A stretch of 64,000 nucleotides of DNA from Corynebacterium terpenotabidum Y-11 (lineage in GTDB: Bacteria; Actinomycetota; Actinomycetes; Mycobacteriales; Mycobacteriaceae): assembly GCF_000418365.1 (NCBI RefSeq), contig NC_021663.1, positions 124,001 to 188,000 of the forward strand. Reading direction: 5' to 3'. Under the pieces are notes generated by a model. It had not been told where the DNA came from. It saw only the letters and a list, made by a program, of their open reading frames with translations, and did no database searches. Below, piece by piece: positions 1-64,000 of the stretch (positions are counted from its first letter, which is position 1; each line of letters starts with the position of its first letter). The translations under genes were made by a program, and so were the position numbers.

Positions 1-870
1 CTGACTGACGGGGACGCGGACCTCTGCGCCGTCGCGGAGTACCGCGGCATCCTTCGCGCCCATGTCGAGCAGGGCGCGCAGTGCCTCGGAGGAGCGTCCC
101 TTGGCACGGGTCTCGAACCAGCGCCCGAGCAGCAGGAAGACGATGACCACGCCGACGGACTCGAGGTAGATCTCGTCCATGCCGTGGGTGTCGCCGGGGC
201 GGAAGAGGTGCATCTCCATCGTCATGCCGGTCATGCCGGCGTTGCCGAGGAACAGTGCCCACAGGCTCCACAGGTAGGCGGCGGTGGTGCCGAGGGAGAC
301 CAGGGTGTCCATGGTGAACGCGCCGTGGCGCAGGTTGACCAGCGTGGCGCGGTGGAACGGTGCGCCACCCCAGAAGTAGACCGGGGAGATCATCGTCAGC
401 GCGGCCCACTGCCAGTTGTCGAACTGGAGGGCCGGGACCATGCTGACCAGGACGACGGGGAAGGCGAGGACCGCGGAGATGATCGTCCGGTGGAGCAGGT
501 CGGCGGCCTCGGCGTCGCGTGCGGCGTCCACCCTGGCTTGGCCGACCACGTCAACCTTCGGGGAGGACGCCGCGTCCCCGTCGTCCGTGCCTGTGTCGCT
601 CTCATCGGCTGAGGTGTCGGCTATGGTGAAGGCGTCGTAGCCGGTGTTCCGGACCGTCTGGATGACCGCGCCGGGGTCGGTCTTCGCCGGGTCGTAGTCC
701 ACCTTGGCGGACTCGGTGGCGAAGTTGACGGTGGCGTCCACCCCGTCCATCCGGTTGAGCTTGCGCTCAATACGGGCGGAGCAGGAGGTGCAGGTCATCC
801 CGGTGACGCCGAGGTCGAGCTGCACGAGGTCAACCGGGTCGACCGGGGCGGCCGCTGCCTGCTGTGTCAT
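1..870 (-). CDS. copA: Copper-translocating P1B-type ATPase, N-terminal part (gene runs off the window)
   Basis: Only the first ~290 residues are present; the rest lies beyond base 1. Residues ~20-80 form a heavy-metal-associated domain with the metal-binding motif GMTCTSC. A charged, Asp-rich linker follows, then the first membrane segments of a P1B ATPase, including a Met/His-rich loop (GMTGMTMEMHLF). The sequence stops in the region leading to the actuator domain, so the DKTGT phosphorylation site and CPC motif cannot be seen. Family members export Cu(I) using ATP. The start is the ATG at 868-870. The copZ-like gene lies 38 nt upstream on the same strand, and a CsoR-like palindrome precedes both, so copper-induced co-transcription is likely. 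Other soft metals are possible, but the neighbours favour copper. Confidence 0.9.
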   Translation of the reverse strand, partial: MTQQAAAAPVDPVDLVQLDLGVTGMTCTSCSARIERKLNRMDGVDATVNFATESAKVDYDPAKTDPGAVIQTVRNTGYDAFTIADTSADESDTGTDDGDAASSPKVDVVGQARVDAARDAEAADLLHRTIISAVLAFPVVLVSMVPALQFDNWQWAALTMISPVYFWGGAPFHRATLVNLRHGAFTMDTLVSLGTTAAYLWSLWALFLGNAGMTGMTMEMHLFRPGDTHGMDEIYLESVGVVIVFLLLGRWFETRAKGRSSEALRALLDMGAKDAAVLRDGAEVRVPVSQ

Positions 871-908
871 TGCTGGTCTGTCCTTTGTGGCTGGTGCTCG
901 GTGTGCTG

Positions 909-1109
909 TCAGGCGATGTCGTAGCCGGCTTCGTCGACGGCGGCGGCGACCTGCTCGTCGGTGAAGCCCTCGCCGGTGACGACGACGACACCGGTGGCCG
1001 GGGTGGCCTCGACCTCGGTGACGCCCTCGATGGCGCCGACCTCCTGCTCGACGGCGGCCTTGCAGTGTCCGCAGCTCATGCCGGTGACGGTGTAGTTCTT
1101 CGTGGCCAT
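909..1109 (-). CDS. copZ: CopZ-like copper chaperone (heavy-metal-associated domain)
   Basis: This 66-residue protein is one complete HMA domain with the metal site GMSCGHC near residue 10, flanked by the usual beta-alpha-beta-beta-alpha-beta pattern and ending after a DEAGYDIA segment. Such chaperones bind one Cu(I) through the two cysteines and hand it to the N-terminal domain of the partner P-type ATPase, which is encoded immediately downstream. The start is the ATG at 1107-1109. A CsoR-like operator lies about 65 nt upstream. The length is typical for the family. Confidence 0.9.
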   Translation of the reverse strand: MATKNYTVTGMSCGHCKAAVEQEVGAIEGVTEVEATPATGVVVVTGEGFTDEQVAAAVDEAGYDIA

Positions 1110-1172
1110 GGTGCCGTTCCTTCCGTTGGTGGCGGGGTCCGGATGGCCCTGCCGTGCGTACGGTTCCGACGC

Positions 1173-1191
1173 TATACCCCTAGGGGGTATA
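1173..1191. promoter_or_regulatory. CsoR-like copper operator upstream of copZ-copA
   Basis: The near-palindrome TATACCCCTAGGGGGTATA matches the CsoR/RicR-type operator pattern (ATACCC, spacer, GGGTAT). It lies between copZ (minus) and the small secreted-protein gene at 1313 (plus), so it could govern either or both. Its assignment to CsoR is by family knowledge; no csoR gene is in the window. Confidence 0.7.
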
Positions 1192-1312
1192 TTTCAAGGG
1201 TGTCAGTCGGTCGGGGGTGTTGACTGCCCGTTGCGACGGCGAAACCATGGACAGTGCGCGGGGCGCCGAAGCCTTGCCCGAGATCTCCGACTTTCACGAC
1301 GAGAGGACCATC

Positions 1313-1654
1313 ATGAGCGGCGAACCTGTATCCACCGTTCGCACGACACCCTCCACCTCCGGATCTGCGCAGAGCACCCGCCGTCGACACGGGTTGCGCA
1401 ACCGGGTGGCCGCCATCTTCGCGGCCGCGTTGCTCGCGGCCGGTGGCGCGAGTGCCGTCGCCCCGTCCGCCGCCGCGCAGGGACTTCCGGAGCCGATCCA
1501 GACCTCGTACGATGCCCTTCCGCCGGATGTGCAGTCGATCGTCGGCAGTGTTGCGCTGAGTGGGCCGCTGAGCCTGGCGGCGCTCTACTACTTCGTCTGG
1601 TGTCCGGTCGTCAACGGGCCGTGGAACCCTGCCCCGGACAACTGCTCGTTCTGA
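1313..1654 (+). CDS. Small secreted protein of unknown function (WCP-motif paralogue 1)
   Basis: The 113-residue product has an Arg-rich N-terminus (RRRHGLRNR), a hydrophobic stretch and an Ala-rich AAAQ cleavage region, which together form a classical signal peptide. The mature part is only about 55 residues. It contains PPDVQSIVGSVA, an aromatic segment YYFVWCPVV and a terminal CSF. The two cysteines could form one disulfide. The start is the ATG at 1313, preceded by GAGAGG. A paralogue follows immediately. I do not recognise the family; location beside copper genes and a metal-type operator hints at a copper-stress role, but this is only inference. Confidence 0.7.
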   Translation: MSGEPVSTVRTTPSTSGSAQSTRRRHGLRNRVAAIFAAALLAAGGASAVAPSAAAQGLPEPIQTSYDALPPDVQSIVGSVALSGPLSLAALYYFVWCPVVNGPWNPAPDNCSF

Positions 1655-1917
1655 CCGGCCGGGTGGTCGCCGCCACGGCTGCTGTCCTCATCGCCACCGG
1701 TGGTGCGAGCGTCGTCATGCCGGTCGCGTCGGCACAGGATCTGGCATCGTCCGCCGGTGTACCTGCTGTGACGCTGCCTCCGGAGGTGCAGTCGTCGCTC
1801 GGCAGTGCCTTCGCTGTCGGGGCGGCGGTCTTCCTCCCGATCTACTACTTCATCTGGTGTCCACTGGCGATCGCCGGCGGATCGGTGGACCAGAACTCCG
1901 GCGCCTGCACATTCTGA
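1621..1917 (+). CDS. Small secreted protein of unknown function (WCP-motif paralogue 2)
   Basis: This is a second short exported protein sharing with its upstream neighbour the segment PPEVQSSLGSAFAVG, the motif YYFIWCP and a C-terminal Cys-x-Phe ending. A hydrophobic signal segment ends in VASAQ. The start is uncertain. GTG at 1621 overlaps the preceding gene by 34 nt and gives an Arg before the hydrophobic core (98 residues). GTG at 1663 lies just after the preceding stop but leaves no positive charge. Translational coupling to the first paralogue is likely. The function is unknown; the pair looks like a tandem duplication. Confidence 0.6.
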   Translation: MEPCPGQLLVLTGRVVAATAAVLIATGGASVVMPVASAQDLASSAGVPAVTLPPEVQSSLGSAFAVGAAVFLPIYYFIWCPLAIAGGSVDQNSGACTF

Positions 1918-1964
1918 CTGTGTGCGTCTGCGGCCCACGGGGGTATCGCCGGGGGGGTGTTGAC

Positions 1965-1981
1965 ATACCCCACTGGGGTAT
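1965..1981. promoter_or_regulatory. CsoR-like copper operator upstream of the YdhK-type lipoprotein gene
   Basis: ATACCCCACTGGGGTAT is a perfect palindrome around a 3-nt centre and overlaps a TTGACA -35-like box at 1960-1965. It ends 12 nt before the ATG of the lipoprotein gene. It is a second copy of the operator class found at 1173-1191. Confidence 0.75.
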
Positions 1982-1993
1982 ACGGTCGGAGTC

Positions 1994-2632
1994 ATGAAAT
2001 TCTCACGTACTCCTGCCCTGGCATCCCTGGTCCTGGCATCCGCCCTCACCCTCGCTGCCTGTGGAGATGACTCCGACGGTGGCCATGACAGCACTGACGG
2101 CCACGCGGGGCACGACATGGCGGACATGACCGGCATGACGACCGAAGGTGCCGACGATGCTGATATGCAGCACGACCACGCCATGGACGGTGGCGAGGCG
2201 CCCGCCGGTATCGCCGAGACCACCGATCCGATGTACCCGGTCGGTACCGAGGTCACCGTGCTGGCCGACCACATGGAGGGGATGGACGGCGCGACAGGCA
2301 CCGTCACCGGCGCCTACTCGACCACGGCCTATGCGGTGAGTTACACGCCGACCGACGGAGGTGCGCCGGTGAGCGACCACCGGTGGGTCGTCCAGGAGGA
2401 ATTGGAGGGCGTCAAGGGTGCGGACGGTGCGGGTGACGCTCCGCTCGCCGACGGAACCGAGGTCACGCTGACCGCCGACCACATGGCGGGCATGGAGGGA
2501 GCGACCGCCACCATCGACTCCTCGACGCAGGAGACGGTGTACATGGTGGACATCACCACCGCCGACGGGATGACCATGACGAACCACAAGTGGGTCACCG
2601 AGAGTGAGCTTGCCCCGGCCGACGCGGAGTAG
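1994..2632 (+). CDS. ydhK: YdhK-family (DUF1541) lipoprotein with two repeats
   Basis: The 212-residue protein has a lipoprotein signal peptide with lipobox LAAC (Cys ~23). A Met/His/Asp-rich stretch (about residues 30-75: HAGHDMADM, MQHDHAMDGG) follows; such segments are typical of periplasmic copper binding. Two DUF1541 repeats then follow, each with a G-T-E-V-T-(V/L)-(L/T)-A-D-H-M core and an H-(R/K)-W-V segment. The family is repeatedly found with copper resistance genes. The start ATG at 1994 has GGAG just upstream and lies directly behind the CsoR-like palindrome, so copper induction is likely. The protein is probably anchored outside the cytoplasmic membrane. Confidence 0.85.
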   Translation: MKFSRTPALASLVLASALTLAACGDDSDGGHDSTDGHAGHDMADMTGMTTEGADDADMQHDHAMDGGEAPAGIAETTDPMYPVGTEVTVLADHMEGMDGATGTVTGAYSTTAYAVSYTPTDGGAPVSDHRWVVQEELEGVKGADGAGDAPLADGTEVTLTADHMAGMEGATATIDSSTQETVYMVDITTADGMTMTNHKWVTESELAPADAE

Positions 2633-2672
2633 GGGCCGTCCCCTCTCGTGCCTGTGTCGAGAAAGCGCCCTC

Positions 2673-2705
2673 ACCGGCAGCCGAATCCATGTTCAGTCTG
2701 CCGGT
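2673..2705. terminator. Hairpin between convergent ydhK and dprE2 genes
   Basis: ACCGGCAG at 2673-2680 pairs with CTGCCGGT at 2698-2705 (8 bp, 17-nt loop). There is no T-tract. Its place between convergent genes suggests a bidirectional terminator. Confidence 0.35.
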
Positions 2706-2752
2706 CAGGGTGCTCATTCGACGCGGGCGGGTGAGCCGGCCCGGGGACCTGC

Positions 2753-3505
2753 CTAGATCGGGAGCTTGCGCACCACGAACTGCGGCAGGTTCTTGAGGAT
2801 GAGCATCACCCAGCGGAACAGCGGGTGGACCCAGATCACGGACTTCTTCGCGTCCACCCCGGCGGCGATGGCCTTCGCGGCGTCCTGCTTGTCGACGGTG
2901 AGCGGCGCATCGTCCAGCCCGGCGGTCATGTTCGTGCGCACCTGGCCGGGGCGCACGGTGAGCACCCGCACGCCGGTGCCGCGCAGTGCCTCACCGAGCA
3001 TCCGGTAGAAACCGTCGACGCCGGCCTTGGAGGAGCCGTAGACGAAGTTCGAGCGGCGGACCATCTCGCCGGCGACGGAGGAGAAGACCACGATCTGACC
3101 GTGGCCCTGCTTCTTCATCCGGTCGGCGAGCAGCACGCCCACCGAGACCGCACCGGTGTAGTTGACCTGCGCGGCGAGGACGGCCTGCTGCTGATTGGTC
3201 CACTGCACCTCATTGTCACCGAGGACGCCGAACGCGACGATGGCCAGGTCGATGTCACCCTCGATGGAGTCGATGATCTCCTCGTGGGTGTCGAAGGCGG
3301 TGGCGTCGAAGTCGACGGTCTCCACCGCGGACGCGCCGGCGGCCTCACACCGGGCGATCGGCGAGGACATGTCCTCGCCGGCACGGGCGGCGAGGATGAC
3401 GCGGGCCGGGCCACGCGTGAGGAACTCCTCGACGACGGCGAGGCCCATGTCGGACGCACCGCCGAGCAGGAGGATGGACTGGGGCTTACCCACAGCGTTG
3501 ATCAT
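2753..3505 (-). CDS. dprE2: Decaprenylphosphoryl-2-keto-ribose reductase DprE2
   Basis: The 250-residue protein is a short-chain dehydrogenase with an N-terminal nucleotide-binding motif LLGGASDMG and a catalytic Ser/Tyr-x-x-x-Lys set (VFSSVAGE, then YGSSK). With DprE1 it epimerises decaprenylphosphoryl-ribose to decaprenylphosphoryl-arabinose, the arabinan donor for arabinogalactan; DprE2 performs the NADH-dependent reduction. The start ATG at 3503-3505 is preceded by AGGAGA. The gene lies 22 nt downstream of dprE1 on the same strand, the conserved arrangement in mycolic-acid bacteria. Length and motifs are normal. Confidence 0.93.
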   Translation of the reverse strand: MINAVGKPQSILLLGGASDMGLAVVEEFLTRGPARVILAARAGEDMSSPIARCEAAGASAVETVDFDATAFDTHEEIIDSIEGDIDLAIVAFGVLGDNEVQWTNQQQAVLAAQVNYTGAVSVGVLLADRMKKQGHGQIVVFSSVAGEMVRRSNFVYGSSKAGVDGFYRMLGEALRGTGVRVLTVRPGQVRTNMTAGLDDAPLTVDKQDAAKAIAAGVDAKKSVIWVHPLFRWVMLILKNLPQFVVRKLPI

Positions 3506-3527
3506 TGGTTGGTCTCCTAGGCGGGAA

Positions 3528-4943
3528 TCAGTTGAGCTCGAGGCGGCGGGACATATCGGACGCGAAGACGCCCGTCGGGTCGATCTCGCGGCGGGTATCC
3601 AACCATCCGGCCAGGCCCGGGTACATCTGGTGGAAGTTCTCCGCGGTCGTGCGGGACTCCTTGGCCAGGTAGAGGCGTCCGCCGAACTCCATGACGCGCT
3701 TGTCCAGGTCGTCGAGGAAGGCGCCGAGGCCCTTGCGGATCGGGAAGTCCACGCAGACATTCCAGCCGGGCATCGGGTAGCTCAGCGGGGCGCGGTTGCC
3801 CGGGCCGAAGAGCTTGAACACGTTCAGCGCGGAGTAGTGGCCGGAACGCTGGATGTCACGGATGATCTCCTTGAACGGCTCCACCGCCTCGGTCGGCACG
3901 ACGAACTGGTACTGCAGGAACCCCTTGGGACCGTAGCCGCGGTTCCACTCACCGATGAGGTCGAGCGGCTGGTAGAACTGCGTGAGGTTCTTAATCTTGT
4001 TCTTCGCCGGCGCGCCCATCGCGTAGTAGGCCAGGCCCACCGCGGACAGGGACAGCTTGTTCATCGTGAAGGACGGGAAGACGTCCGGCACGGTCATCAG
4101 CTGGGGGGCATTGAACTTCAGCGGCTCGGCGGCGAGCTTCGGGGCGAGCTCCTTGAGCTGGTCGAGAGTGGCCAGGGACCCACGGGAGATGGTGGAGCGA
4201 CCGAGCTTCGGCTCCGGGGAGATGCAGTCGAACCATGCGGACGAGTAGGTGTAGTTCACCTCGGATCCGTCGGAGTGGAGGGCGACGGTCTCGTCGAGGG
4301 TGTTGGTCCGGTCGGTGTCCGAGATGAAGTACGCGGTCTCGGTCTTCGTCATCCGGATCCGTGCCCGCAGGATGATTCCGGTCAGCCCCATGCCGCCGAC
4401 GGTCGCCCAGAACAGGGTGCCCTCCGGGTCATCGGTGGAACCTTCCGGCTCCAGGTGCAGGACGCGCCCGTCGGCGACCAGCAGTTCCATGGAGACCACG
4501 TGGTTGCCGAAGGAGCCGGCGGAGTGGTGGTTCTTGCCGTGGATGTCCGGGCCGATGGCGCCACCGATGGTGACCTGGCGGGTGCCGGGGAGCACCGGGA
4601 CCCACAGGCCGTACGGCAGGGCCGCCTTCATCAGCTGGTCGAGGGTCACACCCGCGTCCACGTCCACGATCGCCGAGTCCGGGTCGATGGAGTGGATGGT
4701 GTTCAGTTCCTGCATGTCGATGACCAGGCCTCCGCCGTTCATCGCGGGATCGCCGTAGGAGCGGCCCATGCCGCGGGCGATCACACCACGCTGAAGGTGG
4801 GTGGGCTTGTCCGCGTTGGCGTCCGCGACCTGCGCGACTGCGGCGGCGATGACATCGACGTCCGGGGTGGACAGGACCTCTGCGGTGGTGGGGGCGGTGC
4901 GTCCCCAACCGGTGAGTGACCGGGTATGCGTCTGCAATTCCAT
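3528..4943 (-). CDS. dprE1: Decaprenylphosphoryl-beta-D-ribose 2-oxidase DprE1
   Basis: This is a 471-residue FAD-dependent oxidase of the PCMH/VAO type. FAD-contacting segments are visible: [23 protein letters not shown] and [20 protein letters not shown]. The motif GWNVCVDFP carries the cysteine equivalent to Cys387 of the M. tuberculosis enzyme, the residue modified by benzothiazinones. The enzyme oxidises decaprenylphosphoryl-ribose at C2', feeding DprE2. The start is set at ATG 4941-4943. A TANNNT box (TAGGGT) lies 7 nt upstream with no Shine-Dalgarno sequence, fitting a leaderless mRNA. Upstream in-frame codons are rejected. Confidence 0.95.
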
Positions 4944-4950
4944 GGCGTCC

Positions 4951-4956
4951 ACCCTA
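4951..4956 (-). promoter_or_regulatory. Leaderless -10 box of dprE1
   Basis: TAGGGT, read on the minus strand, lies 7 nt before the dprE1 ATG. This places the transcription start at or next to the start codon. Confidence 0.5.
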
Positions 4957-5068
4957 CAGCCGGGACTTGACAGCTCTGCTTTCATCCGTGGTGGCGGGGG
5001 CGGATAGTGACGCATCTGTCACTGTCGTCGATGCCCGCCGGTCGCCACAGGTATGCCATAGTAAGGGA

Positions 5069-7363
5069 ATGCTTGGTTATGGTGGCCTCAATCGGGCTGA
5101 GGGTAGGGTTACCCGGATTTCTCACGAGCGTGAGTCGCTCCACGCCGCCCATGCGCGCGGTGAAGTGCCGGACCGGCACCTCGACGGCCAGTTCACGGCG
5201 ATGACCGACGAACTGGCGGCCGTGGCGGCGTCCCCGGCGCACCCGTCGCTCACCCAGGCCCGCGACATGGCCGATGACCTGCACCACCGCATCTCCCTGG
5301 AGAGCGTTCACCGGGCCGTGCCTCCGGTGGTCTTACCCGGGGTGGCCGCCGACTGTGGCCCGCACCCGCTGCGTCAACTCCCGGAACTGTGGCGTCGGCA
5401 CCGGCGGGATCCGTTGCGTCGGCCCGCCCACCCGGACGCCGTCGGTCACCCGGGGCCCGACGGGGTGCCGCTCGACGGCGAAGGAGGGCGGCTACCGGAC
5501 CTCTTCCGGATCCTCTGGGAGGACGCCCCGCTCGCCGCTGCCGCCGATCCGGGCACCCCGCTGGCCGAGGTCGACCACCTCACCGATGAGGCGGCCGAGG
5601 TACTGCGCCGGTACGGGGCAGGGACCGCGCAGGTCGCCGCGGTCCGGGCGCGGGTTCTGCTGGCCACCGGACGGGTGGAGCAGGCCCGCGAGCTGCTCGA
5701 CCTGGTGGGCGACGGTGGGGGAGAGGCCGGGCCGCCCGCGACCGCGGTCACCCGGTGCACCGTCGCCCTGTTGCGCGGGGACCTGGACACCCTGCTGCGC
5801 GTGCTGAACCACGGGGAGGCGACCGGGGCCCGGGGCAGGGAGTGGACCCTGCTCACCGCGGCGTCCCTCATCCCCCTGGCCCATGTCGTGGACGCCGCCA
5901 CCACCGTCGAACGCCTCGCCGGCGTCGTCGCTGCCGCGTCCGGCGTGCCGGACCTGGCCCCGGCGATGCTGCACGTCATCTCCTACCTGGCGCGAGCGGG
6001 GCAACCGGAGACCGCCCTGTCCTTGCTGGTGCGCACGGTGGATACGGCCGACCTCCCGGTCGAGGCCGTTCCCGCGCTGCAGGCGGTTGTCGAGGAAGGA
6101 TGGTCGTCGGACCCGGCGTCGGACCTCGGGGCGCGCCGTCTGGTGACCGGCGGCCCCACGATCCGTGAGCTGGCGGAACAGCTGACGGCGCCGTGGCAGG
6201 CGGCCGCGGATGCCCTGGATCTGCGCAACGGCCGGTCGATGTGGACCACGCTGGTGCCCGCGACGAGGGACTATCCGGTGCCGCCGGTGGAGGTCGCGGA
6301 CCTCGCCGGGATTCCGGGCCTGCGGAACCTGGCCCTGCCGGCTGCGCTGCCCGCCGGACTCTGCGGGGAGGAACTACCCGGCGTCGGACCGGTGGATGTG
6401 GCGTCCCTCGATGCGGCGGAGGCCCTCTGCGCCACCGTGATGTACTCCCTCCTCGGCCTGCAGGACGCCGCCGATGCGGTCGTCGACCGGATGCGCTGCT
6501 TCACCGCCGCCGACGGGGACGCACGGGTCCTTGACGTCGCCGCGGAGTTCGTCCGACGCGCCGACTGCGCGGTGGGCCACGGCGCCGGCTGTTTCGCCTG
6601 TGCCCGCCGGGTGGCACCACAGTCCACCGGCCTGCTCGCCGAGGTCGACCGGGCGATCCGGGAATCCGTCTGCGCCGGGACCGCACATGATGCACCCTCC
6701 CGGGTCCACGCACAGATCTCCCGCTGGGCGGACGCGCACCCCCTGGTCCGGCGACTGATCAGCCTGGACCTGCTGCTCGCCGGCTGCCTGCCGACCCGCC
6801 CTGCCGTGGAACTCGCGGTCCAGGGACTGTGGTCGGCGGTGCGGTTGCTGCCCCGGGCGGTGCCGCTGACTGGTGGTGCACTGATCAGCACCGTCCACGG
6901 GGCGGTGGCCGTCGACGGGACGGGGGAACCGGTGGGCCGCGGCATCGTGGACGCCACGGTCGTCGGCGCGGTCACGACCATCGCCCGTCGTCTGCCGACC
7001 CCGCCGCCGGGATCCCGCACCGGATTGGTGGACCATGTCGCCGACCTGGCCGACCTCGCCGAATCCCTGGTCGGGGCCGGGGCCCGGTATGAGGCGGTGA
7101 CGGTGTGTGACGCCGGGTTGGACGCCGTCGGCGCGAACTGGACCGGAACCGGGGTGGCCTGCGGGCTGATCCGGGGTGAGGTCGGCGCCGACGATGACGG
7201 CCCGGTGCGGCTACTGCGGGCCAGGTCGGCGGCCCTGGCCGGGGTGGGGAACGCCGCGGCGTCCTCCCGGCTGGCGCATCAGGCCGCCGGGGCGGCGGAG
7301 TACCGGGGACGCTGGCGGTTGGCCGAGGACTGCCGGCTGGAGGCCGCCGCGCGCCGGGGGTGA
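5069..7363 (+). CDS. Large protein of unknown function with helical-repeat character
   Basis: I do not recognise this 764-residue protein. There is no signal peptide or clear membrane segment. The sequence is Ala/Leu/Arg-rich with helix-turn-helix periodicity (for example the ARVLLATGRVEQARELLD region and the last ~80 residues), suggesting TPR-like repeats. A cysteine/histidine cluster around residues 500-520 (C-AVGHGAG-C-FA-C) could bind metal. The start is uncertain. ATG 5069 has a -10-like CATAGT at 5057-5062 and fits a leaderless transcript; ATG 5201 is an alternative. The gene diverges from dprE1 and heads a block of unknown genes up to 10251. Confidence 0.6.
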   Translation: MLGYGGLNRAEGRVTRISHERESLHAAHARGEVPDRHLDGQFTAMTDELAAVAASPAHPSLTQARDMADDLHHRISLESVHRAVPPVVLPGVAADCGPHPLRQLPELWRRHRRDPLRRPAHPDAVGHPGPDGVPLDGEGGRLPDLFRILWEDAPLAAAADPGTPLAEVDHLTDEAAEVLRRYGAGTAQVAAVRARVLLATGRVEQARELLDLVGDGGGEAGPPATAVTRCTVALLRGDLDTLLRVLNHGEATGARGREWTLLTAASLIPLAHVVDAATTVERLAGVVAAASGVPDLAPAMLHVISYLARAGQPETALSLLVRTVDTADLPVEAVPALQAVVEEGWSSDPASDLGARRLVTGGPTIRELAEQLTAPWQAAADALDLRNGRSMWTTLVPATRDYPVPPVEVADLAGIPGLRNLALPAALPAGLCGEELPGVGPVDVASLDAAEALCATVMYSLLGLQDAADAVVDRMRCFTAADGDARVLDVAAEFVRRADCAVGHGAGCFACARRVAPQSTGLLAEVDRAIRESVCAGTAHDAPSRVHAQISRWADAHPLVRRLISLDLLLAGCLPTRPAVELAVQGLWSAVRLLPRAVPLTGGALISTVHGAVAVDGTGEPVGRGIVDATVVGAVTTIARRLPTPPPGSRTGLVDHVADLADLAESLVGAGARYEAVTVCDAGLDAVGANWTGTGVACGLIRGEVGADDDGPVRLLRARSAALAGVGNAAASSRLAHQAAGAAEYRGRWRLAEDCRLEAAARRG

Positions 7364-7375
7364 CCGGCGACTGCG

Positions 7376-7765
7376 CTAGAGGTTCATGATCTCCCGGACC
7401 TCGGTCGGCAGTTCCGCCACACAGGTGATCTGCGGTTTCCCCGCCTCCTTGTGTTCCCGCAGGGCGGCGTTGATGATCGACCGGCTGGTGGAATCCAGGA
7501 TCGGCAGTTCCTGGGCGATCAGCCGGGTCATGAACTCACTGAGCGGGGCGGTGGTGCGCTGCGCCGCTTCATAGTGGGCCTCCGGGTCGGTGCCGCCGAC
7601 CACCGAGGTCTGGGCCATCGACCCGCGCTCCCCGGCGGGCTTACCGTCGGTCGCCTTGGCGATGTTGCGCCGCATCCGATCCTTGAGCCGGTCCCGCCCC
7701 TGGTCGGTCTGGTCGGTGCTGTCTGCCCCGGTAGCGCTGCTACCTCTGTTTCTCCTGCCGAACAT
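7376..7765 (-). CDS. Conserved small protein of unknown function
   Basis: The product has 129 residues. The N-terminal third is basic and low in complexity (GRRNRGSS, RDRLKDRMRRN). The rest is a compact helical domain ending EVREIMNL, without membrane segments or recognisable catalytic motifs. The start ATG at 7763-7765 is supported by TAGTCT 7 nt upstream (leaderless). The gene is convergent with the large unknown gene at 5069 (12-nt gap) and is transcribed against the rest of the block, so it is probably an independent unit. Confidence 0.6.
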   Translation of the reverse strand: MFGRRNRGSSATGADSTDQTDQGRDRLKDRMRRNIAKATDGKPAGERGSMAQTSVVGGTDPEAHYEAAQRTTAPLSEFMTRLIAQELPILDSTSRSIINAALREHKEAGKPQITCVAELPTEVREIMNL

Positions 7766-7772
7766 GTCGACC

Positions 7773-7778
7773 AGACTA
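7773..7778 (-). promoter_or_regulatory. Leaderless -10 box of the 129-aa gene
   Basis: TAGTCT on the minus strand lies exactly 7 nt upstream of the ATG, and no Shine-Dalgarno sequence is present. Confidence 0.45.
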
Positions 7779-7792
7779 CCCCGGGAGTCAAC

Positions 7793-7798
7793 TACACT
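7793..7798 (+). promoter_or_regulatory. Probable -10 box of the 7835 gene
   Basis: TACACT lies 36 nt before the ATG at 7835, which also has a GAAGGA ribosome-binding site. This is therefore a conventional leadered transcript. Confidence 0.4.
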
Positions 7799-7834
7799 CG
7801 GCCCCGCACGCTAACCGCGAGGGAGAAGGACACG

Positions 7835-8371
7835 ATGACCACCACAGCCAGCCCCACTTCCGGTGACCTTGCCGTTCTCGGAGCGACGACAGTCAGCTAC
7901 TACCTCGTCGACGACCTGGTGTCACGACCCTGGCTGCGCCGACTGCTCCGCGCCGCCGTCCTCACCGGTGCCGCCGCCGCCACGGTCGGACGGACCGGGG
8001 TGGTGTCCCTCGGGGTGGGGCAGTCCGCGCACGCGGGCGGGGACGTCAGGGCCACGACCGAGCGCGTCACCCCGGATTCCACCGGCCACGGGGACGCCGG
8101 ACAGCCCACCTCACCCGGTCGCGGGATCATGTCATCGCCCCGCGCACTGGCCGGGGCGGCCGCGGCCGGTCTCGGCCTGGTGGGGGCTGGCGCCTGGATC
8201 AACAGCAGGATCGACCGGGGTGCCACCGGCATCATCACCCGCGTCGGCGGGCGGATCCCGCTGTTCGGCGGACTACTGCGGCGGTTCCCGTCCACCACCT
8301 GGGGCGTGATGCAGGTCGGCCTCGTTCTCGGCACCGAACGGCTCAACCGTCCGGACAAGGACATGCGGTGA
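7835..8371 (+). CDS. Putative membrane-associated protein of unknown function
   Basis: The 178-residue product has hydrophobic Ala/Gly-rich segments around residues 40-65 and 105-125 (AGAAAAGLGLVGAGAWI), separated by a polar loop. A Gly/Arg-rich region carries RVGGRIPLFGGLLRRFP, and the C-terminus is GLVLGTERLNRPDKD. Two or three membrane-associated helices are plausible. The start is ATG 7835 with GAAGGA upstream. It overlaps the next gene by 4 nt (GTGA), so the two are translationally coupled. No family is recognised. Confidence 0.6.
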   Translation: MTTTASPTSGDLAVLGATTVSYYLVDDLVSRPWLRRLLRAAVLTGAAAATVGRTGVVSLGVGQSAHAGGDVRATTERVTPDSTGHGDAGQPTSPGRGIMSSPRALAGAAAAGLGLVGAGAWINSRIDRGATGIITRVGGRIPLFGGLLRRFPSTTWGVMQVGLVLGTERLNRPDKDMR

Positions 8372-8997
8372 CCGCCGCCGATGCCGAGGTCGGTACCCGT
8401 CCCCAGGACCCGCCCGTCCTCGTCGCCGCCACCGTCGGCGAGGTCACTGCCGTCTGGCAGGTCGAGGTGGACGCCCGCGTCCTGCTCGGTGACTTCTCCG
8501 GCGCCTGGCTGGTGGACGCCGACGGCATCCGCGGATTCGCCGCCGAGGCCGACTGGATCGACCAGCGGTCCTCCCGGGACGGGATGCTGGAGCTCCTCCT
8601 CGCCCGTCCGGTGATCCTCGCCGGGGACGGCGGGAGCCCTGTCGACCCTGCCGATCCTGCCGTGGGTGACCTGCCTGCCGGAGTGCGCATCGTCGACGTT
8701 GCCGCGACCGTGGCGCAGGCGGCGTCCGCCGTGGAGCGGAACAGGGAGGATTTCGCCACGGCGGACCCCGGGAAGCGTCAGCCCGGATGGGCCGGGGCCT
8801 GGGACGACGCCGGATTCACCCCGGTGCCGGGCCGTGCCCCGGAGCACCTTGACGGGGACGCCGCGGAGGCTGTCATCCGGGCGATGGCTGCGGCCCGCGG
8901 ACTGCGCGGCCTGGTCCAGCGGTGGAATGCGCTGGACAAGTTGCGGGTCCAGCGGCTCGGGGGTGCCCTGCATCCCCTGCCACTGGTCCTGTACTGA
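8368..8997 (+). CDS. Hypothetical protein, coupled to the upstream membrane protein
   Basis: The 209-residue product is soluble in appearance and acidic. Its N-terminal half alternates beta-like strands (VLVAATVGEVTAVWQVEVDARVL). The C-terminal half is helical (DAAEAVIRAMAAARGLRGLVQRW) and ends in a Leu/Pro-rich tail. There is no signal peptide, nucleotide-binding motif or known domain. The GTG start at 8368 lies inside the GTGA overlap with the preceding stop. Co-expression with the 7835 gene is strongly implied. Confidence 0.6.
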   Translation: MTAADAEVGTRPQDPPVLVAATVGEVTAVWQVEVDARVLLGDFSGAWLVDADGIRGFAAEADWIDQRSSRDGMLELLLARPVILAGDGGSPVDPADPAVGDLPAGVRIVDVAATVAQAASAVERNREDFATADPGKRQPGWAGAWDDAGFTPVPGRAPEHLDGDAAEAVIRAMAAARGLRGLVQRWNALDKLRVQRLGGALHPLPLVLY

Positions 8998-9038
8998 GCT
9001 GAACCGGTTCTCCCCCGGCGAGGCGGAGTCCCCGACGC

Positions 9039-9044
9039 TACGCT
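9039..9044 (+). promoter_or_regulatory. Leaderless -10 box of the 9052 gene
   Basis: TACGCT lies 7 nt before the ATG at 9052, with no Shine-Dalgarno sequence in the 54-nt gap after the previous gene. Confidence 0.45.
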
Positions 9045-9051
9045 GGGCAGC

Positions 9052-10251
9052 ATGAGCGCCCAGCAGCTACCGCAACGCCAAGGAGGAATCAGGGGCCGTC
9101 CCACCGACGGCGCCTGTGACGGCCTTGCCGCGGTGCTGGAACTTCCCGGTCTCGTCCACCCCGGCCCCCCGGTCGATGCGGCCGACCATGAGCTCACCCT
9201 CCTCGTGCTTGCCGAGCACCATGTTCCCGGGCTCGGTTGGTTCACCCGCGCTCTCGGGATCACCGGGGCACTGTCCGTGGCGGACACGGTCCGGGCCGTC
9301 CTGATTTCCCTCGACTGGCCCGGGGCGTCCACCATGCTCACCCCCGACCAGGTGCCGCCCGGCACCGACCGCGTCCTCACCTGGTCGCTGCAGGCCCGCC
9401 GGGATGACCGGCTGCGGGTCTACAGCCGAACCGCCGGGTCCATCGGTACACCGTTGCGCGAGGCGCTCGGGCGGGATGGCACCGGTCTCCTCGTCGTCGA
9501 CGGCTACACCGTCACCGTCACCTCCGCCGGGGCGATGCACCGGGACGGGCACACCCCCGACGCGGTCTGCCTCGCCGGCGGGTTCACCCCCGACACTGCC
9601 CCCGGGCAGGACGCCACGGAGACTCCCGGGGAGGATGCCGTCACCTGCAACGCCCCCGGTGAGGTCGACCATCCCGTCGGGTTGCCGCGTGATGTCGATC
9701 TCGCCGCCGTGAACGTCGCGCTGACCGGTGAAGAGACGGTGACCGAGATCCTCGGTGAACTGGACCCGGAGTTGCACGAGCTGCTGCTCAGCGGGGACCT
9801 CTACGAGTTCACCCCACTGCTGCAGGCCCTGGACCTGGGGCGACCGGCACAGATCTCCGAACAGGCGCACCGGGTACTGGAACAGTTCCCCGCGGAGACC
9901 TCCCGGGTCGGACGCGCCGCGGCCTGGTCACGGGTCGTGGCACTGTCCGCCCTGTCCGACCGGGCAACCTCCGACGAGGTCACGGCGATGCTCATGGCTG
10001 CCCTCGGGTTCACCCGGGCGGATGCCGGTATCAGTTCGTCGGACGGGCGGCTGTCCACCGACCCGTTGAGTGCCGCGGAGATCCGGGCCCTGTCCCGGGA
10101 ATCCGGGCGGTTGCTGGCGATGTGCGGGGCGGACAGTCGGGACGTTGATCTGACCGACGGCGCCGGGGAGATGTCCCGGGTGATCCCACTGGTGCCGACG
10201 TGCAGCCTCGTGGACCGGTTGGAGATGTACCGTTTCCTGCTGCAGAAGTGA
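9052..10251 (+). CDS. Hypothetical protein of 399 residues
   Basis: No family is recognised. The N-terminal ~180 residues read as an alpha/beta domain (HELTLLVLAEHHVPGL, VRAVLISLDWPG, GLLVVDGYTVTVTSAG). An acidic linker follows (about 185-220). The C-terminal ~170 residues are helical, with repeated Leu-rich segments (ELHELLLSGDLYEFTPLLQALDL) and end DRLEMYRFLLQK. There is no secretion signal. The start ATG 9052 is supported by a correctly spaced TACGCT. It may form a functional group with the 5069 and 7835-8997 genes, judging only by proximity and shared orientation. Confidence 0.6.
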   Translation: MSAQQLPQRQGGIRGRPTDGACDGLAAVLELPGLVHPGPPVDAADHELTLLVLAEHHVPGLGWFTRALGITGALSVADTVRAVLISLDWPGASTMLTPDQVPPGTDRVLTWSLQARRDDRLRVYSRTAGSIGTPLREALGRDGTGLLVVDGYTVTVTSAGAMHRDGHTPDAVCLAGGFTPDTAPGQDATETPGEDAVTCNAPGEVDHPVGLPRDVDLAAVNVALTGEETVTEILGELDPELHELLLSGDLYEFTPLLQALDLGRPAQISEQAHRVLEQFPAETSRVGRAAAWSRVVALSALSDRATSDEVTAMLMAALGFTRADAGISSSDGRLSTDPLSAAEIRALSRESGRLLAMCGADSRDVDLTDGAGEMSRVIPLVPTCSLVDRLEMYRFLLQK

Positions 10252-10372
10252 GTTCCGGGCGGCATCGGGGTGGTGTCGGGGTGGCAGGGTGTCCGACGTT
10301 TCGGTGATTCCGGGGTTGCTGAGTAGCGTAGTGGGGTGATTCCCGTACCCTCTGTCCAGTGAGGATCCACCC

Positions 10373-10963
10373 GTGACCGATGCCGTCGCCGAACGGCCGC
10401 CGAAGCCACCCCGCCCCCTGGGGCGCAAACGCCGCATCCTGAAGCAGTTCATCACCTTCGGGATGGTCGGTGCGTCCGGCTTCGTCGTCAACCAGGCTGT
10501 CATGGTGCTGTCCAACAAGGTCACCCAGGCGGTGTGGGACTTCGACCAGTACCACCCCTTCATGAACATCTTCGGTTCGGCCTTCAACGTGCGCTGGTAC
10601 CACGTGTTCAGTGTGCTGGCGTTCATCGTCGCGAACATCTGGAACTTCTTCCTCAACCGGCGGTACACCTTCAAGGCGAAGAAGGGCACTCCGTGGGTGC
10701 GACCGATGTTCAGCTTCATGCTGGTCGGCGTCTTCGGCCTGCTCATCACTCTGCTGGTGCAGACGGCGCTGGTCAACGACGATTCCCCGATCGCCCTGTC
10801 GCACAGTATCTGGGATGACTCGACCGGGCTGAGGACGCGGGCCTACTGGGGCAATTTCATCGGCGTGATCGTTGCGATCCCGGCGAATTTCCTGTTCAAC
10901 AAGATGTGGACCTTTCGGCATCGGCCGGGGAAGGGCGAAGTGAGGGTGGCACATGTCGGCTGA
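10373..10963 (+). CDS. GtrA-family membrane protein (first of two)
   Basis: The 196-residue protein has four predicted membrane helices: FGMVGASGFVVNQAVM, HVFSVLAFIVANIWNFF, MFSFMLVGVFGLLITLL and NFIGVIVAIPANFLF. It carries the GtrA hallmarks NFFLNRRYTF and NKMWTF. GtrA proteins help move polyprenyl-linked sugars or recruit glycosyltransferases. In mycobacteria the family member Rv3789 lies next to dprE1 and is tied to arabinan synthesis. The start is GTG 10373 with GAGGAT upstream. It overlaps the second gtrA gene by 11 nt, so the two are likely translated together, perhaps as a heteromer. Confidence 0.85.
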   Translation: MTDAVAERPPKPPRPLGRKRRILKQFITFGMVGASGFVVNQAVMVLSNKVTQAVWDFDQYHPFMNIFGSAFNVRWYHVFSVLAFIVANIWNFFLNRRYTFKAKKGTPWVRPMFSFMLVGVFGLLITLLVQTALVNDDSPIALSHSIWDDSTGLRTRAYWGNFIGVIVAIPANFLFNKMWTFRHRPGKGEVRVAHVG

Positions 10964-11375
10964 GGGTGTTGTCGTCCGCGTCCCGTTGGCGACGCAGCTC
11001 TTCCGTTTCATCTGTACCGGTGTGGTCGGGGCGGTCGTCGACTTCGGGTCGACCTATCTGCTCTCGCTGGTCGGGCTCTCCCACGCCGGGTCGAAGACCG
11101 TCGGGTTCATCCTGGGGACGATCACCGCCTACGTCATCAACCGGCGGTGGACCTTCCAGGCGGCGCCGTCGCGTCGACGCTTCGTGGCGACGATGGGCAT
11201 CTACCTGCTCACCTACCTGGTGCAGCTGGGGCTGTTCCTGGTGTGCATCCCCTGGCTCGAGGACCACGGGTTCTCTGATTTCTGGACGCAGGCGATCAGC
11301 TTCGTCATCGCCCAGGGCACTGCGACCGTGCTGAACTTCATCATCCAGCGCTGGGTGATCTTCCGGGTGGTGTGA
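10953..11375 (+). CDS. GtrA-family membrane protein (second of two)
   Basis: The 140-residue protein has four membrane helices and the GtrA signature twice: NRRWTFQ after helix 2 and QRWVIFRVV at the end. Size and layout match Rv3789-type proteins better than the first copy does. The start is ATG 10953, inside the end of the preceding gene. A role in handling decaprenylphosphoryl-arabinose or in anchoring an arabinosyltransferase is suggested by family and neighbourhood, not shown by sequence. A strong terminator follows. Confidence 0.88.
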   Translation: MSAEGVVVRVPLATQLFRFICTGVVGAVVDFGSTYLLSLVGLSHAGSKTVGFILGTITAYVINRRWTFQAAPSRRRFVATMGIYLLTYLVQLGLFLVCIPWLEDHGFSDFWTQAISFVIAQGTATVLNFIIQRWVIFRVV

Positions 11376-11405
11376 GGGGCCCCTCCCGGCGAGACGGACC
11401 TGTAG

Positions 11406-11464
11406 AAAACCGGTCTGATTCGGGGCGTCCAGATGTGCCGACGGTCCCGAATCAGACCGGTTTT
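11406..11464. terminator. Bidirectional intrinsic terminator between gtrA and the DUF559 gene
   Basis: A perfect 19-nt inverted repeat (11406-11424 and 11446-11464; core ACCGGTCTGATTCGGG) encloses a 21-nt loop. It starts with AAAA and ends in TTTTT, so it can terminate transcription in both directions. It lies 30 nt after gtrA and 40 nt after the end of the minus-strand gene. Confidence 0.92.
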
Positions 11465-11504
11465 TACGCACTGACGGGGTAGCCGCGGCGTCGGCACCGA
11501 GCAG

Positions 11505-12428
11505 TCACGGACGCGGGTGCCAGTCCTTCATGGGCCGGTCCGAGTCGATTGCCTCGTCCTCCCTGCGTCGGCGCCGCAGCCGCTTGAGAAGGAAGCGGAC
11601 GGTGTCCGCCACTTCCTCAGCGACGTACTGCGGTGCTTTGGTGATGCTGAGGTCGGAGTAGCGCAGCAGCTTGTAGTCCCATCTCGTGGCCTGGTTCCCT
11701 TTGCACCGGTCATTCGTAAATGAGCTTCTTCTCGCCCTCCCCTCCCCGTGGTAGGTGTAACTGTCGATCTCGATGAGGAGCCGGATCTCCCTGATCACGA
11801 TGTCGAAGCAGTAGCCCCTGACCATCACATTCGTCTCGATCGTGATCTCACCCCGGTCGAGCTCGGCTTTCAGTGCTTCCCTGATGAGCCGGAGCGCCTT
11901 TTTCTCGAGCCCGCTCGCTGTGCCGATGACGGAGCAGTGTCTGATGGTGTGGAGCTGTGCCTGCTCTGTCCGACTGAGTTCTTCCAGATCCTCTGCCAGC
12001 GTCCTGCTGCCGTTCACTCCGGCGTAGCCGGTCTCCAACACGCGGATCGCAGTGGCCCGATCATCGTCCACCAGGGACGCAGCCACCTGGGCAGGGGTGC
12101 TCAGTGTGAAACTCCCTCGGCCGGCAGTCTTTCTGGGAACGCGGCGTCTGATGCGGATGCGGAAGTCAGACCGGGAAATGGTGGGATGGACAGCTTCGGC
12201 GGGCCATTCGATCTGACCCGCACCGTAGAGGAATGCGGCGGTGCGGCCGGTGTAGACGAGACCGGGACTGGCTCTGCTGTAGACCGTCAGAACGACATGC
12301 GCGTCATCGGAGTCGCTGTACCACCCGTTGCGTACCTTGTAGAGCTTCTTCGCCGTGACTGCGGCACTGATCTGCCGGTGTGTCCAGCCGGCGGATCGCA
12401 GTTGTGCGGTCGTCCAGATAGTGCCCAT
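11505..12428 (-). CDS. DUF559 (Vsr-like) nuclease-fold protein with AbiEi-like N-terminus
   Basis: The 307-residue protein begins with a winged-helix-like region (residues 5-45: TTAQLRSAGWTHRQISAAVTAKKLYKVRNG). A YTGRTAAFLYG segment of AbiEi-type proteins follows. The last ~110 residues match the DUF559 restriction-endonuclease-like fold: FDIVIREIRLLIEIDS, then Y-H, a Asn-Asp-Arg-x-K stretch and LLRYS. This architecture is frequent in actinobacteria; its role (defence, repair or DNA processing) is not established. The start is ATG 12426-12428. It stands alone between cell-wall genes, flanked by a strong terminator, and its GC content looks lower than its neighbours', suggesting acquisition. 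Confidence 0.75.
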   Translation of the reverse strand: MGTIWTTAQLRSAGWTHRQISAAVTAKKLYKVRNGWYSDSDDAHVVLTVYSRASPGLVYTGRTAAFLYGAGQIEWPAEAVHPTISRSDFRIRIRRRVPRKTAGRGSFTLSTPAQVAASLVDDDRATAIRVLETGYAGVNGSRTLAEDLEELSRTEQAQLHTIRHCSVIGTASGLEKKALRLIREALKAELDRGEITIETNVMVRGYCFDIVIREIRLLIEIDSYTYHGEGRARRSSFTNDRCKGNQATRWDYKLLRYSDLSITKAPQYVAEEVADTVRFLLKRLRRRRREDEAIDSDRPMKDWHPRP

Positions 12429-12484
12429 GTTCCCCCGTTTCCCCCGATGCTCCAGAGCATACCTGTGGAAAACCGGTCACGATC

Positions 12485-12510
12485 GGGGACGCTGACGCAC
12501 TCGGCGTCCC
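12485..12510 (-). terminator. Possible terminator hairpin at the end of glfT1
   Basis: GGGACGC at 12486-12492 pairs with GCGTCCC at 12504-12510, touching the glfT1 stop codon. On the minus strand a GGTTTTCC run follows about 20 nt later. The evidence is moderate at best. Confidence 0.3.
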
Positions 12511-13430
12511 TACGGCCGGAAGAACTTCTCCTGCTGCCCCTGCCGCAGCAGCTTCAGCCATTCGGCGAACCCCTTCGGATCCCTCTGCTGCACCAGGAAG
12601 TACCAGCCAAACCGGGCGTACTCCTGGGGGAGCAGCCGACGCATCCCCGGCTGGTTCATGAGGAACCCCCGGTTCCGGTAGGTGAAGTAGCGCTTGAACT
12701 CACTGTCCGGGTACTGGGTGTGCATCTTCCCACCGAGGATCGGACGGAACTCATCGGACCCGTCCGGGTGCAGGTAGGACGTGGTCAGACACGTCCCGAA
12801 CGGTAGACCCGAACGTACCAGCCGCCGGTGGTACTCGACCTCGTCGCCGCGGATGAATAGGCGGTAGTCCGGCACGCCGATCACCTCCATGGTCCGCGCA
12901 CTGATCAGTGCCCCGTTGAACAGGCTCGCGATGCCGGGTAGGAAATCACCCTGCAGTTCCGAGAGGTAACGTCGCCATACGACGCCCTGGCGCAGGGGGA
13001 AGGCGAGGCGTTCCGGCTCGTCGATATTGCACACCACCGGGGAGACTTCAGCCAGGCCGTTCGCCTCGGCGACGTCGTACAGGGTCTCCAGGACGCGGTC
13101 ATCCGCGGGGCGTCCGTCATCGTCAGCACACCACACGGCGTCCATCCCCAGCGACAGGGCCGTGAGGAAACCGAGGGCGAACCCGCCCGCACCCCCGAGG
13201 TTCGTCTGTGAGGGGACGTAGACCGCGCGCTCACCGGCGGTCGCCTCCACCAGCTCACGGACAGCGTCATCGGCACCGTTGTCGACGACGATGACCTTAT
13301 CCACCGGGTGGGACTGGGAGCACACCACGCCGAGAGAGCCTTTCAGCAGCTCGACCCGGTTGTGGGTGACGATGACCGCGGCGGTGGTCCCGGTGCGGTC
13401 GAGGACGGCGTGTTCAGGCATGGAGTTCAT
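12510..13430 (-). CDS. glfT1: Galactofuranosyltransferase GlfT1
   Basis: The 306-residue protein is a GT2-family glycosyltransferase. It has an N-terminal VIVTHNRVELL strand, NLGGAGGFALG for nucleotide-sugar binding, the metal-binding motif CADDDG and a later FIRGDEVEY acceptor-site motif. This pattern identifies GlfT1 (Rv3782), which adds the first two galactofuranose units to the polyprenyl-linked galactan primer on the cytoplasmic side. The start is ATG 13428-13430 or ATG 13419-13421; neither has a good ribosome-binding site. In mycobacteria glfT1 sits between wzt and wzm. Here about 18 kb of other genes separate it from them. Confidence 0.9.
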   Translation of the reverse strand: MNSMPEHAVLDRTGTTAAVIVTHNRVELLKGSLGVVCSQSHPVDKVIVVDNGADDAVRELVEATAGERAVYVPSQTNLGGAGGFALGFLTALSLGMDAVWCADDDGRPADDRVLETLYDVAEANGLAEVSPVVCNIDEPERLAFPLRQGVVWRRYLSELQGDFLPGIASLFNGALISARTMEVIGVPDYRLFIRGDEVEYHRRLVRSGLPFGTCLTTSYLHPDGSDEFRPILGGKMHTQYPDSEFKRYFTYRNRGFLMNQPGMRRLLPQEYARFGWYFLVQQRDPKGFAEWLKLLRQGQQEKFFRP

Positions 13431-13468
13431 TGTGCCACGGGCGCGGGTGCGACCCCGCCACGCACTGC

Positions 13469-13474
13469 TAGAAT
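13469..13474 (+). promoter_or_regulatory. Extended -10 promoter element of the TPR-like gene
   Basis: TAGAAT is preceded by TGC, giving an extended -10 (TGCTAGAAT). It lies 59 nt before the ATG at 13534, with a GGAGGGG ribosome-binding site in between. Confidence 0.5.
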
Positions 13475-13533
13475 CCCCTGTTATTGCGGGGTTTTCCGCG
13501 TCACCGACCACCTCTGACGGAGGGGATTGCCAC

Positions 13534-14853
13534 ATGACCACCGATCTCGCCACCCTGGACATCCTGCAGGATCTCGACGGAACGCTGGACAAGGTCCAGC
13601 GCAAGGCGACTGATCTCGGGTCAGCGCCCACAGCAGCGGAGATCGCCCTGCTCACGACCGATCTTGACCTCGTCTACGACGGGATCGACGGCCTGCAGTC
13701 CACCGGTGCCGATCTCGGTACGATTCGCGTCCTCGCCCAGGCCCGGGCCCTCGCCGCGCAGACCCTGGGGGACGCGACCGCGCAGCGCCAGGCCGCCCAT
13801 CTGGCCGCGACCTTGTCGCTGGCCACGGGGGACCCGGAGTCCCTCGCGGCGGCACGGACCACCTGGGAGGCCGCTAAGGCTGCTGAAGTTGCCGAGGCAG
13901 CGGCGCTGGCTCAGGCCGCCGCGGATGCCGACGCCAGTGTGGGGGCTGAAGTGTCTGCGTCCGCCACCACCGCCGGCGGGACGGTAACCGATGACCAGCT
14001 GCACGCCCACCCGGTGGAGTCGTCCTGGGACAACGCCTGGTCGGCGACACTCGACAGCCTCGAGTCCACCGTCAGCGCACCGGGATCTACGGAACTCGTT
14101 GAACGCGCCAGCGGTCTCATGGGCGCGATCGGCCGTGGTATCGAACGGGACGCCGGCCCGGCGGTCCGCCCCCAGGTGATGCAGCGGTTGTTCCGTCTGC
14201 ACCGGCTCGTGCAGAAAGGCCTGCTGGATCAGGGGATGGAACAGTCCGCCGAACAGGACCGCAGGGACTTCACCGGTCTCATTGACGGGATGCTCGTCGG
14301 GGAGCTGTCGGCTACCGCCCCGCTGGATGACCGGATCCTGCTGAGCAGCTACCACCTTGAGCTGCGACAGGGGAGCACCCCGGAACAGAAGCTGGCCACC
14401 GCCCGGCGTCTGACCAGTCTCTTCGCCGAGAAGGGAGACAAACGGAACATGGCGGAGAGTCTGCTGCGCACCGGTGAACAGCTGGAGAAGTTGCAACGGA
14501 TGGCGGAGATGTACGACTGCTACCAGCGCGCCCTGAACCTCGCGGTGGACGCGGGAGCGGTTGACACCCGGATCTGGGCCACCATCCGTCTCGCCTTCGC
14601 GCAGTATCTGGCGGGTGACAAGATGACCGCGACCCAGATGCTTCTCGATCAGGACACCGCCCTGCCGGTGGAGACGCTCACCACCACCGGGCAGAAGAGT
14701 GCTATGGCCGAGGCGAAGGTCGCCCTGGCGAACCTCTTCAGCGAAGCAGGGGACGACAACGGCAAGGCCTACTTCCGGGACCAAGCGGTGGCCCTGTTCG
14801 AGGAGATGGGTCGGGCGGACACCGCCGCGACCTACCGGGTGCAGCTCAGCTGA
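13534..14853 (+). CDS. TPR-like helical protein, convergent with the tubulin-like operon
   Basis: The 439-residue protein is almost wholly helical. Residues 1-110 show coiled-coil-like heptads, 110-160 are Ala-rich and low in complexity, and 270-439 show TPR-like repeats (for example NMAESLLRTGEQLEKLQRMAEMYDCYQRAL and SAMAEAKVALANLFSEAGDDNGKA). It is soluble, with no signal peptide. The start is ATG 13534 behind GGAGGGG and an extended -10 box. It ends 27 nt from the last gene of the eight-gene operon. A scaffold role with that system is plausible by position only. Confidence 0.65.
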   Translation: MTTDLATLDILQDLDGTLDKVQRKATDLGSAPTAAEIALLTTDLDLVYDGIDGLQSTGADLGTIRVLAQARALAAQTLGDATAQRQAAHLAATLSLATGDPESLAAARTTWEAAKAAEVAEAAALAQAAADADASVGAEVSASATTAGGTVTDDQLHAHPVESSWDNAWSATLDSLESTVSAPGSTELVERASGLMGAIGRGIERDAGPAVRPQVMQRLFRLHRLVQKGLLDQGMEQSAEQDRRDFTGLIDGMLVGELSATAPLDDRILLSSYHLELRQGSTPEQKLATARRLTSLFAEKGDKRNMAESLLRTGEQLEKLQRMAEMYDCYQRALNLAVDAGAVDTRIWATIRLAFAQYLAGDKMTATQMLLDQDTALPVETLTTTGQKSAMAEAKVALANLFSEAGDDNGKAYFRDQAVALFEEMGRADTAATYRVQLS

Positions 14854-14859
14854 GCCGCG

Positions 14860-14879
14860 CCGGGTGGGCCCGCACCCGG
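14860..14879. terminator. Hairpin between convergent TPR and GTPase genes
   Basis: CCGGGTG (14860-14866) pairs with CACCCGG (14873-14879) around a 6-nt loop in a 27-nt gap between convergent stops. There is no T-run. It is a likely GC-rich bidirectional terminator. Confidence 0.4.
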
Positions 14880-14880
14880 G

Positions 14881-15975
14881 TCAGGCGCCGGCGGCCTCGA
14901 ACACCAGGTGTTTCGAGAGGATCGAGCGCACCGGGTCGAGCACCCGGTAGGGGGCGATACCGTGACGGGACAGCTGTTCCCCGCGGGGGGATTCACCGAG
15001 GGCGGAGACTGCGAAATACTGCCACCGGTCCGAGGAGACCTGCTGCCCACCGCGCCAGCCACCGGCGTGGGGCTGGTTCGGCGTCCACCCGTAGTCCTGT
15101 CCGATGATGTTCACCAGCCGGTCGGCTTCCATATAACGCAGCAGTGACTCGATCTCCATGTGCAGCAGCAACTGGTCGTCCGGGTCGTATCTCCATCCGG
15201 AGTCACGTCGGAAGGCGGCACCGTTGTTGCCCATGATCTGGGCCCACCGACTGCCGGAGGCCTCCGAGAGCTTCTGCAGGGTGTCGAATTTCGAGATGGT
15301 CACCGCGAGCTTCGGTCGGGCCGTTTCGAGGATGCGGAAGAGGTTGCGCAGGACATCCTCCGGGTCGCCCCCGGTGAGACTCTGGGCCGGGATGATGCCT
15401 TTGAGGTAGGTACGGATCTGGGCGACGCGCAGCGGATCGAAGAGGAAGATGATGAGGTCGGCGTGCTGGAAGAAGGCCAGGTTGCTGGTATCCGCCGGTG
15501 GATTCTCCAGGTCTTCCCCGGCGACGTCCCGGAAGACGAGGTAGTTCATCCGGTTCACACCGTCCGGTCCGGTCCAGCGTCCCAGGGAGAAAATCAGCGG
15601 GTCACGCTGGTAGGCGTCGTTCGCGGAGGCTGGCGGGGTGGCCGGCATGTTCCGCATCTCCTGGTACAGGGGCTCCTCGTAGTGGCTGCGGTAGCGGTCG
15701 AGGGTGGAGTTGTCTGCGGCCTCGACAACACGGCCGAACTGTCCGGCGAGCTCTTCAAGCTGCTTGATCATCACCGCGGTGTAGAGGCTCTTGCCGGAGG
15801 CGCGTGCCCCGGCCATCGCCACGCAGTGGGCGCGGGCGTCGGCCCAGCCGTGCGGCAGGGGCCGACCGTCGGCGGAGGTCGTCGCACCGGGCGGCAGTGG
15901 AGCGAAAGTGTAGGGGTCCTTGACCTGGTGGGACAGGGAGTTGGTGGGGTACTGGTTCATCGACGGTCCGGTCAC
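14881..15975 (-). CDS. P-loop GTPase-like protein of the tubulin-like/VWA system
   Basis: This 364-residue cytoplasmic protein has a Walker A/G1 motif GARASGKS (residues 56-63), a G3-type DVAGED (150-155) following a hydrophobic strand, ADLIIFLFDP as a Walker-B-like strand, and a G4-like TISKFD (226-231). SALGES near residue 330 could be G5. The motif spacing fits the divergent TRAFAC-type GTPases found with VWA and tubulin-like partners, not Ras or Era types. The GTG start at 15973-15975 overlaps the preceding stop (GTGA), with GGAGGTGG upstream; ATG 15960 is an alternative. It is the last gene of the operon. It probably acts as the regulatory switch of the system. Confidence 0.75.
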   Translation of the reverse strand: MTGPSMNQYPTNSLSHQVKDPYTFAPLPPGATTSADGRPLPHGWADARAHCVAMAGARASGKSLYTAVMIKQLEELAGQFGRVVEAADNSTLDRYRSHYEEPLYQEMRNMPATPPASANDAYQRDPLIFSLGRWTGPDGVNRMNYLVFRDVAGEDLENPPADTSNLAFFQHADLIIFLFDPLRVAQIRTYLKGIIPAQSLTGGDPEDVLRNLFRILETARPKLAVTISKFDTLQKLSEASGSRWAQIMGNNGAAFRRDSGWRYDPDDQLLLHMEIESLLRYMEADRLVNIIGQDYGWTPNQPHAGGWRGGQQVSSDRWQYFAVSALGESPRGEQLSRHGIAPYRVLDPVRSILSKHLVFEAAGA

Positions 15976-16952
15976 CGGGCCACCTCCGCGGGGTGGACGT
16001 CGGCGCGGAGGACCCCGGCGATGGTGTCAGCCACCGGAGCGAAGGTGGTGGCGTCCCCCTCGGCGAGGGGCCCGGCGAATTCCGGGGTGACGGGGACGAC
16101 GCCGGTGGTGGCGGTCCGGACCGGGGAGGTGGCGTAGAGCTGCTCTTCGTCGGACGCACCGGGGCCGACGACGAGGAGCAGGGAGTGGGAGGTGTCCGAG
16201 ACCATCGCGCGGACCGGAGTGGCGGTGAGGTGGACGGTGAGAGTCTCAGGATCCGTGTTCCGGGCCAGGGTGGTGGTGCCGACCCGGGTGCGGTCAGCCT
16301 CGGCGGCCTCGGCCAGCAGGTTCTCCAGTCCGGCGAGGGAGCGTTGCCCCAGAGGTCCGGCCGAGGTGGAGATGTCGATGAGATCCGTACCGAGGACGGT
16401 GGCGATGCCTTGGGTGACGGTGACCGCGGCGGCGAGGGTGTCGGGGGTGAGTACCCGGTGGAAGGTGGCACCGGTGTCGGCGACGAGGTGCAGGCGCCGG
16501 AGTCCCGGTGCGCCGGTGAGCCGGGTCCGCAGGGCGGAGGAGACGGCCATCACCGGACGTGAGACGTCGGCGGCGACGGAGGAGCCGAAGGCGTTGAGGG
16601 TGAGCGAGTCCCCGGTGCGCACCACGGAGCCGAGGGTCTTTACCGGGACGCCGCCGATGTGGACGACGGGGAACTGGACGGTCGCCTCACCGGAGCGGGT
16701 GACGGTCACCTGGACCGACTGGTCGATACCGAAGTCGGCACCGTCGGGGGAGCTGACTGAGATGGTCGCCGATTCCGGTACCTCGGTGACGATGGCGAGG
16801 GTGTTGTTCGGAGCGGTGACGCGGACGCCGTCCCCGGAGACGGCGAGCCGCAGGTTCGCTGCGGCACCGCCGACGGGAAAGACCTCGATTTTGAGCATGC
16901 CCGTGGCGCCGAGGGCGTGGGAGTCACCGTCGTTGAGGGTGATGGTGTGCAT
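15972..16952 (-). CDS. Operon protein of unknown function, beta-rich
   Basis: The 326-residue product starts with a ~110-residue region of alternating strands (HTITLNDGDSHALG, LRLAVSGDGVRVTAPNNTLAIV). A ~180-residue alpha/beta region follows, with RLHLVADTGATFHRVLTP and SLLLVVGPGASDEEQ. The latter could be a VWA-like or other Rossmannoid fold without an evident metal site; this is only an impression. There is no signal or membrane helix. It overlaps the GTPase gene by 4 nt and follows the GAP1-like gene by 37 nt, so it is surely co-transcribed. Confidence 0.65.
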   Translation of the reverse strand: MHTITLNDGDSHALGATGMLKIEVFPVGGAAANLRLAVSGDGVRVTAPNNTLAIVTEVPESATISVSSPDGADFGIDQSVQVTVTRSGEATVQFPVVHIGGVPVKTLGSVVRTGDSLTLNAFGSSVAADVSRPVMAVSSALRTRLTGAPGLRRLHLVADTGATFHRVLTPDTLAAAVTVTQGIATVLGTDLIDISTSAGPLGQRSLAGLENLLAEAAEADRTRVGTTTLARNTDPETLTVHLTATPVRAMVSDTSHSLLLVVGPGASDEEQLYATSPVRTATTGVVPVTPEFAGPLAEGDATTFAPVADTIAGVLRADVHPAEVAR

Positions 16953-16989
16953 GGGGGTTCAGACTCCTCTCGGGAACTGGACGGGGTTG

Positions 16990-18831
16990 TCAGCGTTGCC
17001 GGCCGGGGTGGCCAGGGTTGGGCGGGATGCGCTGCGGTTGCCGGTCGGCGTAGGGCTGGTAGGCGGACGGGAATGGTTGATGCTGGGGGATCTGCTGTAC
17101 GGGATGGGCGGCGGGATTCGGTGGCGGTGCCTGCCCGTCCGGCCGGATCGGCCTGACGTCGGTGCGTCGGCGGAACACGTCCTCAGCCATCGCCCGCAGG
17201 GTCGGATCCGTCAGTGCGGTGAGATCGGGAACCCCCGGGTCGTGGCAACCGTGGGTTACCGAGTAACTGGTGGCGTCCGCGATGAGTGCTTCCCGATCCT
17301 CCGGGAACAGGGTGGTCAGCGTCCACGGCGCGAATAGTGGGCGATCGGGGCGGTTCCTGTCGACGGGGATGAATCCGTAGGACAAGAGCGCGAGGATCCG
17401 GACCTGCAGGGTGTGCCCGAGCTCGGTGCTGGGGTCCAGACACAGGTAGACGCTCCAGTGGGAGAGCTGCGCTTCCCGCCACCGTTGGAAGGCCTGTCGG
17501 GACTCGGGGGACATGTCCCGGAATTCAGGAACGACCCCGTTGATGTTGGTGTTCCATGCGATGAAGTCCGCGTCCCGGATGAAGGCCACGTCATCGGGGG
17601 TTAGCTGGACCAGTGCCGGGTAGGTGCCGGGCGGGGTCCGGCGTTCCGTCCGCCGGTCCTGCGGCTCCGGGGCTACGTCCGGGGTGACGACCGGTGGTGT
17701 CGTCGCAGGCTCCGGAGCAGTGATGCCGGAGAAGGGGTTGCCGAAGCCGGCGGGGGACCCGCCCGCCGGGCGGGACGGTTCACCGCCGAAGGACGGGGCC
17801 GTTACCGGCGGCGTCACCGGCGTCACCGGCGGAGTCGACGGTGCGGTCCCGGATGATGCGGCGCCCCATCCGGCATCGGTCACGGTCTGCCACCCGGCCG
17901 GTGCAGTATCCGGTGTTGTCGGCTCAGATGGGACTGCCGAGTCCGCCGACGGCAGCAGCTCACCGGTATCGACGATGACGGCGGCGAGGTGGTCTGGAAG
18001 CCGGTCGCGTTCCCGGGTCGGGACGACCGCAAGGCGGACCCCGGCCGCGAGCACCCCGGCCACGTTCCCGGCCCGCTCATAGGTCGACCAGGTGAAGGGT
18101 CCGCCGGTGAGGACATCCTCCGGCAGGGCGCGAGCGACTGCGGCGACCCACAACGGCCCTTCCACCGGGTCGGCGAGGAGTACCACCGGCCGTCCGTTCA
18201 TCAGCAGTTCGATGAGGACGGCGAGAATCTCCGGACGCGACGCCGGCCCGGAAGGCTCCCGGACGCGACGCAGTTCCGTCGGCAGCGACGTCTGCCCGCC
18301 AGCGTCCTCCGACGGAGCTCCGGCGAGAAAGGCGTCGAGCACCGCATCGGTCATCGACGAGGGGGCGGCACCGGCGTCGAGGGTGGGCAGCGCGGCGGCG
18401 TCCACCTCCACCGAACCGAAGGGGGTGGGCAGCGACGGCGAATACATCCACGCCACCGCGTCGTGTCGGGGCAGGACGCCGGGGTCGCTGACGTGGACGA
18501 GGGTGAAGATGTTGTCCCGGCCGGTGGAGTCCGCCCCGGCCCGGGTGGAGGCGAAGAAGACACCGGTGTCCTCCGCACCGCGCGGCTCCCACGGTGCAGG
18601 CAGCCACGCATAGCGGCGCAGCTGCCGGGCCAGGTCCTCCTCGTCGGGGAACTTCGGCAGTTTGGCGTCGTCCCGGATGCTCTCCGGGGTCTGCGGGGTG
18701 AGCGGGGTGAGTTCGTCGATCCACATCGGTGCGATCTCGCCGGAGGTCTCACCCACACCCCACCCCCCGTGCCGGGTGACGCCGGAGCCGCTGTCGCGGG
18801 TGAAGGAGGCGTAGCTGAAGGAGCCGGACAT
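16990..18831 (-). CDS. Probable GTPase-associated protein (GAP1-like), proline-rich linker
   Basis: The 613-residue protein has an N-terminal domain (residues 1-~270) whose opening (SYASFTRD, GGWGVGETSGEI) and later GPFTWSTYER resemble the N-terminal and middle regions of GTPase-associated protein 1 families. I cannot confirm this by search. Residues ~300-400 form a Pro/Thr/Gly-rich linker containing NPFSGI. A C-terminal helical domain (~400-560) holds many Trp and charged residues. The tail is Pro/Gln-rich. The start is ATG 18829-18831, overlapping the previous stop (TGATG); GTG 18834 is possible. It is likely the partner of the GTPase encoded two genes downstream. Confidence 0.6.
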   Translation of the reverse strand: MSGSFSYASFTRDSGSGVTRHGGWGVGETSGEIAPMWIDELTPLTPQTPESIRDDAKLPKFPDEEDLARQLRRYAWLPAPWEPRGAEDTGVFFASTRAGADSTGRDNIFTLVHVSDPGVLPRHDAVAWMYSPSLPTPFGSVEVDAAALPTLDAGAAPSSMTDAVLDAFLAGAPSEDAGGQTSLPTELRRVREPSGPASRPEILAVLIELLMNGRPVVLLADPVEGPLWVAAVARALPEDVLTGGPFTWSTYERAGNVAGVLAAGVRLAVVPTRERDRLPDHLAAVIVDTGELLPSADSAVPSEPTTPDTAPAGWQTVTDAGWGAASSGTAPSTPPVTPVTPPVTAPSFGGEPSRPAGGSPAGFGNPFSGITAPEPATTPPVVTPDVAPEPQDRRTERRTPPGTYPALVQLTPDDVAFIRDADFIAWNTNINGVVPEFRDMSPESRQAFQRWREAQLSHWSVYLCLDPSTELGHTLQVRILALLSYGFIPVDRNRPDRPLFAPWTLTTLFPEDREALIADATSYSVTHGCHDPGVPDLTALTDPTLRAMAEDVFRRRTDVRPIRPDGQAPPPNPAAHPVQQIPQHQPFPSAYQPYADRQPQRIPPNPGHPGRQR

Positions 18832-21158
18832 CACATCATCCTTCCGGTGGTGGGCAGGGCGAGCCGTTGAGCGACAGCGCCCTCGATGACGATCCCGGGG
18901 ATGCTGGCGGCGTGCCAGGTGGAGGCACCGTCATCGGAGGTGGAGTCGACCGTGTCGGCGCTGAGGCTGCCGCCGAATGCCCCGGAGCCGAAGCCGGAGG
19001 ACTGGGTGGACCAGGAGGGCGCGGCATCGGCCACGGTCTGCTCCGGCAGATTGGCATCCACATTGTCGATGAACAGACGCAGGTACCCGCCCTGGAACCC
19101 GGTGTTGTCCACCCACCAGGAGGCGTCCTCGGCGGTGGCCGTGACCAGGCCACTGGCCATGTGGGCCGCCTGCCCGTTCCCGGTGAAGACCTGTGCCGAC
19201 GGGAGGGTGGGCTGGAAGAGGTCGGAACTGATCTGGTTCGGACCGACCGCCTTGAACTTCGAACAGGTGACAGGGTCTCCGTCGTCGATGAACAACGGGA
19301 GGCGGGTGGGATTGTGGATCAACCGGAAGTGCGGGGCATTGGCGTCCGGATAGTCCACCGACCAGATGGTCAGCACTAGCTGGTTGTTCTCCTTCAGCTC
19401 GAGGTTGTACGAATACGAGCGCAGGCCGGGGTACCGGATGACCGTGGGGGTGTCCGCCTTCTTGTCCGTTCCGGCGTACACGGCGACAGGGGTCAGGGTG
19501 ACCGTGTCCCCGGTGGACATGAGGGACAGGCGGACGCCGCCCTGCCGGTTGTACGATGTCTGGTCCAGTCGCAGATGGTCGTTGGTGGTGCGCACGTCGA
19601 TGAGGTCCGCCCCGCCCGGCCAGTCGAAGGTGATGAGCTGGTTGGTGACGCGCTCGATCAGTCGGGGCTCATCGAGGTTGTCCACCTTGTGCAGGACCCG
19701 GCTGTTGCCGACCCAGGCACGCTCCTCGACGATATTCACCGGGGTGGCGTACACCTGGTGCCAGCCAGCCGGCCAGACGGAGCTCTTCGAGACCGTGCTG
19801 CCCGGCTCGTCGGTGTCCTCCACGGTCCATTCCGTGGCACTGAACGCCCGGTCGCGGTCCAGGTGGCCCTTGGCGATCTGCTCGAGCTGCAGTTCCGGGT
19901 CCGGGGGAGTGTCGGTGAGGTAGACCTTGACCGATCCGGTCGGCGGAGCGGTCCACTCCAGGATGATCCGGTCCTCCACACCGTCGTTGTAGGAGTCTGC
20001 GGTGGTCAGCTCCACCTGCTGGATCTCCGCGCTGACCTGCATGGTCTGAGTCGGAGTGGGGTTTCCGCTGCGGGTGGTGCCGCGGAAGGAGACCAGCGGA
20101 GTCAGCGTGTACTCGTAGGTCAGGCCGCGGACGTCGACCCGGTGGGAGAACCCGGAGCGTTCGACCATGCCGTCGGCGAGCATGTTCACCGGGGCGTCGA
20201 GTCGGCCCGAGTACCCCTTGCGGGCGTGGAAGACCCGCACCGTGTCATGGCCGGGGCGGGCGTCCCAGGTGCCGTTGACCGTACCGCCGGACTCCGCGAG
20301 GCGGATATTGTGCGGCGGGAAGATAGCGATGTCCTCACCGAGCAGGAGGGGGGTCTGCGACACCAGTTCCGGAAGCTGGTCCCAGGTGTAGGCCCACACC
20401 ATGTAGTGACGGAAGCCGCTGGTCGGCGGGCGGGTGTCACGGAAGGCGGTGCCGTGGGTGATGACCAGTTCCGTCCCGGCACCGGGTTCCTTGTCGACCT
20501 CGTGGTCGGCGGCGATGACGCGGTACAGGGTGGTTTCCCGGGGACGGCCAGGCAACGGCTTCCAGGTGATGAGGACAGATTCGGTGGTCTCCGGCTCCTG
20601 GTCCTCGGCGCCCCACCTGTCGCCCCGGGCTGCGGTGGTGCTCTCGTAGGTCACCGTCGGCGCGCCGGGGGAGATCAGGCCGTCCGGCGTCGAATAGTCG
20701 TAGGCGGTGTCGCTGGCGGCGAAGATCTGGTGGAAGATTTCGTCGTCCTCGAAGTCAGCGTCATCGATCTCGGTGGAGGACGTGGCGCCACCGAGCAGAA
20801 GTTTGAGCTGGTCGGCGAGGGAGACGGCGGCGGGTTCCTCCGGTGCAGCGGGTGCAGGGTCGGGTGTGGGGACGGCGGCCGGTTCCGCTGCGCCTTCGGT
20901 ATCGGATTCCGTCGCATCGGCGGAGCGGGTGGTGGGAGCCGGGGTGGGCCAGGCTGCGGCGGCCGGGCGCGGTGGACGTCGGCCGGTGAAGATCCCGGCG
21001 ATGACCTCAGCGGTGGCGCGGGCGTCCTTCACCCCGGAGGGGAACTGCGCAAGGACCGCCTCTGAGGTGGGGTTGTCGAGGGCGGCGATCTCCGCGAAGA
21101 CCTCCAACGGGAGGTCCGGGGTACCGGGGGCAAGGGGCTTCTTCTGTGACCAGTTCAT
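18831..21158 (-). CDS. Fibronectin-III-like beta-sandwich protein of the operon
   Basis: The 775-residue product has a short N-terminal helical domain (residues 12-60, LPLEVFAEIAALDNPTSEAV) resembling small adaptor domains. An acidic Pro/Ala linker follows. Successive beta-sandwich-like modules occupy residues ~190-650, with FnIII-like cores such as VLITWKPLPG...YRVIAAD, GTWDARPGHDTVRVFHA, IILEWTAPPTGSVKVYL and ITFDWPGGADLIDV. There is no signal peptide, so the modules should be cytoplasmic. The start is ATG 21156-21158. It follows the 990-aa gene by 13 nt. FnIII-like modules without export suggest a protein-protein scaffold. Confidence 0.6.
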   Translation of the reverse strand: MNWSQKKPLAPGTPDLPLEVFAEIAALDNPTSEAVLAQFPSGVKDARATAEVIAGIFTGRRPPRPAAAAWPTPAPTTRSADATESDTEGAAEPAAVPTPDPAPAAPEEPAAVSLADQLKLLLGGATSSTEIDDADFEDDEIFHQIFAASDTAYDYSTPDGLISPGAPTVTYESTTAARGDRWGAEDQEPETTESVLITWKPLPGRPRETTLYRVIAADHEVDKEPGAGTELVITHGTAFRDTRPPTSGFRHYMVWAYTWDQLPELVSQTPLLLGEDIAIFPPHNIRLAESGGTVNGTWDARPGHDTVRVFHARKGYSGRLDAPVNMLADGMVERSGFSHRVDVRGLTYEYTLTPLVSFRGTTRSGNPTPTQTMQVSAEIQQVELTTADSYNDGVEDRIILEWTAPPTGSVKVYLTDTPPDPELQLEQIAKGHLDRDRAFSATEWTVEDTDEPGSTVSKSSVWPAGWHQVYATPVNIVEERAWVGNSRVLHKVDNLDEPRLIERVTNQLITFDWPGGADLIDVRTTNDHLRLDQTSYNRQGGVRLSLMSTGDTVTLTPVAVYAGTDKKADTPTVIRYPGLRSYSYNLELKENNQLVLTIWSVDYPDANAPHFRLIHNPTRLPLFIDDGDPVTCSKFKAVGPNQISSDLFQPTLPSAQVFTGNGQAAHMASGLVTATAEDASWWVDNTGFQGGYLRLFIDNVDANLPEQTVADAAPSWSTQSSGFGSGAFGGSLSADTVDSTSDDGASTWHAASIPGIVIEGAVAQRLALPTTGRMM

Positions 21159-21171
21159 GTGGGTGGTGTCT

Positions 21172-24144
21172 CTAGATCAGGGAATCCCAGTCGGGGAGGT
21201 CCGGGGAGGCGGGGGACGCCGGCCCGGAGGGGGAGCCGAAGGGGTTCTGGTCGGGTGCGGAACGGTGCCCCGGCTGCGCAGCGCCGGGAGTCGGCGTGTC
21301 GAACGTCGGTGTGTCGAACGTCGGCGGAGCGAAGGCCGGGGGAATGAAGGTCGGCGCATCGGATGAGGGGGCATCGAAGGTCGGTGGTTCGAACACCGGC
21401 AGGGGGGAGTCCACCGGCACGTGCCCGAGATTGTCCCGCCCGGTGTCCAGCCCGAGGTACTTCAGCTCGGTTGCCTGGCCGAACTGCACCAGTGTCGCCG
21501 ACCGGGTCAGCGTGCCGGGGGCGTCCACCGGGGCGGAACCCCATCCGGACGCCGCCGCCGGGGCGTCATCGCGGTCCGCGCTGAGATCCAGCCGGCAGAC
21601 CGCGGCGTCCATCGAGGTGGCACCTTCGTTCACCGCAATGGCGGAGACCGCGTCCTGCAGGAAGCTGCCGGACGCCGGATTCTCGCCCCGCAATGTCGAC
21701 AGGAAACGCTCGGTGGTGGTGGAGGTACGGCGGCCATCGTGGAAGAACTCGACCGTGCTGATGCGCTGGGACAGTTGCCGGGCGATGGACGGCGTCGCGA
21801 CGACCTCTGACCACCGTTCCCGGGAGTGGTCCCGGTTGTCCATCTCCGGGCCGACCGCCCACCGGCTCAACTTGTCGAGACCGGAGCCGGTCCCGGTGCC
21901 GGACTGGCCGGCCAGCTGCGTCATCGTCGGCGAGTGTTCGCCGGTGAGGTGCTCCCGGTTGGCGGTGGTGTCCGCCAGCAGTCGGTTGAAGGCGTTCTCG
22001 GCCCAGTGCGGCGGGAAGATTTCCTGGCGCACCGTGTTCACCAGCGGACCGAGGTCGTCGTCCGGGATGGTCGCCTGACCGATACCGGTGGACAGCGGCA
22101 GGCCCGATGACGGGGATTCCAGCCCGACGGCGGTGGAGGTGTCCCGGCCCAGCGGGCGGGAGATCGCACGGCCCAGCAACGTCGACCAGCTCAACAACTG
22201 CTGGTAGGCGCCGAGCTGCCGGTACAGGTTCTCCATGCCCTGCTGCACGTTGTCCTGGGTGATCTTGAGGTTGCGTTGCAGCAGATGGACCTGCTGCAGA
22301 TACGCCTCGACCCCTCGTCTGGCTTTCGCATAGGAGGCCATGTGGATGCCCATGAAGATCAGCGTGCCGAGCACGAACCACAGCACCGCCCAGTGCCAGG
22401 GGATGCCCTTGAAGAACGTCAGCTGCCACGACGGCATCGCGTGGACGACGACGGACAGCACCATGGCGAGCAGCAGGGCGAATTCGAGACCCAGCAGGAC
22501 CCGGGTGGTGACCTGGTAGTCGCGGTTGAGGCTGCTGGTGTCCCGCGCCTGCAGCTGGGCCAGGCCGGCCGCGTTCGTGTCGAGGCGGTGCACCTGGAAC
22601 TTGAGGTTGTCCAGGGATTCCCCGATGAGCAGCCGCAGTCCGTGCCCGGTGTGCCAGGCGAAACTGCGGGACGCCGTCTCCTTCCACTTGGTGAACTGCT
22701 GCTGCAGCTGCCGGATCGCCGGTTCGCGGGTCTGGCCGGCGACGAAGTTCAGCTTCTGCTCGTAATCCCAGGCCTTGACCGCGTCGAACGGCGGCACCAC
22801 CGCGTCTTCCTGGGAGTACCCGAACTGCTGTCCGAGCAGGGGATGGAAGCCGCGGAAGGAGTCGTCGACGTCCGGGACGGACATCCAGCCCTGCTCGACG
22901 ATCTTGCGGTTGCCGAAGGCGTCCTTCGGGGTCTCCAGGGCACCCTGCTGCCGCTCCGCCCCGTCAACCAGGGTGAGCGCCACATTGCGGTAGGCGGTCC
23001 ACATGTCCCCCAACTGCGGGGCCTCGCCGACCCGGAGGCCGTGGGCCGCCGCCTGCTGACGGTGCCGTTCGGCGGCCTCGGCCATCCGCTCCAGGTTCAG
23101 GTCCTGGGCCGGGCCGGCTGCCGGGTTGGAGATGATCCGCACCGGGGAATCCGCACCGTACAGGCTGTTCTGCACCTGCTTGTCGAACGAGGACCGGGCA
23201 CTGACCTTCGCCGCCCGGTACCAGCTTGCCGGGGTTCCCAGCCCCTTCGAGAAGTAGTCACGGAGGAAAGCCGTCATCGCCTGGATGCCACTCTTGTGGG
23301 TCGAACCCGGGGTGGCCTCCGGTTGCATCGGGGTCGCCAGCGACCCGTGGTACTGGTGCAGCAGTCGGTGGGCCAGAGCCTCGGGGACTGCGTCCTGGGC
23401 ACCCATGTGGTCAGCCTGGCGTCCGTCCGGGGTGACCGGCTGCGGCAGCCGAGTGCTGATGTCGGTGGCGGTGCGACGCAGCTGGTCCTCGACTGCGGAG
23501 GCGTCGATGGTGCGGTGGTAGGCGCGGGCCAGCCGCACCTTGTAAGCACCACCGGTGGAGATCGGGTGGCCGGAGTCATCGAGCAGGGCGCAGGAATCTG
23601 CGCTGGCCCACAGACCGGTCAATCCGCACAGGGTCGGGGCGGCCACCTTCGCCACCTCCGTCGGGTCCCCGGCCCGCTGGACCGGTGACAGGGGCGAGTC
23701 GGGGGCCTCGGAATCCTCCGGGGCGATGGCGACCGTCGTGGGCCAGGACTGGCTGGGTTCCGGGACCCGGCCACCACGCGGCAGCCGGGGCAGCAGGATG
23801 CGGACCCGCGCCGGTGACGATGACAAGCGGGCCTCGATACTGCCGGTCCAGCGGTCGACGGAGGCCATGTCGAGGCCGGCGGTGGTGTCGTCCTCAATGT
23901 CGAGGGCGATGAGCAGCGGGACGCCGCCGACGGCACGGAGTGCCCGGTCGATGCTGAGGACCTGCTGCCCGTCAGGACCGATTCGCCGCACCGTGGTGCC
24001 CGTCTCCGACAGGACCGGGTCGACCCAGGTGAACGGGTCGATCAGCCCGAGGGACGCGAGGTCGGTGAGGTTGCGGCGGATCTGGTCGGCGACGAGACCG
24101 TGGCCGAGGATGATGACATCAGGGGTGGTGGTGTGGATCGACAT
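21172..24144 (-). CDS. Large membrane protein of the tubulin-like/VWA system
   Basis: The 990-residue protein begins with a strand-Gly motif (PDVIILGHGLVADQIRRNL) that could be an alpha/beta fold. Two clear membrane helices lie around residues 555-620 (LLGLEFALLLAMVLSVVVHA and HWAVLWFVLGTLIFMGIHMA). A helical region after them (VEAYLQQVHLLQRNLKITQD) looks coiled-coil. The C-terminal ~80 residues are Pro-rich with repeats of P-x-F-D-(A/T)-P and end NPFGSPSG...PDLPDWDSLI. The start ATG 24142-24144 overlaps the tubulin-like stop by one base. It is probably the membrane anchor that connects the cytoplasmic polymer to the membrane. Confidence 0.65.
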   Translation of the reverse strand: MSIHTTTPDVIILGHGLVADQIRRNLTDLASLGLIDPFTWVDPVLSETGTTVRRIGPDGQQVLSIDRALRAVGGVPLLIALDIEDDTTAGLDMASVDRWTGSIEARLSSSPARVRILLPRLPRGGRVPEPSQSWPTTVAIAPEDSEAPDSPLSPVQRAGDPTEVAKVAAPTLCGLTGLWASADSCALLDDSGHPISTGGAYKVRLARAYHRTIDASAVEDQLRRTATDISTRLPQPVTPDGRQADHMGAQDAVPEALAHRLLHQYHGSLATPMQPEATPGSTHKSGIQAMTAFLRDYFSKGLGTPASWYRAAKVSARSSFDKQVQNSLYGADSPVRIISNPAAGPAQDLNLERMAEAAERHRQQAAAHGLRVGEAPQLGDMWTAYRNVALTLVDGAERQQGALETPKDAFGNRKIVEQGWMSVPDVDDSFRGFHPLLGQQFGYSQEDAVVPPFDAVKAWDYEQKLNFVAGQTREPAIRQLQQQFTKWKETASRSFAWHTGHGLRLLIGESLDNLKFQVHRLDTNAAGLAQLQARDTSSLNRDYQVTTRVLLGLEFALLLAMVLSVVVHAMPSWQLTFFKGIPWHWAVLWFVLGTLIFMGIHMASYAKARRGVEAYLQQVHLLQRNLKITQDNVQQGMENLYRQLGAYQQLLSWSTLLGRAISRPLGRDTSTAVGLESPSSGLPLSTGIGQATIPDDDLGPLVNTVRQEIFPPHWAENAFNRLLADTTANREHLTGEHSPTMTQLAGQSGTGTGSGLDKLSRWAVGPEMDNRDHSRERWSEVVATPSIARQLSQRISTVEFFHDGRRTSTTTERFLSTLRGENPASGSFLQDAVSAIAVNEGATSMDAAVCRLDLSADRDDAPAAASGWGSAPVDAPGTLTRSATLVQFGQATELKYLGLDTGRDNLGHVPVDSPLPVFEPPTFDAPSSDAPTFIPPAFAPPTFDTPTFDTPTPGAAQPGHRSAPDQNPFGSPSGPASPASPDLPDWDSLI

Positions 24145-27100
24145 CAGATGAAGTCACCTCCGAAGTCGGGAAGGGCGGGACCGGACGGGGAACTCGGCGC
24201 GGCGAAGGGATCGGCCACGGGAGCGCCGGTGGAGAAGGCGTTCATGGTGGGGTTCTCCGCCCGGTTCTTCGCCGCGTCCAGGTGCTTCTTCAGGGCCCGG
24301 GTCATGTCGCGGACGTCCGGGGCGAAGTCACGGTAGAGAGGCATCGCCGAGGCGTAGCGCCGGTCGGAGACGTCCGCCCAGGGCTTGTCCTGGACCTGGG
24401 ACCCGGGGAGCCCGCCGCTGCCGGGGAGGAAGGTGTCCGCATTCTGTGCCGCATGGTTGAGCTGAGCGGTGAAGATCTCGTAGCGGTCGGCGACGCTGGT
24501 ACCCAGCGGGGCCTGGTCGGGGCGTTCGCCGGTGGTGAGGAAGTCCGCGAGACGGGTGACCACCGGATGGTCGTTCGCACCACCGGTGGGGGACTGGGAG
24601 TGGTTGTCGTAGAGCTCGCGGAGCAGCCGGTAGGGTCGCAGCGACCCGGCGAGCTGACCACGGGCGTCCTTCTCCTGGACGCGGGCGTAGGCCAGCAGCA
24701 CCGATTCGATGACGGCGGGCATCCAGTCCAGTTTCGCCTTCATATCCTGCGGCGGGGTGAGCAGCGGGTGAGGGAAGTCGACCCATTCCCTGGCGGCGTC
24801 ATCGTAGATGTGGGCGCGGGCGGCCGGGGTGCCGTCGCCCTGGATGTGGATCCGGCCGGTCACCGCGCCAAGGAGCCAGCCGGCGACCATGGCCTGGCGT
24901 TCCGCCTCGGACAGGGGCACGGTGGCGCTGATCGGACGAGACCGGCGCAGGGACCAGTAGCCGTCCTGGTTGGTGCGGGAATCCCGGTCCTTGGCGATCG
25001 CCGGGAACAGGGAGCTGAACACCACCGGCGAGTAGTTCGGGTAGGAGCCGAAGACGTCGATGTGACGGACCTTCGATCCGTCGGACATAGCGCCGTCGAG
25101 GGCGTCGGCGGTGGAACCGTCGAGGTTGGTTTTCTGGTTGAGGACCGAGCGCAGGTCCTCCGCGGCGGAGTTGCCCCTGAACGGGATCTCGGAGAAGTTG
25201 AAGTGGAACTCCGTCTCGGTGCCGTGGACCAGGGAGACCATGGAATTGTCGACTGCGGCCAGCGGACGGGCCTGGTCCAGGGCACTGGTGAAGGCGGTGC
25301 GCAGGCGCTGGACGCGGGCGGCGAAGGTCGTGTCGTTGGTGGCCTCGTCCTGGGTCATGTAGCTGCGCAGGTCGGTGCTGATGAACTTCGAGAAGTGGTA
25401 GTCGGGGCGCTGGATCCACAGCCGGGCACGGTTCAGCAGCTGGGCGGGCCGGATCTTGGCGGTGAAAGACCCGGGGCGTGATTCGCGCTCCTCCCCACCG
25501 GTGTTGCGGGAGGAGACGAGGTGACGGGAGACCCAGCCGGCGCGGTTGCCGCCGGCGCGGGTGTGCCCGGCGACGGCGAGGGTGTCCTCCGGGGCCTTCT
25601 CGGCACCGTTGGTATCCCACCGGCCGCGGATGACGGCCTGGGCGGCGACGCGGGAGGCTTCCTTGGCGTCGAAGATCTCCGGGTCGGAGACGCGGACATC
25701 AGCGACGATGTGGGTGACGAAATCGGCGGGGAAGTGATCGACATCGGAGATGAGGATCTCGTTGGCGGAGCCGCGGAAGCGTTCGCTGATCATCTCCTCG
25801 CGGTCCTTCGGCCAGGCCACCGGGTCATCGGTGGCCACATCGGCAAGGTTGACCGAGACGTTCTTCTTCTTGTCGGCGGCCTCCAGGTCGGCGTGCGCGT
25901 CGTGGAGCTCACGTTCCAGCCGGGACAGGGCGTTGTTGATGAAGTCCTCGAGAACCCGGGACAGGTAGTCGGCGACGCGGATGGCGAAGTACTCGGTGAA
26001 CTGCGACCGGTACTGGGCGGCGATGTTGTCGAGGATCTGCCCGGACTGGGTGACCGCTCCGTTGCCCGTCAGCGGCTGAAGCATCTGGTCGATCGGCGGA
26101 GTGATGACTGCGGGGCTGCGTCCCTGCGAGGAACGCACGAGCATTTCCATCGGGCCGACGAGCCGCTGCCGGATGTCTTCCCCGAGCCGGTCGATGACCT
26201 TCTCGACGAAGGGCAGGCCGGTGGTGGACAGGTACTCCTCGCAGGTGGTGACGACCTGGTCGCAGAACTGATCGGCGAAGGCGTGGACGGCACCGTAGGC
26301 GGCGTCGTCGAGCTGACGGTGGATCTCCATGACCGCGGCACGGTCGGACAGTCGGGAGCGGACCAGCGCACCCCAGTCGGAGGCCTTCATCCCGTCGGCG
26401 GCGGGCAGTCGCTGCCGGAGCCACTGGGTGGACTGCTGTGCGGCCGGCATGGCGTAGTTCTGGCCGAAGACCTGGCCGATCCACCCGGCGGTGGTGGCCT
26501 GGTTCGGCTCCGAGTAGAGGATCTGGGAACCGATCCACACCTTGTCGAGGATGGCGGGGTAGCGCTCGATGAGCCGCTTCTGCAGCTGCTCCTCACCGGT
26601 GTCGGTGCTCAGCGGGTCCATGTGCCCGCGCAGGATCCGGTCGAAGGCGGTGCGGGCGAGCCGCTGGGCGGAGTATTCGGCGTAGCGGTCGCGTCCCATT
26701 GACAGCTGGGCGTAGCCCATCGACCCCCAGGGCATGTCGCCCCAGGGCACGAGGGCGCTGTCCGCCCAGCCGAGGAAGTCACGGTTGGCGGCGGTGGCGC
26801 CGGTGTTGCCCAGGGAGTAGGCGACGAAGGAGTCCGCGGACTTCTCCGAGGTCATCAGGGCGGCGAGGGCGCGGCCGAGACCCCGGTAGACAGTGTTCGG
26901 GTTGCCGTCGCCGAAGCGGGCACCGGTCGCACCCATCCGACCGCCGACGGGGAACAGCCGGGCGAAGGTGTTGCCGGAACTCTCGGCGTTGACGCCGAGT
27001 GCCTTGAAGAGGGCGGAGTCCGATTCGGTGGCGGCACCGGTCTGGGTGGCGACGGCCTCACCGAACATGGCCAGGGCATTGGGCCAGGCGCCGACCATGG

Positions 27101-27779
27101 CTTCCGCCGGGAGGTTCTCGAAGACTTCCGGGGTGGCCATGAACACGCCGGTGTGTTCCGGCTTCGCATTGGGCAGCGTGGAGAGAATCCGGCAGACGTC
27201 GAGGAACATCGACGCGCCAGCGCCGCCGGCCATCGACGAGATGACGAGGATGACGGGGGTGGAATCCACCGCGGAGCTCTGGTGCCCGGTGATCCGGTAG
27301 TTGAGTTCGTTGAGCTCGGTGATCGTCGGGGATTCCTCGAGGATGTCCATCGCGGACTTGAGTTCCTCACGGATCCGGGAGACGGACTGCAGGGTCAGCA
27401 TGCGGCCCAGACCACGGAACTGTCCGGCACCGTCGGAGACCGGGGTGCTGATCGCCTCGGGGTGACGCGGCGCCCAGGTGGCGATTTCGCCGAGGGCCTT
27501 CCTGCCGCCGAGGGTCATCGACAGGCCGGCGTCGAAGGTCTTGTACTGCTGCTTCGAACCGATGCCGACGTAGCGTCCGCCGTTTTCCTGGACATTGCCG
27601 AGCCCGTCGGGGCCCTTCTCCGGGGCGACGGGGACATCAATGCTGACGAACTGCCACGCCTTCGGCAGTGTGGTGAGTGTCGGATCGAACGCCCGCAAGT
27701 GTGCCTTGAGCTGGTCGATCATGTAGGCCTGGGTCTTGGCTCCGGAACCGCCGCAACCGACGACGAGGAACTTCTTCAC
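24144..27779 (-). CDS. Tubulin/FtsZ-like protein (Tubulin_2 type)
   Basis: The 1211-residue protein begins MKKFLVVGCGGSGAKT. This is the first strand and Gly-rich loop of the tubulin/FtsZ GTPase fold. The diagnostic nucleotide-phosphate loop appears at residues 185-190 as GGAGAS, within VILVISSMAGGAGASMFLDV, where FtsZ has GGGTGTG. The remaining ~900 residues are mostly helical, with coiled-coil-like parts around 600-680, and end in a Pro-rich tail (DPFAAPSSPSGPALPDFGGDFI in two overlapping pieces). Ordinary FtsZ is about 400-450 residues, so this is a very long, distinct family. The start is GTG 27777-27779 with AGGAG upstream. It is the likely polymer-forming or switch core of the operon. 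Confidence 0.85.
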   Translation of the reverse strand: MKKFLVVGCGGSGAKTQAYMIDQLKAHLRAFDPTLTTLPKAWQFVSIDVPVAPEKGPDGLGNVQENGGRYVGIGSKQQYKTFDAGLSMTLGGRKALGEIATWAPRHPEAISTPVSDGAGQFRGLGRMLTLQSVSRIREELKSAMDILEESPTITELNELNYRITGHQSSAVDSTPVILVISSMAGGAGASMFLDVCRILSTLPNAKPEHTGVFMATPEVFENLPAEAMVGAWPNALAMFGEAVATQTGAATESDSALFKALGVNAESSGNTFARLFPVGGRMGATGARFGDGNPNTVYRGLGRALAALMTSEKSADSFVAYSLGNTGATAANRDFLGWADSALVPWGDMPWGSMGYAQLSMGRDRYAEYSAQRLARTAFDRILRGHMDPLSTDTGEEQLQKRLIERYPAILDKVWIGSQILYSEPNQATTAGWIGQVFGQNYAMPAAQQSTQWLRQRLPAADGMKASDWGALVRSRLSDRAAVMEIHRQLDDAAYGAVHAFADQFCDQVVTTCEEYLSTTGLPFVEKVIDRLGEDIRQRLVGPMEMLVRSSQGRSPAVITPPIDQMLQPLTGNGAVTQSGQILDNIAAQYRSQFTEYFAIRVADYLSRVLEDFINNALSRLERELHDAHADLEAADKKKNVSVNLADVATDDPVAWPKDREEMISERFRGSANEILISDVDHFPADFVTHIVADVRVSDPEIFDAKEASRVAAQAVIRGRWDTNGAEKAPEDTLAVAGHTRAGGNRAGWVSRHLVSSRNTGGEERESRPGSFTAKIRPAQLLNRARLWIQRPDYHFSKFISTDLRSYMTQDEATNDTTFAARVQRLRTAFTSALDQARPLAAVDNSMVSLVHGTETEFHFNFSEIPFRGNSAAEDLRSVLNQKTNLDGSTADALDGAMSDGSKVRHIDVFGSYPNYSPVVFSSLFPAIAKDRDSRTNQDGYWSLRRSRPISATVPLSEAERQAMVAGWLLGAVTGRIHIQGDGTPAARAHIYDDAAREWVDFPHPLLTPPQDMKAKLDWMPAVIESVLLAYARVQEKDARGQLAGSLRPYRLLRELYDNHSQSPTGGANDHPVVTRLADFLTTGERPDQAPLGTSVADRYEIFTAQLNHAAQNADTFLPGSGGLPGSQVQDKPWADVSDRRYASAMPLYRDFAPDVRDMTRALKKHLDAAKNRAENPTMNAFSTGAPVADPFAAPSSPSGPALPDFGGDFI

Positions 27780-27824
27780 GGTTTCTCCTAAGTAGGCGTG
27801 AGGTGGGGATGTGGTGGTGACGGG

Positions 27825-30527
27825 TCAGCGGCCGAAGGAGCTGGGGGTGCCGGGGCCGGAGCCCCAGGTTCCACCGGTGCCGCCTGCTCCGGGGAAGCCG
27901 CCGCCGGTCGGTCCGGACTGCCCGCCGAAGGAGGTGGGGCCACCGGTGGTCGGTGGGAAACCGGTGGTCGGTGGGTATCCGTCGCCGCCGGGGAAACCGG
28001 ATCCCGGGTAGTTCTCCTGGGCAACGGTCGGGACGGCGTTCCCCTTCCCCTTCCTGCCGCGGCGCGTCGTACCGGGGCCGGGGACCGGGGTCGCGGCAAG
28101 ACGTTCCAGCAGCTCCGGGGTGTCGGTACCGATCTTTCCGGCGAGTTCGGAGACGCGTCCCTCGGTGGTGAATTCATCGACGGCGAGGACGACCTCACCG
28201 TGGGTCGGGTCACCGGGGGTACCGAGCACGAACCAGTGGTTGTGCACCGCCAGCGGCAGTCGTGCTGCCGTCCCGACCTGCTGTCCTTCGTCGGAGATCG
28301 ACGGGGCGGGGGCGTCCACCACGGCGAGCGGTGCGGTCAGCGGGTTCTTCCCCAGCTTCACACGCACCGGGACTCCGGCGAGGTTCACCTCGCGGCCGGA
28401 GGCGACGGTGCGCCCGGAGCCGAGGAGTTCGTCGTAGCCGATGCGGAAGTCACCACCGGTGTCGGTACGCAGGAGCCGGCCACGTTCGACGGCGACGGGA
28501 ATGCGCACCGCGTGGATACCGGGGGAGGACGGGATCCGACCGGTGATCGCCTTCATGATGTACAGCACGGCCAGCGGGATGAGGATCGCCAACAGGAGCA
28601 CACCGATCAGGGCACCGATGAATACGCCGGTGTTGACCGGGGCAGTCATGTTGCCGGACAAGGGCACGTCCACGTCGGATTCGGTCTCACCGTCATCGGA
28701 GACGAGATGGACCTGCGGGGTGACGGAGATCCGTCCGTCGGCCAGGTCGGAGGTTTTCAGGGTGACGGGGAGGACGCCTTCTTCACCCTCGTCGAGTTCC
28801 AGCGCAGACGCTGCGTCGGCATAGTCGGAGCTAATCTCTACGGTTCCGACCCCGTCCGGCAGGGCGACACCGTCGTCTCCGGAGGAGAGCTCGGTGGAGT
28901 TGAGCCACACCGAGCCCGGTCCGGTGACCGGGATCTCGATGGTGGTCTCCGTCGAGTCGATGCTCAGGTCGGCACTGCCCAAGGTAGGCATGTTCACCGG
29001 GGTGACGGTCACCGCGAAGTCCACCGTGACCGGGCTGAGCTGGGTGCCGGGAGCGTTGTCCGCAGCCTTCGTGGTGATATCGGCGCGGAAGGCGATCCGG
29101 CCAGACGTCGCTTCGGTGATCTTGTCGAGGGAGAAGGCGACCGGGGTGCCGTCCGCGGCGGACTGCTGGCCCAGCTCCACATCGGTACCGTCGCTGCTGG
29201 TGAATGTTGCGGTGAGCAGGGCATCTCCGTCGAGCTGGCGGGGTTCACCGTTCTTATCGACGAGGGTGGCGTGGAGCTCGGCGTCCGACTTCAGGCCGGT
29301 GGTCTGACTGTCAGTCAGTTCGTCGACCTGCACCGACAGGCCCGGAGCGAGGGTGACCCGGACCTTGTAGCTGTCGTCGTCGGCGGTGGGGGCGTCGTAA
29401 CCGAAGGACCATTCACCGGCCCAGTCCCCGCCCGCCGGCAGGCTGAGTTCGGCGGTGACCGCACCGTTGACCACACCGGACTCCGGGGCGACGTGGATCT
29501 GTGCGTCCCCGACAGTGGACGCCTCGGCATCCAGGCTGACCTGCTGACCGCCGGGCGCGGTGAGTACCGGGGTGACCTGGCCGTCGATGCTGCTGGTCGG
29601 CAGGGCGGAGAGACGGACCGTGTCGATCGAGTTGTCGAGGGTGAACTTCGTCGGCTCCTTCATCGACAGGGTGGCGTCCACACTGTTGGAGGTGGGGATG
29701 AAGCTACGGAACGCGGCGAGCAGCCCGGAGGGGTCGGTGCCAGCGTCGAAGAAGGCGCCGTTAGGGGTGCCACCGCCGCAGGTACCCTCCGCCATCTCGG
29801 TGAGCAGTTCGCGGGGGCTGTCGGACTCGTCCGTGGGGATGAGGCCGACAGTGAAGAAGTGGACGCCGGAGTTCCGCAGCGCGACCAGGGGGCTGTCCGC
29901 GCGGCACACGGAGGCGGCGGCCTCGTCGTCGTCGACCCCGGGGGCGGTGACCTTACCGTCGGAGAAGAACAGGACCGCCTGGCAGTCGGACTGCTTCCCG
30001 TCGGTCGTCGGCGCGCCGGCGAATTCGCGGGACGCCCCGGCCAGGGCATCCCCGTAGTTGGTGTACATATCGGCGTTGCGGGCGTTGAAGCCGGAGATGG
30101 CGCTCTCGAGTTTGTCGGCGTCCTCCCCCACGTTGACCCAGTCACCGTAGTCGCCGGTGGCATTGTGGTATCCCTCGCCGAAGCCAGCGAGTTTGACGTT
30201 GATGTCCGCCCCCAGGTCGGTGGCATGGGTGCTGAGCTGCTGGACGAGGTCGCGGGTCGCGTCGACCCGGACATTGTCCGGGTCGGTCGCGGTCTTATCG
30301 TCGAAGCCCTTGAGGGAGGCCGACTGATCGAGGATCAGGAGAATGTTCGCCGACTTCGTCGCGGCGATGCAACTTCCGAGGGCGTTGATGTTGTTCTGCC
30401 CGTCCTCGGAGATCCCCGTCGTCTGGGCCGCGGCAGGGGAGGCGCCGAGCAGGGCGGCGCCGGCGAGCAGGACAGTGGTGCCGAGGGCGGACGCGATGCG
30501 TCCGACGCGGGATTGTGTGCTGGTCAT
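27825..30527 (-). CDS. Secreted, membrane-anchored von Willebrand A domain protein
   Basis: The 900-residue protein has a signal peptide (about residues 1-34, LLGASPAAAQ). A VWA domain (~60-290) carries the MIDAS start DQSAS at 67-71 and a later Thr/Asp-containing NYGDALAGA. An extracellular beta-rich region follows (~290-630). A single membrane helix near residue 640 (FIGALIGVLLLAILIPLAVLYI) leads to a ~250-residue cytoplasmic part ending in a Gly/Pro-rich tail. The topology puts the VWA outside and the tail inside. The start is ATG 30525-30527. It lies 8 nt after the first operon gene and 45 nt before the tubulin-like gene. It likely senses or binds an external ligand. Confidence 0.85.
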   Translation of the reverse strand: MTSTQSRVGRIASALGTTVLLAGAALLGASPAAAQTTGISEDGQNNINALGSCIAATKSANILLILDQSASLKGFDDKTATDPDNVRVDATRDLVQQLSTHATDLGADINVKLAGFGEGYHNATGDYGDWVNVGEDADKLESAISGFNARNADMYTNYGDALAGASREFAGAPTTDGKQSDCQAVLFFSDGKVTAPGVDDDEAAASVCRADSPLVALRNSGVHFFTVGLIPTDESDSPRELLTEMAEGTCGGGTPNGAFFDAGTDPSGLLAAFRSFIPTSNSVDATLSMKEPTKFTLDNSIDTVRLSALPTSSIDGQVTPVLTAPGGQQVSLDAEASTVGDAQIHVAPESGVVNGAVTAELSLPAGGDWAGEWSFGYDAPTADDDSYKVRVTLAPGLSVQVDELTDSQTTGLKSDAELHATLVDKNGEPRQLDGDALLTATFTSSDGTDVELGQQSAADGTPVAFSLDKITEATSGRIAFRADITTKAADNAPGTQLSPVTVDFAVTVTPVNMPTLGSADLSIDSTETTIEIPVTGPGSVWLNSTELSSGDDGVALPDGVGTVEISSDYADAASALELDEGEEGVLPVTLKTSDLADGRISVTPQVHLVSDDGETESDVDVPLSGNMTAPVNTGVFIGALIGVLLLAILIPLAVLYIMKAITGRIPSSPGIHAVRIPVAVERGRLLRTDTGGDFRIGYDELLGSGRTVASGREVNLAGVPVRVKLGKNPLTAPLAVVDAPAPSISDEGQQVGTAARLPLAVHNHWFVLGTPGDPTHGEVVLAVDEFTTEGRVSELAGKIGTDTPELLERLAATPVPGPGTTRRGRKGKGNAVPTVAQENYPGSGFPGGDGYPPTTGFPPTTGGPTSFGGQSGPTGGGFPGAGGTGGTWGSGPGTPSSFGR

Positions 30528-30535
30528 CTGCGGTC

Positions 30536-31165
30536 CTACGCTCCCACTGTCTTGCTGATCCACAGGGCGATCTCCACTGCGGTGATGATGACTGCGACAC
30601 ACGCCAGCCCGGCCGAGACCCGGTAGAGGGTTTTCTGAGCCGGGGTGCCGATGTAGAAACTCTCGGCCTGCCGCTTCGTGTCTTTCCCGGTGTGGAGGCC
30701 GAGGAGGATGAAGGTCACGATGCCGGCGAGGACCCAGCCGGCGATGGCGAGGTAGTGGAAGAGGTCGTCGGTGGCCGATCCGGTGAGCGGGGCGGCGATA
30801 CCGAGGAGGAGCCCGAGGACCGCGGCAGCGGTGGCGGCGGCGATGAATGCCCAGGGGCCGGTGACCGGGGTGAGGGACGCCGTGGGGGCGCCGGAAGTGA
30901 GGTCGGTGGGGCCCGGGGCGGCGTTGAAGCCGCCGGTCGGTCCGCTGGCGGGCGGGCCGAAGGTCACCGGGGTGGGTGCGGCTGACGGGGCCGGGGAGGT
31001 GAAGCCGCCGGGGCTGCCGCCGAAGGGGGAGGAGCCGAATCCGGAGGTGTTCCTGGGCTGCTGACCCGACTGAGTGGAAGGTCCGGGGACGATATGTCGA
31101 CCGCTCGAGTCCGCACCCCAGGAGGGGCCGGGCCCGGTTGCTCCGTTATGGAAGGGGTTTGTCAC
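30536..31165 (-). CDS. Proline/glycine-rich three-helix membrane protein, first gene of the operon
   Basis: The 209-residue product has a ~95-residue cytoplasm-like N-terminal region rich in Pro, Gly and Ser (starting TNPFHNG). Three membrane helices follow: AFIAAATAAAVLGLLLGIAAPL, YLAIAGWVLAGIVTFILLGL and VSAGLACVAVIITAVEIALW. A short loop between the last two holds RQAESFYIGTPAQKT. The GTG start at 31163-31165 has an excellent AAGGAGGT 5 nt upstream. No known family is evident. It probably forms the membrane base with the VWA protein. Confidence 0.7.
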   Translation of the reverse strand: MTNPFHNGATGPGPSWGADSSGRHIVPGPSTQSGQQPRNTSGFGSSPFGGSPGGFTSPAPSAAPTPVTFGPPASGPTGGFNAAPGPTDLTSGAPTASLTPVTGPWAFIAAATAAAVLGLLLGIAAPLTGSATDDLFHYLAIAGWVLAGIVTFILLGLHTGKDTKRQAESFYIGTPAQKTLYRVSAGLACVAVIITAVEIALWISKTVGA

Positions 31166-31511
31166 GGGGACCTCCTTGATCCGACGACTGCGTCAGTACT
31201 GTCCGAAGCTCAGTCCGCTGATTCCCTCAGGGTTTCCTCCCGGTGACTGGGAAGTGACGGAATTTGTCGGAGGAGCGAGACATGGGCAGTGGAGACTAAC
31301 AGCTAGAAGATATCAGAGTGGTGGGACGGCGACAGGCGTAGTTCGAACGGCGAAAGGAACCCGGGGGTGGTGCGGAGTTTCGCTGTATGGTGCATTGACG
31401 TGTGACGACGGCTGGTGAGTGGCGTCCGGTCGACGGTGACGGCTGAGCTGGGAGGTGAGTGGTGCCCCAGAAAATGGGAGCAGCGACCTGAGTGGCGAGG
31501 CCCCGCCCGCC

Positions 31512-31568
31512 CCGCCTGATCCGTCTGCCGCCTGATCCGCCCCGCCAACCCCGCCCCCGCCTGATCCG
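31512..31568. repeat. Three direct copies of CCGCCTGATCCG
   Basis: Identical 12-mers lie at 31512-31523, 31528-31539 and 31557-31568, in a C-rich tract between wzt and the eight-gene operon. Spacings of 16 and 29 nt start-to-start do not match simple slippage; they could be protein-binding sites. Confidence 0.6.
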
Positions 31569-31577
31569 GTGAGGAGT

Positions 31578-31626
31578 GGTACACAAATCGGCGTGATCGC
31601 GGCACGGATGCCCGGATTCGTGTACC
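31578..31626. repeat. Interrupted inverted repeat GGTACACAAATC / GATTCGTGTACC
   Basis: The two 12-nt arms (31578-31589 and 31615-31626) pair at 11 of 12 positions around a 25-nt spacer. There is no T-tract, so a regulator-binding site or an RNA hairpin 3' of wzt is more likely than a classical terminator. Confidence 0.5.
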
Positions 31627-31698
31627 GCGGCTCACCGGCTCCCCGGCGCGGCCTGCCTCGCGAGGCTGGCGATCGGGAGCATCCGGCCGAACTCAGAC

Positions 31699-32487
31699 CT
31701 ACAACCGCCCCAGATCCCGCAGCACATTGCGGACGTGCTCCTGCGCCCCCGGCCCCTCGTACGCCCCGACGATCTCGTCGACGGCACCGCAGGCCTTGAT
31801 CTCACCGTGGTGGACCCACAGTGCCGAATCACACAGCTGCGCCAGGAACTCGTTGGAGTGCGAGGCGAAGACGAGGATGCCGGACTTCTCCACCAGGGCG
31901 GACAGCCGTTCCCGGGCCTTGGCCATGAAGGCGGCGTCCACCGCGCCGATCCCCTCGTCGAGCAGGAGGATCTCCGGCTCGATCGAGGTCACCACGCCGA
32001 GAGCCAGGCGCACGCGCATGCCGGTGGAGTAGGTGCGTAGCGGCATGGAGAGGTAGTCGCCCAGTTCACTGAACTCGGCGATGTCGTCCATCTTCTTCTG
32101 CATGGACTTCTTCGATTCGCCGAGGAACAGCCCGCGGATGATGATGTTCTCCCACCCGGAGATCTCCGGGTCCATACCCACGCCCAGGTCGAACACCGGC
32201 GCCACACGCCCGCGAACCACCGCCGACCCCCGGGTCGGTTCGTAGATGCCCGAGAGCAGCCGCAGCAGCGTGGACTTGCCGGCACCGTTGTGGCCGACGA
32301 GGCCGATCCGGTCGCCCTCCTTGAGGTGCAGGTTGACGTTCTTCAGCGCCTCGACGACGACGGTGTTGTCGGAGTTGCGTCCGATGGCACCGCCGGCGGC
32401 ACCGAGGAAGGCCTTCTTCAGCGACCGGGACTTCGCGTCGAAGATCGGGAAGTCGACGCAGGCGTTGTACGTGTCGATCGAAACCAA
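31699..32487 (-). CDS. wzt: Galactan export ABC transporter, ATP-binding subunit (Wzt-like, RfbE)
   Basis: The 262-residue ABC ATPase has Walker A GHNGAGKST, a Q-loop replaced by the VAPVFDLG segment typical of polysaccharide exporters, signature YSTGMRVRLAL, Walker B ILLLDEG and the switch SHSNEF. It lacks the C-terminal carbohydrate-binding domain of O-antigen Wzt, as does Rv3781. It powers flipping of the lipid-linked galactan. The start is an unusual TTG at 32485-32487 preceded by AAAGGAG with good spacing. It follows wzm by 12 nt. Confidence 0.9.
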   Translation of the reverse strand: MVSIDTYNACVDFPIFDAKSRSLKKAFLGAAGGAIGRNSDNTVVVEALKNVNLHLKEGDRIGLVGHNGAGKSTLLRLLSGIYEPTRGSAVVRGRVAPVFDLGVGMDPEISGWENIIIRGLFLGESKKSMQKKMDDIAEFSELGDYLSMPLRTYSTGMRVRLALGVVTSIEPEILLLDEGIGAVDAAFMAKARERLSALVEKSGILVFASHSNEFLAQLCDSALWVHHGEIKACGAVDEIVGAYEGPGAQEHVRNVLRDLGRL

Positions 32488-32499
32488 GGGATATCTCCT

Positions 32500-33414
32500 T
32501 TAAACCCAGTAGCTGACGCGGGAGCGCCACTGACGCATGAAGATCATCGCGAACAGTGTGCCGAGCACGGTGATGACGCAGACGATCAGCCAGGACCGCC
32601 ACTCCACCGGTTCATCGATCATCGGACCGCGGACGACGGCCATGAAGTGGTAGAGCGGATTGATCTCCGCGAGGTAGGCCTTGTTGCCCAGATCGCCGAC
32701 GCGGTCTTTCAGGGTGGAGTCCATCCACACGATCGGCGTCATGTAGAACAACAGCTGCACCAGGGATTCCAGCAGCGGGGCGACATCCCGGTACCGCGTC
32801 GCGATGATGCCGAAGAACATCGACACCCACACGCCGTTGGCGACGAGCAGTGCCAGCCCCGGCACGGCGAGGATGACCTCCCAGCCGACCGGGATCCGGA
32901 AGATCGCCAGCAGCACCAGCCAGATCGCCAGGTCGTGGAGCAGGAACAGGAACTGTTTCCACACCAGCCGGTAGACGTGCACACTCAGCGCACTGGGCAG
33001 CTGTTTGATCAGGCCTTCGTTGGCGATGAAGACCTGGGAGCCTTCGTTGATGCAGCCGGAGATGAACCCCCACAGGATCAGGCCGACGGCGACATGCGGC
33101 AGGAAAGTGTCGATGTCGATGTCGAAGAGCAGTGAGTAGAGCAGGCCCAGGGCAGTGGCCATCACACCGGTGGCGACGGTGATCCACAGCGGGCCCAGGA
33201 CGGAGCGTCGGTAGCGCTGCTTGATGTCCTGCCAGCCCAGGGCGAGCCACAGTTCGCGCTGGCTGAAGCCCCGCTTGAGATCGACCCAGGCGGCGCCGAA
33301 GGTCTGGGAGGTGGACGGCGGGGTGTCCTCCTCTGCGACCTTCGTCACGTAGCGGTCGAACTCCGGGGTGAGTGCGACGCCGGTTACGGTGCTCTCGTTC
33401 TCTGAATCTGACAC
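32500..33414 (-). CDS. wzm: Galactan export ABC transporter, permease (Wzm-like, RfbD)
   Basis: The 304-residue permease is of the ABC-2 type. About 70 cytoplasmic residues ending QDIKQRYRRSVLGPLW precede six membrane helices, including FYMTPIVW and a final helix before the basic end MRQWRSRVSYWV. The pattern matches Rv3783. The start is GTG 33412-33414, supported by TACCGT 6 nt upstream (leaderless) and by the end of the in-frame extension in low-quality sequence. wzt is directly downstream. Together they export polyprenyl-linked galactan for arabinogalactan assembly. Confidence 0.9.
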   Translation of the reverse strand: MSDSENESTVTGVALTPEFDRYVTKVAEEDTPPSTSQTFGAAWVDLKRGFSQRELWLALGWQDIKQRYRRSVLGPLWITVATGVMATALGLLYSLLFDIDIDTFLPHVAVGLILWGFISGCINEGSQVFIANEGLIKQLPSALSVHVYRLVWKQFLFLLHDLAIWLVLLAIFRIPVGWEVILAVPGLALLVANGVWVSMFFGIIATRYRDVAPLLESLVQLLFYMTPIVWMDSTLKDRVGDLGNKAYLAEINPLYHFMAVVRGPMIDEPVEWRSWLIVCVITVLGTLFAMIFMRQWRSRVSYWV

Positions 33415-33420
33415 GCGACA

Positions 33421-33426
33421 ACGGTA
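33421..33426 (-). promoter_or_regulatory. Leaderless -10 box of wzm-wzt
   Basis: TACCGT on the minus strand lies 6 nt before the wzm GTG codon, with no Shine-Dalgarno sequence. Confidence 0.5.
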
Positions 33427-33493
33427 CCCCGAGGTAGCCGCCGGATGGGAAAAGTACGGGAGTGGAACGGGGTGTCGCGAGTGGAACCGGGGC

Positions 33494-33524
33494 TTGTGGA
33501 GGTGTCCGGTGGGCGCTGTAGGAT
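33494..33524 (+). promoter_or_regulatory. Candidate promoter of the aminotransferase-like gene
   Basis: TGTAGGAT gives an extended -10 (TAGGAT at 33519-33524), with TTGTGG 19 nt upstream. It lies about 80 nt before the preferred start at 33602. Confidence 0.4.
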
Positions 33525-33601
33525 CGTCACGGACGGTCACGACGGGCGTCCCCCCCGGGTAAGTGACTACAGCGATAACGAAGATTGAGGTGTGTTTCGG
33601 C

Positions 33602-34888
33602 GTGTTTGATTCGGCGAGGGCCCGTGGGCTCTATGTCTCCCAGTCAGACGGGTGGACGTACCTCAACGCAGGATCACGCGCCCAGGTCCCTGAGAAGGTC
33701 AGTTCCGCGGTGACGCAGTCCTTCCGCACCGCCCCGCTGCAGGCCGACCCGGCACACGGTGCCGGGACGAGGGGGGACGCCTACGTGGACGCCGCCCGCG
33801 TCGCCGTCGCTGAACTCGTCGGCGGGACGCCGGAGTGCGTGGTGCTGGGGCCGAGTCGGGCGGCACTGCTCAACATCCTGGCGTCCGCACTGCCGCGGAT
33901 GCTGCGGATGGGCCGTGAAGTGGTGCTCAGCCGGGTCGACGACCCCGTCAACATCGCCCCCTGGGAACTTGCCGCGGACCTCTACGGTGCGTCGGTGCGC
34001 TGGGCGGAGGCGGAGCTGACCACCGGGGCACTGCCGACCTGGCAGTTCAGCGAACTGATCGGCACGTCCACCTCGATCGTTGCGGTCGCCGCGGCGAATG
34101 CGCATATCGGCACCGTCACGGATGTGCGGGCCATTGCGGATCTGCTGCACGCCAAGTCGAACGGCTGGCTGGTGGTGGACGCGGCGGCCTACGCCCCCTA
34201 CCGGCACATCGACATCCACGCCTGGGAGGCGGATATCGTCGCCCTGGATCTCGCGCCGTTGGGTGGCCCGGAGGTCGGGGCCCTGGTGTTCCGGGACCCG
34301 GCGATGCTGGCGCAGCTGCGTCTCGCGGAGGTGAAGACCGGGCGGCATTCCACCCCGGATCTGCTGGCTTTGGCGAAGCGTCGCGTCGCCGCCCTGGAAC
34401 GGGGCGGTCTTGCTCCGGGGCTGCTCGGCGCGGTGCCGGCGGCGGTGGATTTCCTGGCGGGTCTGGATGAGACCGCGTCGGGGGGACGCCACGAGCGGTT
34501 GCGGATCTCACTGCCCGCGGTGGAGGAGTACCTGCTGTCCCTGGCCCGGCATCTTGTCGACGGGCTGCGGGACTTCGGCGTGGTGCATGTTGTCGGTGTC
34601 AGCGAGGACGATGGCAGCTACGGCGCGAGTAACCACGGTGAATCCTACCTGTCGACCGAGCGGGTGCCGCGGGTGAGCTTCCTGGTGCCGGGGCTGTCGG
34701 CGTCCACCGTGGTAGAGCGACTGCGGGACAACGGCGTGGTGGCGGAGACCGTCGGTCTGGAGGACAGCGCCCTGTTCGACCAGATGGGTGTCGCCGAGAT
34801 GGGCGGGGCGGTGTGCGTGGCTTTCGCACCGCACAACACCCGCTACGACGTCGACCAGCTGGTCCGCGTCGTCGGCGGGATGGTGTAG
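33602..34888 (+). CDS. Class V aminotransferase / cysteine desulfurase-like protein, apparently without the PLP lysine
   Basis: The 428-residue protein has the fold-type I layout of NifS/CsdA-like enzymes: an N-terminal SDGWTYLNAG, a PLP-ring-contacting VVDAAAYAPYRHID and the small-domain elements near the end. Where the family has S-x-H/Y-K-x-x-GP-x-G-x-L before the next strand, this protein reads LDLAPLGGPEVGALVF, so the Schiff-base lysine seems absent. It is the positional counterpart of Rv3778c. The start is taken as GTG 33602, because homologues begin near F-D-x-A-R-x-R-G-L; an upstream GTG at 33563 is in frame. The function is unclear; it may be a pseudoenzyme. Confidence 0.7.
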   Translation: MFDSARARGLYVSQSDGWTYLNAGSRAQVPEKVSSAVTQSFRTAPLQADPAHGAGTRGDAYVDAARVAVAELVGGTPECVVLGPSRAALLNILASALPRMLRMGREVVLSRVDDPVNIAPWELAADLYGASVRWAEAELTTGALPTWQFSELIGTSTSIVAVAAANAHIGTVTDVRAIADLLHAKSNGWLVVDAAAYAPYRHIDIHAWEADIVALDLAPLGGPEVGALVFRDPAMLAQLRLAEVKTGRHSTPDLLALAKRRVAALERGGLAPGLLGAVPAAVDFLAGLDETASGGRHERLRISLPAVEEYLLSLARHLVDGLRDFGVVHVVGVSEDDGSYGASNHGESYLSTERVPRVSFLVPGLSASTVVERLRDNGVVAETVGLEDSALFDQMGVAEMGGAVCVAFAPHNTRYDVDQLVRVVGGMV

Positions 34889-34898
34889 GGCCTGACCC

Positions 34899-35510
34899 CT
34901 ACTGCGCCCCGGTCCCGAAGGAGGTCCGGCTGATCCAGGCGCCCTCCCCGTTGAGGGTGAAGGTGATCCGGTCGGCGCCGGTGGTGTCGACGGTCAACGT
35001 CCCGGTGTCGGTCTCGGTCGCGTAGATCTTGTCACTGTCGAGGAGCTCGGGAGCTGCCGTGACGTTCGGCAGTTGCTCCATTCCCTGGACAACCACCGGG
35101 TCGAAGCTGATGGCGAGCGCGTTCTCGCCGCTGCTGAGGGACCATTCCATGTCCGTGCCGTCGCATATCACCGGGGCAGGCTGATTCGGGGCGTCGATGA
35201 GGCACTGCACCACACCACCGCCAGGCACTTCCATCGCGTACACGCCCGGGTCGACGGCGGTCGGCAGCTCTTTCGGGAAGAGGGTGTGCAACAGGGCGTA
35301 ACCGCCGCCGACGATGATCGTCGGCAGCAGGAAACCCACGACGACCATGGATGTCGGACCGAGTTCCTTCGCCGGGGCCTTTTCCGCGAGCTGCTGGATC
35401 GGCTGCCCCTGAGGTCCCTGAGGTCCCTGAGGCGCTTGCGGCCCCTGCGGGTATTGCTGCTGGGGCTGCTGCGGTTGGGTGGCTGCGGCCCAGGGGCCCT
35501 GAGAATGCAT
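34899..35510 (-). CDS. Membrane-anchored protein with Gln/Pro-rich cytoplasmic tail, unknown function
   Basis: The 203-residue product has a Gln/Pro/Gly-rich N-terminal ~45 residues (QPQQPQQQYPQGP, then PQGPQ repeats) and a single membrane helix (MVVVGFLLPTIIVGGGYALL, about 55-75). A ~125-residue external beta-rich domain with two Cys (VVQCLIDAPNQ, PVICDG), probably disulfide-linked, follows. The start is ATG 35508-35510, because AAGGAG lies 9 nt upstream; the in-frame ATG at 35528 overlaps that ribosome-binding site. It is convergent with the preceding gene. No family is recognised. Confidence 0.65.
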   Translation of the reverse strand: MHSQGPWAAATQPQQPQQQYPQGPQAPQGPQGPQGQPIQQLAEKAPAKELGPTSMVVVGFLLPTIIVGGGYALLHTLFPKELPTAVDPGVYAMEVPGGGVVQCLIDAPNQPAPVICDGTDMEWSLSSGENALAISFDPVVVQGMEQLPNVTAAPELLDSDKIYATETDTGTLTVDTTGADRITFTLNGEGAWISRTSFGTGAQ

Positions 35511-35647
35511 CCCTGTGATCTCCTTCATGACACTCCCGGAACGGCGCCAGGACATTTCCCAGACTACCGGTGAATTAGCCCTGTTCACGTGCCCCACGAA
35601 TTGGGGACGCCGCTCCCGTCGTGGGCCGCCACCACGGACCCGCTGCG

Positions 35648-36637
35648 TCAGTCCTCGGTCACCTGCAGCACCACCTTCCCGGTGATCTCCCCGGCGAGCA
35701 GGGCGGCGTGCGCGGCCGCGGCGTCCGCCACCGGAACAACCCGGTCGATGTGGTGCGTCACCTGGCCGGACTCCAACATCGGCCACACATGCTCCACCGT
35801 CGCTGCGACGATCCGCGCCTTGTCCGCCCGGTCCCGGTACCGCAGGCCGGTCGCCGAGATGCTGCCGCGCTTGGCCAGCAGCGCGCCGATGTTCAGCTCA
35901 CCCTTGACGCCGCCCTGCATGCCGATGATCACCAGGTGACCGTCCTTCGCCAGGGCGGACACATTCTTGTCCAGGTACTTCGCCCCGATGATGTCGAGGA
36001 TGACGTCCGCTCCACCCTCAGCCTTCAGGACCGCGGCGAAATCCTCCTCACGGTAGTTGATGAGGATGTCGGCACCGTAGCTGCGGCACACCTCCAGCTT
36101 CTCCGCACTGCCCGCGGTCACCGCCACGCGTGCCCCCAGGGCCTTCGCCACCTGGATGGCGAACAGGCCCACACCGCCACCGCCACCGTGGATGAGCAGT
36201 GTATCGCCGGCCGTCAGTTCCGCGGTCATCATGAGGTTCGACCAGACTGTGCAGGCGACCTCGACCACGCTCGCGGTCTCGACGAAGCTGTATCCCTTCG
36301 GCATCGGCACCAGCTGCCCGGACGGCACGGCCACGTACTCGGCGTATCCACCACCGGAGAGGAGGACGCCCACCTTCTCCCCGTCGGCCCACGGGGTGCC
36401 GTCGGGACGGCATGCGCCGTGGGCGTCCTCGATGACGCCAGCCGCTTCCAGCCCGATGATGTCCGTGGTGCCCGTCGGCGGAGGGTAGTGGCCCTTCGCC
36501 TGGAGCGTGTCGGCCCGGTTCACTCCGGCGGCGACGATGCGGACGAGCACCTCACCGTCGCCGGGCACGGGGGTGGGGGCATCCGACCAGGTCAGGGAGG
36601 TGGGTTCGGACAGGTTCTGCTGGATGATCGCCTTCAT
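35648..36637 (-). CDS. NADPH:quinone oxidoreductase (zinc-independent MDR family)
   Basis: The 329-residue medium-chain reductase has an N-terminal GroES-like domain (GDGEVLVRIVAAGVNRADT). The nucleotide-binding motif is HGGGGGVGLFAIQVAKALGA, the Rossmann fold reads VDIL-like ADILINY, and a later VIIGMQGG strand follows. Structural and catalytic zinc cysteines are missing, as in quinone oxidoreductases. It corresponds in position to Rv3777. The start is ATG 36635-36637; GGGGAGG and a TAGGCT box 8 nt upstream both support it. It probably reduces quinones or related enones with NADPH. Confidence 0.88.
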   Translation of the reverse strand: MKAIIQQNLSEPTSLTWSDAPTPVPGDGEVLVRIVAAGVNRADTLQAKGHYPPPTGTTDIIGLEAAGVIEDAHGACRPDGTPWADGEKVGVLLSGGGYAEYVAVPSGQLVPMPKGYSFVETASVVEVACTVWSNLMMTAELTAGDTLLIHGGGGGVGLFAIQVAKALGARVAVTAGSAEKLEVCRSYGADILINYREEDFAAVLKAEGGADVILDIIGAKYLDKNVSALAKDGHLVIIGMQGGVKGELNIGALLAKRGSISATGLRYRDRADKARIVAATVEHVWPMLESGQVTHHIDRVVPVADAAAAHAALLAGEITGKVVLQVTED

Positions 36638-36705
36638 GCCTCCCCAGCCTAACCACGGTGCGGGTGTAGTGGGTCGGTCACTTCGGTCCGTGTGCGACGG
36701 TGCGC

Positions 36706-36711
36706 TACACT
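36706..36711 (+). promoter_or_regulatory. -10 box of tRNA-Ser
   Basis: TACACT lies 45 nt before the tRNA, with a weak TTCGGT (36682-36687) 18 nt upstream as -35. Confidence 0.4.
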
Positions 36712-36756
36712 TGTGCCGCTGTGCCCGCGGCCCCTGCAGGACCGTCGGGCACACGA

Positions 36757-36841
36757 GGAGATGTGGCAGAGCGGCCGAATGCACTGGTCTTGAAAACCAG
36801 CGACGAGAAATCGTCCGGGGGTTCAAATCCCCCCGTCTCCG
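36757..36841 (+). tRNA. tRNA-Ser(UGA)
   Basis: The acceptor GGAGATG/CGTCTCC pairs across 36757-36763 and 36834-36840 with one wobble. The anticodon arm is CTGGT-CTTGAAA-ACCAG with TGA at 36791-36793. A long serine-type variable arm (GACGAGAAATCGTC) and the GGTTCAAATCC T-loop follow. CCA is not encoded. The 3' end forms one copy of the 19-bp attachment repeat. Confidence 0.97.
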
Positions 36842-36843
36842 CA
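36825..36843 (+). repeat. Attachment site att-left (tRNA side)
   Basis: AAATCCCCCCGTCTCCGCA is identical to 47256-47274 and includes the T-arm end and acceptor strand of tRNA-Ser, so integration restores the tRNA. Confidence 0.92.
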
Positions 36844-37336
36844 GTAGTTCAGATGTTTCAGCAGTTCAGAGCACATAAATGACGAGACTCAAGGTGGGCT
36901 CGTGCAACTTACGTGCAATATCGCGCCCAAAGCCATGTACCCCTCCTTCGCGGAGCGGGCGCTTATGATCCCCGTCCCAGACATCACGTCACCACAAGAA
37001 GGCCCGCCTAGGCCCAAACGCCAGTACCTTCCGATGGACAGTCAGGACCACGAGCAACCACACCGTCACCGTGCCCCTGATTCGTCTAGGAACTGTCCTA
37101 GAGCCCGATATCCACACCGACCTGCTGCTGGACTTGTCAAGGCCCTTAGTGCCCTGCATTGATAATCTGTGGCGCACCGCTGCTCGAAGGACACTCACGC
37201 GTTAGCGAGTATGGCCAGCTTCGCCTCTTGCTCCTCAGGCATGGATGTGCGACTACTGGTAGCGGTCCAGGTAATGGATGCGTTTCACCCGATACACATT
37301 TGTTGGATAATCTTCGTGGATCGTTTTTGGGTTTAA
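36842..37336. other. Left end of the integrative element, no gene recognised
   Basis: This ~495-nt stretch holds two CGTGCAA integrase-arm-like repeats (36901-36918). I find no convincing reading frame or RNA in the rest. It may be decayed sequence left of the insertion sequence. Confidence 0.5.
36901..36918. repeat. Left arm-type integrase sites (CGTGCAA x2)
   Basis: CGTGCAA at 36901-36907 and 36912-36918 lies about 60 nt inside the left attachment site. Matching copies occur near the right end. Confidence 0.5.
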
Positions 37337-38805
37337 GGGCTCTTCGCGGTTGAGAGTGCGTAGCTGACGTTCGGGCGGGGTCGACGAGGACCCGGGGTGG
37401 CACAACATACAGAGGCCCTGGCCGGTACAAGATGAGAGTTGCGAAGCCATCATCTGAACCGAACCAGGACCCTAGAAGTGCACACTACTGGCAACCTCGT
37501 CGCCGACACCATCTGCCGCACTGCGGAACTCGGTCTGACGATCACCGATGCCGCCGACGCCGGCACCCTCACCATCATCAACGCCGAGCCGGTGGACGTA
37601 GCCGACACCTGCCCGGACTGCGCGATGCCTGGGGTGAAGCGGGACCACATCCGACGTCGACTCGTCGACCTACCGGTCGTGGGGTTCCCCACCCGCCTGA
37701 ACGTCCGGGTACCCCGCTTCACATGCACCAACCCCACCTGCAGCAGGAAGATCTTCCAGACCTCACTGGCCTGCGCTGACGACGGGGCGAAACTCACCCA
37801 CCGGGTGACCCGCTGGATCCTCCAACGCCTCGCCATCGACCGTATGAGCGTGGCCGCCACGGCGAAGGCTCTCGGAATCGGCTGGGAGTTGGTCAATACC
37901 GTCGCCGTCACCGCGGCCCGGAGCATGGTCTACGCTGACCCCTCCCACCTGGCTGGGGTCCGGGTCCTCGGCGTCGATGAGCACGTCTGGAAACACACCC
38001 GCCGACCCGGCGAGCCGTCTTCGATGGTCACCGTGCTGGTGGACCTGACCCCGCTGACCGACGGGGCAGGCCCGGCACGTCTGATCGACCTGCGCCCGGG
38101 GCGGTCCGCAGACGTCCTGAAGACCTGGCTGGGTGAGCGGGACCCGGACTTCCGGGCCGGGGTGCAGGTCGTGACGATGGACGGGTTCACCGGCTACGCC
38201 ACCGCCGTCGACCACTCTCTCCCTGCGGCGCGCAAAGTCATGGACCCGTTCCACGTCGTCCACCTGGCTGCAGAGAAGCTCAGCGGGTGTCGGCAACGCC
38301 TGCAGCGAGAAACCACCGGACGTCGGGGGCAGAAAGACGATCCGCTGTACAAGCACCGCCGGGCGCTGCTGACCAGGACCGATTTCCTCACCGACCGGCA
38401 GCGCCAGCGCCTGGATCGGCTGTGGGACACCGACGATGACTACGTCGCGTTGCAGGTGACCTGGGAGTTCTACCAGGACCTGGTCAGTGCCTATGGTCAG
38501 CCGGACAGAGCGCGGGGCAAGAAGTTGATGGGCAGGGTGATTGGCACCCTGCGCAAGGGCCTACCGACGGGGCTGGAGGAGCTGGCGCAACTCGGCCGGA
38601 CCCTGTGGCGCCGACGGCACGACATCCTGGCGTACTTCGATATCGGCGCATCCAACGGTCCGGTCGAGGCCATCAACGGCAGGCTGGAGCATCTACGCGG
38701 CATCGCCCTAGGGTTCAGGAACCTCGACCACTACATCTTGCGGTCGCTGATCCACTCCGGCCAGCTGCAGGACCGGATCAACGCACTCTAAATCGAGAAG
38801 AGCCC
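37337..38805 (+). mobile_element. ISL3-family insertion sequence, about 1.47 kb
   Basis: Imperfect terminal inverted repeats begin GGGCTCTTC (left 37337 onward, right end reading inward from 38805); with mismatches they extend over about 25 nt to AGAGTGCG. It encloses one transposase gene whose stop lies within the right repeat. No 8-bp target duplication is evident at these ends. Confidence 0.85.
37439..38791 (+). CDS. ISL3-family transposase
   Basis: The 450-residue full-length transposase has an N-terminal zinc-finger-like region (C-PD-C ... C-TNPT-C), a helix-turn-helix around residues 120-150, and the DDE catalytic core with GVDEH, VVTMDGFTGY and SNGPVEAINGRLEHLRG. It appears intact and possibly active. 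The longest frame starts at TTG 37439. GTG 37478, giving a start at HTTGNLVADT, is a good alternative. It is related to corynebacterial IS1207/IS31831-type elements by family. Confidence 0.93.
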   Translation: MRSHHLNRTRTLEVHTTGNLVADTICRTAELGLTITDAADAGTLTIINAEPVDVADTCPDCAMPGVKRDHIRRRLVDLPVVGFPTRLNVRVPRFTCTNPTCSRKIFQTSLACADDGAKLTHRVTRWILQRLAIDRMSVAATAKALGIGWELVNTVAVTAARSMVYADPSHLAGVRVLGVDEHVWKHTRRPGEPSSMVTVLVDLTPLTDGAGPARLIDLRPGRSADVLKTWLGERDPDFRAGVQVVTMDGFTGYATAVDHSLPAARKVMDPFHVVHLAAEKLSGCRQRLQRETTGRRGQKDDPLYKHRRALLTRTDFLTDRQRQRLDRLWDTDDDYVALQVTWEFYQDLVSAYGQPDRARGKKLMGRVIGTLRKGLPTGLEELAQLGRTLWRRRHDILAYFDIGASNGPVEAINGRLEHLRGIALGFRNLDHYILRSLIHSGQLQDRINAL

Positions 38806-38893
38806 CTAACATCATCTAGTCACGCTGAAACGGCGCTACAAGTGTTTCCTGATGGGTTGGCGGAGACACTGCAGCAGTAGAATTTAAGGCAGG

Positions 38894-41800
38894 CTAGATG
38901 TTCTCCGATGGTAGGTCTAATTGTTCGGGTGTCCGATGAATCGTCTTCGGAACTGTCCGCTCTGACTTCGTTGGTTCTGGAAGATCCTCAGCAACAATTA
39001 GTTCACCAGAAACTACTTCTTCGAGTAAAGCGGCATGTTCTGGATAGGCTTCTACTGTGGCAGAAATTACACGGAGTAGATCGAGAAGCTCGTCGTTCCA
39101 TTCATCTTCCCATTCAGTAGGTCGGATCTTGTCGAGGGGTGTTGCAGTTTTGGAGGCAGCACGTCCGATGCCCTTGCCTGTGCGGGCACCGAGCCATTTA
39201 TCGATTATGTTCATCCCGGAGACCTCAAAGGATCGGACATCTGGGGAAACCCCTGTTATGACGCCATCGCCGACGGTAAGGCGCCAGCTTTCCGGATCAT
39301 AGTTGATTTCCTTGGGCGTCGCTGGCAGTGTGGTGACTGCTTCCTCCCAGCCCAGAGTGTCGCGGCGTGGGACTCTTCTCGCGGGCCTATCAGCACCCGT
39401 GAAGCGCTCGCCGTACGTGTGCAACCACAGTAGTGACTTCCCAAGTTCAACCGCTCGCGTGAACAACGCCGCTGATGCGGTAAGCGGCACTCGCACTGGT
39501 GAATTTTCCAACTGTTCGTTGAATGCCTCGCTGTAGCCGGCATGTCCGATGACAGCGTAGCAGTACGCCAGGAAATCCTCCGGTGTTACAGGCACCCCGT
39601 ATCGTTCACCCAAAAGGGCGAGTAGTCCGTTGGTTACATTCGGTTGTTGCGCCTCGGCATCTCGGTAGAGGGGAATAACATCCTTTCCTCCCCGGTTATT
39701 GAAGTAGTGCAGGTCGGGGACTACGGCGGAAACGCTCGCAGCGGGACCATTGCTAATTCTCGCACTCCATGGCGAGACCAAGAAAACCTGCTTATCGGAA
39801 ACTGACTGCCACAAAGCAGGCCGTTCGAGATTAATAAGCCGAGGATCGTCGAAAGTCCACTGACGATCGAAGGATCGCCAGCCAATGCAGGCAACCGGCT
39901 GAGGCTTCACTGTGGGATCGAGGGATGCCAGTGGTTCGAGACCCGACACCTTCGTATAGATGTTCCTTCCAGTTTTTGAGGTAACGAATTTTTCTGCCCG
40001 CTCATCGGATTGCGAGCTTCGCAATAGCTCCTTCCATCGACGTTGTAACGTTCCTTTGGAAGGAGCGACTGGCCACAGTCGGTTGTATTTAATACCAGGT
40101 TGCTGCCAAGGGAACAGGTCGGCAAGAAGCGGGAAAGAACTCCACAGTTTGTCATTACCGACAGGGATAAACGGCTCTCCGTGAGCTGCATCAATCTGGT
40201 CCCAGTTGTCGGAAGGGTCAAGCCGTTGCAACGCATCAAGTTCTGCGAACTTCTCGTTACGCGTTCCCCGAACTCGGCGGTAGCGAACCGTGGCCGCCTT
40301 AGAGGCTTTGCCGGTTCGGATCAGGGTGACGATAGCAACGGGTGTCTTAATGTCAAAAACGTTCTCTTCCTTACGTGCACCGCGTCCTTCCCCGCCGAGG
40401 TCTAGAACCCAGATCTCACTGGCAGTTTCTACAGCGAGCTTGCGTAGGCCGATGAACGCTGGTCCGCTGAGCCACGACGAGGCTGTGATGAAGGAGATAA
40501 TAGACTTCTCTTTAGGGTCACTCTGGAAGACCTTCCAGATCGCCCAACGCCAGAAATAGACGTACAGGTTATACAGGGATGCTTGTGCAGAGAAGATCAC
40601 ATCAGCGTCCTTAGCGGGGCCGATGACATCATCGAAGAGTGACTGGGTCACTGCCTTTCCGTTAGCATCTTTGGTCGGGCGCGGATCCATGAGCCAGCCG
40701 CCGCTGGACTCTGCCTCAACCCGGTCGTAGGGAGGGTTACCGAGCGCTACGGTGATCTGTTGGTCCTTCTTGATCCTCCGCGCCTTCTGGGTTTCTTCCG
40801 CCAGCACGAGACTGTCTCCGAACAGCCCAGTGCGCATAGGTGTGTTCGGGTCTTCGAGCGTATCGGTGAGATACACCCCGATATTGTTGACTTGCATGAG
40901 CTGTCCCTGAGCTTCGGCGAGACGCTGACCGATGCGGAGTTGAGCCACCGCGTACGGCCCAGGCAACAACTCGAACGCCATGACATTCTTGGTCAGGTTC
41001 TTGGCTACTTGCTTGGAGCCTGCCGGGCCGCGCTCGGCGAAGGCGGTCTCCACTGCCTGATTGATGACGGCCAGTGGGTAGGTGCCTGACCCTGTAGCCG
41101 GGTCAAGCGTTGTCACCGAGGTTGATCCGAAGCCCAAGGTCTGGTCAAAGCGGTTGCGGAGTAGGTCGTCGATAATGCGGACTTGGCAGTTCACAACACT
41201 GGTGGGGGTGTAGTAGACACCGGCGCGTTCCCGGGCCTCGGGATCGTAGGCGGCCAGGAAGTCCTCGTAGAACCACAGCCAGGGTTCACCACGCGAGTCC
41301 TTTGAGTCGTTGATCGCGGGCACGTCGAGACTGGAGATTAGGCGAGTGATTGCGCCGACCTCAGCACCGATGTATTCCATGAGTCCAGGAAGGCCGATCA
41401 CGGGGCCGAGTGATGCGGCCAAGACGTTGCGGTGGGATGCCTCTAGGGTTTCCTTGGCTTCCTGCAGTGTCACTGTGCCGTCGTTGTTCCGATCCGCCTG
41501 TCCTGTTAGTCCAGCGATAGCCATGGCGTACGAGATCACCTGGGCCACATCGCTGGCAAACTGCTCCGATGACGTTGTGGCATGTACCGTGGCATCCCAG
41601 GTCTGCTTTGCCTGGGCTACAGCAGATACGTTGTGCTCCAGCCCTTCGTCGAGTCGCATACGTAGCAGTCTGGCCAGGGGGGCGAGGCGGGCGGCTAGGT
41701 GACTGACTCGCTTGATAGGGGTGGCCTGCGTGGCCTTGAACAGTTCAAGGATGTTCACAAGGGGTGCGGGGTCCCAGTTATCTGGATCATCGAACGGGAG

Positions 41801-42322
41801 CGGACAAGGATCAGCAACCGGCACACCTTCGCAGTAGAGGAGGGCCACTTTTCCATCGGTGACGATCAGTGAGTCGAGCTGGGCCAACAGCGTCCATTGC
41901 TTGGCTTCACGACCCCGCCACTTACTGCCATCCAGGGTGTGACCAGGGGCCTTGAGCTCGATCCACCCGCATGGTTTCTTGTCCATCATCGCTGCAAAGT
42001 CGGGGCGCACCCCATCAAGCTGTGCCTCACGCATCAACGTGAGATATCCGACGCTGTAACCTCGACTGATGCTTGTCAGTAGGTTGTCAACGGGTGTTGT
42101 AAGTTGGGCTTCTGGCTCTGCTGCTGTCCCGCTGGCTGTGGCAGCTTGCACTCGGCCTGAGTAGGTTCGGGCCACCGTAAGCAGTTCTGAGTCGTCCACG
42201 CTGTTCCTCGTAGAGTAGAAGTAGTTTTCATCAGTGTCCCACAATGTACTTGCTCCCACTGGGGTGCTGGGATCGTGGGTAACTGCCACTCCTTTCCGCA
42301 GTCCAGCAAACTCGTGGTACAT
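38894..42322 (-). CDS. Single-chain restriction-modification enzyme (type ISP / IIG-like)
   Basis: The 1142-residue protein has an N-terminal PD-(D/E)XK nuclease-like motif (RPDF ... GWIELKAPG, about residues 105-127). An N6-adenine methyltransferase domain follows, with motif I LDPATGSGTYPL near residue 400 and motif IV NPPYDRV near 515. A ~500-residue C-terminal target-recognition region comes next. No helicase motifs are visible, so it is shorter than true type ISP enzymes (~1500-1600 residues) and closer to type IIG. It likely cleaves unmodified DNA and methylates its own site. The start is ATG 42320-42322. GC content is clearly lower than in flanking genes, in keeping with transfer. Confidence 0.85.
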   Translation of the reverse strand: MYHEFAGLRKGVAVTHDPSTPVGASTLWDTDENYFYSTRNSVDDSELLTVARTYSGRVQAATASGTAAEPEAQLTTPVDNLLTSISRGYSVGYLTLMREAQLDGVRPDFAAMMDKKPCGWIELKAPGHTLDGSKWRGREAKQWTLLAQLDSLIVTDGKVALLYCEGVPVADPCPLPFDDPDNWDPAPLVNILELFKATQATPIKRVSHLAARLAPLARLLRMRLDEGLEHNVSAVAQAKQTWDATVHATTSSEQFASDVAQVISYAMAIAGLTGQADRNNDGTVTLQEAKETLEASHRNVLAASLGPVIGLPGLMEYIGAEVGAITRLISSLDVPAINDSKDSRGEPWLWFYEDFLAAYDPEARERAGVYYTPTSVVNCQVRIIDDLLRNRFDQTLGFGSTSVTTLDPATGSGTYPLAVINQAVETAFAERGPAGSKQVAKNLTKNVMAFELLPGPYAVAQLRIGQRLAEAQGQLMQVNNIGVYLTDTLEDPNTPMRTGLFGDSLVLAEETQKARRIKKDQQITVALGNPPYDRVEAESSGGWLMDPRPTKDANGKAVTQSLFDDVIGPAKDADVIFSAQASLYNLYVYFWRWAIWKVFQSDPKEKSIISFITASSWLSGPAFIGLRKLAVETASEIWVLDLGGEGRGARKEENVFDIKTPVAIVTLIRTGKASKAATVRYRRVRGTRNEKFAELDALQRLDPSDNWDQIDAAHGEPFIPVGNDKLWSSFPLLADLFPWQQPGIKYNRLWPVAPSKGTLQRRWKELLRSSQSDERAEKFVTSKTGRNIYTKVSGLEPLASLDPTVKPQPVACIGWRSFDRQWTFDDPRLINLERPALWQSVSDKQVFLVSPWSARISNGPAASVSAVVPDLHYFNNRGGKDVIPLYRDAEAQQPNVTNGLLALLGERYGVPVTPEDFLAYCYAVIGHAGYSEAFNEQLENSPVRVPLTASAALFTRAVELGKSLLWLHTYGERFTGADRPARRVPRRDTLGWEEAVTTLPATPKEINYDPESWRLTVGDGVITGVSPDVRSFEVSGMNIIDKWLGARTGKGIGRAASKTATPLDKIRPTEWEDEWNDELLDLLRVISATVEAYPEHAALLEEVVSGELIVAEDLPEPTKSERTVPKTIHRTPEQLDLPSENI

Positions 42323-42517
42323 GTTGTGTTGAGTGGTCCCAGAGCTTCTGGACTCTTCCCGGTGTTGTCCCGAGCGGTGATGCTCGCATGGGGGATGACG
42401 GTCTCACGGGCGCGTCCGCGAGCCACAACGCTGTAAGTGCTAATCGGTGTGATGGTTCCCGGCGCGACACTCCGGCCTTGTTTTCCTGGTCTGGGTCCCG
42501 GGAAACCCTGGGGGGGT

Positions 42518-42594
42518 GGGACCTCGGGACCTAGCCGAGGTCGGGACCTAGAAAGCCCCTCTGACCTCTGTAGGTCCCTAGGTCCCTAGGTCCC
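42518..42594. repeat. Iteron-like cluster of GGGACCTA / TAGGTCCC octamers
   Basis: GGGACCTA occurs at 42526-42533 and 42543-42550 (a shorter GGGACCT at 42518). Its complement TAGGTCCC occurs three times head-to-tail at 42571-42594. The cluster ends 6 nt from the RepA-like stop codon. It may be a replication origin, operator array or alternative terminator hairpin. Confidence 0.6.
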
Positions 42595-42599
42595 GTGTT

Positions 42600-44108
42600 C
42601 TAGGGGTGCTCGACAGGAAAACTCCCAGTGTCGGGATCGAGGCCCAGCGACCACACAAAGCCGGGACCACCGGTCGCACGTCGCGTCTGGACGCCGATCT
42701 GCTTCCGCCGGTTCTTCACCGTCTGGTCGGATAGACCAGCGGCCCGTGTCGCCTTCAACACGTCCCCGGCAGGGGCTTCACCGCCCTGCGATTCCAGGTA
42801 GTCGAGGACGACCATTCGCACTTCGTCGCCGTCGTCACCGTCACTGTCGTAGCCGCCCTGATTCTTGCAGCGGAGAATGTCGCCGACGGTTCGGTCCGAC
42901 GTGCCGACGATCTCGAATCGGGGCATCTCAGCGGTGCGCCCGGACGCCGTCGTCACCGGCACCGGCGCTAGTCGGTAAGTCAGCGCCAGGTCCTCGGCAC
43001 CCAGGCTGTTCTTCTCCTGGCTCATGACGCGGTCGCCGTCGGCGCTCCCCGGGTCTTTGCTGAACCCGAACGCGGCGCGTGCTAACTCACCGAACGCGCT
43101 ACTGCCGTTGATTCCAGCGACCACGTCACCGTTACCGGACTTGTTCAGGTGCACGATGCCCAGAACGACGCCGTCGATCTGCTCGGCAAGGTTCATCCAC
43201 GGGGTAAGGTGCTCCCGCACCTCGTTAGACCGGTGCGCGTCCACACCGTCACCCAGCACCGACATAAGCGGGTCAACGATCACCAGCCGCACATCGGCGG
43301 CCCGTAGTTCGCTGGCAAGGGTGCTCATGGCCGAGGAAGGGACGCGGTGATAACTCGTCGTCTCGCCATCCTCGGCTACCGTGACCGCTTCGGGGAAGAA
43401 CACGCGGGCGACGTCGGCACCGGCGGCACGCAGGGACGGCTTCACTGAGTACTTCGGGGACTCCTCGGCGGCGATGTACGCCACGTTGTGCGGGGTGCCG
43501 CACCACTCGCCGGGTAAGGTGCCGTTGGTGACCTGGGCGGCGAACCAGCGGGCAGCGGTGGACTTCCCCGCGCCGGGACGACCGGCGAACAGCGTCATCG
43601 CACCGACGGGGATACGGCCCTTGTCGTCGTGGGTCCATGCCCACGTAGGTACGTCGTCGTCAATGTCTGCGAATGAGCGGAGTAGCACGCTTACCCGTGG
43701 TTGTGGTGCGGGACTGTGGGCGTCTCTGCGGGCCTGTGGGGTGCTGGTGGGTGCGGTGGCGCTGTCCGACGCCGCTACGGGGCTTACAGGCGGGGTGTCG
43801 CGGACGTCCACAGGGGTCTCTGACGGGCTGTACGTCGCGCCGGGCACCGGTGCTGGTTCTGGTGCGTTCGACATGCCTGCAGGACTGCTTGTGGCGTACT
43901 CAAACGGGTCGGCCCACTGCATGTCATCGTCCCGATCCTCACAGGCTTGCCGGCGCTTATGACGTTGCACAGCACGCGAGACGGTGCCGGGCGACAGCCC
44001 GAAACGTTCAGCTACGGCAACAACGCCCATGCCTTCTGCGCGGGCAGCGGCGATGTCGGCGTCTCGCTGCATCTGTGCTGCGGGGGCTAGACGGGAAGCC
44101 TTGCTCAT
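42600..44108 (-). CDS. RepA-like AAA/RecA-fold ATPase with N-terminal HTH
   Basis: The 502-residue protein has a helix-turn-helix near residues 20-50 (AEGMGVVAVAERFGLSPGTVSRAVQRHK). A low-complexity linker follows, then a RecA-type ATPase core with Walker A FAGRPGAGKST, AYIAAEES and Walker B LVIVDPLM, as in plasmid RepA hexameric helicases. A C-terminal winged-helix-like region ends it. Such proteins open or prime replication of small mobile elements. The start ATG 44106-44108 overlaps the previous stop (ATGA). A repeat cluster lies directly downstream. Confidence 0.8.
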   Translation of the reverse strand: MSKASRLAPAAQMQRDADIAAARAEGMGVVAVAERFGLSPGTVSRAVQRHKRRQACEDRDDDMQWADPFEYATSSPAGMSNAPEPAPVPGATYSPSETPVDVRDTPPVSPVAASDSATAPTSTPQARRDAHSPAPQPRVSVLLRSFADIDDDVPTWAWTHDDKGRIPVGAMTLFAGRPGAGKSTAARWFAAQVTNGTLPGEWCGTPHNVAYIAAEESPKYSVKPSLRAAGADVARVFFPEAVTVAEDGETTSYHRVPSSAMSTLASELRAADVRLVIVDPLMSVLGDGVDAHRSNEVREHLTPWMNLAEQIDGVVLGIVHLNKSGNGDVVAGINGSSAFGELARAAFGFSKDPGSADGDRVMSQEKNSLGAEDLALTYRLAPVPVTTASGRTAEMPRFEIVGTSDRTVGDILRCKNQGGYDSDGDDGDEVRMVVLDYLESQGGEAPAGDVLKATRAAGLSDQTVKNRRKQIGVQTRRATGGPGFVWSLGLDPDTGSFPVEHP

Positions 44109-44740
44109 GCTGCACCCCTGTCGGTGATTCCGACGCGTACAGCGAGTGCCCGTAGCTGCTCGCCACGGTTCACCTCGGCGGTAATGATCGACGGGTCCCC
44201 GCCTTCAGCAGCAGCCACCAGAGCGTAACCATGAGATTTCACCTCACGGCGTAGAAAGGCACGCTCCACGGCGTCCCACAGCGGTGGCACGTCATCGACG
44301 GCAGGAGTGGAGGCATAGGCGCCCCGAACCTCGCCGGCCAAGGCCTCGGGCAGGTAGGTGGTCACCGCGTCTAGGGCCGCACGTCCAGGTATGGCCTGCA
44401 ATCGCGCCAGGACAGCAGCAGGCGCGACGAGAAGATACCCGTTACCTGCGGCCACTGCGTTCTGTGCAGTCTCTACGAGCACTGTGAGGATCAGGCGACG
44501 CGGGTCGCCTTGTAGCGCCTCGACAGGTCGGTCCGCGCACAGTGTGAGAATATCGGCGTATCGGGCATACAACAGACTGCGCAGTAGCGAAACCTCTGCG
44601 TAGTCGGTACTCCACGCGGTGCCGACAGCCTGTCGGCCGTCTGGCTGCTTGGTAAGCTCGGTTGTGGTGGTGCTGCCCTGTACTACACTTTGTGCCCCCG
44701 GTCCGCTCAGGCCGGGGGTGCAGTCGTCACAGAAGCTCAT
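44105..44740 (-). CDS. Element protein of unknown function, coupled to the RepA-like gene
   Basis: The 211-residue product has an N-terminal C-DD-C-TPG motif followed by a flexible stretch. A helical domain (residues ~45-200) is reminiscent of N-terminal DnaB-like or helicase-loader folds, though this is only an impression. It overlaps the ATPase gene by 4 nt, so the two are coupled and probably act together in replication of the element. The start is ATG at 44738-44740. Confidence 0.6.
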   Translation of the reverse strand: MSFCDDCTPGLSGPGAQSVVQGSTTTTELTKQPDGRQAVGTAWSTDYAEVSLLRSLLYARYADILTLCADRPVEALQGDPRRLILTVLVETAQNAVAAGNGYLLVAPAAVLARLQAIPGRAALDAVTTYLPEALAGEVRGAYASTPAVDDVPPLWDAVERAFLRREVKSHGYALVAAAEGGDPSIITAEVNRGEQLRALAVRVGITDRGAA

Positions 44741-44788
44741 ACGGCACCGCCAAAATGGGTGCGGGGGCGGTTGTTGTCGTGGTGCACC

Positions 44789-45016
44789 TCAGGCCTCCGC
44801 CCACTTTGTAGTGGGAACGAACATAGCGTCCACCTCGGCGGGGTCTAGGCGGATGATGCGTTGTCCGAGACGGTAGCCGGTGAGCTTGCCTTCGGCTACG
44901 CGTCGACGGATGCTTTTCACGGATAGACCCGTGCGCTCGGCGGCGCTCTGCATGGTCTCGTAGCGGCGCGGCTTAACCTGCTGCAGCGGTGTGGTGCGCT
45001 TACTGGTCGTGCTCAA
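44789..45016 (-). CDS. Excisionase / MerR-like HTH protein
   Basis: The ~75-residue product contains the HTH_17 signature SAAERTGLSVKSIRRRVAEGKLTGYRLGQRIIRLDPAEVDAMF. Its size and position next to a tyrosine integrase suggest an excisionase (Xis) or a small repressor. The start is uncertain: TTG 45016 gives 75 residues, ATG 44953 a shorter form. Confidence 0.75.
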   Translation of the reverse strand: MSTTSKRTTPLQQVKPRRYETMQSAAERTGLSVKSIRRRVAEGKLTGYRLGQRIIRLDPAEVDAMFVPTTKWAEA

Positions 45017-45165
45017 GGGAGTTCTCGATTCCCGGCAATTGGGTATGCCGAATCCCCCGCTAGCCACACGGGATTTCGCACACCTCCGGGTGATCTTCAC
45101 CTCATGGGGGTTGACGGTCTAAAACCGTCCTCAGTGGACACGATAGCCCACTGGGAACCGTCCTT

Positions 45166-45861
45166 TCAACGATTTGTGTCGCGCTTCCGGTTAATCGCCC
45201 GGCGCAGTGTGTGCAACGGGATGCGCTGCTCCCCGGCCCGGCGCAACATCACCAGGACTGGGGCCAGGTCCGTGCTGCGGACCTTCATGCCGGGGAATTG
45301 CCACCGGTGGTCACCGTCGGGGCTGTGGATGAACTTCACCCTCACCGTCGGACGGGTGCCCTTTACACCAGCGGTACCGCCAGGGTCTGCCGCCACCAAA
45401 CGGTCCGGCTGCTCTTCCCCGACAAGGGCAGGTGAGTACACATCATCGGCACCCTGTAGCCCGTCCAACGGGTTCGGACTCTTGCCGCGCCGCACCTGCG
45501 CCAACCACATTCCCTGCAACTCGTCGTCCACAAAGTGCAGGTAGAACGTGGCAATCGCCCGGGGGTGTCGGTCGTCGCTGAGGATACGGACCCATCTGAA
45601 CTCCCCGTACTTGCCGATAGTCGGGGTGTTCGCGTCCAGAGTTTCCGGCTCGACCAGGACGCCCTCACCGTCGGTCAGTAGTTCGTCCACCAGTTCCCAT
45701 GCGGCCTGCTCGTCCGCGATGATGTCGCGCAGTACAGCGGCGGTGGCGTCCTGCTCGGCGTCATGTCCCGGGAAGTTCCGCATGACTTCGTAGTGCGCCA
45801 GGCAGGCACGCGGGTTGTTCTGCATTGCCTCCCACGCTGTGGGAGTATGCTGCTCGTTCAC
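45166..45861 (-). CDS. Hypothetical element protein
   Basis: The 231-residue acidic protein has a helical N-terminal third and a central beta-rich region (GKYGEFRWVRILSDDRHPRAIATFYLHFVDDELQG). It ends with a basic C-terminus (RRAINRKRDTNR). No family is recognised. The GTG start at 45859-45861 sits in the GTGA overlap with the integrase stop, so it is co-translated with the integrase. Confidence 0.6.
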   Translation of the reverse strand: MNEQHTPTAWEAMQNNPRACLAHYEVMRNFPGHDAEQDATAAVLRDIIADEQAAWELVDELLTDGEGVLVEPETLDANTPTIGKYGEFRWVRILSDDRHPRAIATFYLHFVDDELQGMWLAQVRRGKSPNPLDGLQGADDVYSPALVGEEQPDRLVAADPGGTAGVKGTRPTVRVKFIHSPDGDHRWQFPGMKVRSTDLAPVLVMLRRAGEQRIPLHTLRRAINRKRDTNR

Positions 45862-47087
45862 TGCCGTCCTCCGTCGTCATCGACTTGGTCCTCGGACCTG
45901 CCCGGCGCGCCGGGCAGCCCCGCCGTCGCCATGGCAGCCATAGCAGTCGCCAGGAACTCCGGCCTACTCGCCGCCACATGCTGATACCCGATAGCCACAT
46001 CCATGGATGAGTGCCCTAGGTAGTCCATAATCTCCCTCGTGGTACCACCCACCTGTGCGTACGCGGTCCCCGCAAAGTGCCTCAGGGAGTGCGGCGAAAT
46101 CTTAGGACAGCCGGCGGCCTTAGCCCGCGCCTTGAATGCCTCATAGAACTTCTGCCGCGTCAGCTGCTCACCCTTCGCGCTGGGGAACAGCAGACCGTTC
46201 CGGCCCGGCTGCGCGTACTTCTCCACGTGCTCATCCAGCACCGAGACCAGATGAACCGGCAGCGTCACGGTCCGCGTCTTCCCACCCTTCGGGAGTGTCA
46301 CCGTCCACTCACCCGCCCGCTTATGTGCCTGCCGGTCCACGTGGATACGCACCAGATCCGCCGGTCTCACACCATCCGCGCCGACGGGCTGCTGGTGCCG
46401 CTCTATGTCGCTCCGGCGGAGTTCCTGCCATTCAGCAGACCTCAGGCCACACCACGCGGCGACTAGCGTTCCGGCCTGCAGGTGCTCCGGCATGTTCGCC
46501 ACGATGGTCTGCAGCTGTACCAGGCTAGGCACCGCTTTTTCCTCCCGCTCCGGCAGCTGGGTGGCACCCCGAACCTGCACGGGGTTTACGTCAAGCGTCC
46601 CGGCGTCCACCTCAGCCTGTAGGGCAGAGTGCAGCAGCTTGTAGGCGTCTACGTTGCGCTTGGTCAGCCCGCCGTGGTTCCGTCGTATCTCGTTGACCCA
46701 CCTGTGAGCGTCAGGCCGGCTGAACTCATCGAGCCTCGCCTCAGACAGGTACGGGGTGATCCGGTTGCGACGGATGGACTGGTACAGCCTGCGTGAGGAC
46801 TCCGCCAGGTGCCCGGCGGTCTTCACCCACTGGTCTACGGCCTCATCAACAGTCACGGTGCGCGCTGCCTTCTGTGCTGCCCTCACCGTCGGGGGAGTCC
46901 ACATGTCCATGCTAATTAGACGGCGCTCATCCCGTAGCCACCCTTCAGCGTCCTCTTTAGCGTCGAACGTGTGGGCAGCTTTGTGCCATTGCCCATCCGG
47001 CCCCGTGTACTTCGCCTGGTGACGACCTGAGGGCAGTTTCCGCACTGCTCCGAACGTCCGTCTGGTCCTAGCCTTTGTCTTGCCCAT
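45858..47087 (-). CDS. int: Tyrosine integrase of the element
   Basis: The 409-residue site-specific recombinase has an N-terminal AP2-like arm-binding domain (RKLPSGRHQAKYTGPDG), a core-binding SAM-like domain (~75-170) and a catalytic domain with the first Arg in CGLRSAEW. HSLRHFAGT carries the H-x-x-R box, LGHSS the second His and AIGYQH the Tyr nucleophile. All catalytic residues are present, so it is probably functional. The start is ATG 47085-47087 with AAGGCAG upstream; the longer upstream frame covers the arm-site region and is rejected. It lies next to the right attachment site. Confidence 0.93.
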   Translation of the reverse strand: MGKTKARTRRTFGAVRKLPSGRHQAKYTGPDGQWHKAAHTFDAKEDAEGWLRDERRLISMDMWTPPTVRAAQKAARTVTVDEAVDQWVKTAGHLAESSRRLYQSIRRNRITPYLSEARLDEFSRPDAHRWVNEIRRNHGGLTKRNVDAYKLLHSALQAEVDAGTLDVNPVQVRGATQLPEREEKAVPSLVQLQTIVANMPEHLQAGTLVAAWCGLRSAEWQELRRSDIERHQQPVGADGVRPADLVRIHVDRQAHKRAGEWTVTLPKGGKTRTVTLPVHLVSVLDEHVEKYAQPGRNGLLFPSAKGEQLTRQKFYEAFKARAKAAGCPKISPHSLRHFAGTAYAQVGGTTREIMDYLGHSSMDVAIGYQHVAASRPEFLATAMAAMATAGLPGAPGRSEDQVDDDGGRQ

Positions 47088-47107
47088 GTCTGCCTTGTCC
47101 GTCGGCC

Positions 47108-47135
47108 CGTGCAACTCCGTGCAAGATACGTGTAA
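47108..47135. repeat. Right arm-type integrase sites (CGTGCAA x2, CGTGTAA)
   Basis: CGTGCAA at 47108-47114 and 47118-47124 and CGTGTAA at 47129-47135 lie just upstream of the integrase start. They mirror the pair at 36901-36918 and could serve for integrase binding and autoregulation. Confidence 0.5.
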
Positions 47136-47255
47136 TACGGGAGTTATCTTCCGGCATGTTGTGGCCGGTTCTGACACTACGATACCATGGTCAATGACCA
47201 GCTCAGACACCATGACAGTGCAGGTCAGCGCAACTCAGCACGGCAAGCACCTGCG

Positions 47256-47274
47256 AAATCCCCCCGTCTCCGCA
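47256..47274 (+). repeat. Attachment site att-right
   Basis: A perfect 19-bp copy of the tRNA-Ser 3' end marks the far end of the element. Sequence beyond it (to 47443) shows no gene. Confidence 0.92.
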
Positions 47275-47443
47275 CTGCTTTCGGGGTGTGGGCAGGTCAG
47301 AGTGCAAATCTGACTGCCCACAGGGTGGTCCCGTGGCCAAAGAATGACCACTGCGGTTCGGAATGGTGACGCTCCACCCTGCAGAACAGGGCACCGCATG
47401 AACACCCAACCCACCCGGGGACGCGCTGCGCCTGCCGCCGGGA

Positions 47444-48226
47444 CTAGATGTGGATCTTACGGTCTGAGGTCAGTTTCGAATTCGCGAAACGAGCGAGCCA
47501 GTCCGGTGAGAAATGGGAGCTGAGGTACATCAGCTTCGTCCGGAGACCGACCGGGTGATGGACCTTGGTGACAAACTTGTTCGGCTTCACCGTGGCATCG
47601 ACAATGGCCGAGGCGATATCCTCCGCCGTCAACTTGACGCCCATCCGCTTGGTGCCACTGGTCTCCACGCCATCCAGCATTCCGGTTCTGACGTACAGCG
47701 GCATCACGGAGCGGACGGTGATCCCCTGGTCCGCCCATTCCAGTTCCAATGCCTCTGTGATCCCGCGAACGGCAAATTTCGTGGCTGAATAGACGGCCAT
47801 GTCCGGAGTGCCGTAAATTTCCGCGGCGGAAGCGACGTTCACGAGTGTGGAACCCTTGTTCTCTGCCAGGTACGGGTACGCTGCCCGCGCGCCGTAGAGA
47901 ACGCCCTTGACGTTGACGTCGACGAGGGCGGAGTCTTTCTCATAGGACCCGTCCACTGCGAAAGGCCCGCCGTAGAGAATTCCGGCGTTATTCACGAGGG
48001 CATCAAGAGGCTTTCCGGCCCTGGTGAGGAAGTCGCTGAGGGCGTCGGACCAGGACTGCGGATCGGTGACATCGAGATGGCCGGTGAGTATTCCGGTGTT
48101 CTCTGCCCAGTCGAATTTATCGCTGAGGTCATATGCGCCGACCGTCCACCCGTGCGAGGCGAACAGAGTGGCGGTTGCGCGACCAATTCCTTGTGCGGCG
48201 CCTGAAATGAAGACAGTCTTACCCAT
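47444..48226 (-). CDS. Short-chain dehydrogenase/reductase
   Basis: The 260-residue classical SDR has NAD(P)-binding FISGAAQGIG (residues 6-15), NNAG at about 92-95, catalytic Ser in NVASAAE and the Y-x-x-x-K motif YSATK. The C-terminal ~40 residues (VHHPVGLRTKLMYLSS) suggest membrane association. The substrate is unknown. The start is ATG 48224-48226 with TACGGT 6 nt upstream (leaderless). It is the first chromosomal gene right of the integrative element. Confidence 0.85.
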   Translation of the reverse strand: MGKTVFISGAAQGIGRATATLFASHGWTVGAYDLSDKFDWAENTGILTGHLDVTDPQSWSDALSDFLTRAGKPLDALVNNAGILYGGPFAVDGSYEKDSALVDVNVKGVLYGARAAYPYLAENKGSTLVNVASAAEIYGTPDMAVYSATKFAVRGITEALELEWADQGITVRSVMPLYVRTGMLDGVETSGTKRMGVKLTAEDIASAIVDATVKPNKFVTKVHHPVGLRTKLMYLSSHFSPDWLARFANSKLTSDRKIHI

Positions 48227-48232
48227 GTGCGC

Positions 48233-48238
48233 ACCGTA
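48233..48238 (-). promoter_or_regulatory. Leaderless -10 box of the SDR gene
   Basis: TACGGT on the minus strand lies 6 nt before the ATG, with no Shine-Dalgarno sequence. Confidence 0.45.
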
Positions 48239-48341
48239 GCACACGGTGGTGCTGCGCATTGATCGAGTTTCCGAGGTCAGGAACTGCATTGTGGATGGGT
48301 GCGGTGGCTCGAGAAGCACTCACCCCATGACCATCCGGTCG

Positions 48342-48818
48342 CTACGCCACCACGTCCACGTAGTCGCCGACGGCCAGCGTGTTGAAGAACGCCACCGCGT
48401 CATCGTGGAGCAGGTGGATGCACCCGTGCGACAGCACCGCCGGGTCGCCCTCGTGGAAGGCGATGCCGATGTCGCTCGGGTAGCTCGTTCCCGCGGAGAA
48501 GTACACCGAGTACGGCATCGGCCCGTTGTAGGGTGTCGACCATTCATCGATGACCTTGCGCGTCACCTGCGTCATCCCGGCAGGGGTCTCGTAGCCGGGC
48601 CGCCCGGAACTCATCGCCACCGGACCGCGGGTGATCACACCGTCCTCCTGCAGCCAGGCGGTCTGATCCGTCAGGTTGATGCAGGCCCGCGCCTGTGCGG
48701 AGCAGCCGGTCGATGCCGGGACACTCCCTGATACGTCGAAGGGCTGGGCGTTTGCGACGGGCGCGAGGACAAGCGCCCCGGCGGCGAGAACGGTAAGGAT
48801 GCGGCGGATGAACGTCAT
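48342..48818 (-). CDS. Short secreted L,D-transpeptidase (YkuD domain)
   Basis: The 158-residue protein has a signal peptide (LAAGALVLAPVANAQ). It then consists almost only of the YkuD catalytic domain, with the active-site motif AFHEGDPAVLSHGCIHL (His, Ser-His-Gly-Cys). The position usually held by Arg after SHGC-x is His. There is no Ig-like or proline-rich extension as in mycobacterial Ldts. Family members make 3-3 peptidoglycan cross-links. The start is ATG 48816-48818 with AGGAGG upstream. Confidence 0.88.
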   Translation of the reverse strand: MTFIRRILTVLAAGALVLAPVANAQPFDVSGSVPASTGCSAQARACINLTDQTAWLQEDGVITRGPVAMSSGRPGYETPAGMTQVTRKVIDEWSTPYNGPMPYSVYFSAGTSYPSDIGIAFHEGDPAVLSHGCIHLLHDDAVAFFNTLAVGDYVDVVA

Positions 48819-48902
48819 GGTGGAAAACCTCCTGGTCGTTCCCCACGCTACCGGGCCATGGCGGTTCCGGCAGCGGGTTCCGACGGCGTGTCCCGGCGAA
48901 AT

Positions 48903-49613
48903 CTACTCCAGCAGGGTGATCCGCTGCAGTGTCGGCAGTTCGCGGACCTCGCCACCGTTGAGGGCGACCCGGACCGGGGCGCCCACCGTGGCCTGCAACA
49001 GCCTGGCCCAGGCGACGTGCTGCCGGTGCAGTGTCCGGCGGCCGGTGGTGAACACCCACATCGAGCGATCGAGCAGGACAGTGGCGTCCTCCAGCTCCAG
49101 GAGGTACACGTTCTCCAGTGTCCGACGGCGCAGCCCGTCCAGCGACGTCGGGTCCCCGCCGTCACCTTCCACCACGCGGATCGAGGAGACGAGTCCGAGA
49201 CGGTGGGGGATCCCCTCGGCATCCGTAATGACCAGCGGCCGGGCGACATGGCAGGTCCGGATTCCGGAATGTGTCCAGACGACCGGCTGGGGCAGGTCGT
49301 GGACGGCGTCGGTGCGGGACGCCGGGATCTGCCGGACCGCCACCCGGTCGGCCCCGATGGTCACCAGTCGGTCGGGGCGTCCGGCGGAGTTTTCGGTGGT
49401 GACGAGGTAGCGTCTGCCGTCGCCGCTGATCCGGACCGGGGTCTCGGCGGCGAGCCGGTGCAGGACGGCCAGGGTCTCCTCGTCGGTGGCGTTCCAGTCG
49501 GCGCCGTGAGTCTCCAGCAGTCCGAGCAGACGGGTGAGGGTGAGGTCGGGCCGCGACTCCCACAGGCGGGTGAGGGCGTCCACCATGCCGGGGATGCGTT
49601 GCGGGTCTTTCAC
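48903..49613 (-). CDS. Hypothetical protein with YihD/DUF1040-like N-terminus
   Basis: In the 236-residue protein, the first ~50 residues (DPQRIPGMVDALTRLWESRPDLTLTRLL) resemble the small YihD/DUF1040 domain, in which R-I-x-x-x-L, L-W and P-D-L-x-L are typical. The remaining ~180 residues are beta-rich with no recognised motif. It is soluble with no signal peptide. The start is GTG 49611-49613 behind AAGGA. The role is unknown. Confidence 0.6.
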   Translation of the reverse strand: MKDPQRIPGMVDALTRLWESRPDLTLTRLLGLLETHGADWNATDEETLAVLHRLAAETPVRISGDGRRYLVTTENSAGRPDRLVTIGADRVAVRQIPASRTDAVHDLPQPVVWTHSGIRTCHVARPLVITDAEGIPHRLGLVSSIRVVEGDGGDPTSLDGLRRRTLENVYLLELEDATVLLDRSMWVFTTGRRTLHRQHVAWARLLQATVGAPVRVALNGGEVRELPTLQRITLLE

Positions 49614-50171
49614 GGGCGGTCCTTCAACGGGGGTCCTTAATCGTTCCGGTCATCGTACGTCCGGGTCTGGGTCCACCCCCGGCGGGGCGGGGGAGACGGG
49701 CACGACACCGCGCGGAAACCGTGACGACACCTCCCGGAAACATCAGTTCTTCATTGTGAGAATATCATGTTCATCATGTGGGATTGCGCTGATAGCGTGG
49801 CGTCATGCGCTGTAGGGGATAGGATACAAACACAACTTCATATGGGACCGCACCCCCGTTCACCGGAAAAATGTGGCGTCGGTCACCAGTCGGAACAGGT
49901 AGCTGCGGGGGTGAGGAGAACCTCATTTTGTGGCCATCCACCCTCACCGTATGTATGGGGTGACCCCGACGGTCCACCGGTGACTCCGGAACCGACCCGC
50001 CACACCTCGAGGCGACGGCACGGACCACAGCTGCCCACCAACACTCTGACGATCCAGCATCGGCCGACCACCCGACCACCCTATTCGGTAGTGACCACAC
50101 GGTGCCGGACCGCAGACACGGACACCAGCATGACTGCTGCTCCACGAACCACAACGGAGGCTGACGACCCC
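49614..50171. other. Long intergenic region upstream of gltBD
   Basis: This 558-nt region has no supported gene. An AT-richer stretch lies at about 49740-49850; TAGGAT at 49820-49825 is a candidate -10, which would give a ~340-nt leader. A ribosome-binding GGAGG lies at about 50156. The stretch is free of stops in the gltB frame from 49767 on, but no homology supports coding. Confidence 0.45.
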
Positions 50172-53100
50172 ATGACCCAGACCACCACACCGCAGGGGCT
50201 CTACCACCCTTCCTACGAACATGACGCCTGCGGCGTCGCCTTCGTGGCGGACATCCACGGCCACGCCACCCACGACATCGTGACCAAGGGCATCCAGGCC
50301 CTCGTCAACCTCGATCACCGTGGTGCGGCCGGTGCCGAGAAGAACACCGGTGACGGAGCCGGTATCCTCCTGCAGATCCCGGACCGCTTCCTGCGCGAGG
50401 AGATGGCGTCCCACGGCGTCGACCTGCCGGAGGCCGGCGCCTACGCCACCGGCATCGCCTTCCTCCCCGCGTCCCGCATGGCCGCCCTCGACGCCATGCG
50501 CGCCGTGGAGGACATCATCGCCGAAGAGAAGCTCGAGCTGCTGGCCTGGCGCAAGGTCCCGGTCGACGATTCCTCCCTCGGTGCGATGGCCCGCGATGCC
50601 GAGCCGATCTTCTACCAGCTCTTCCTCGCCGGCACCGACGCCGACGGCCACCGGCTCAGCGGTATCGACCTCGACCGCCGCGCCTGGTTCGTCCGCAAGC
50701 GCGCCGAGCGTGAACTCGGGTCCAAGGGCGCCGGCGCCGGTTCCGGATCCGACACGGTCTACTTCCCGTCCCTGTCGGCCCGCACCATCGTCTACAAGGG
50801 CATGCTCACCACCCCGCAGCTGCGGGAGTTCTACCTCGACCTGCAGGACCCGCGGATGGAATCGGCCCTGGCGATCGTCCACTCCCGGTTCTCCACCAAC
50901 ACCTTCCCCTCCTGGCCGCTGGCCCATCCGTTCCGTCTGCTCGCCCACAACGGTGAGATCAACACCGTGCGCGGCAACGAGAACTGGATGCGCGCCCGCG
51001 AATCCCAGATCCGCAGCGAACTCCTCGGCGACATCGACCGTGCCCTGCCGGTCTGTGACCCCGCCGGGTCCGACACCGGACGCTTCGACGAGGCCCTGGA
51101 ACTCCTCCACCTCGCCGGACGCTCCCTCCCGCACGCCGTGATGATGATGGTGCCGCAGGCCTGGGAGCGCAATCCGCACATCGACCCGGACGTGCACGCG
51201 TTCTACGAGTACCACTCCTCGATGATGGAGGCCTGGGACGGCCCGGCCGCCCTCGTCTTCACCGACGGGACTGTCCTGGGTTCCGTCCTCGACCGTAACG
51301 GCCTGCGTCCCGGACGCATCTGGGTGACGAAGGACGGCCTGGTCGTCGGTGGTTCCGAGGCCGGTCTGCTTCCGGTGAACCCGGCCGATGTCATCGACCG
51401 TCGCCGTATCGAACCCGGAAAGATGTTCCTCATCGACACCGCCGCCGGCCGGATCATTCCCGACGAGGAGATCAAGGCGGATATCGCCGCGAAGCCCTAC
51501 CGGCAGTGGGTCGACGACAATATCGTCCGCTTCTCCGACCTGCCTCCGGTCCACTACGAGCCGATGACGCACGAGCGCGTCGTGCTGCGTCAGCGCGTCT
51601 TCGGCTTCACCGAGGAGGACGTCGACCTGTTCATCCAGCCGATGGCCACCACCGGCCACGAGCTGCTCGGCTCCATGGGCTCCGACACCCCCGTCGCCGC
51701 CCTGTCCGACCGGCCGCGGATGCTCTTCGACTTCTTCGCCCAGCGCTTCGCCCAGGTCACCAACCCGCCGCTGGACTCGCTGCGCGAGAAGATGGTCACC
51801 AGTCTGTTCACCCAGCTCGGTGCCCAGGTGGACGTCACCACCGAGGTGCCCGAGGCCGCCCACCGCATCCAGCTCGGCAAGCCGCTGCTGCTGAACTCCA
51901 CGCTGGCCACCCTGCGCGAGGCCGGGAACCACGAGGGTTTCGAGGCCTTCCGATCCACGGTGATCTCCGGGCTCTACCCCGTCGCCCACGGGGGACGCGG
52001 CATGCGTCAGGCCATCGACCGAGTCCGCCGCGAGGTCTCCGCCGCCATCGAGGACGGTGCGACGCTCATCATCCTCTCCGACCGGGAATCCAACGGTCGC
52101 CTCGCCCCGATCCCGTCCCTGCTGCTCGTCTCCGCCGTCCACCAGCACCTCGTCAATGAGAAGACCCGTACCCGGGCGTCCCTCATCGTCGAATCCGGTG
52201 ACGCCCGTGAGGTCCACCACTTCGCGATGATGCTCACCTTCGGTGCCGACGCGATCAACCCCTACATGGCGACGGAGACCATCGACGAGCTCGGCAAGGC
52301 GGGACGCCTCGGCGGGCTCGATGTGGAGACCGCCTGCCGCAACTTCATCGACGGCTCCTGCGCGAGTGTCCAGAAGATCATGTCGAAAATGGGCATCGCG
52401 ACCGTGGCGTCCTACCGTGGCGCACAGCTCGCCGATGTCACCGGCCTGGCGCAGAGTTTCCTCGACGAGTACTTCACCGGTGCGGTCAGTCCGATCTCCG
52501 GTATCGGCCTTGACGAGATCGCCGACGACGTCGCCGTGCGTCACCGCTTCGCGTTCCTGCCCCGGCCCGAGGAGGCCGCGCACCGCGAACTGGAGATCGG
52601 CGGCGAGTACAAGTGGCGTCGCGAAGGCGAATACCACCTGTTCAACCCGGAGACGATCTTCAAGCTTCAGCACGCGACCCGGACCGGCACCTACCGGATC
52701 TTCAAGGAGTACACCGAGAAGGTCGACAACCAGGCGAAGCACCTCGCCACCCTGCGTGGCCTGTTCGAACTGCACTCCGACCGCCCGTCGATCCCGGTCG
52801 ACGAGGTCGAACCGGTCAGCGAGATCGTCAAGCGCTTCTCCACCGGCGCGATGAGCTACGGCTCGATCTCCGCCGAGGCTCACGAGACCCTCGCCATCGC
52901 GATGAACCGGCTGCACGGCAAGTCGAACTCCGGTGAGGGTGGTGAGGACCCGAAGCGGTTCGACAAGGACGCCAACGGCGACTGGCGACGCTCCGCGATC
53001 AAGCAGGTGGCGTCCGGCCGCTTCGGTGTGACCAGCCACTACCTCAACAACTGCACCGACATCCAGATCAAGATGGCCCAGGGTGCCAAGCCCGGCGAGG

Positions 53101-54773
53101 GTGGCCAGCTGCCGCCGCACAAGGTGTACCCGTGGATCGCCGAGGTGCGTGTCACGACCCCGGGCGTGGGCCTGATCTCCCCGCCGCCGCACCACGACAT
53201 CTACTCCATCGAGGACCTCGCCCAGCTCATCTACGACCTGAAGAGCGCGAACCCGGACGCCCGGATCCACGTCAAGCTCGTCGCCGAGCAGGGTGTGGGC
53301 ACCGTCGCCGCGGGTGTGTCGAAGGCACACGCCGATGTGGTGCTCATCTCCGGGCACGACGGCGGTACCGGTGCGTCCCCGCTGAACTCCCTCAAGCACG
53401 CCGGTGGTCCCTGGGAGCTCGGCCTGGCCGAAACCCAGCAGACCCTGCTGATGAACGGTCTGCGCGACCGCATCACCGTCCAGTGCGACGGCCAGATGAA
53501 GACCGGACGCGACGTCATCGTCGCCACCCTGCTCGGCGCCGAGGAATTCGGTTTCGCGACCGCGCCGCTGGTCGTCGAGGGCTGCATCATGATGCGCGTC
53601 TGCCACCTGGACACCTGCCCGGTGGGTGTGGCCACCCAGAACCCGGAGCTGCGCAAGCGGTTCACCGGCCAGGCCGACCACGTGGTGAACTTCTTCACCT
53701 TCATCGCCCAGGAGGTGCGCGAGTACCTCGCCGAGCTTGGTTTCCGCACCCTGGAAGAGGCCGTCGGCCACGCCGAATGCCTGCGTAAGGGTGACATCGA
53801 TCCGGCGCACAAGACCGCCGCCGCGCTGGACCTCGATCCGATCTTCGCGATCCCCGACAGCCCCTTCATGCACCAGGACCGGCACCGCACCCGGGCCCAG
53901 GAGCACGGGTTGGAGAAGGCGCTCGACAACCGGATCCGCACCGACGCGGAGGAGACCATCCGCCGCGCCGCCGCCGGGGAGGGGACCACCATCGACCTGG
54001 CGTACCGGATCACCAACGTCGACCGCTCCGTCGGCACGATGACCGGTTCCCTGGTCAGCAGGGTGGCTGGCCGCGACGGCCTGCCGGAGAACACCGTCAA
54101 CCTCACCTTCACCGGCTCCGCCGGCAACTCCTTCGGCGCCTTCGTGCCGAAGGGGATGACGCTGACCCTGGTCGGTGACGCCAACGACTATGTCGGCAAG
54201 GGCCTGTCCGGTGGCACCATCGCCATCCGGCCGGACGCCCGTGACGGCGCTGTCGGACCGCACCAGACCATTGCCGGCAACGTCCTCGGCTTCGGTGGCG
54301 TCTCCGGTGAGATGTACATCGCGGGGAGTGTCGGCGAGCGGTTCTGCGTCCGGAACTCCGGGCTCACCACCGTCGTCGAGGGCGTGGGCAACCACGGCTG
54401 CGAGTACATGACCGGTGGGCGCGTCATCGTCCTGGGGCCTGTCGGCGAGAACTTCGGTGCCGGCATGTCCGGCGGTATCGCCTACCTGCTCGACACCGGA
54501 GCCGAGGGCTACCGTGACGAGGTCTGCGCCAAGATCAACCCGGAGCTGGTGGATGTCGAATCCGTCACTGACCCGGCCGAGATCGACTGGCTCGTCGAGA
54601 CCATTGAAAAGCACCGGCGTCTCACCGGATCCACCGTGCGGGTGGACCCGGGTGCGCTGATCAAGGTCATGCCGCGGGACTACCGCCGGGTGACCAGGAC
54701 TATCGAGGCCGCCCAGGCTGCGGGACTCGACGCCGACGGCATCGCCGCCGCGATCATGGAGGAAGTGAAGTAG
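50172..54773 (+). CDS. gltB: Glutamate synthase (NADPH), large subunit
   Basis: The 1533-residue protein has an N-terminal class II glutamine amidotransferase domain whose nucleophile Cys is in HDACGVAF (about residue 18, exposed after propeptide removal). A central domain and the FMN-binding synthase domain follow ([35 protein letters not shown]). The 3Fe-4S cysteines lie in [15 protein letters not shown], and the C-terminal beta-helix contains [10 protein letters not shown]. It makes two glutamates from glutamine and 2-oxoglutarate. The start is ATG 50172 behind GGAGG; upstream in-frame starts would bury the catalytic Cys. gltD follows after 2 nt. Confidence 0.97.
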
Positions 54774-54775
54774 CA

Positions 54776-56329
54776 ATGGCTGATCCGCAGGGTTTTCTGA
54801 AGTTCCGCCGCGAAGAGGCGCACCACCGGCCTGTGCCGCTGCGTCTGCTTGACTGGCACGAGGTCTACGACGATTTCCCGGACGGCAAGGTGCAGACCCA
54901 GGCCGCCCGCTGTATGGACTGTGGCGTGCCGTTCTGCCACGACGGCTGCCCGCTGGGCAACATCATCCCGGAGTGGAATGACCTCGTCCGGCAGGGACGC
55001 TGGCGCGAGGCCTATGACCGGCTCCACGCCACCAACAACTTCCCCGAGTTCACCGGGCGGGTCTGCCCCGCCCCCTGTGAGGGGGCGTGCGTCCTCGGCA
55101 TCGGGGATGACGCCGTCTCCATCAAGGCTGTCGAACTGCAGATCGTGGAGCACGCTTTCGACAAGGGGTGGGTGACCCCGGTGAAGGCGTCGTTCTCCAC
55201 CGGACAGTCCGTGGCCGTCGTCGGCTCCGGGCCGGCGGGTCTCGCCGCTGCCCAGCAGCTCACCCGCGCCGGGCATGACGTCACCGTCTTCGAACGCGAC
55301 GACCGGATCGGCGGCCTGCTGCGATACGGTGTCCCGAACTACAAACTGGAGAAGCGCTGGATCGACCGCCGTCTGGCGCAGATGGAGGCCGAGGGCACGA
55401 CCTTCCGGCCGAACACCTCGCCGACCGCGGCGGACCTCGCCCGGTTCGACGCCGTCATCCTGGCATTGGGGTCCACGATCGGTCGTGAGGTGAATATCCC
55501 GGGGCGTGAGCTCGCCGGAGTGCACCAGGCGATGGAGTACCTGCCGCTGGCCACCAGGGTCCAGGAAGGTGACTTCGAGGTCTCACCGATCGACGCCCGC
55601 GGCAAGAAGGTCGTCATCATCGGCGGCGGCGACACGGGCACCGACTGCTTCGGTACCGCGCTGCGCCAGGGTGCGATTTCGGTGCGCCAGTTCGACATCA
55701 ACCCCGCCCCGAGTAAGGAACGCCCCGACGACACCCCGTGGCCCACCTGGCCGCGGATCTGGCGGGTCGCCTCCGCGCACGAGGAGGGCGAGTACACCGT
55801 CACCGGTAACGAATCCGCCGAGGAGATCGAGGCACTGGGTCTGGCGCAGCGCGTGCCGGGAGAGGAGCTGGGAGAGCGTGGCTTCAAGTTCAACACCGTG
55901 GAGCTGCTCGGGGAGAACGGGCATGTCACGGGACTGAAGGCTGCCCGCTGCGAGCGTACCGACCAGGGCTTGGCGAATATCGCCGGTTCCGACATCGAGA
56001 TGGACGCCGATCTGGTGCTCCTGGCCGTCGGCTTCGCCTCGGTCGATTCGCGGGGCATCGTCGACGAGCTGGGCCTGCCCGTCGACGGGCGTGGCCGGAT
56101 CGTCCGCGACGGAAGCTACCGTGCCCGCTGGTCCGGGACCCCTGCTGTCACCGACGCCGGTTTCGATGCCCCGGTCTTCGTCGCCGGTGACGCCGGCCGT
56201 GGTCAGTCCCTCATCGTGTGGGGCATCTCCGAGGGCCGCGCCTGTGCCGCCGCCGTCGACCGTGCGCTGATGGGTGAGACCGCCCTGCCGGCACCCGTCG
56301 CTCCGACGGATATGCCGCTGCGGGCGTAG
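54776..56329 (+). CDS. gltD: Glutamate synthase (NADPH), small subunit
   Basis: The 517-residue protein has an N-terminal 4Fe-4S region with two Cys clusters (C-MD-C-GVPF-C-HDG-C and C-PAP-C-EGA-C). An FAD-binding VAVVGSGPAGLAAAQ follows, then NAD(P)H-binding VVIIGGGDTGTDC and a late GDAGRGQSLIVWGISEG FAD contact. It transfers electrons from NADPH to the large subunit. The start is ATG 54776, separated from gltB by 2 nt, so the pair is one operon. Confidence 0.97.
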   Translation: MADPQGFLKFRREEAHHRPVPLRLLDWHEVYDDFPDGKVQTQAARCMDCGVPFCHDGCPLGNIIPEWNDLVRQGRWREAYDRLHATNNFPEFTGRVCPAPCEGACVLGIGDDAVSIKAVELQIVEHAFDKGWVTPVKASFSTGQSVAVVGSGPAGLAAAQQLTRAGHDVTVFERDDRIGGLLRYGVPNYKLEKRWIDRRLAQMEAEGTTFRPNTSPTAADLARFDAVILALGSTIGREVNIPGRELAGVHQAMEYLPLATRVQEGDFEVSPIDARGKKVVIIGGGDTGTDCFGTALRQGAISVRQFDINPAPSKERPDDTPWPTWPRIWRVASAHEEGEYTVTGNESAEEIEALGLAQRVPGEELGERGFKFNTVELLGENGHVTGLKAARCERTDQGLANIAGSDIEMDADLVLLAVGFASVDSRGIVDELGLPVDGRGRIVRDGSYRARWSGTPAVTDAGFDAPVFVAGDAGRGQSLIVWGISEGRACAAAVDRALMGETALPAPVAPTDMPLRA

Positions 56330-56368
56330 CTCCACCGGGGGAAACGCTCACGCGACGGGGCCTCCCGC

Positions 56369-56374
56369 TACACT
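56369..56374 (+). promoter_or_regulatory. Leaderless -10 box of the LysE-family gene
   Basis: TACACT lies 7 nt before the GTG start at 56382. It suggests transcription separate from gltBD. Confidence 0.5.
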
Positions 56375-56381
56375 TCCTCCG

Positions 56382-57041
56382 GTGACCACCGGCGCCCTGC
56401 TCAGCATCCTCGTGGCGTGGCTGCTTGCCATCGCCTCGCCCGGCCCCGACCTCGTGCAGCTGCTGCGCGTCGGCGCGGTGCGCCGAAACGGTGTGGCCTG
56501 CGCCCTGGGGATCATGAGCGGCAATCTGCTGTGGATCCTCGCCTCCATGCTGGGCCTGTCCGCCCTGGTCGACGCGGTTCCCGGCGTCCTCACCGCACTC
56601 TTCCTCGTCGGCGGCGCCTTCCTGGCGTGGATGGGCCAGGCCGCCCTGCGCGGTGGCCTCGCCGCCCGGCGGAGGGACGCCGCGCTGCCTGAGGGCTCGC
56701 TCGCGGCGTCCTCCCTGCTCTCCACCACGATGACGACGACGCAGGCGTGGCGGCTCGGGGTGGCGACGAACCTGTCGAACCCGAAGGCGCTGGTCTTCTT
56801 CGGTGCGGTCTTTGCCGGGTTCATCGACCCGGACACGTCCTGGACGGCCCGCAGTGTGGTGCTGGTGATGATGCTGGTGACGGGTGTGGCGTGGTTCGTC
56901 TTCGTGGCCTACGCCGTCTCCGTCCCGGCCCTGTCCCGCCGACTCCAGACGGCCGGGGCATGGATCGACATCACGGCAGGCGCGGTCTTCCTGCTCATCG
57001 CTGCGGTGCTGGTCATCGAGGGTTTCTCGCGCCTGCTGTAA
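56382..57041 (+). CDS. LysE/RhtB-family amino acid exporter
   Basis: The 219-residue protein has six predicted membrane helices and the family motif AIASPGPDLVQL near residue 15. Conserved FLAWMG and TNLSNPKALVFFG segments follow. The family exports amino acids such as lysine, threonine or homoserine; the substrate cannot be read from sequence. GTG 56382 is preferred over upstream in-frame codons because of the TACACT box 7 nt upstream and the position of the first helix. Confidence 0.85.
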   Translation: MTTGALLSILVAWLLAIASPGPDLVQLLRVGAVRRNGVACALGIMSGNLLWILASMLGLSALVDAVPGVLTALFLVGGAFLAWMGQAALRGGLAARRRDAALPEGSLAASSLLSTTMTTTQAWRLGVATNLSNPKALVFFGAVFAGFIDPDTSWTARSVVLVMMLVTGVAWFVFVAYAVSVPALSRRLQTAGAWIDITAGAVFLLIAAVLVIEGFSRLL

Positions 57042-57092
57042 CTGGGTGGCCAGGCTTGCTGGCTTCGGTTAGTGAACGCGCGGCACCGGTCG

Positions 57093-57098
57093 TAGGAT
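57093..57098 (+). promoter_or_regulatory. Leaderless -10 box of the S4 gene
   Basis: TAGGAT lies 7 nt before ATG 57106. It favours that start over the in-frame ATG at 57097. Confidence 0.45.
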
Positions 57099-57105
57099 GG
57101 TCGGC

Positions 57106-57432
57106 ATGCATATTCAGGATGTGCCCGTCCGTGGTGACGAGATCCGCCTGGGGCAGTTCATCAAGCTCGCGAATCTGGTCGAGTCCGGTGGTACTGCCAA
57201 GGAGGTCATCGCCGCAGGTCAGGTCACGGTGAACGGCGAGGTCGACACCCGCCGTGGCCGTCACCTCCACGTCGGAGACGTGGTCGGACTGCTGGACCCC
57301 GACGCCGGTGACTCCGGCGTCCCCGCTGCCGCCGCCCGTGTGGCGGCACCTGTCACCGGTGATGATGACGACTACTTCGATGAAGCCACCGCCGATGACG
57401 ATTTTGACCCAGAAAAGTGGAGGAACCTCTGA
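57106..57432 (+). CDS. S4 RNA-binding domain protein
   Basis: The 108-residue protein has an S4 domain (residues ~10-70) with IRLGQFIKLANLVESGGTAKEVIAAGQVTVNGE and R-R-G-R. It ends in an acidic tail (GDDDDYFDEATADDD). It resembles the YaaA/YbcJ small S4 family, which binds structured RNA, possibly ribosomal. It overlaps the next start by one base, so it is translationally coupled to the VOC gene. Confidence 0.88.
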   Translation: MHIQDVPVRGDEIRLGQFIKLANLVESGGTAKEVIAAGQVTVNGEVDTRRGRHLHVGDVVGLLDPDAGDSGVPAAAARVAAPVTGDDDDYFDEATADDDFDPEKWRNL

Positions 57433-58328
57433 TGCCCGCTCTTGTCGCCGAACCCGGCATGCCGATCTGGATCGACCTGGCGACCACGGACCTGGAGTCC
57501 GCCAAGAGCTTCTACGCCGAGATCCTCGGCTGGGAGTACGACGACCCCTGCGGCGGCTACACCATCGCCAAGAAGCAGGGTATGCCCGTCGCCGGTCTCG
57601 GTGAGGTGCCGGACGACAAGTCCTCCCTGTGGGGCATGCTGCTCTACACCCCGGACATCGACGATGCCCACGATGAAGCCGTGAAGGCGGGTGCCACCTC
57701 GGTGTTGTCCCCCCGCGACGTCGGCAAGCGCGGACGCATGGCTGTTCTCGTCGACCCCTCCGGTGCCACGGTCGGCCTCAAGCAGCCGGCCGGGGGTGAG
57801 CCCTTCTTCGCCGCCGGCGAGCCGGGCACCCCGGTGTGGCACGAACTGCTGGTCGGCGGGCATTTCGATGACACGATCGACTTCTACCACGAGCTTGCCG
57901 GCTGGGACATCAAGGTCCACAGCGACAACGACCGCTTCCGGTACGCGACCGGTGAATACTCCGGGTCCCCCCTGGTCGGTATGTGGGACACCTCCGAGCT
58001 CGACGAGAACCCCTCGATGTGGACGCTCTACCTCGGCTGTGCCGACGTCGACGCCGCGGCGAAAAAGGTCACGGAACACGGTGGACGCCTCGTCCGCCAG
58101 CCCTGGGATTCGGAACTGGGCCGCCTGGTCACCATCGTTGACCCCACGGGTGCGCTGGTGAACCTCTGCGAGATCGAGGAGCCGGAACCGGAGAGCGCCG
58201 AGGCGTGGCATGAGCCCGATCTGCTCGATCCGGAGAACATGCCGCAGGAGCTGAAGGACGCCATGGACGCGGCCCGCGCCGCCGGTGAGACCGCTGCGGA
58301 GCGGATGAGGGGCGGAGCCGCGGAGTAG
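57432..58328 (+). CDS. VOC-superfamily protein with two glyoxalase-like domains
   Basis: The 298-residue protein is built from two VOC modules. The first (residues ~8-120) has PIWIDLATTDLESAKSFYAEILGWEY. The second (~125-245) has PVWHELLVGGHFDDTIDFYHELAGWDI. Metal-ligand-like His/Glu positions occur in the second module; the substrate is unknown. The C-terminal ~50 residues are acidic and helical. The start ATG 57432 overlaps the preceding stop (TGATG), with AGGAA upstream. Confidence 0.85.
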   Translation: MPALVAEPGMPIWIDLATTDLESAKSFYAEILGWEYDDPCGGYTIAKKQGMPVAGLGEVPDDKSSLWGMLLYTPDIDDAHDEAVKAGATSVLSPRDVGKRGRMAVLVDPSGATVGLKQPAGGEPFFAAGEPGTPVWHELLVGGHFDDTIDFYHELAGWDIKVHSDNDRFRYATGEYSGSPLVGMWDTSELDENPSMWTLYLGCADVDAAAKKVTEHGGRLVRQPWDSELGRLVTIVDPTGALVNLCEIEEPEPESAEAWHEPDLLDPENMPQELKDAMDAARAAGETAAERMRGGAAE

Positions 58329-58333
58329 GTGCC

Positions 58334-59605
58334 CTACTGGGCGGGCACGACCTCGCTCGTGGTGGTCGCGGCGTCTTCCGAGGGAAGTGTGGCGACCTCC
58401 CCGGTCGGGGCCCACTTCGCCCCGGTGGTGATGAGCTGGGTGAGGTAGTCCTGGGCGCCGAAGGCGTTGAGGATCTGCAGCACGCCCTGCAGGGTGACGG
58501 TGCCGTCGCCGTTGCCCAGCACGCTGGAGACGAGGTCATTGATCTCGCTCTGCGGCAGCGTCACGTCGGCGTCCCGGGCCTCGGTTCCGGCCGAGGTGAT
58601 GGCCTCGGAGGTCTGGGTGTCGAAGCCGGCGCTGTATGCGGAGCCGAGGACGACCTCCGGTCCGACCTCGCCGGCAACGAGACCCAGCAGGTTGACCAGC
58701 AGGTCGGTGGTCAGCGGAATGTCGATGACCGACAGTCCGAGGGTGGATGCCCCGTGCTCCACGGTATTGGTCACGCCCGCTTCGGCGACGGCGGCGTCCC
58801 GGATGGGCTCCAGTGCGTCGGCGGCGTTACCGACCGCAGTGCCTGACCCGGCGGACCCGGCGAGGGCCTGCAGTTCGGCATCCGAGCCGTAGTAGGTGTT
58901 GAGGTCGACGTCGGTGATGATGCCGTCGACGGATCCGGTGCCGGTGTACTGCCAGAACGTCGGCTCATCCCAGCCACCGGGGATCTCGTCGGGCAGGGAG
59001 CTGTTGTAGTACGCGAGCCACAGCGGGTACTCGGAGAACTCGGTGGTGTTGCCCATCGAGCCGATCCAGAACGCGTAGTAGGTGTAGATGATCGGGTCGC
59101 GGCCGGTGAGGGTCTTGATCTCGTCGATCCAGTCGCGCACCCAGTCCTGCAGCTGGGTGGTGCTCAGGCCGCCGGTCTCCTCGAGGTCGAGAGTCGGCGG
59201 GAGCGAGGGGCTGACGCCGGTGGCCAGCGTCGCCGCGTAGAACCGGGCCTGGGCGCGGGCGTCGAGGGCCGGCTTGGCGTAGTGGTAGCTGCCAGGGGTA
59301 ATGCCGGCGGCGGCGGCCTTGGCGGAGTCCGAGGAGAAGTAGGGGTTCGTGTACCCGGTGCCTTCGGTGGCCTTGATGAAGGCGAAGGACTGTCCGGAGT
59401 CGGCGACGGACTGCCAGTCAATGGCGGAGCCGCTGGGGTGCTGGTGGCTGGCGATGTCGATGCCGTCGAGGGCCCAGGAGGGCACCGGCAAGACGTCCGT
59501 GGCGACCAACGCGGCGACGGTGGCGGCCGAGCCGAAGAGAACGGTGGCGGTCAGTCGGGCGGGGGCGGTGTTGCGCGCGTGGCGGCGCCAGGGAAGAGAA
59601 CGCAT
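58334..59605 (-). CDS. Secreted GH25 lysozyme-type muramidase
   Basis: The 423-residue protein has an N-terminal signal (RRHARN, then TATVLFGSAATVAALVATDV). A GH25 catalytic domain (about 46-245) contains GIDIASHQHPSG, IKATEGTGYTNPYF, TLDLEETGG and WQYTGTGSVDGI, and retains the Asp/Glu residues expected for catalysis. The C-terminal ~170 residues are of unknown fold. It hydrolyses the peptidoglycan glycan backbone and likely acts in cell-wall remodelling. The start is ATG 59605 or ATG 59616. It is convergent with the VOC gene. Confidence 0.87.
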   Translation of the reverse strand: MRSLPWRRHARNTAPARLTATVLFGSAATVAALVATDVLPVPSWALDGIDIASHQHPSGSAIDWQSVADSGQSFAFIKATEGTGYTNPYFSSDSAKAAAAGITPGSYHYAKPALDARAQARFYAATLATGVSPSLPPTLDLEETGGLSTTQLQDWVRDWIDEIKTLTGRDPIIYTYYAFWIGSMGNTTEFSEYPLWLAYYNSSLPDEIPGGWDEPTFWQYTGTGSVDGIITDVDLNTYYGSDAELQALAGSAGSGTAVGNAADALEPIRDAAVAEAGVTNTVEHGASTLGLSVIDIPLTTDLLVNLLGLVAGEVGPEVVLGSAYSAGFDTQTSEAITSAGTEARDADVTLPQSEINDLVSSVLGNGDGTVTLQGVLQILNAFGAQDYLTQLITTGAKWAPTGEVATLPSEDAATTTSEVVPAQ

Positions 59606-59854
59606 GTGCCACACCATACACACAAATCCCGTGAGTAACATCTGTAACACCGGCGTGTCGAGGCGAATATCACAGCAGGTCAGTGAATGACAGAGTTGTA
59701 ATTCCCGTGGAGTTCTCCGGGGATCGTCCGTGAACACGCCGGTGGGCACGCTGGGCAGGGCGGGTATGGCGGGCAGGGCGGAACCCGGCGGACCACGGCG
59801 GGAGAGTCGGCCTAGGCGGTGCGGTGGCCTTGTCCGATGACGTTCAGCAGGGAC

Positions 59855-61051
59855 TCAGGACGTGCCGGACGTCCATCGGGACGGACGGGCCGGGTCGTCG
59901 GGTGCCGTCGTGCCCGGGTATCCGGGAAGGTGTCCCGACGGTAGCTGCGGCGGTACCTGCGGCGGCAGTTGCGACGGCAGCATTCCTGGTCCGACCATTC
60001 CTGGTCCGGTCATTACCGGCCCGGTCAGCCCTGGCCCGGACGCCGGATATCCCGGCATCCACGGCACCGCGACAGGCTCCGTGATCTTCCGGTAGATCGT
60101 CACCACCGGGTACAGCCCGGCGTCCGCCGCCGCTCTGGCCTCCCGTGAACTGCGGATCACGGCGATGACCAGCACCGCCGCGCCGCCGGTCCACACCAGC
60201 GCCAGGCGGACCAGGGACGCGGCGGGACTGTCCGCTTCCCAGCCCGGGGCAAGGTTCCACAGGGCGTGGACCGCGAAACCCGCGGCCCAGCCGCCCACGA
60301 CCCATCCGGCCCGTTGCCGGACAGCCAGGTTGCTGCGCAGCAGAGCGGTACCGATGGCGTAACCGACGAGACCGGTGCACAACGCGTGCAGCAGTGGCCC
60401 GGCCACCAGACGGAACAGCCAGATCTCCACCACGCCGGCCATATCGGAGGACGCATGGGCCGGGGCGAGACTGATCGCGTACAGGGCATTCTCGAACGCC
60501 TCGAAGCCGAGGCCGATGAGCACGCCGGCGACCAGGCCGTGCCACGGCCGGTTCCACCAGGTTCGACCGGCGAACAGCAGCAACACCACGCCCAGGCCCT
60601 TGGCGGTCTCCTCCGGCCAGGCCCCGGCCAATGACCAGGCGATCTGTGGCGTTCCCCAACCGACGGCCAACTCGGAGATGTGGTTGCTCGAGGTGAAACC
60701 GCCGAGGACCACTCCGCCGGTCACACCCCACAGGACAGCGGCCAGGGCGAGGTGCACCGGCGTCCCGCGGTAGAGGATCGACCGGGAGAACAGGAACCAG
60801 ATCACCAGGACAAACACCACACCGATCCCGAGGGCGAGGAATGTCGGTCCGGGGCCGGGGAAGAACGCTCCGCCGACGACGATCAATCCGGTCATCAGGG
60901 CGCAGCCGAGCGTGAGGAACAGCAGCGAGACAGTGAAGACGTCCCAGAAGATCCCCAGGCGAGGACGCTGATCCCGTGGCCAGGTGTCATGCCAGGCGCG
61001 GGGGACGGAGGTGATCTCCCAGCCGGGAGTGCCGGAAGCAGGAACAGTCAT
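59855..61051 (-). CDS. PrsW-family intramembrane metalloprotease
   Basis: The 398-residue protein has about eight membrane helices and the PrsW catalytic motifs PEETAKGL, FEAFENALYA and HALCTGLVGYAIG, with HALWN, all near residues 140-270. The last ~70 residues are a Pro/Gly-rich cytoplasmic tail with repeated G-P-G/M-x-G-P units. The family cleaves membrane proteins such as anti-sigma factors; no such target is adjacent. The start overlaps the preceding stop, so it belongs to an operon with the two upstream genes (61048-63878). Confidence 0.88.
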   Translation of the reverse strand: MTVPASGTPGWEITSVPRAWHDTWPRDQRPRLGIFWDVFTVSLLFLTLGCALMTGLIVVGGAFFPGPGPTFLALGIGVVFVLVIWFLFSRSILYRGTPVHLALAAVLWGVTGGVVLGGFTSSNHISELAVGWGTPQIAWSLAGAWPEETAKGLGVVLLLFAGRTWWNRPWHGLVAGVLIGLGFEAFENALYAISLAPAHASSDMAGVVEIWLFRLVAGPLLHALCTGLVGYAIGTALLRSNLAVRQRAGWVVGGWAAGFAVHALWNLAPGWEADSPAASLVRLALVWTGGAAVLVIAVIRSSREARAAADAGLYPVVTIYRKITEPVAVPWMPGYPASGPGLTGPVMTGPGMVGPGMLPSQLPPQVPPQLPSGHLPGYPGTTAPDDPARPSRWTSGTS

Positions 61052-61815
61052 CGCAGATCTCCCAGCAGTGAGAAGAGCATGTCGTCAGCGCTGTTCGGCG
61101 AGCTGGCGACGAGGGTGTACATCGTGCCGTTGTGGACGAAAGCGGCGGCGCGGACCTGGAATGAGCCATCCTGTGCCACCGGGCGCAGATCCGTCGGCGT
61201 GGACGCCACGGGCCGGACGGCCACGTCCTGCACCTCCGCGCCGGGGGCACCGCCCCACAGATCGCTCCAGTTCTCGTCGTCGGCCGACCCCTCGTCCTCG
61301 AGGTAGTACCGGAACACATCACTGACCAGGACATGGTCGATGGACGAGGCCAGGTCCGGGTGGAAGATCCCGGACACGTCCTGCTCCTGGAAGTTCATCG
61401 GATCCTGGTCCTGCATCCAGGCGGCGCGGACTGCCCGGTCGGCGGCGGTGACCATCGAGGCCGTGCCGTCGCCCACGCTCTCCGTGCCGACGAGGTCGAT
61501 CATGGACCCGTCGCTACATTCGGCGTAGAGGCTCGTCATCCCGGGCTGCAGGCGCGGAGCGCTGCACCAGGCGTCCCAGGCTGTCAGATCCGGAGACCAG
61601 GTACCCCAGGTCAGGATGGTCTCGTAGGCGGCGTCATCGAGGGAGTCATAGTCCCCGTCGACGACGTCCCGGTCGACCGGCAGGGCGAAGGGCAGGCACA
61701 GCATGAGCAGTGCGGCCCCGAGCACGCCGAACCACACCGAGGTCCGGCGGGTGCCCGTGGGCAGGGTGAGATAGCGGTGGTCCGGATCGGTGTCCGGGGA
61801 GACGACAGGATTCAC
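61048..61815 (-). CDS. Membrane-anchored hypothetical protein
   Basis: The 255-residue product has a short cytoplasmic N-terminus, one membrane helix (SVWFGVLGAALLMLCLPFALPV, ~30-50) and an external domain of ~200 residues. That domain has two Cys (WCSAPR, AECSDG) and many aromatic residues. No family is recognised. The GTG start at 61813-61815 forms a GTGA overlap with the M13 peptidase stop; it also overlaps prsW by 4 nt. It is probably functionally linked to the protease it precedes. Confidence 0.65.
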   Translation of the reverse strand: MNPVVSPDTDPDHRYLTLPTGTRRTSVWFGVLGAALLMLCLPFALPVDRDVVDGDYDSLDDAAYETILTWGTWSPDLTAWDAWCSAPRLQPGMTSLYAECSDGSMIDLVGTESVGDGTASMVTAADRAVRAAWMQDQDPMNFQEQDVSGIFHPDLASSIDHVLVSDVFRYYLEDEGSADDENWSDLWGGAPGAEVQDVAVRPVASTPTDLRPVAQDGSFQVRAAAFVHNGTMYTLVASSPNSADDMLFSLLGDLR

Positions 61816-63878
61816 CAGATCGTCACCCGCTGGTCGGCGTCCAGCCACATGCCGTCGCCGGGGGAGACGTCAAAGGCGGTGTAGAACTCGGCCACATTCG
61901 ACACGACCACATTGCACCGGTACTCGCCGGGGGAGTGCGGGTCGATCGCCACATACTGGGCCGCCATCTGCGGGCGGATCGCGGTCTGCCAGATCTGCGC
62001 CCACCGCAGGAAGAAGCGCTGCAGGACGGTGAATTCGCCCGCCAGGCCCTCGACCGGAGCGGTCGGGGCGGTCTCCACGGTCAGTCCCTGGTCAGCGAGC
62101 CACCGCTTCAACGCGACGACGGCGATGCCGAGCCCACCGAGGTCACCGATGTTCTCGCCGAGGGTGAACGCCCCGTTGACGGTGTGCTCGGTCTGCCCGC
62201 GGTCGGCCAGTCCGGTCGGGACCAGCCCGTCATACTGGGCGACGAGCCGGTCGGTGAGTGCGGTGAAGGCGGCCCGGTCCTCGTCAGTCCACCAGTCGTT
62301 GAGGTCCCCGGCACCGTCGTACTTGGACCCCTGGTCGTCGAAGCCGTGGCCGATCTCGTGGCCGATGACCGCGCCGATCGCCCCGAAGTTGCCGGCCATG
62401 TCGGCGCCCGGTTCGAAGAAGGGGGGACGCAGGATCGCGGCGGGGAAGGTGATGTCGTTGCGGACCGGGTTGTAGAAGGCGTTGACGGTCTGCGGGGTGG
62501 TGAACCACAGCTCCGGGTCGGAGGGCCTGCCCAGTTTGCCGACCTCGAACTCGTGGTTGAACTCGGTGACCGCTCGGTAGTTGGCGAGCAGGTCGGCCCC
62601 GTCCGGGCTGAACGAGACCCCGGAGAAGTCCCGCCACACCTCCGGGTAGCCGATCCGGGCGCGGAAGGTGGACAACTTCTCCAGCGCACGCTCTCGGGTC
62701 ACCGGCGTCATCCATGGCAGGTCGGTGATCCGCTCCCGGTAGGCGGCGAGCAGGTGGTCGACGAGGTCGAGCATCGTCTGCTTGTCCTCCGGCGGGAAGT
62801 GCTTCTCGACGAACACCCGGCCGACGTCCTCACCGATGGTGCCGTTGACCAGTGACAGGGCCCGCTTCCACCGGTCACGCTGTTCGGTCGCCCCCGACAG
62901 GGTCCGGCCGTAGAAGTCGAAGCTGGCTTCGGAGAACACCCGCGGCAGTTTCCCGGCCCGGGAGGTGACGACCCGCCAGTACGCCCACAGCTTCCAGTCG
63001 TCGAGATCGTGCCCGCCCGCGCCGGGCACCAGCGTGGCGACATGGTCGAGGTAGCTCGGCTGGCTGACGATGACCTTCGGCGCATTCTCCGTGGTGATGC
63101 CCACTCCCTCGAGCCAGGCGGCGAAGGGGAAGGCGGTGGGCAGATCGGCATGCGCGGTGGGATTGTAGGTCTTCTCCGCATCCCGGCTGGAGACTGTGTC
63201 CCAGTGGCCCTTCGCGAGGTCGGTCTCAAAGGCGAGGAGAGCGTCCGCGGCAGCCTGCGCCGAGGATTCCCCGGTTCCGGCGAACCGGCCCGGACGCTCC
63301 TGTGACTCGGTGAGTTCCAGGTATCCGGCGACGAACTCCCGGTATGCGGCCCGGGTCTCCGCATGCTGGTCCTCGCGGTAGTACGCCTCGTCGGGCAGGC
63401 CCAGCCCGGTCTGCACCAGGTAGGCCACCTCGGTGCCCGCGGCGGCACCGGATCCCCCGGCGTCCTTCTCGGTCCAGAATCCCAGGACCCCGCCCACGCC
63501 GCTGCGGTCGAGCCGGGCGAGGACATCCACCAGCTCTTCCAACGATGACGCCGCCCGCACCGGGTCCAGGTCGGCGTCGAGAACGCCCAGTCCGGCCTGC
63601 TCGATCCCGGCGGCGCCGTCCTCGTCCATGAAGGAGCGGTAGAGGGCGCCGATCCGGGTGTCGGCGGACGCGGCCTCGACAATCGACCGGACGTCGAGTT
63701 CGGCCCGGTCGCGCAGCTGGTGGAAGGTCCCGTCGACGGCTCGGTCGGCGGGAATCTCGTGGGACGCCAGCCAGGCGCCGTTGACGTGCCGGTACAGATC
63801 ATCCGCGGCCCGCGGGATCGGACGCGCGGACTCGGTGATGTTCTCGGGAAGCTCGGTGTGCTCAGGGGCGTCAGTCAT
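61812..63878 (-). CDS. pepO: M13-family zinc metallopeptidase (PepO / neprilysin-like)
   Basis: The 688-residue protein has an M13 N-terminal domain (DDLYRHVNGAWLASHEIP) and a C-terminal peptidase domain. The latter has VNAFYNP, the zinc motif H-E-I-G-H in IGHEIGHGFDDQGSKYD and the third ligand Glu in GENIGDLGG. The C-terminus ends near YTAFDVSPGDGMW. No signal peptide or membrane helix is visible, so it is likely cytoplasmic or exported by other means. Start ATG 63876-63878 is fixed by TACAGT 7 nt upstream; a GTG 9 nt further upstream is less likely. It is the first gene of a three-gene operon. Confidence 0.93.
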   Translation of the reverse strand: MTDAPEHTELPENITESARPIPRAADDLYRHVNGAWLASHEIPADRAVDGTFHQLRDRAELDVRSIVEAASADTRIGALYRSFMDEDGAAGIEQAGLGVLDADLDPVRAASSLEELVDVLARLDRSGVGGVLGFWTEKDAGGSGAAAGTEVAYLVQTGLGLPDEAYYREDQHAETRAAYREFVAGYLELTESQERPGRFAGTGESSAQAAADALLAFETDLAKGHWDTVSSRDAEKTYNPTAHADLPTAFPFAAWLEGVGITTENAPKVIVSQPSYLDHVATLVPGAGGHDLDDWKLWAYWRVVTSRAGKLPRVFSEASFDFYGRTLSGATEQRDRWKRALSLVNGTIGEDVGRVFVEKHFPPEDKQTMLDLVDHLLAAYRERITDLPWMTPVTRERALEKLSTFRARIGYPEVWRDFSGVSFSPDGADLLANYRAVTEFNHEFEVGKLGRPSDPELWFTTPQTVNAFYNPVRNDITFPAAILRPPFFEPGADMAGNFGAIGAVIGHEIGHGFDDQGSKYDGAGDLNDWWTDEDRAAFTALTDRLVAQYDGLVPTGLADRGQTEHTVNGAFTLGENIGDLGGLGIAVVALKRWLADQGLTVETAPTAPVEGLAGEFTVLQRFFLRWAQIWQTAIRPQMAAQYVAIDPHSPGEYRCNVVVSNVAEFYTAFDVSPGDGMWLDADQRVTIW

Positions 63879-63885
63879 GGCACCC

Positions 63886-63891
63886 ACTGTA
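63886..63891 (-). promoter_or_regulatory. Leaderless -10 box of pepO
   Basis: TACAGT on the minus strand lies 7 nt before the ATG. Confidence 0.5.
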
Positions 63892-63927
63892 GGGGTGCCG
63901 CGGACGCCGCGCTGCGGCGGCGTCCGG

Positions 63928-64000
63928 TCAGCTCATGGAGAACTTCATCGGCCCGTCGGACCACAGGCCGGAGCGGGTGTGCTCCTCGGTGTCGATCTCC
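63928..64000 (-). CDS. C-terminal end of an unidentified protein (partial)
   Basis: Only the last ~24 residues are in the window, ending DGPMKFSMS before TGA at 63928-63930. The composition fits coding sequence. Nothing can be said about its function. Confidence 0.45.
   Translation of the reverse strand, partial: EIDTEEHTRSGLWSDGPMKFSMS

Follow-up and report, generated by a model that had tools for sequence, protein, structure and literature searches.

Eight genes lie on the minus strand of a 64,000-nucleotide stretch of Corynebacterium terpenotabidum Y-11 DNA, the whole of which we call the window. They span 14881-31165 and are numbered here in order of transcription, gene 1 to gene 8 (Table 1). 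The original prediction described eight tightly packed genes on one strand, and that description stands. As open reading frames (ORFs), genes 1 and 2 overlap by 67 nt; with the ATG at residue 26 of gene 2, which precedes a signal peptide, there is no overlap but an 8-nt gap. From gene 2 to gene 8 the junctions are 45 nt, a 1-nt overlap, 13 nt, a 4-nt overlap, 37 nt, and a 4-nt overlap, so with this start no gap exceeds 45 nt. The block is not a matter of chance, since all eight genes recur in the same order and on the same strand in 36 of the 37 loci we fetched, including 10 of the 11 from other genera, as judged by profiles built from the set itself. These loci, each ~20 kb (26 from Corynebacterium, 11 from other genera), are a subset of those matching the family Tubulin_2 (PF13809). 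The odd one out, L073, is another locus, where Tubulin_2 matches twice but weakly. Among the 36, genes 6 and 7 of L075 are each split into two ORFs, and gene 8 of L064 runs off the end of the fetched piece; in eleven loci the gene 1 profile matches again after gene 8. The contig of a further locus, L002, ends after gene 4.

Table 1. Features of the eight-gene block and its convergent neighbor
Feature	Position	Strand	Details and basis
Gene 1 (S1)	30536-31165	minus	209 aa; hydropathy; relative here in 36/37 fetched loci
Gene 2 (VWA)	27825-30602	minus	925-aa ORF; likely true start 30527
Gene 2 MIDAS start, D92-Q-S-A-S96 (DxSxS)	30315..30329	minus	both D92 and S96 unchanged across 19 members
Gene 3 (TUB)	24144-27779	minus	1211 aa
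Gene 3 C-terminal peptide, LPDFGGDFI	24147..24173	minus	sequence; tail statistics
Gene 4 (MEM990)	21172-24144	minus	990 aa
Gene 4 domains			residues ~7-280 and ~660-905, probable degenerate tubulin fold; ~286-662, coiled-coil and membrane insertion; disordered tail
Gene 4 membrane helices, residues 545-605	22330..22512	minus	two; hydropathy; helical in model
Gene 4 C-terminal peptide, LPDWDSLI	21175..21198	minus	paired with TUB tail; sequence; tail statistics
Gene 5 (FN3)	18831-21158	minus	775 aa
Gene 6 (GAP1)	16990-18834	minus	614 aa; PF20013
Gene 7 (B326)	15972-16952	minus	326 aa; alignment of relatives
Gene 8 (GTPase)	14881-15975	minus	364 aa; PF19993
Possible ninth gene	13279..14853	plus	convergent, fast-evolving; likely start near internal MTTDL...

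Three of the eight proteins (genes 3, 6, and 8) match Pfam families above the cut-off and the other five match nothing there. NCBIfam gave no match for any of the eight, and a PHROGs scan of five was unproductive. A tRNA-Leu called by ARAGORN inside the operon (16897-16978) was rejected: at the gathering score, Rfam finds only a tRNA-Ser, at 36757. Beyond gene 8, an opposite-strand ORF occupies the place of the possible ninth gene in 14 of 39 maps, window counted. Those of L059 and L056 alone are homologous to the window's, and TPR matches (Pfam) occur in 2 of the 10 scanned, the window's ORF having none.

Membrane-side proteins and a GTPase switch

Gene 2 was expected to encode an exported vWA protein with an intact MIDAS start, and does. 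Its product runs from signal peptide through an extracellular vWA domain with the MIDAS to one membrane helix (652-690), a cytoplasmic part, and a Gly/Phe-rich tail. PF00092 is found in 11 of 19 family members, the window's own protein not being among them, and a search of the PDB with the vWA profile returned one weak match, a chain labeled secreted protein, hemolysin (E 0.00017). Two further membrane proteins had been proposed, and hydropathy agrees: gene 4 has its pair of helices, and gene 1, a probable membrane protein, has three hydrophobic segments after a Gly/Phe/Pro/Ser-rich N terminus.

Gene 5 had been described as a cytoplasmic FnIII-like protein. Hydropathy fits the first half of that description, finding no hydrophobic segment; the FnIII half is weak, since of 19 members two match fn3, neither strongly (best E 0.0098). 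One of the 19 has a weak HRDC match (E 0.085), and neither domain is detected in the window's protein. The low-complexity family Trypan_PARP matches 3 of the 19, NCBIfam finds nothing in the relatives, and the PDB holds no convincing match to the profile, a capsid protein being the best (E 0.0067). Gene 7 has an N-terminal β-type domain by alignment and, judged by its relatives' sequences, a probable TerF-type vWA domain: PF10138 (vWA-TerF-like, best E 0.0012) and PF13519 (VWA_2, best E 0.02) each match 2 of 18 relatives. The PDB offered the gene 7 profile no convincing match. Many relatives have a DxSASM-type MIDAS where the window has DTGAT, so the metal site has probably been lost in this species.

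Genes 6 and 8 look like a regulatory pair. Gene 6 is a GAP1-N2 protein (PF20013; E 3.3e-7, 30.8 bits against a cut-off of 24) with a Pro-rich tail and a single hydrophobic segment by hydropathy (202-221). Gene 8 is a DO-GTPase2 (PF19993; E 1.3e-6, 28.7 bits against a cut-off of 27) with the P-loop GARASGKS and the motifs DVAGEDLE and SKFD. Apart from V/I and S/A changes, the 24 aligned rows listed retain these (L064 ends before SKFD), and all of them read D[VI]AGED and so have the conserved Glu in Walker B of a DO-GTPase. No convincing PDB match to gene 8 was found by sequence. The GTPase-associated and P-loop GTPase-like proteins originally anticipated have thus acquired family names. Of the several extra components that were said to defy naming, genes 6 and 8 can be assigned by Pfam, and genes 7 and 4 only probably.

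Genes 3 and 4 and their matched tails

Tubulin/FtsZ loops had been noticed in the 1211-aa product of gene 3, and profile and fold searches both match tubulin. Tubulin_2 covers residues 5-379 (E 9.7e-41); in 47 aligned rows the T1 loop, G8-C-G-G-S-G, is kept at 90% or more and the T4 loop, G185-G-x-G-A-S, is invariant. Sequence and structural model together depict a complete but split tubulin fold with its GTP loops: a GTP-binding N-terminal half (~1-390), a helical insertion (~395-800), the second tubulin half (~845-1036), and a disordered tail. Hydropathy flags one weak segment (175-193), which, like that of gene 6, we take for a buried strand. Searching the PDB by sequence with the TUB profile matched no solved structure. 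The closest relatives named in the protein database include C. variabile, and the TUB of a Corynebacterium MAG locus is 86% identical in its best segment, with residues 1-1211 matched. Homologues do co-occur with vWA and GTPase genes in the fetched loci.

Gene 4, on the strength of its model, is probably a second, degenerate tubulin fold anchored in the membrane. Its sequence lacks a GGGTG-type loop, no tubulin family appears among the profile matches of 22 members, hhalign of the whole gene 4 and TUB profiles gives a probability of only 0.1-0.4 percent, and a PDB sequence search with the gene 4 profile found no convincing match. Among the 50 Foldseek matches listed, no chain is named as tubulin; several chains, of unstated identity, come from doublet-microtubule entries, at E 0.5 or worse. 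By hydropathy, the gene following TUB in distant actinobacterial loci encodes at least two mid-protein hydrophobic segments in L111, L112, L114, L116, and L118 and one in L115; hhalign against these second genes showed no sequence homology to gene 4. Gene 4 might instead be no tubulin at all but a coiled-coil membrane anchor carrying TUB's docking peptide, the VIA match reflecting a common Rossmann-like arrangement, which we consider rather unlikely.

What ties genes 3 and 4 together is how they end. Their terminal peptides are alike within a genome and different between genomes, as in DLDDTF/DLDETF (L051), LPGEGEF/LPGTGEF (L043), MPGEDLF/MPGEDLF (L046), and MPGLD/LPGLD (L049), TUB given first. 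Scored by end-anchored BLOSUM62 over the last 8 residues, TUB and MEM990 of the same locus average 11.62, whereas shuffled pairings average -1.60 (sd 1.57; 0/2000), and among the 28 gene pairs this is the only one with a z above 2.2. The signal stops 8 residues from the terminus. It survives shuffling within clades (0/20,000 overall; 0 in clade A, 9/20,000 in clade B). With tree distance controlled, TUB-MEM990 also has the highest partial Mantel correlation of the 28 pairs (r 0.21, 0/1000), the runner-up being VWA-MEM990 (r 0.13, 15/1000). The pairing gives no signal in six loci from other genera (8416/20,000 shuffles), and the tails of two single Corynebacterium loci, L053 and L078, do not match. 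Among named pairs from the protein search, those of C. variabile and a Corynebacterium MAG match and that of C. heidelbergense does not. Of 232 tail residues 90 are identical, and their codons agree in 47 cases against 42.7 expected, which indicates that the peptide, not the DNA, is being kept alike; recent gene conversion was rejected as the source on the same grounds. One common receptor for both tails is the economical reading.

A block that probably moves between species

Within the genus, 36 of 121 genomes (the window's included) have PF13809, and the same 36 have PF20013; no Tubulin_2 was found in the other 85 species. Further afield PF13809 occurs in 24 of 201 family genomes sampled (8 of 31 genera; 3 of the 24 with weak matches only) and in 13 of 246 class genomes sampled. 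We built trees for seven genes (gene 1 left out) from 29 loci, namely 28 and the window, 8 of the 37 having been dropped as near-identical by shared 4-mers. These were quick trees without a mixture model, in which conflicts were counted at an SH-aLRT of 95 or more. Among themselves the operon's genes contradict one another in 0-2 splits per pair. The rpoB tree contradicts 11/18 splits of TUB, 9/16 of MEM990, 7/14 of VWA, 8/15 of FN3, 4/7 of GAP1, 5/12 of B326, and 5/9 of GTPase.

By Pfam, the window's block is flanked by an RfbE-like ABC gene on one side and a GlfT1-like glycosyltransferase gene on the other. RfbE, RfbD, and GlfT1 are names used at the galactan locus of mycobacteria. Apart from a single weak ABC match in L057, the short flanks fetched with the other loci contained none of the window's neighbors, and of 123 flanking ORFs 64 were singletons. 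Of 12 relatives (RfbE at least 80%), six have rfbE and glfT1 within ~1.1 kb of each other, L143 with 51 nt between matches, and have no Tubulin_2 match; in the other six, GlfT1 was not within the 1.5 kb read beside RfbE. Of these last six, two carry other genes at the rfbE site (~16 kb in L141, ~6 kb in L142), and the genomes G011 and G012 carry the tubulin gene elsewhere. Exchange of the block and old duplicates with loss both fit; we favor exchange because the flanks differ and the rfbE-glfT1 pair is close-set in relatives.

We rejected the neighborhood as a sign of a galactan role, since in the fetched flanks it recurs beside no other locus, the weak L057 match aside, and in 6 of the 12 relatives the pair stays within ~1.1 kb without the operon. 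The site as a defense hotspot was likewise rejected, the genes that two relatives carry there looking metabolic by eye. One ORF in L142 looks AbiEi-like by eye, and the window's own AbiEi-like protein has no match there. At 7.7 kb from the block, in an island of its own, there is a Type ISP restriction gene.

What the operon may do

Our reading begins with what sequence or model supplies: a conserved block, a split tubulin with GTP loops, an exported vWA protein, a GTPase with its GAP1 partner, and matched tails. From these we propose that the eight genes make up a single tubulin-type machine of the GAP1-N2/DO-GTPase tubulin kind, tethered to the membrane, regulated by GTP, and serving an accessory response; we give this whole explanation a probability of about one half. 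Gene 4 would be the non-GTP-binding, membrane-anchored tubulin partner of gene 3, and on the membrane's inner face the two would assemble into a heteromeric polymer or patch. Both tails, on disordered linkers as in FtsZ, would offer the same docking peptide to a single shared receptor. A ligand or envelope damage would be sensed by the outer vWA domain of gene 2, which would act as the trigger, and the DO-GTPase-GAP1 pair, together with the cytoplasmic vWA-type protein of gene 7, would gate assembly. The response may be to envelope threat or conflict and not a core division or remodeling function, because the block is patchy, its neighbors vary by species, and it probably moves between species. 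More tentatively, at slightly worse than even odds, we suggest that actinobacterial FtsZl1/GAP1-N2 systems may hide a two-subunit tubulin, one subunit soluble and GTP-binding and the other membrane-spanning and non-nucleotide-binding, with folds split by helical insertions, a docking peptide that co-evolves (in Corynebacterium), and membrane-integral co-assembly under the control of a vWA receptor and a dedicated GTPase-GAP1 switch, the whole exchanged as a block.

A neighboring idea is an anti-invader conflict system in the sense of Kaur et al., whose vWA and FnIII proteins would sense the invader, whose DO-GTPase-GAP1 pair would set the threshold, and whose tubulin assembly would disable cell or invader. 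Genes 3, 6, and 8 match the family for which passages of that paper (PMC7159879) publish the prediction, and patchiness (36/121), block exchange, differing flanks, and a restriction gene nearby, if in its own island, all suit it. Yet PADLOC matches none of the eight proteins, Pfam finds no toxin or nuclease domain in them, the gene set is fixed where swappable effectors might be expected, what two relatives carry at this site looks, by eye, like metabolic genes, and no phage test turned up in the literature searched; we hold this to be possible but improbable. Less probable still, and in our view distinctly unlikely, is the machine of Makarova and Koonin (2010), a housekeeping device for membrane remodeling or vesicles that would serve every cell carrying it. 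Such a machine would accord with the two membrane proteins and the exported vWA protein, as it does with the gene context of vWA, GTPase, and tubulin-like protein given in the relevant passages of PMC2875224, but a core role fits poorly with the patchy distribution and the exchange: 85 of 121 species give no Tubulin_2 match, the gene trees conflict with rpoB, and the flanks differ. The tubulin folds might also never polymerize; in such a signaling scaffold each would sense GTP as a monomer and link the vWA receptor to the DO-GTPase. The big insertions between the halves of both folds could block protofilament contacts, and PMC2875224, in the part concerned, allows that no filaments form; we think this unlikely.

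With a tubulin fold that is split yet complete, a probable membrane-anchored tubulin partner, and a co-varying tail peptide, a vague prediction becomes testable. Do genes 3 and 4 co-assemble, what reads the tail, and does the outer vWA domain pull the trigger? The paired tails are a concrete handle on how the operon works, and the system can probably be studied in a tractable host, because the Corynebacterium glutamicum control genome matches both of its marker families.

Comparison with known systems

The kind of system is already known; its new features are the co-varying tails and, in gene 4, a probable second tubulin fold. Neither appears in the portions of the literature searched, including PMC2875224, PMC7159879, and PMC9871819, where we also met no experimental study of the operon or of Tubulin_2 proteins in actinobacteria. 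Placing the operon as an actinobacterial FtsZ-like 1 (Tubulin_2) system with vWA and GTPase proteins and no OmpA match was right as far as it went; it omitted the best-fitting description, that of Kaur et al. 2020. In the passages concerned, that paper names GTPase, GTPase-associated, FnIII, and vWA proteins, predicts conflict, not membrane remodeling, and describes GAP1-N2 tubulin systems as mutually exclusive with VMAP systems. Its tubulin-like protein with a helical extension, GAP1-N2, DO-GTPase, and membrane vWA are all in the window. Its actinobacterial theme, as presented there, includes just one tubulin gene, along with an FnIII protein that has HRDC and another that is a membrane vWA protein; here the FnIII-HRDC protein is only weakly indicated, gene 4 is a probable second tubulin fold, gene 7 is a probable second vWA, and genes 3 and 4 have co-varying C-terminal peptides. 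The same passages describe two N-terminal zinc ribbons as usual, not obligatory, for the GTPase; their cysteine pairs are absent from the N terminus of the window's gene 8, and a CPRCF...CPCH motif is present in its relatives from other genera.

The FtsZl1 systems of 2010 share the FtsZ-like N-terminal domain, the coiled coil, and the vWA and P-loop GTPase neighbors. In the pertinent passages of PMC2875224 the C-terminal tubulin half could not be identified, whereas our model places it downstream, shifted by the insertion; the OmpA-type neighbor occurs there in several genomes only, and Pfam finds no OmpA or kinase match in our eight proteins. Like BtubA/BtubB and eukaryotic α/β-tubulin, genes 3 and 4 would be two tubulin-fold subunits with tails on disordered ends, but gene 4 has no GTP loops and does have membrane helices, and both proteins contain insertions of several hundred residues. 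With FtsZ they share a disordered linker followed by a short acidic-hydrophobic docking peptide. FtsZ tails, though, are broadly alike, with [VL]PxF in 15 of 16 of these genomes (the window's ends ELPDFL), whereas those of TUB and MEM990 vary from genome to genome and are mostly unlike it.

Distant Tubulin_2 loci and a possible counterpart of gene 4

In the distant actinobacterial Tubulin_2 loci L111, L112, L114, L115, L116 and L118, the gene that follows the tubulin-like gene encodes a protein whose central part is hydrophobic in places: it has a single hydrophobic segment in L115 and at least two in each of the others. In five of the loci this protein ends in an acidic-Trp tail: NPW in L111, DPW in L112, DLW in both L115 and L118, and ELW in L116. 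Sequence homology to gene 4 is not detectable in any of the six, and the protein is a possible counterpart of gene 4.

L073 is a different locus with two weak Tubulin_2 matches side by side; it occurs in three of the genomes, all from a single other genus. The profile of the tubulin-like protein matches it weakly, and at E 1e-4 the profiles assigned none of the eight operon genes there.

Phe/Gly-rich ends and second matches to the gene 1 profile

Phe, Gly, Pro and Ser make up 58% of the first 100 residues of gene 1 in the window (start, to 31165) and 60% of the last 90 of gene 2 (tail, from 27828). In some relatives these ends are formed of FG-type repeats. Eleven of the 37 fetched loci (L051, L052, L054, L055, L057, L059, L074, L075, L076, L077 and L079) have a second match to the gene 1 profile after gene 8, small and mostly weak; none was seen in the window.

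The operon's surroundings

The interval between the rfbE-like and glfT1-like genes that flank the operon (12510-13655 and 31699-33540) varies across the genus. The two lie at most about 1.1 kb apart in 6 of 12 relatives, and other genes fill about 6 kb between them in L142 and about 16 kb in L141. The AbiEi-like ORF (see table) also has an MTES_1575 nuclease-like match, below the cut-off, and a weak relative in L125. Further along, a genomic island of about 10.4 kb (36757-47274) sits at tRNA-Ser(TGA), with copies of the 19-bp repeat AAATCCCCCCGTCTCCGCA at 36825 and 47256.

Features around the operon, in window positions
Feature	Position	Strand	Remarks
ORF, AbiEi-like N terminus	11505-12428	-	PADLOC E 5e-8; adjoins GlfT1-like gene
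Possible ninth gene	13279-14853	+	Convergent, fast-evolving
ISL3 transposase	37439-38791		Within island
Type ISP/IIG restriction-methyltransferase	38894-42322		Within island; PADLOC E 1.2e-269
AAA_25/HTH gene			Within island

A possible ninth gene

An opposite-strand ORF occupies the equivalent place of the possible ninth gene in other maps, 14 of 39 with the window counted in. Two of the ten such ORFs scanned gave TPR matches, above the cut-off in L078 and below it in L059. Because C-terminal peptides are known ligands of TPR domains, the ninth-gene product could, in one clade, be a receptor for the matching C-terminal tails of genes 3 and 4.
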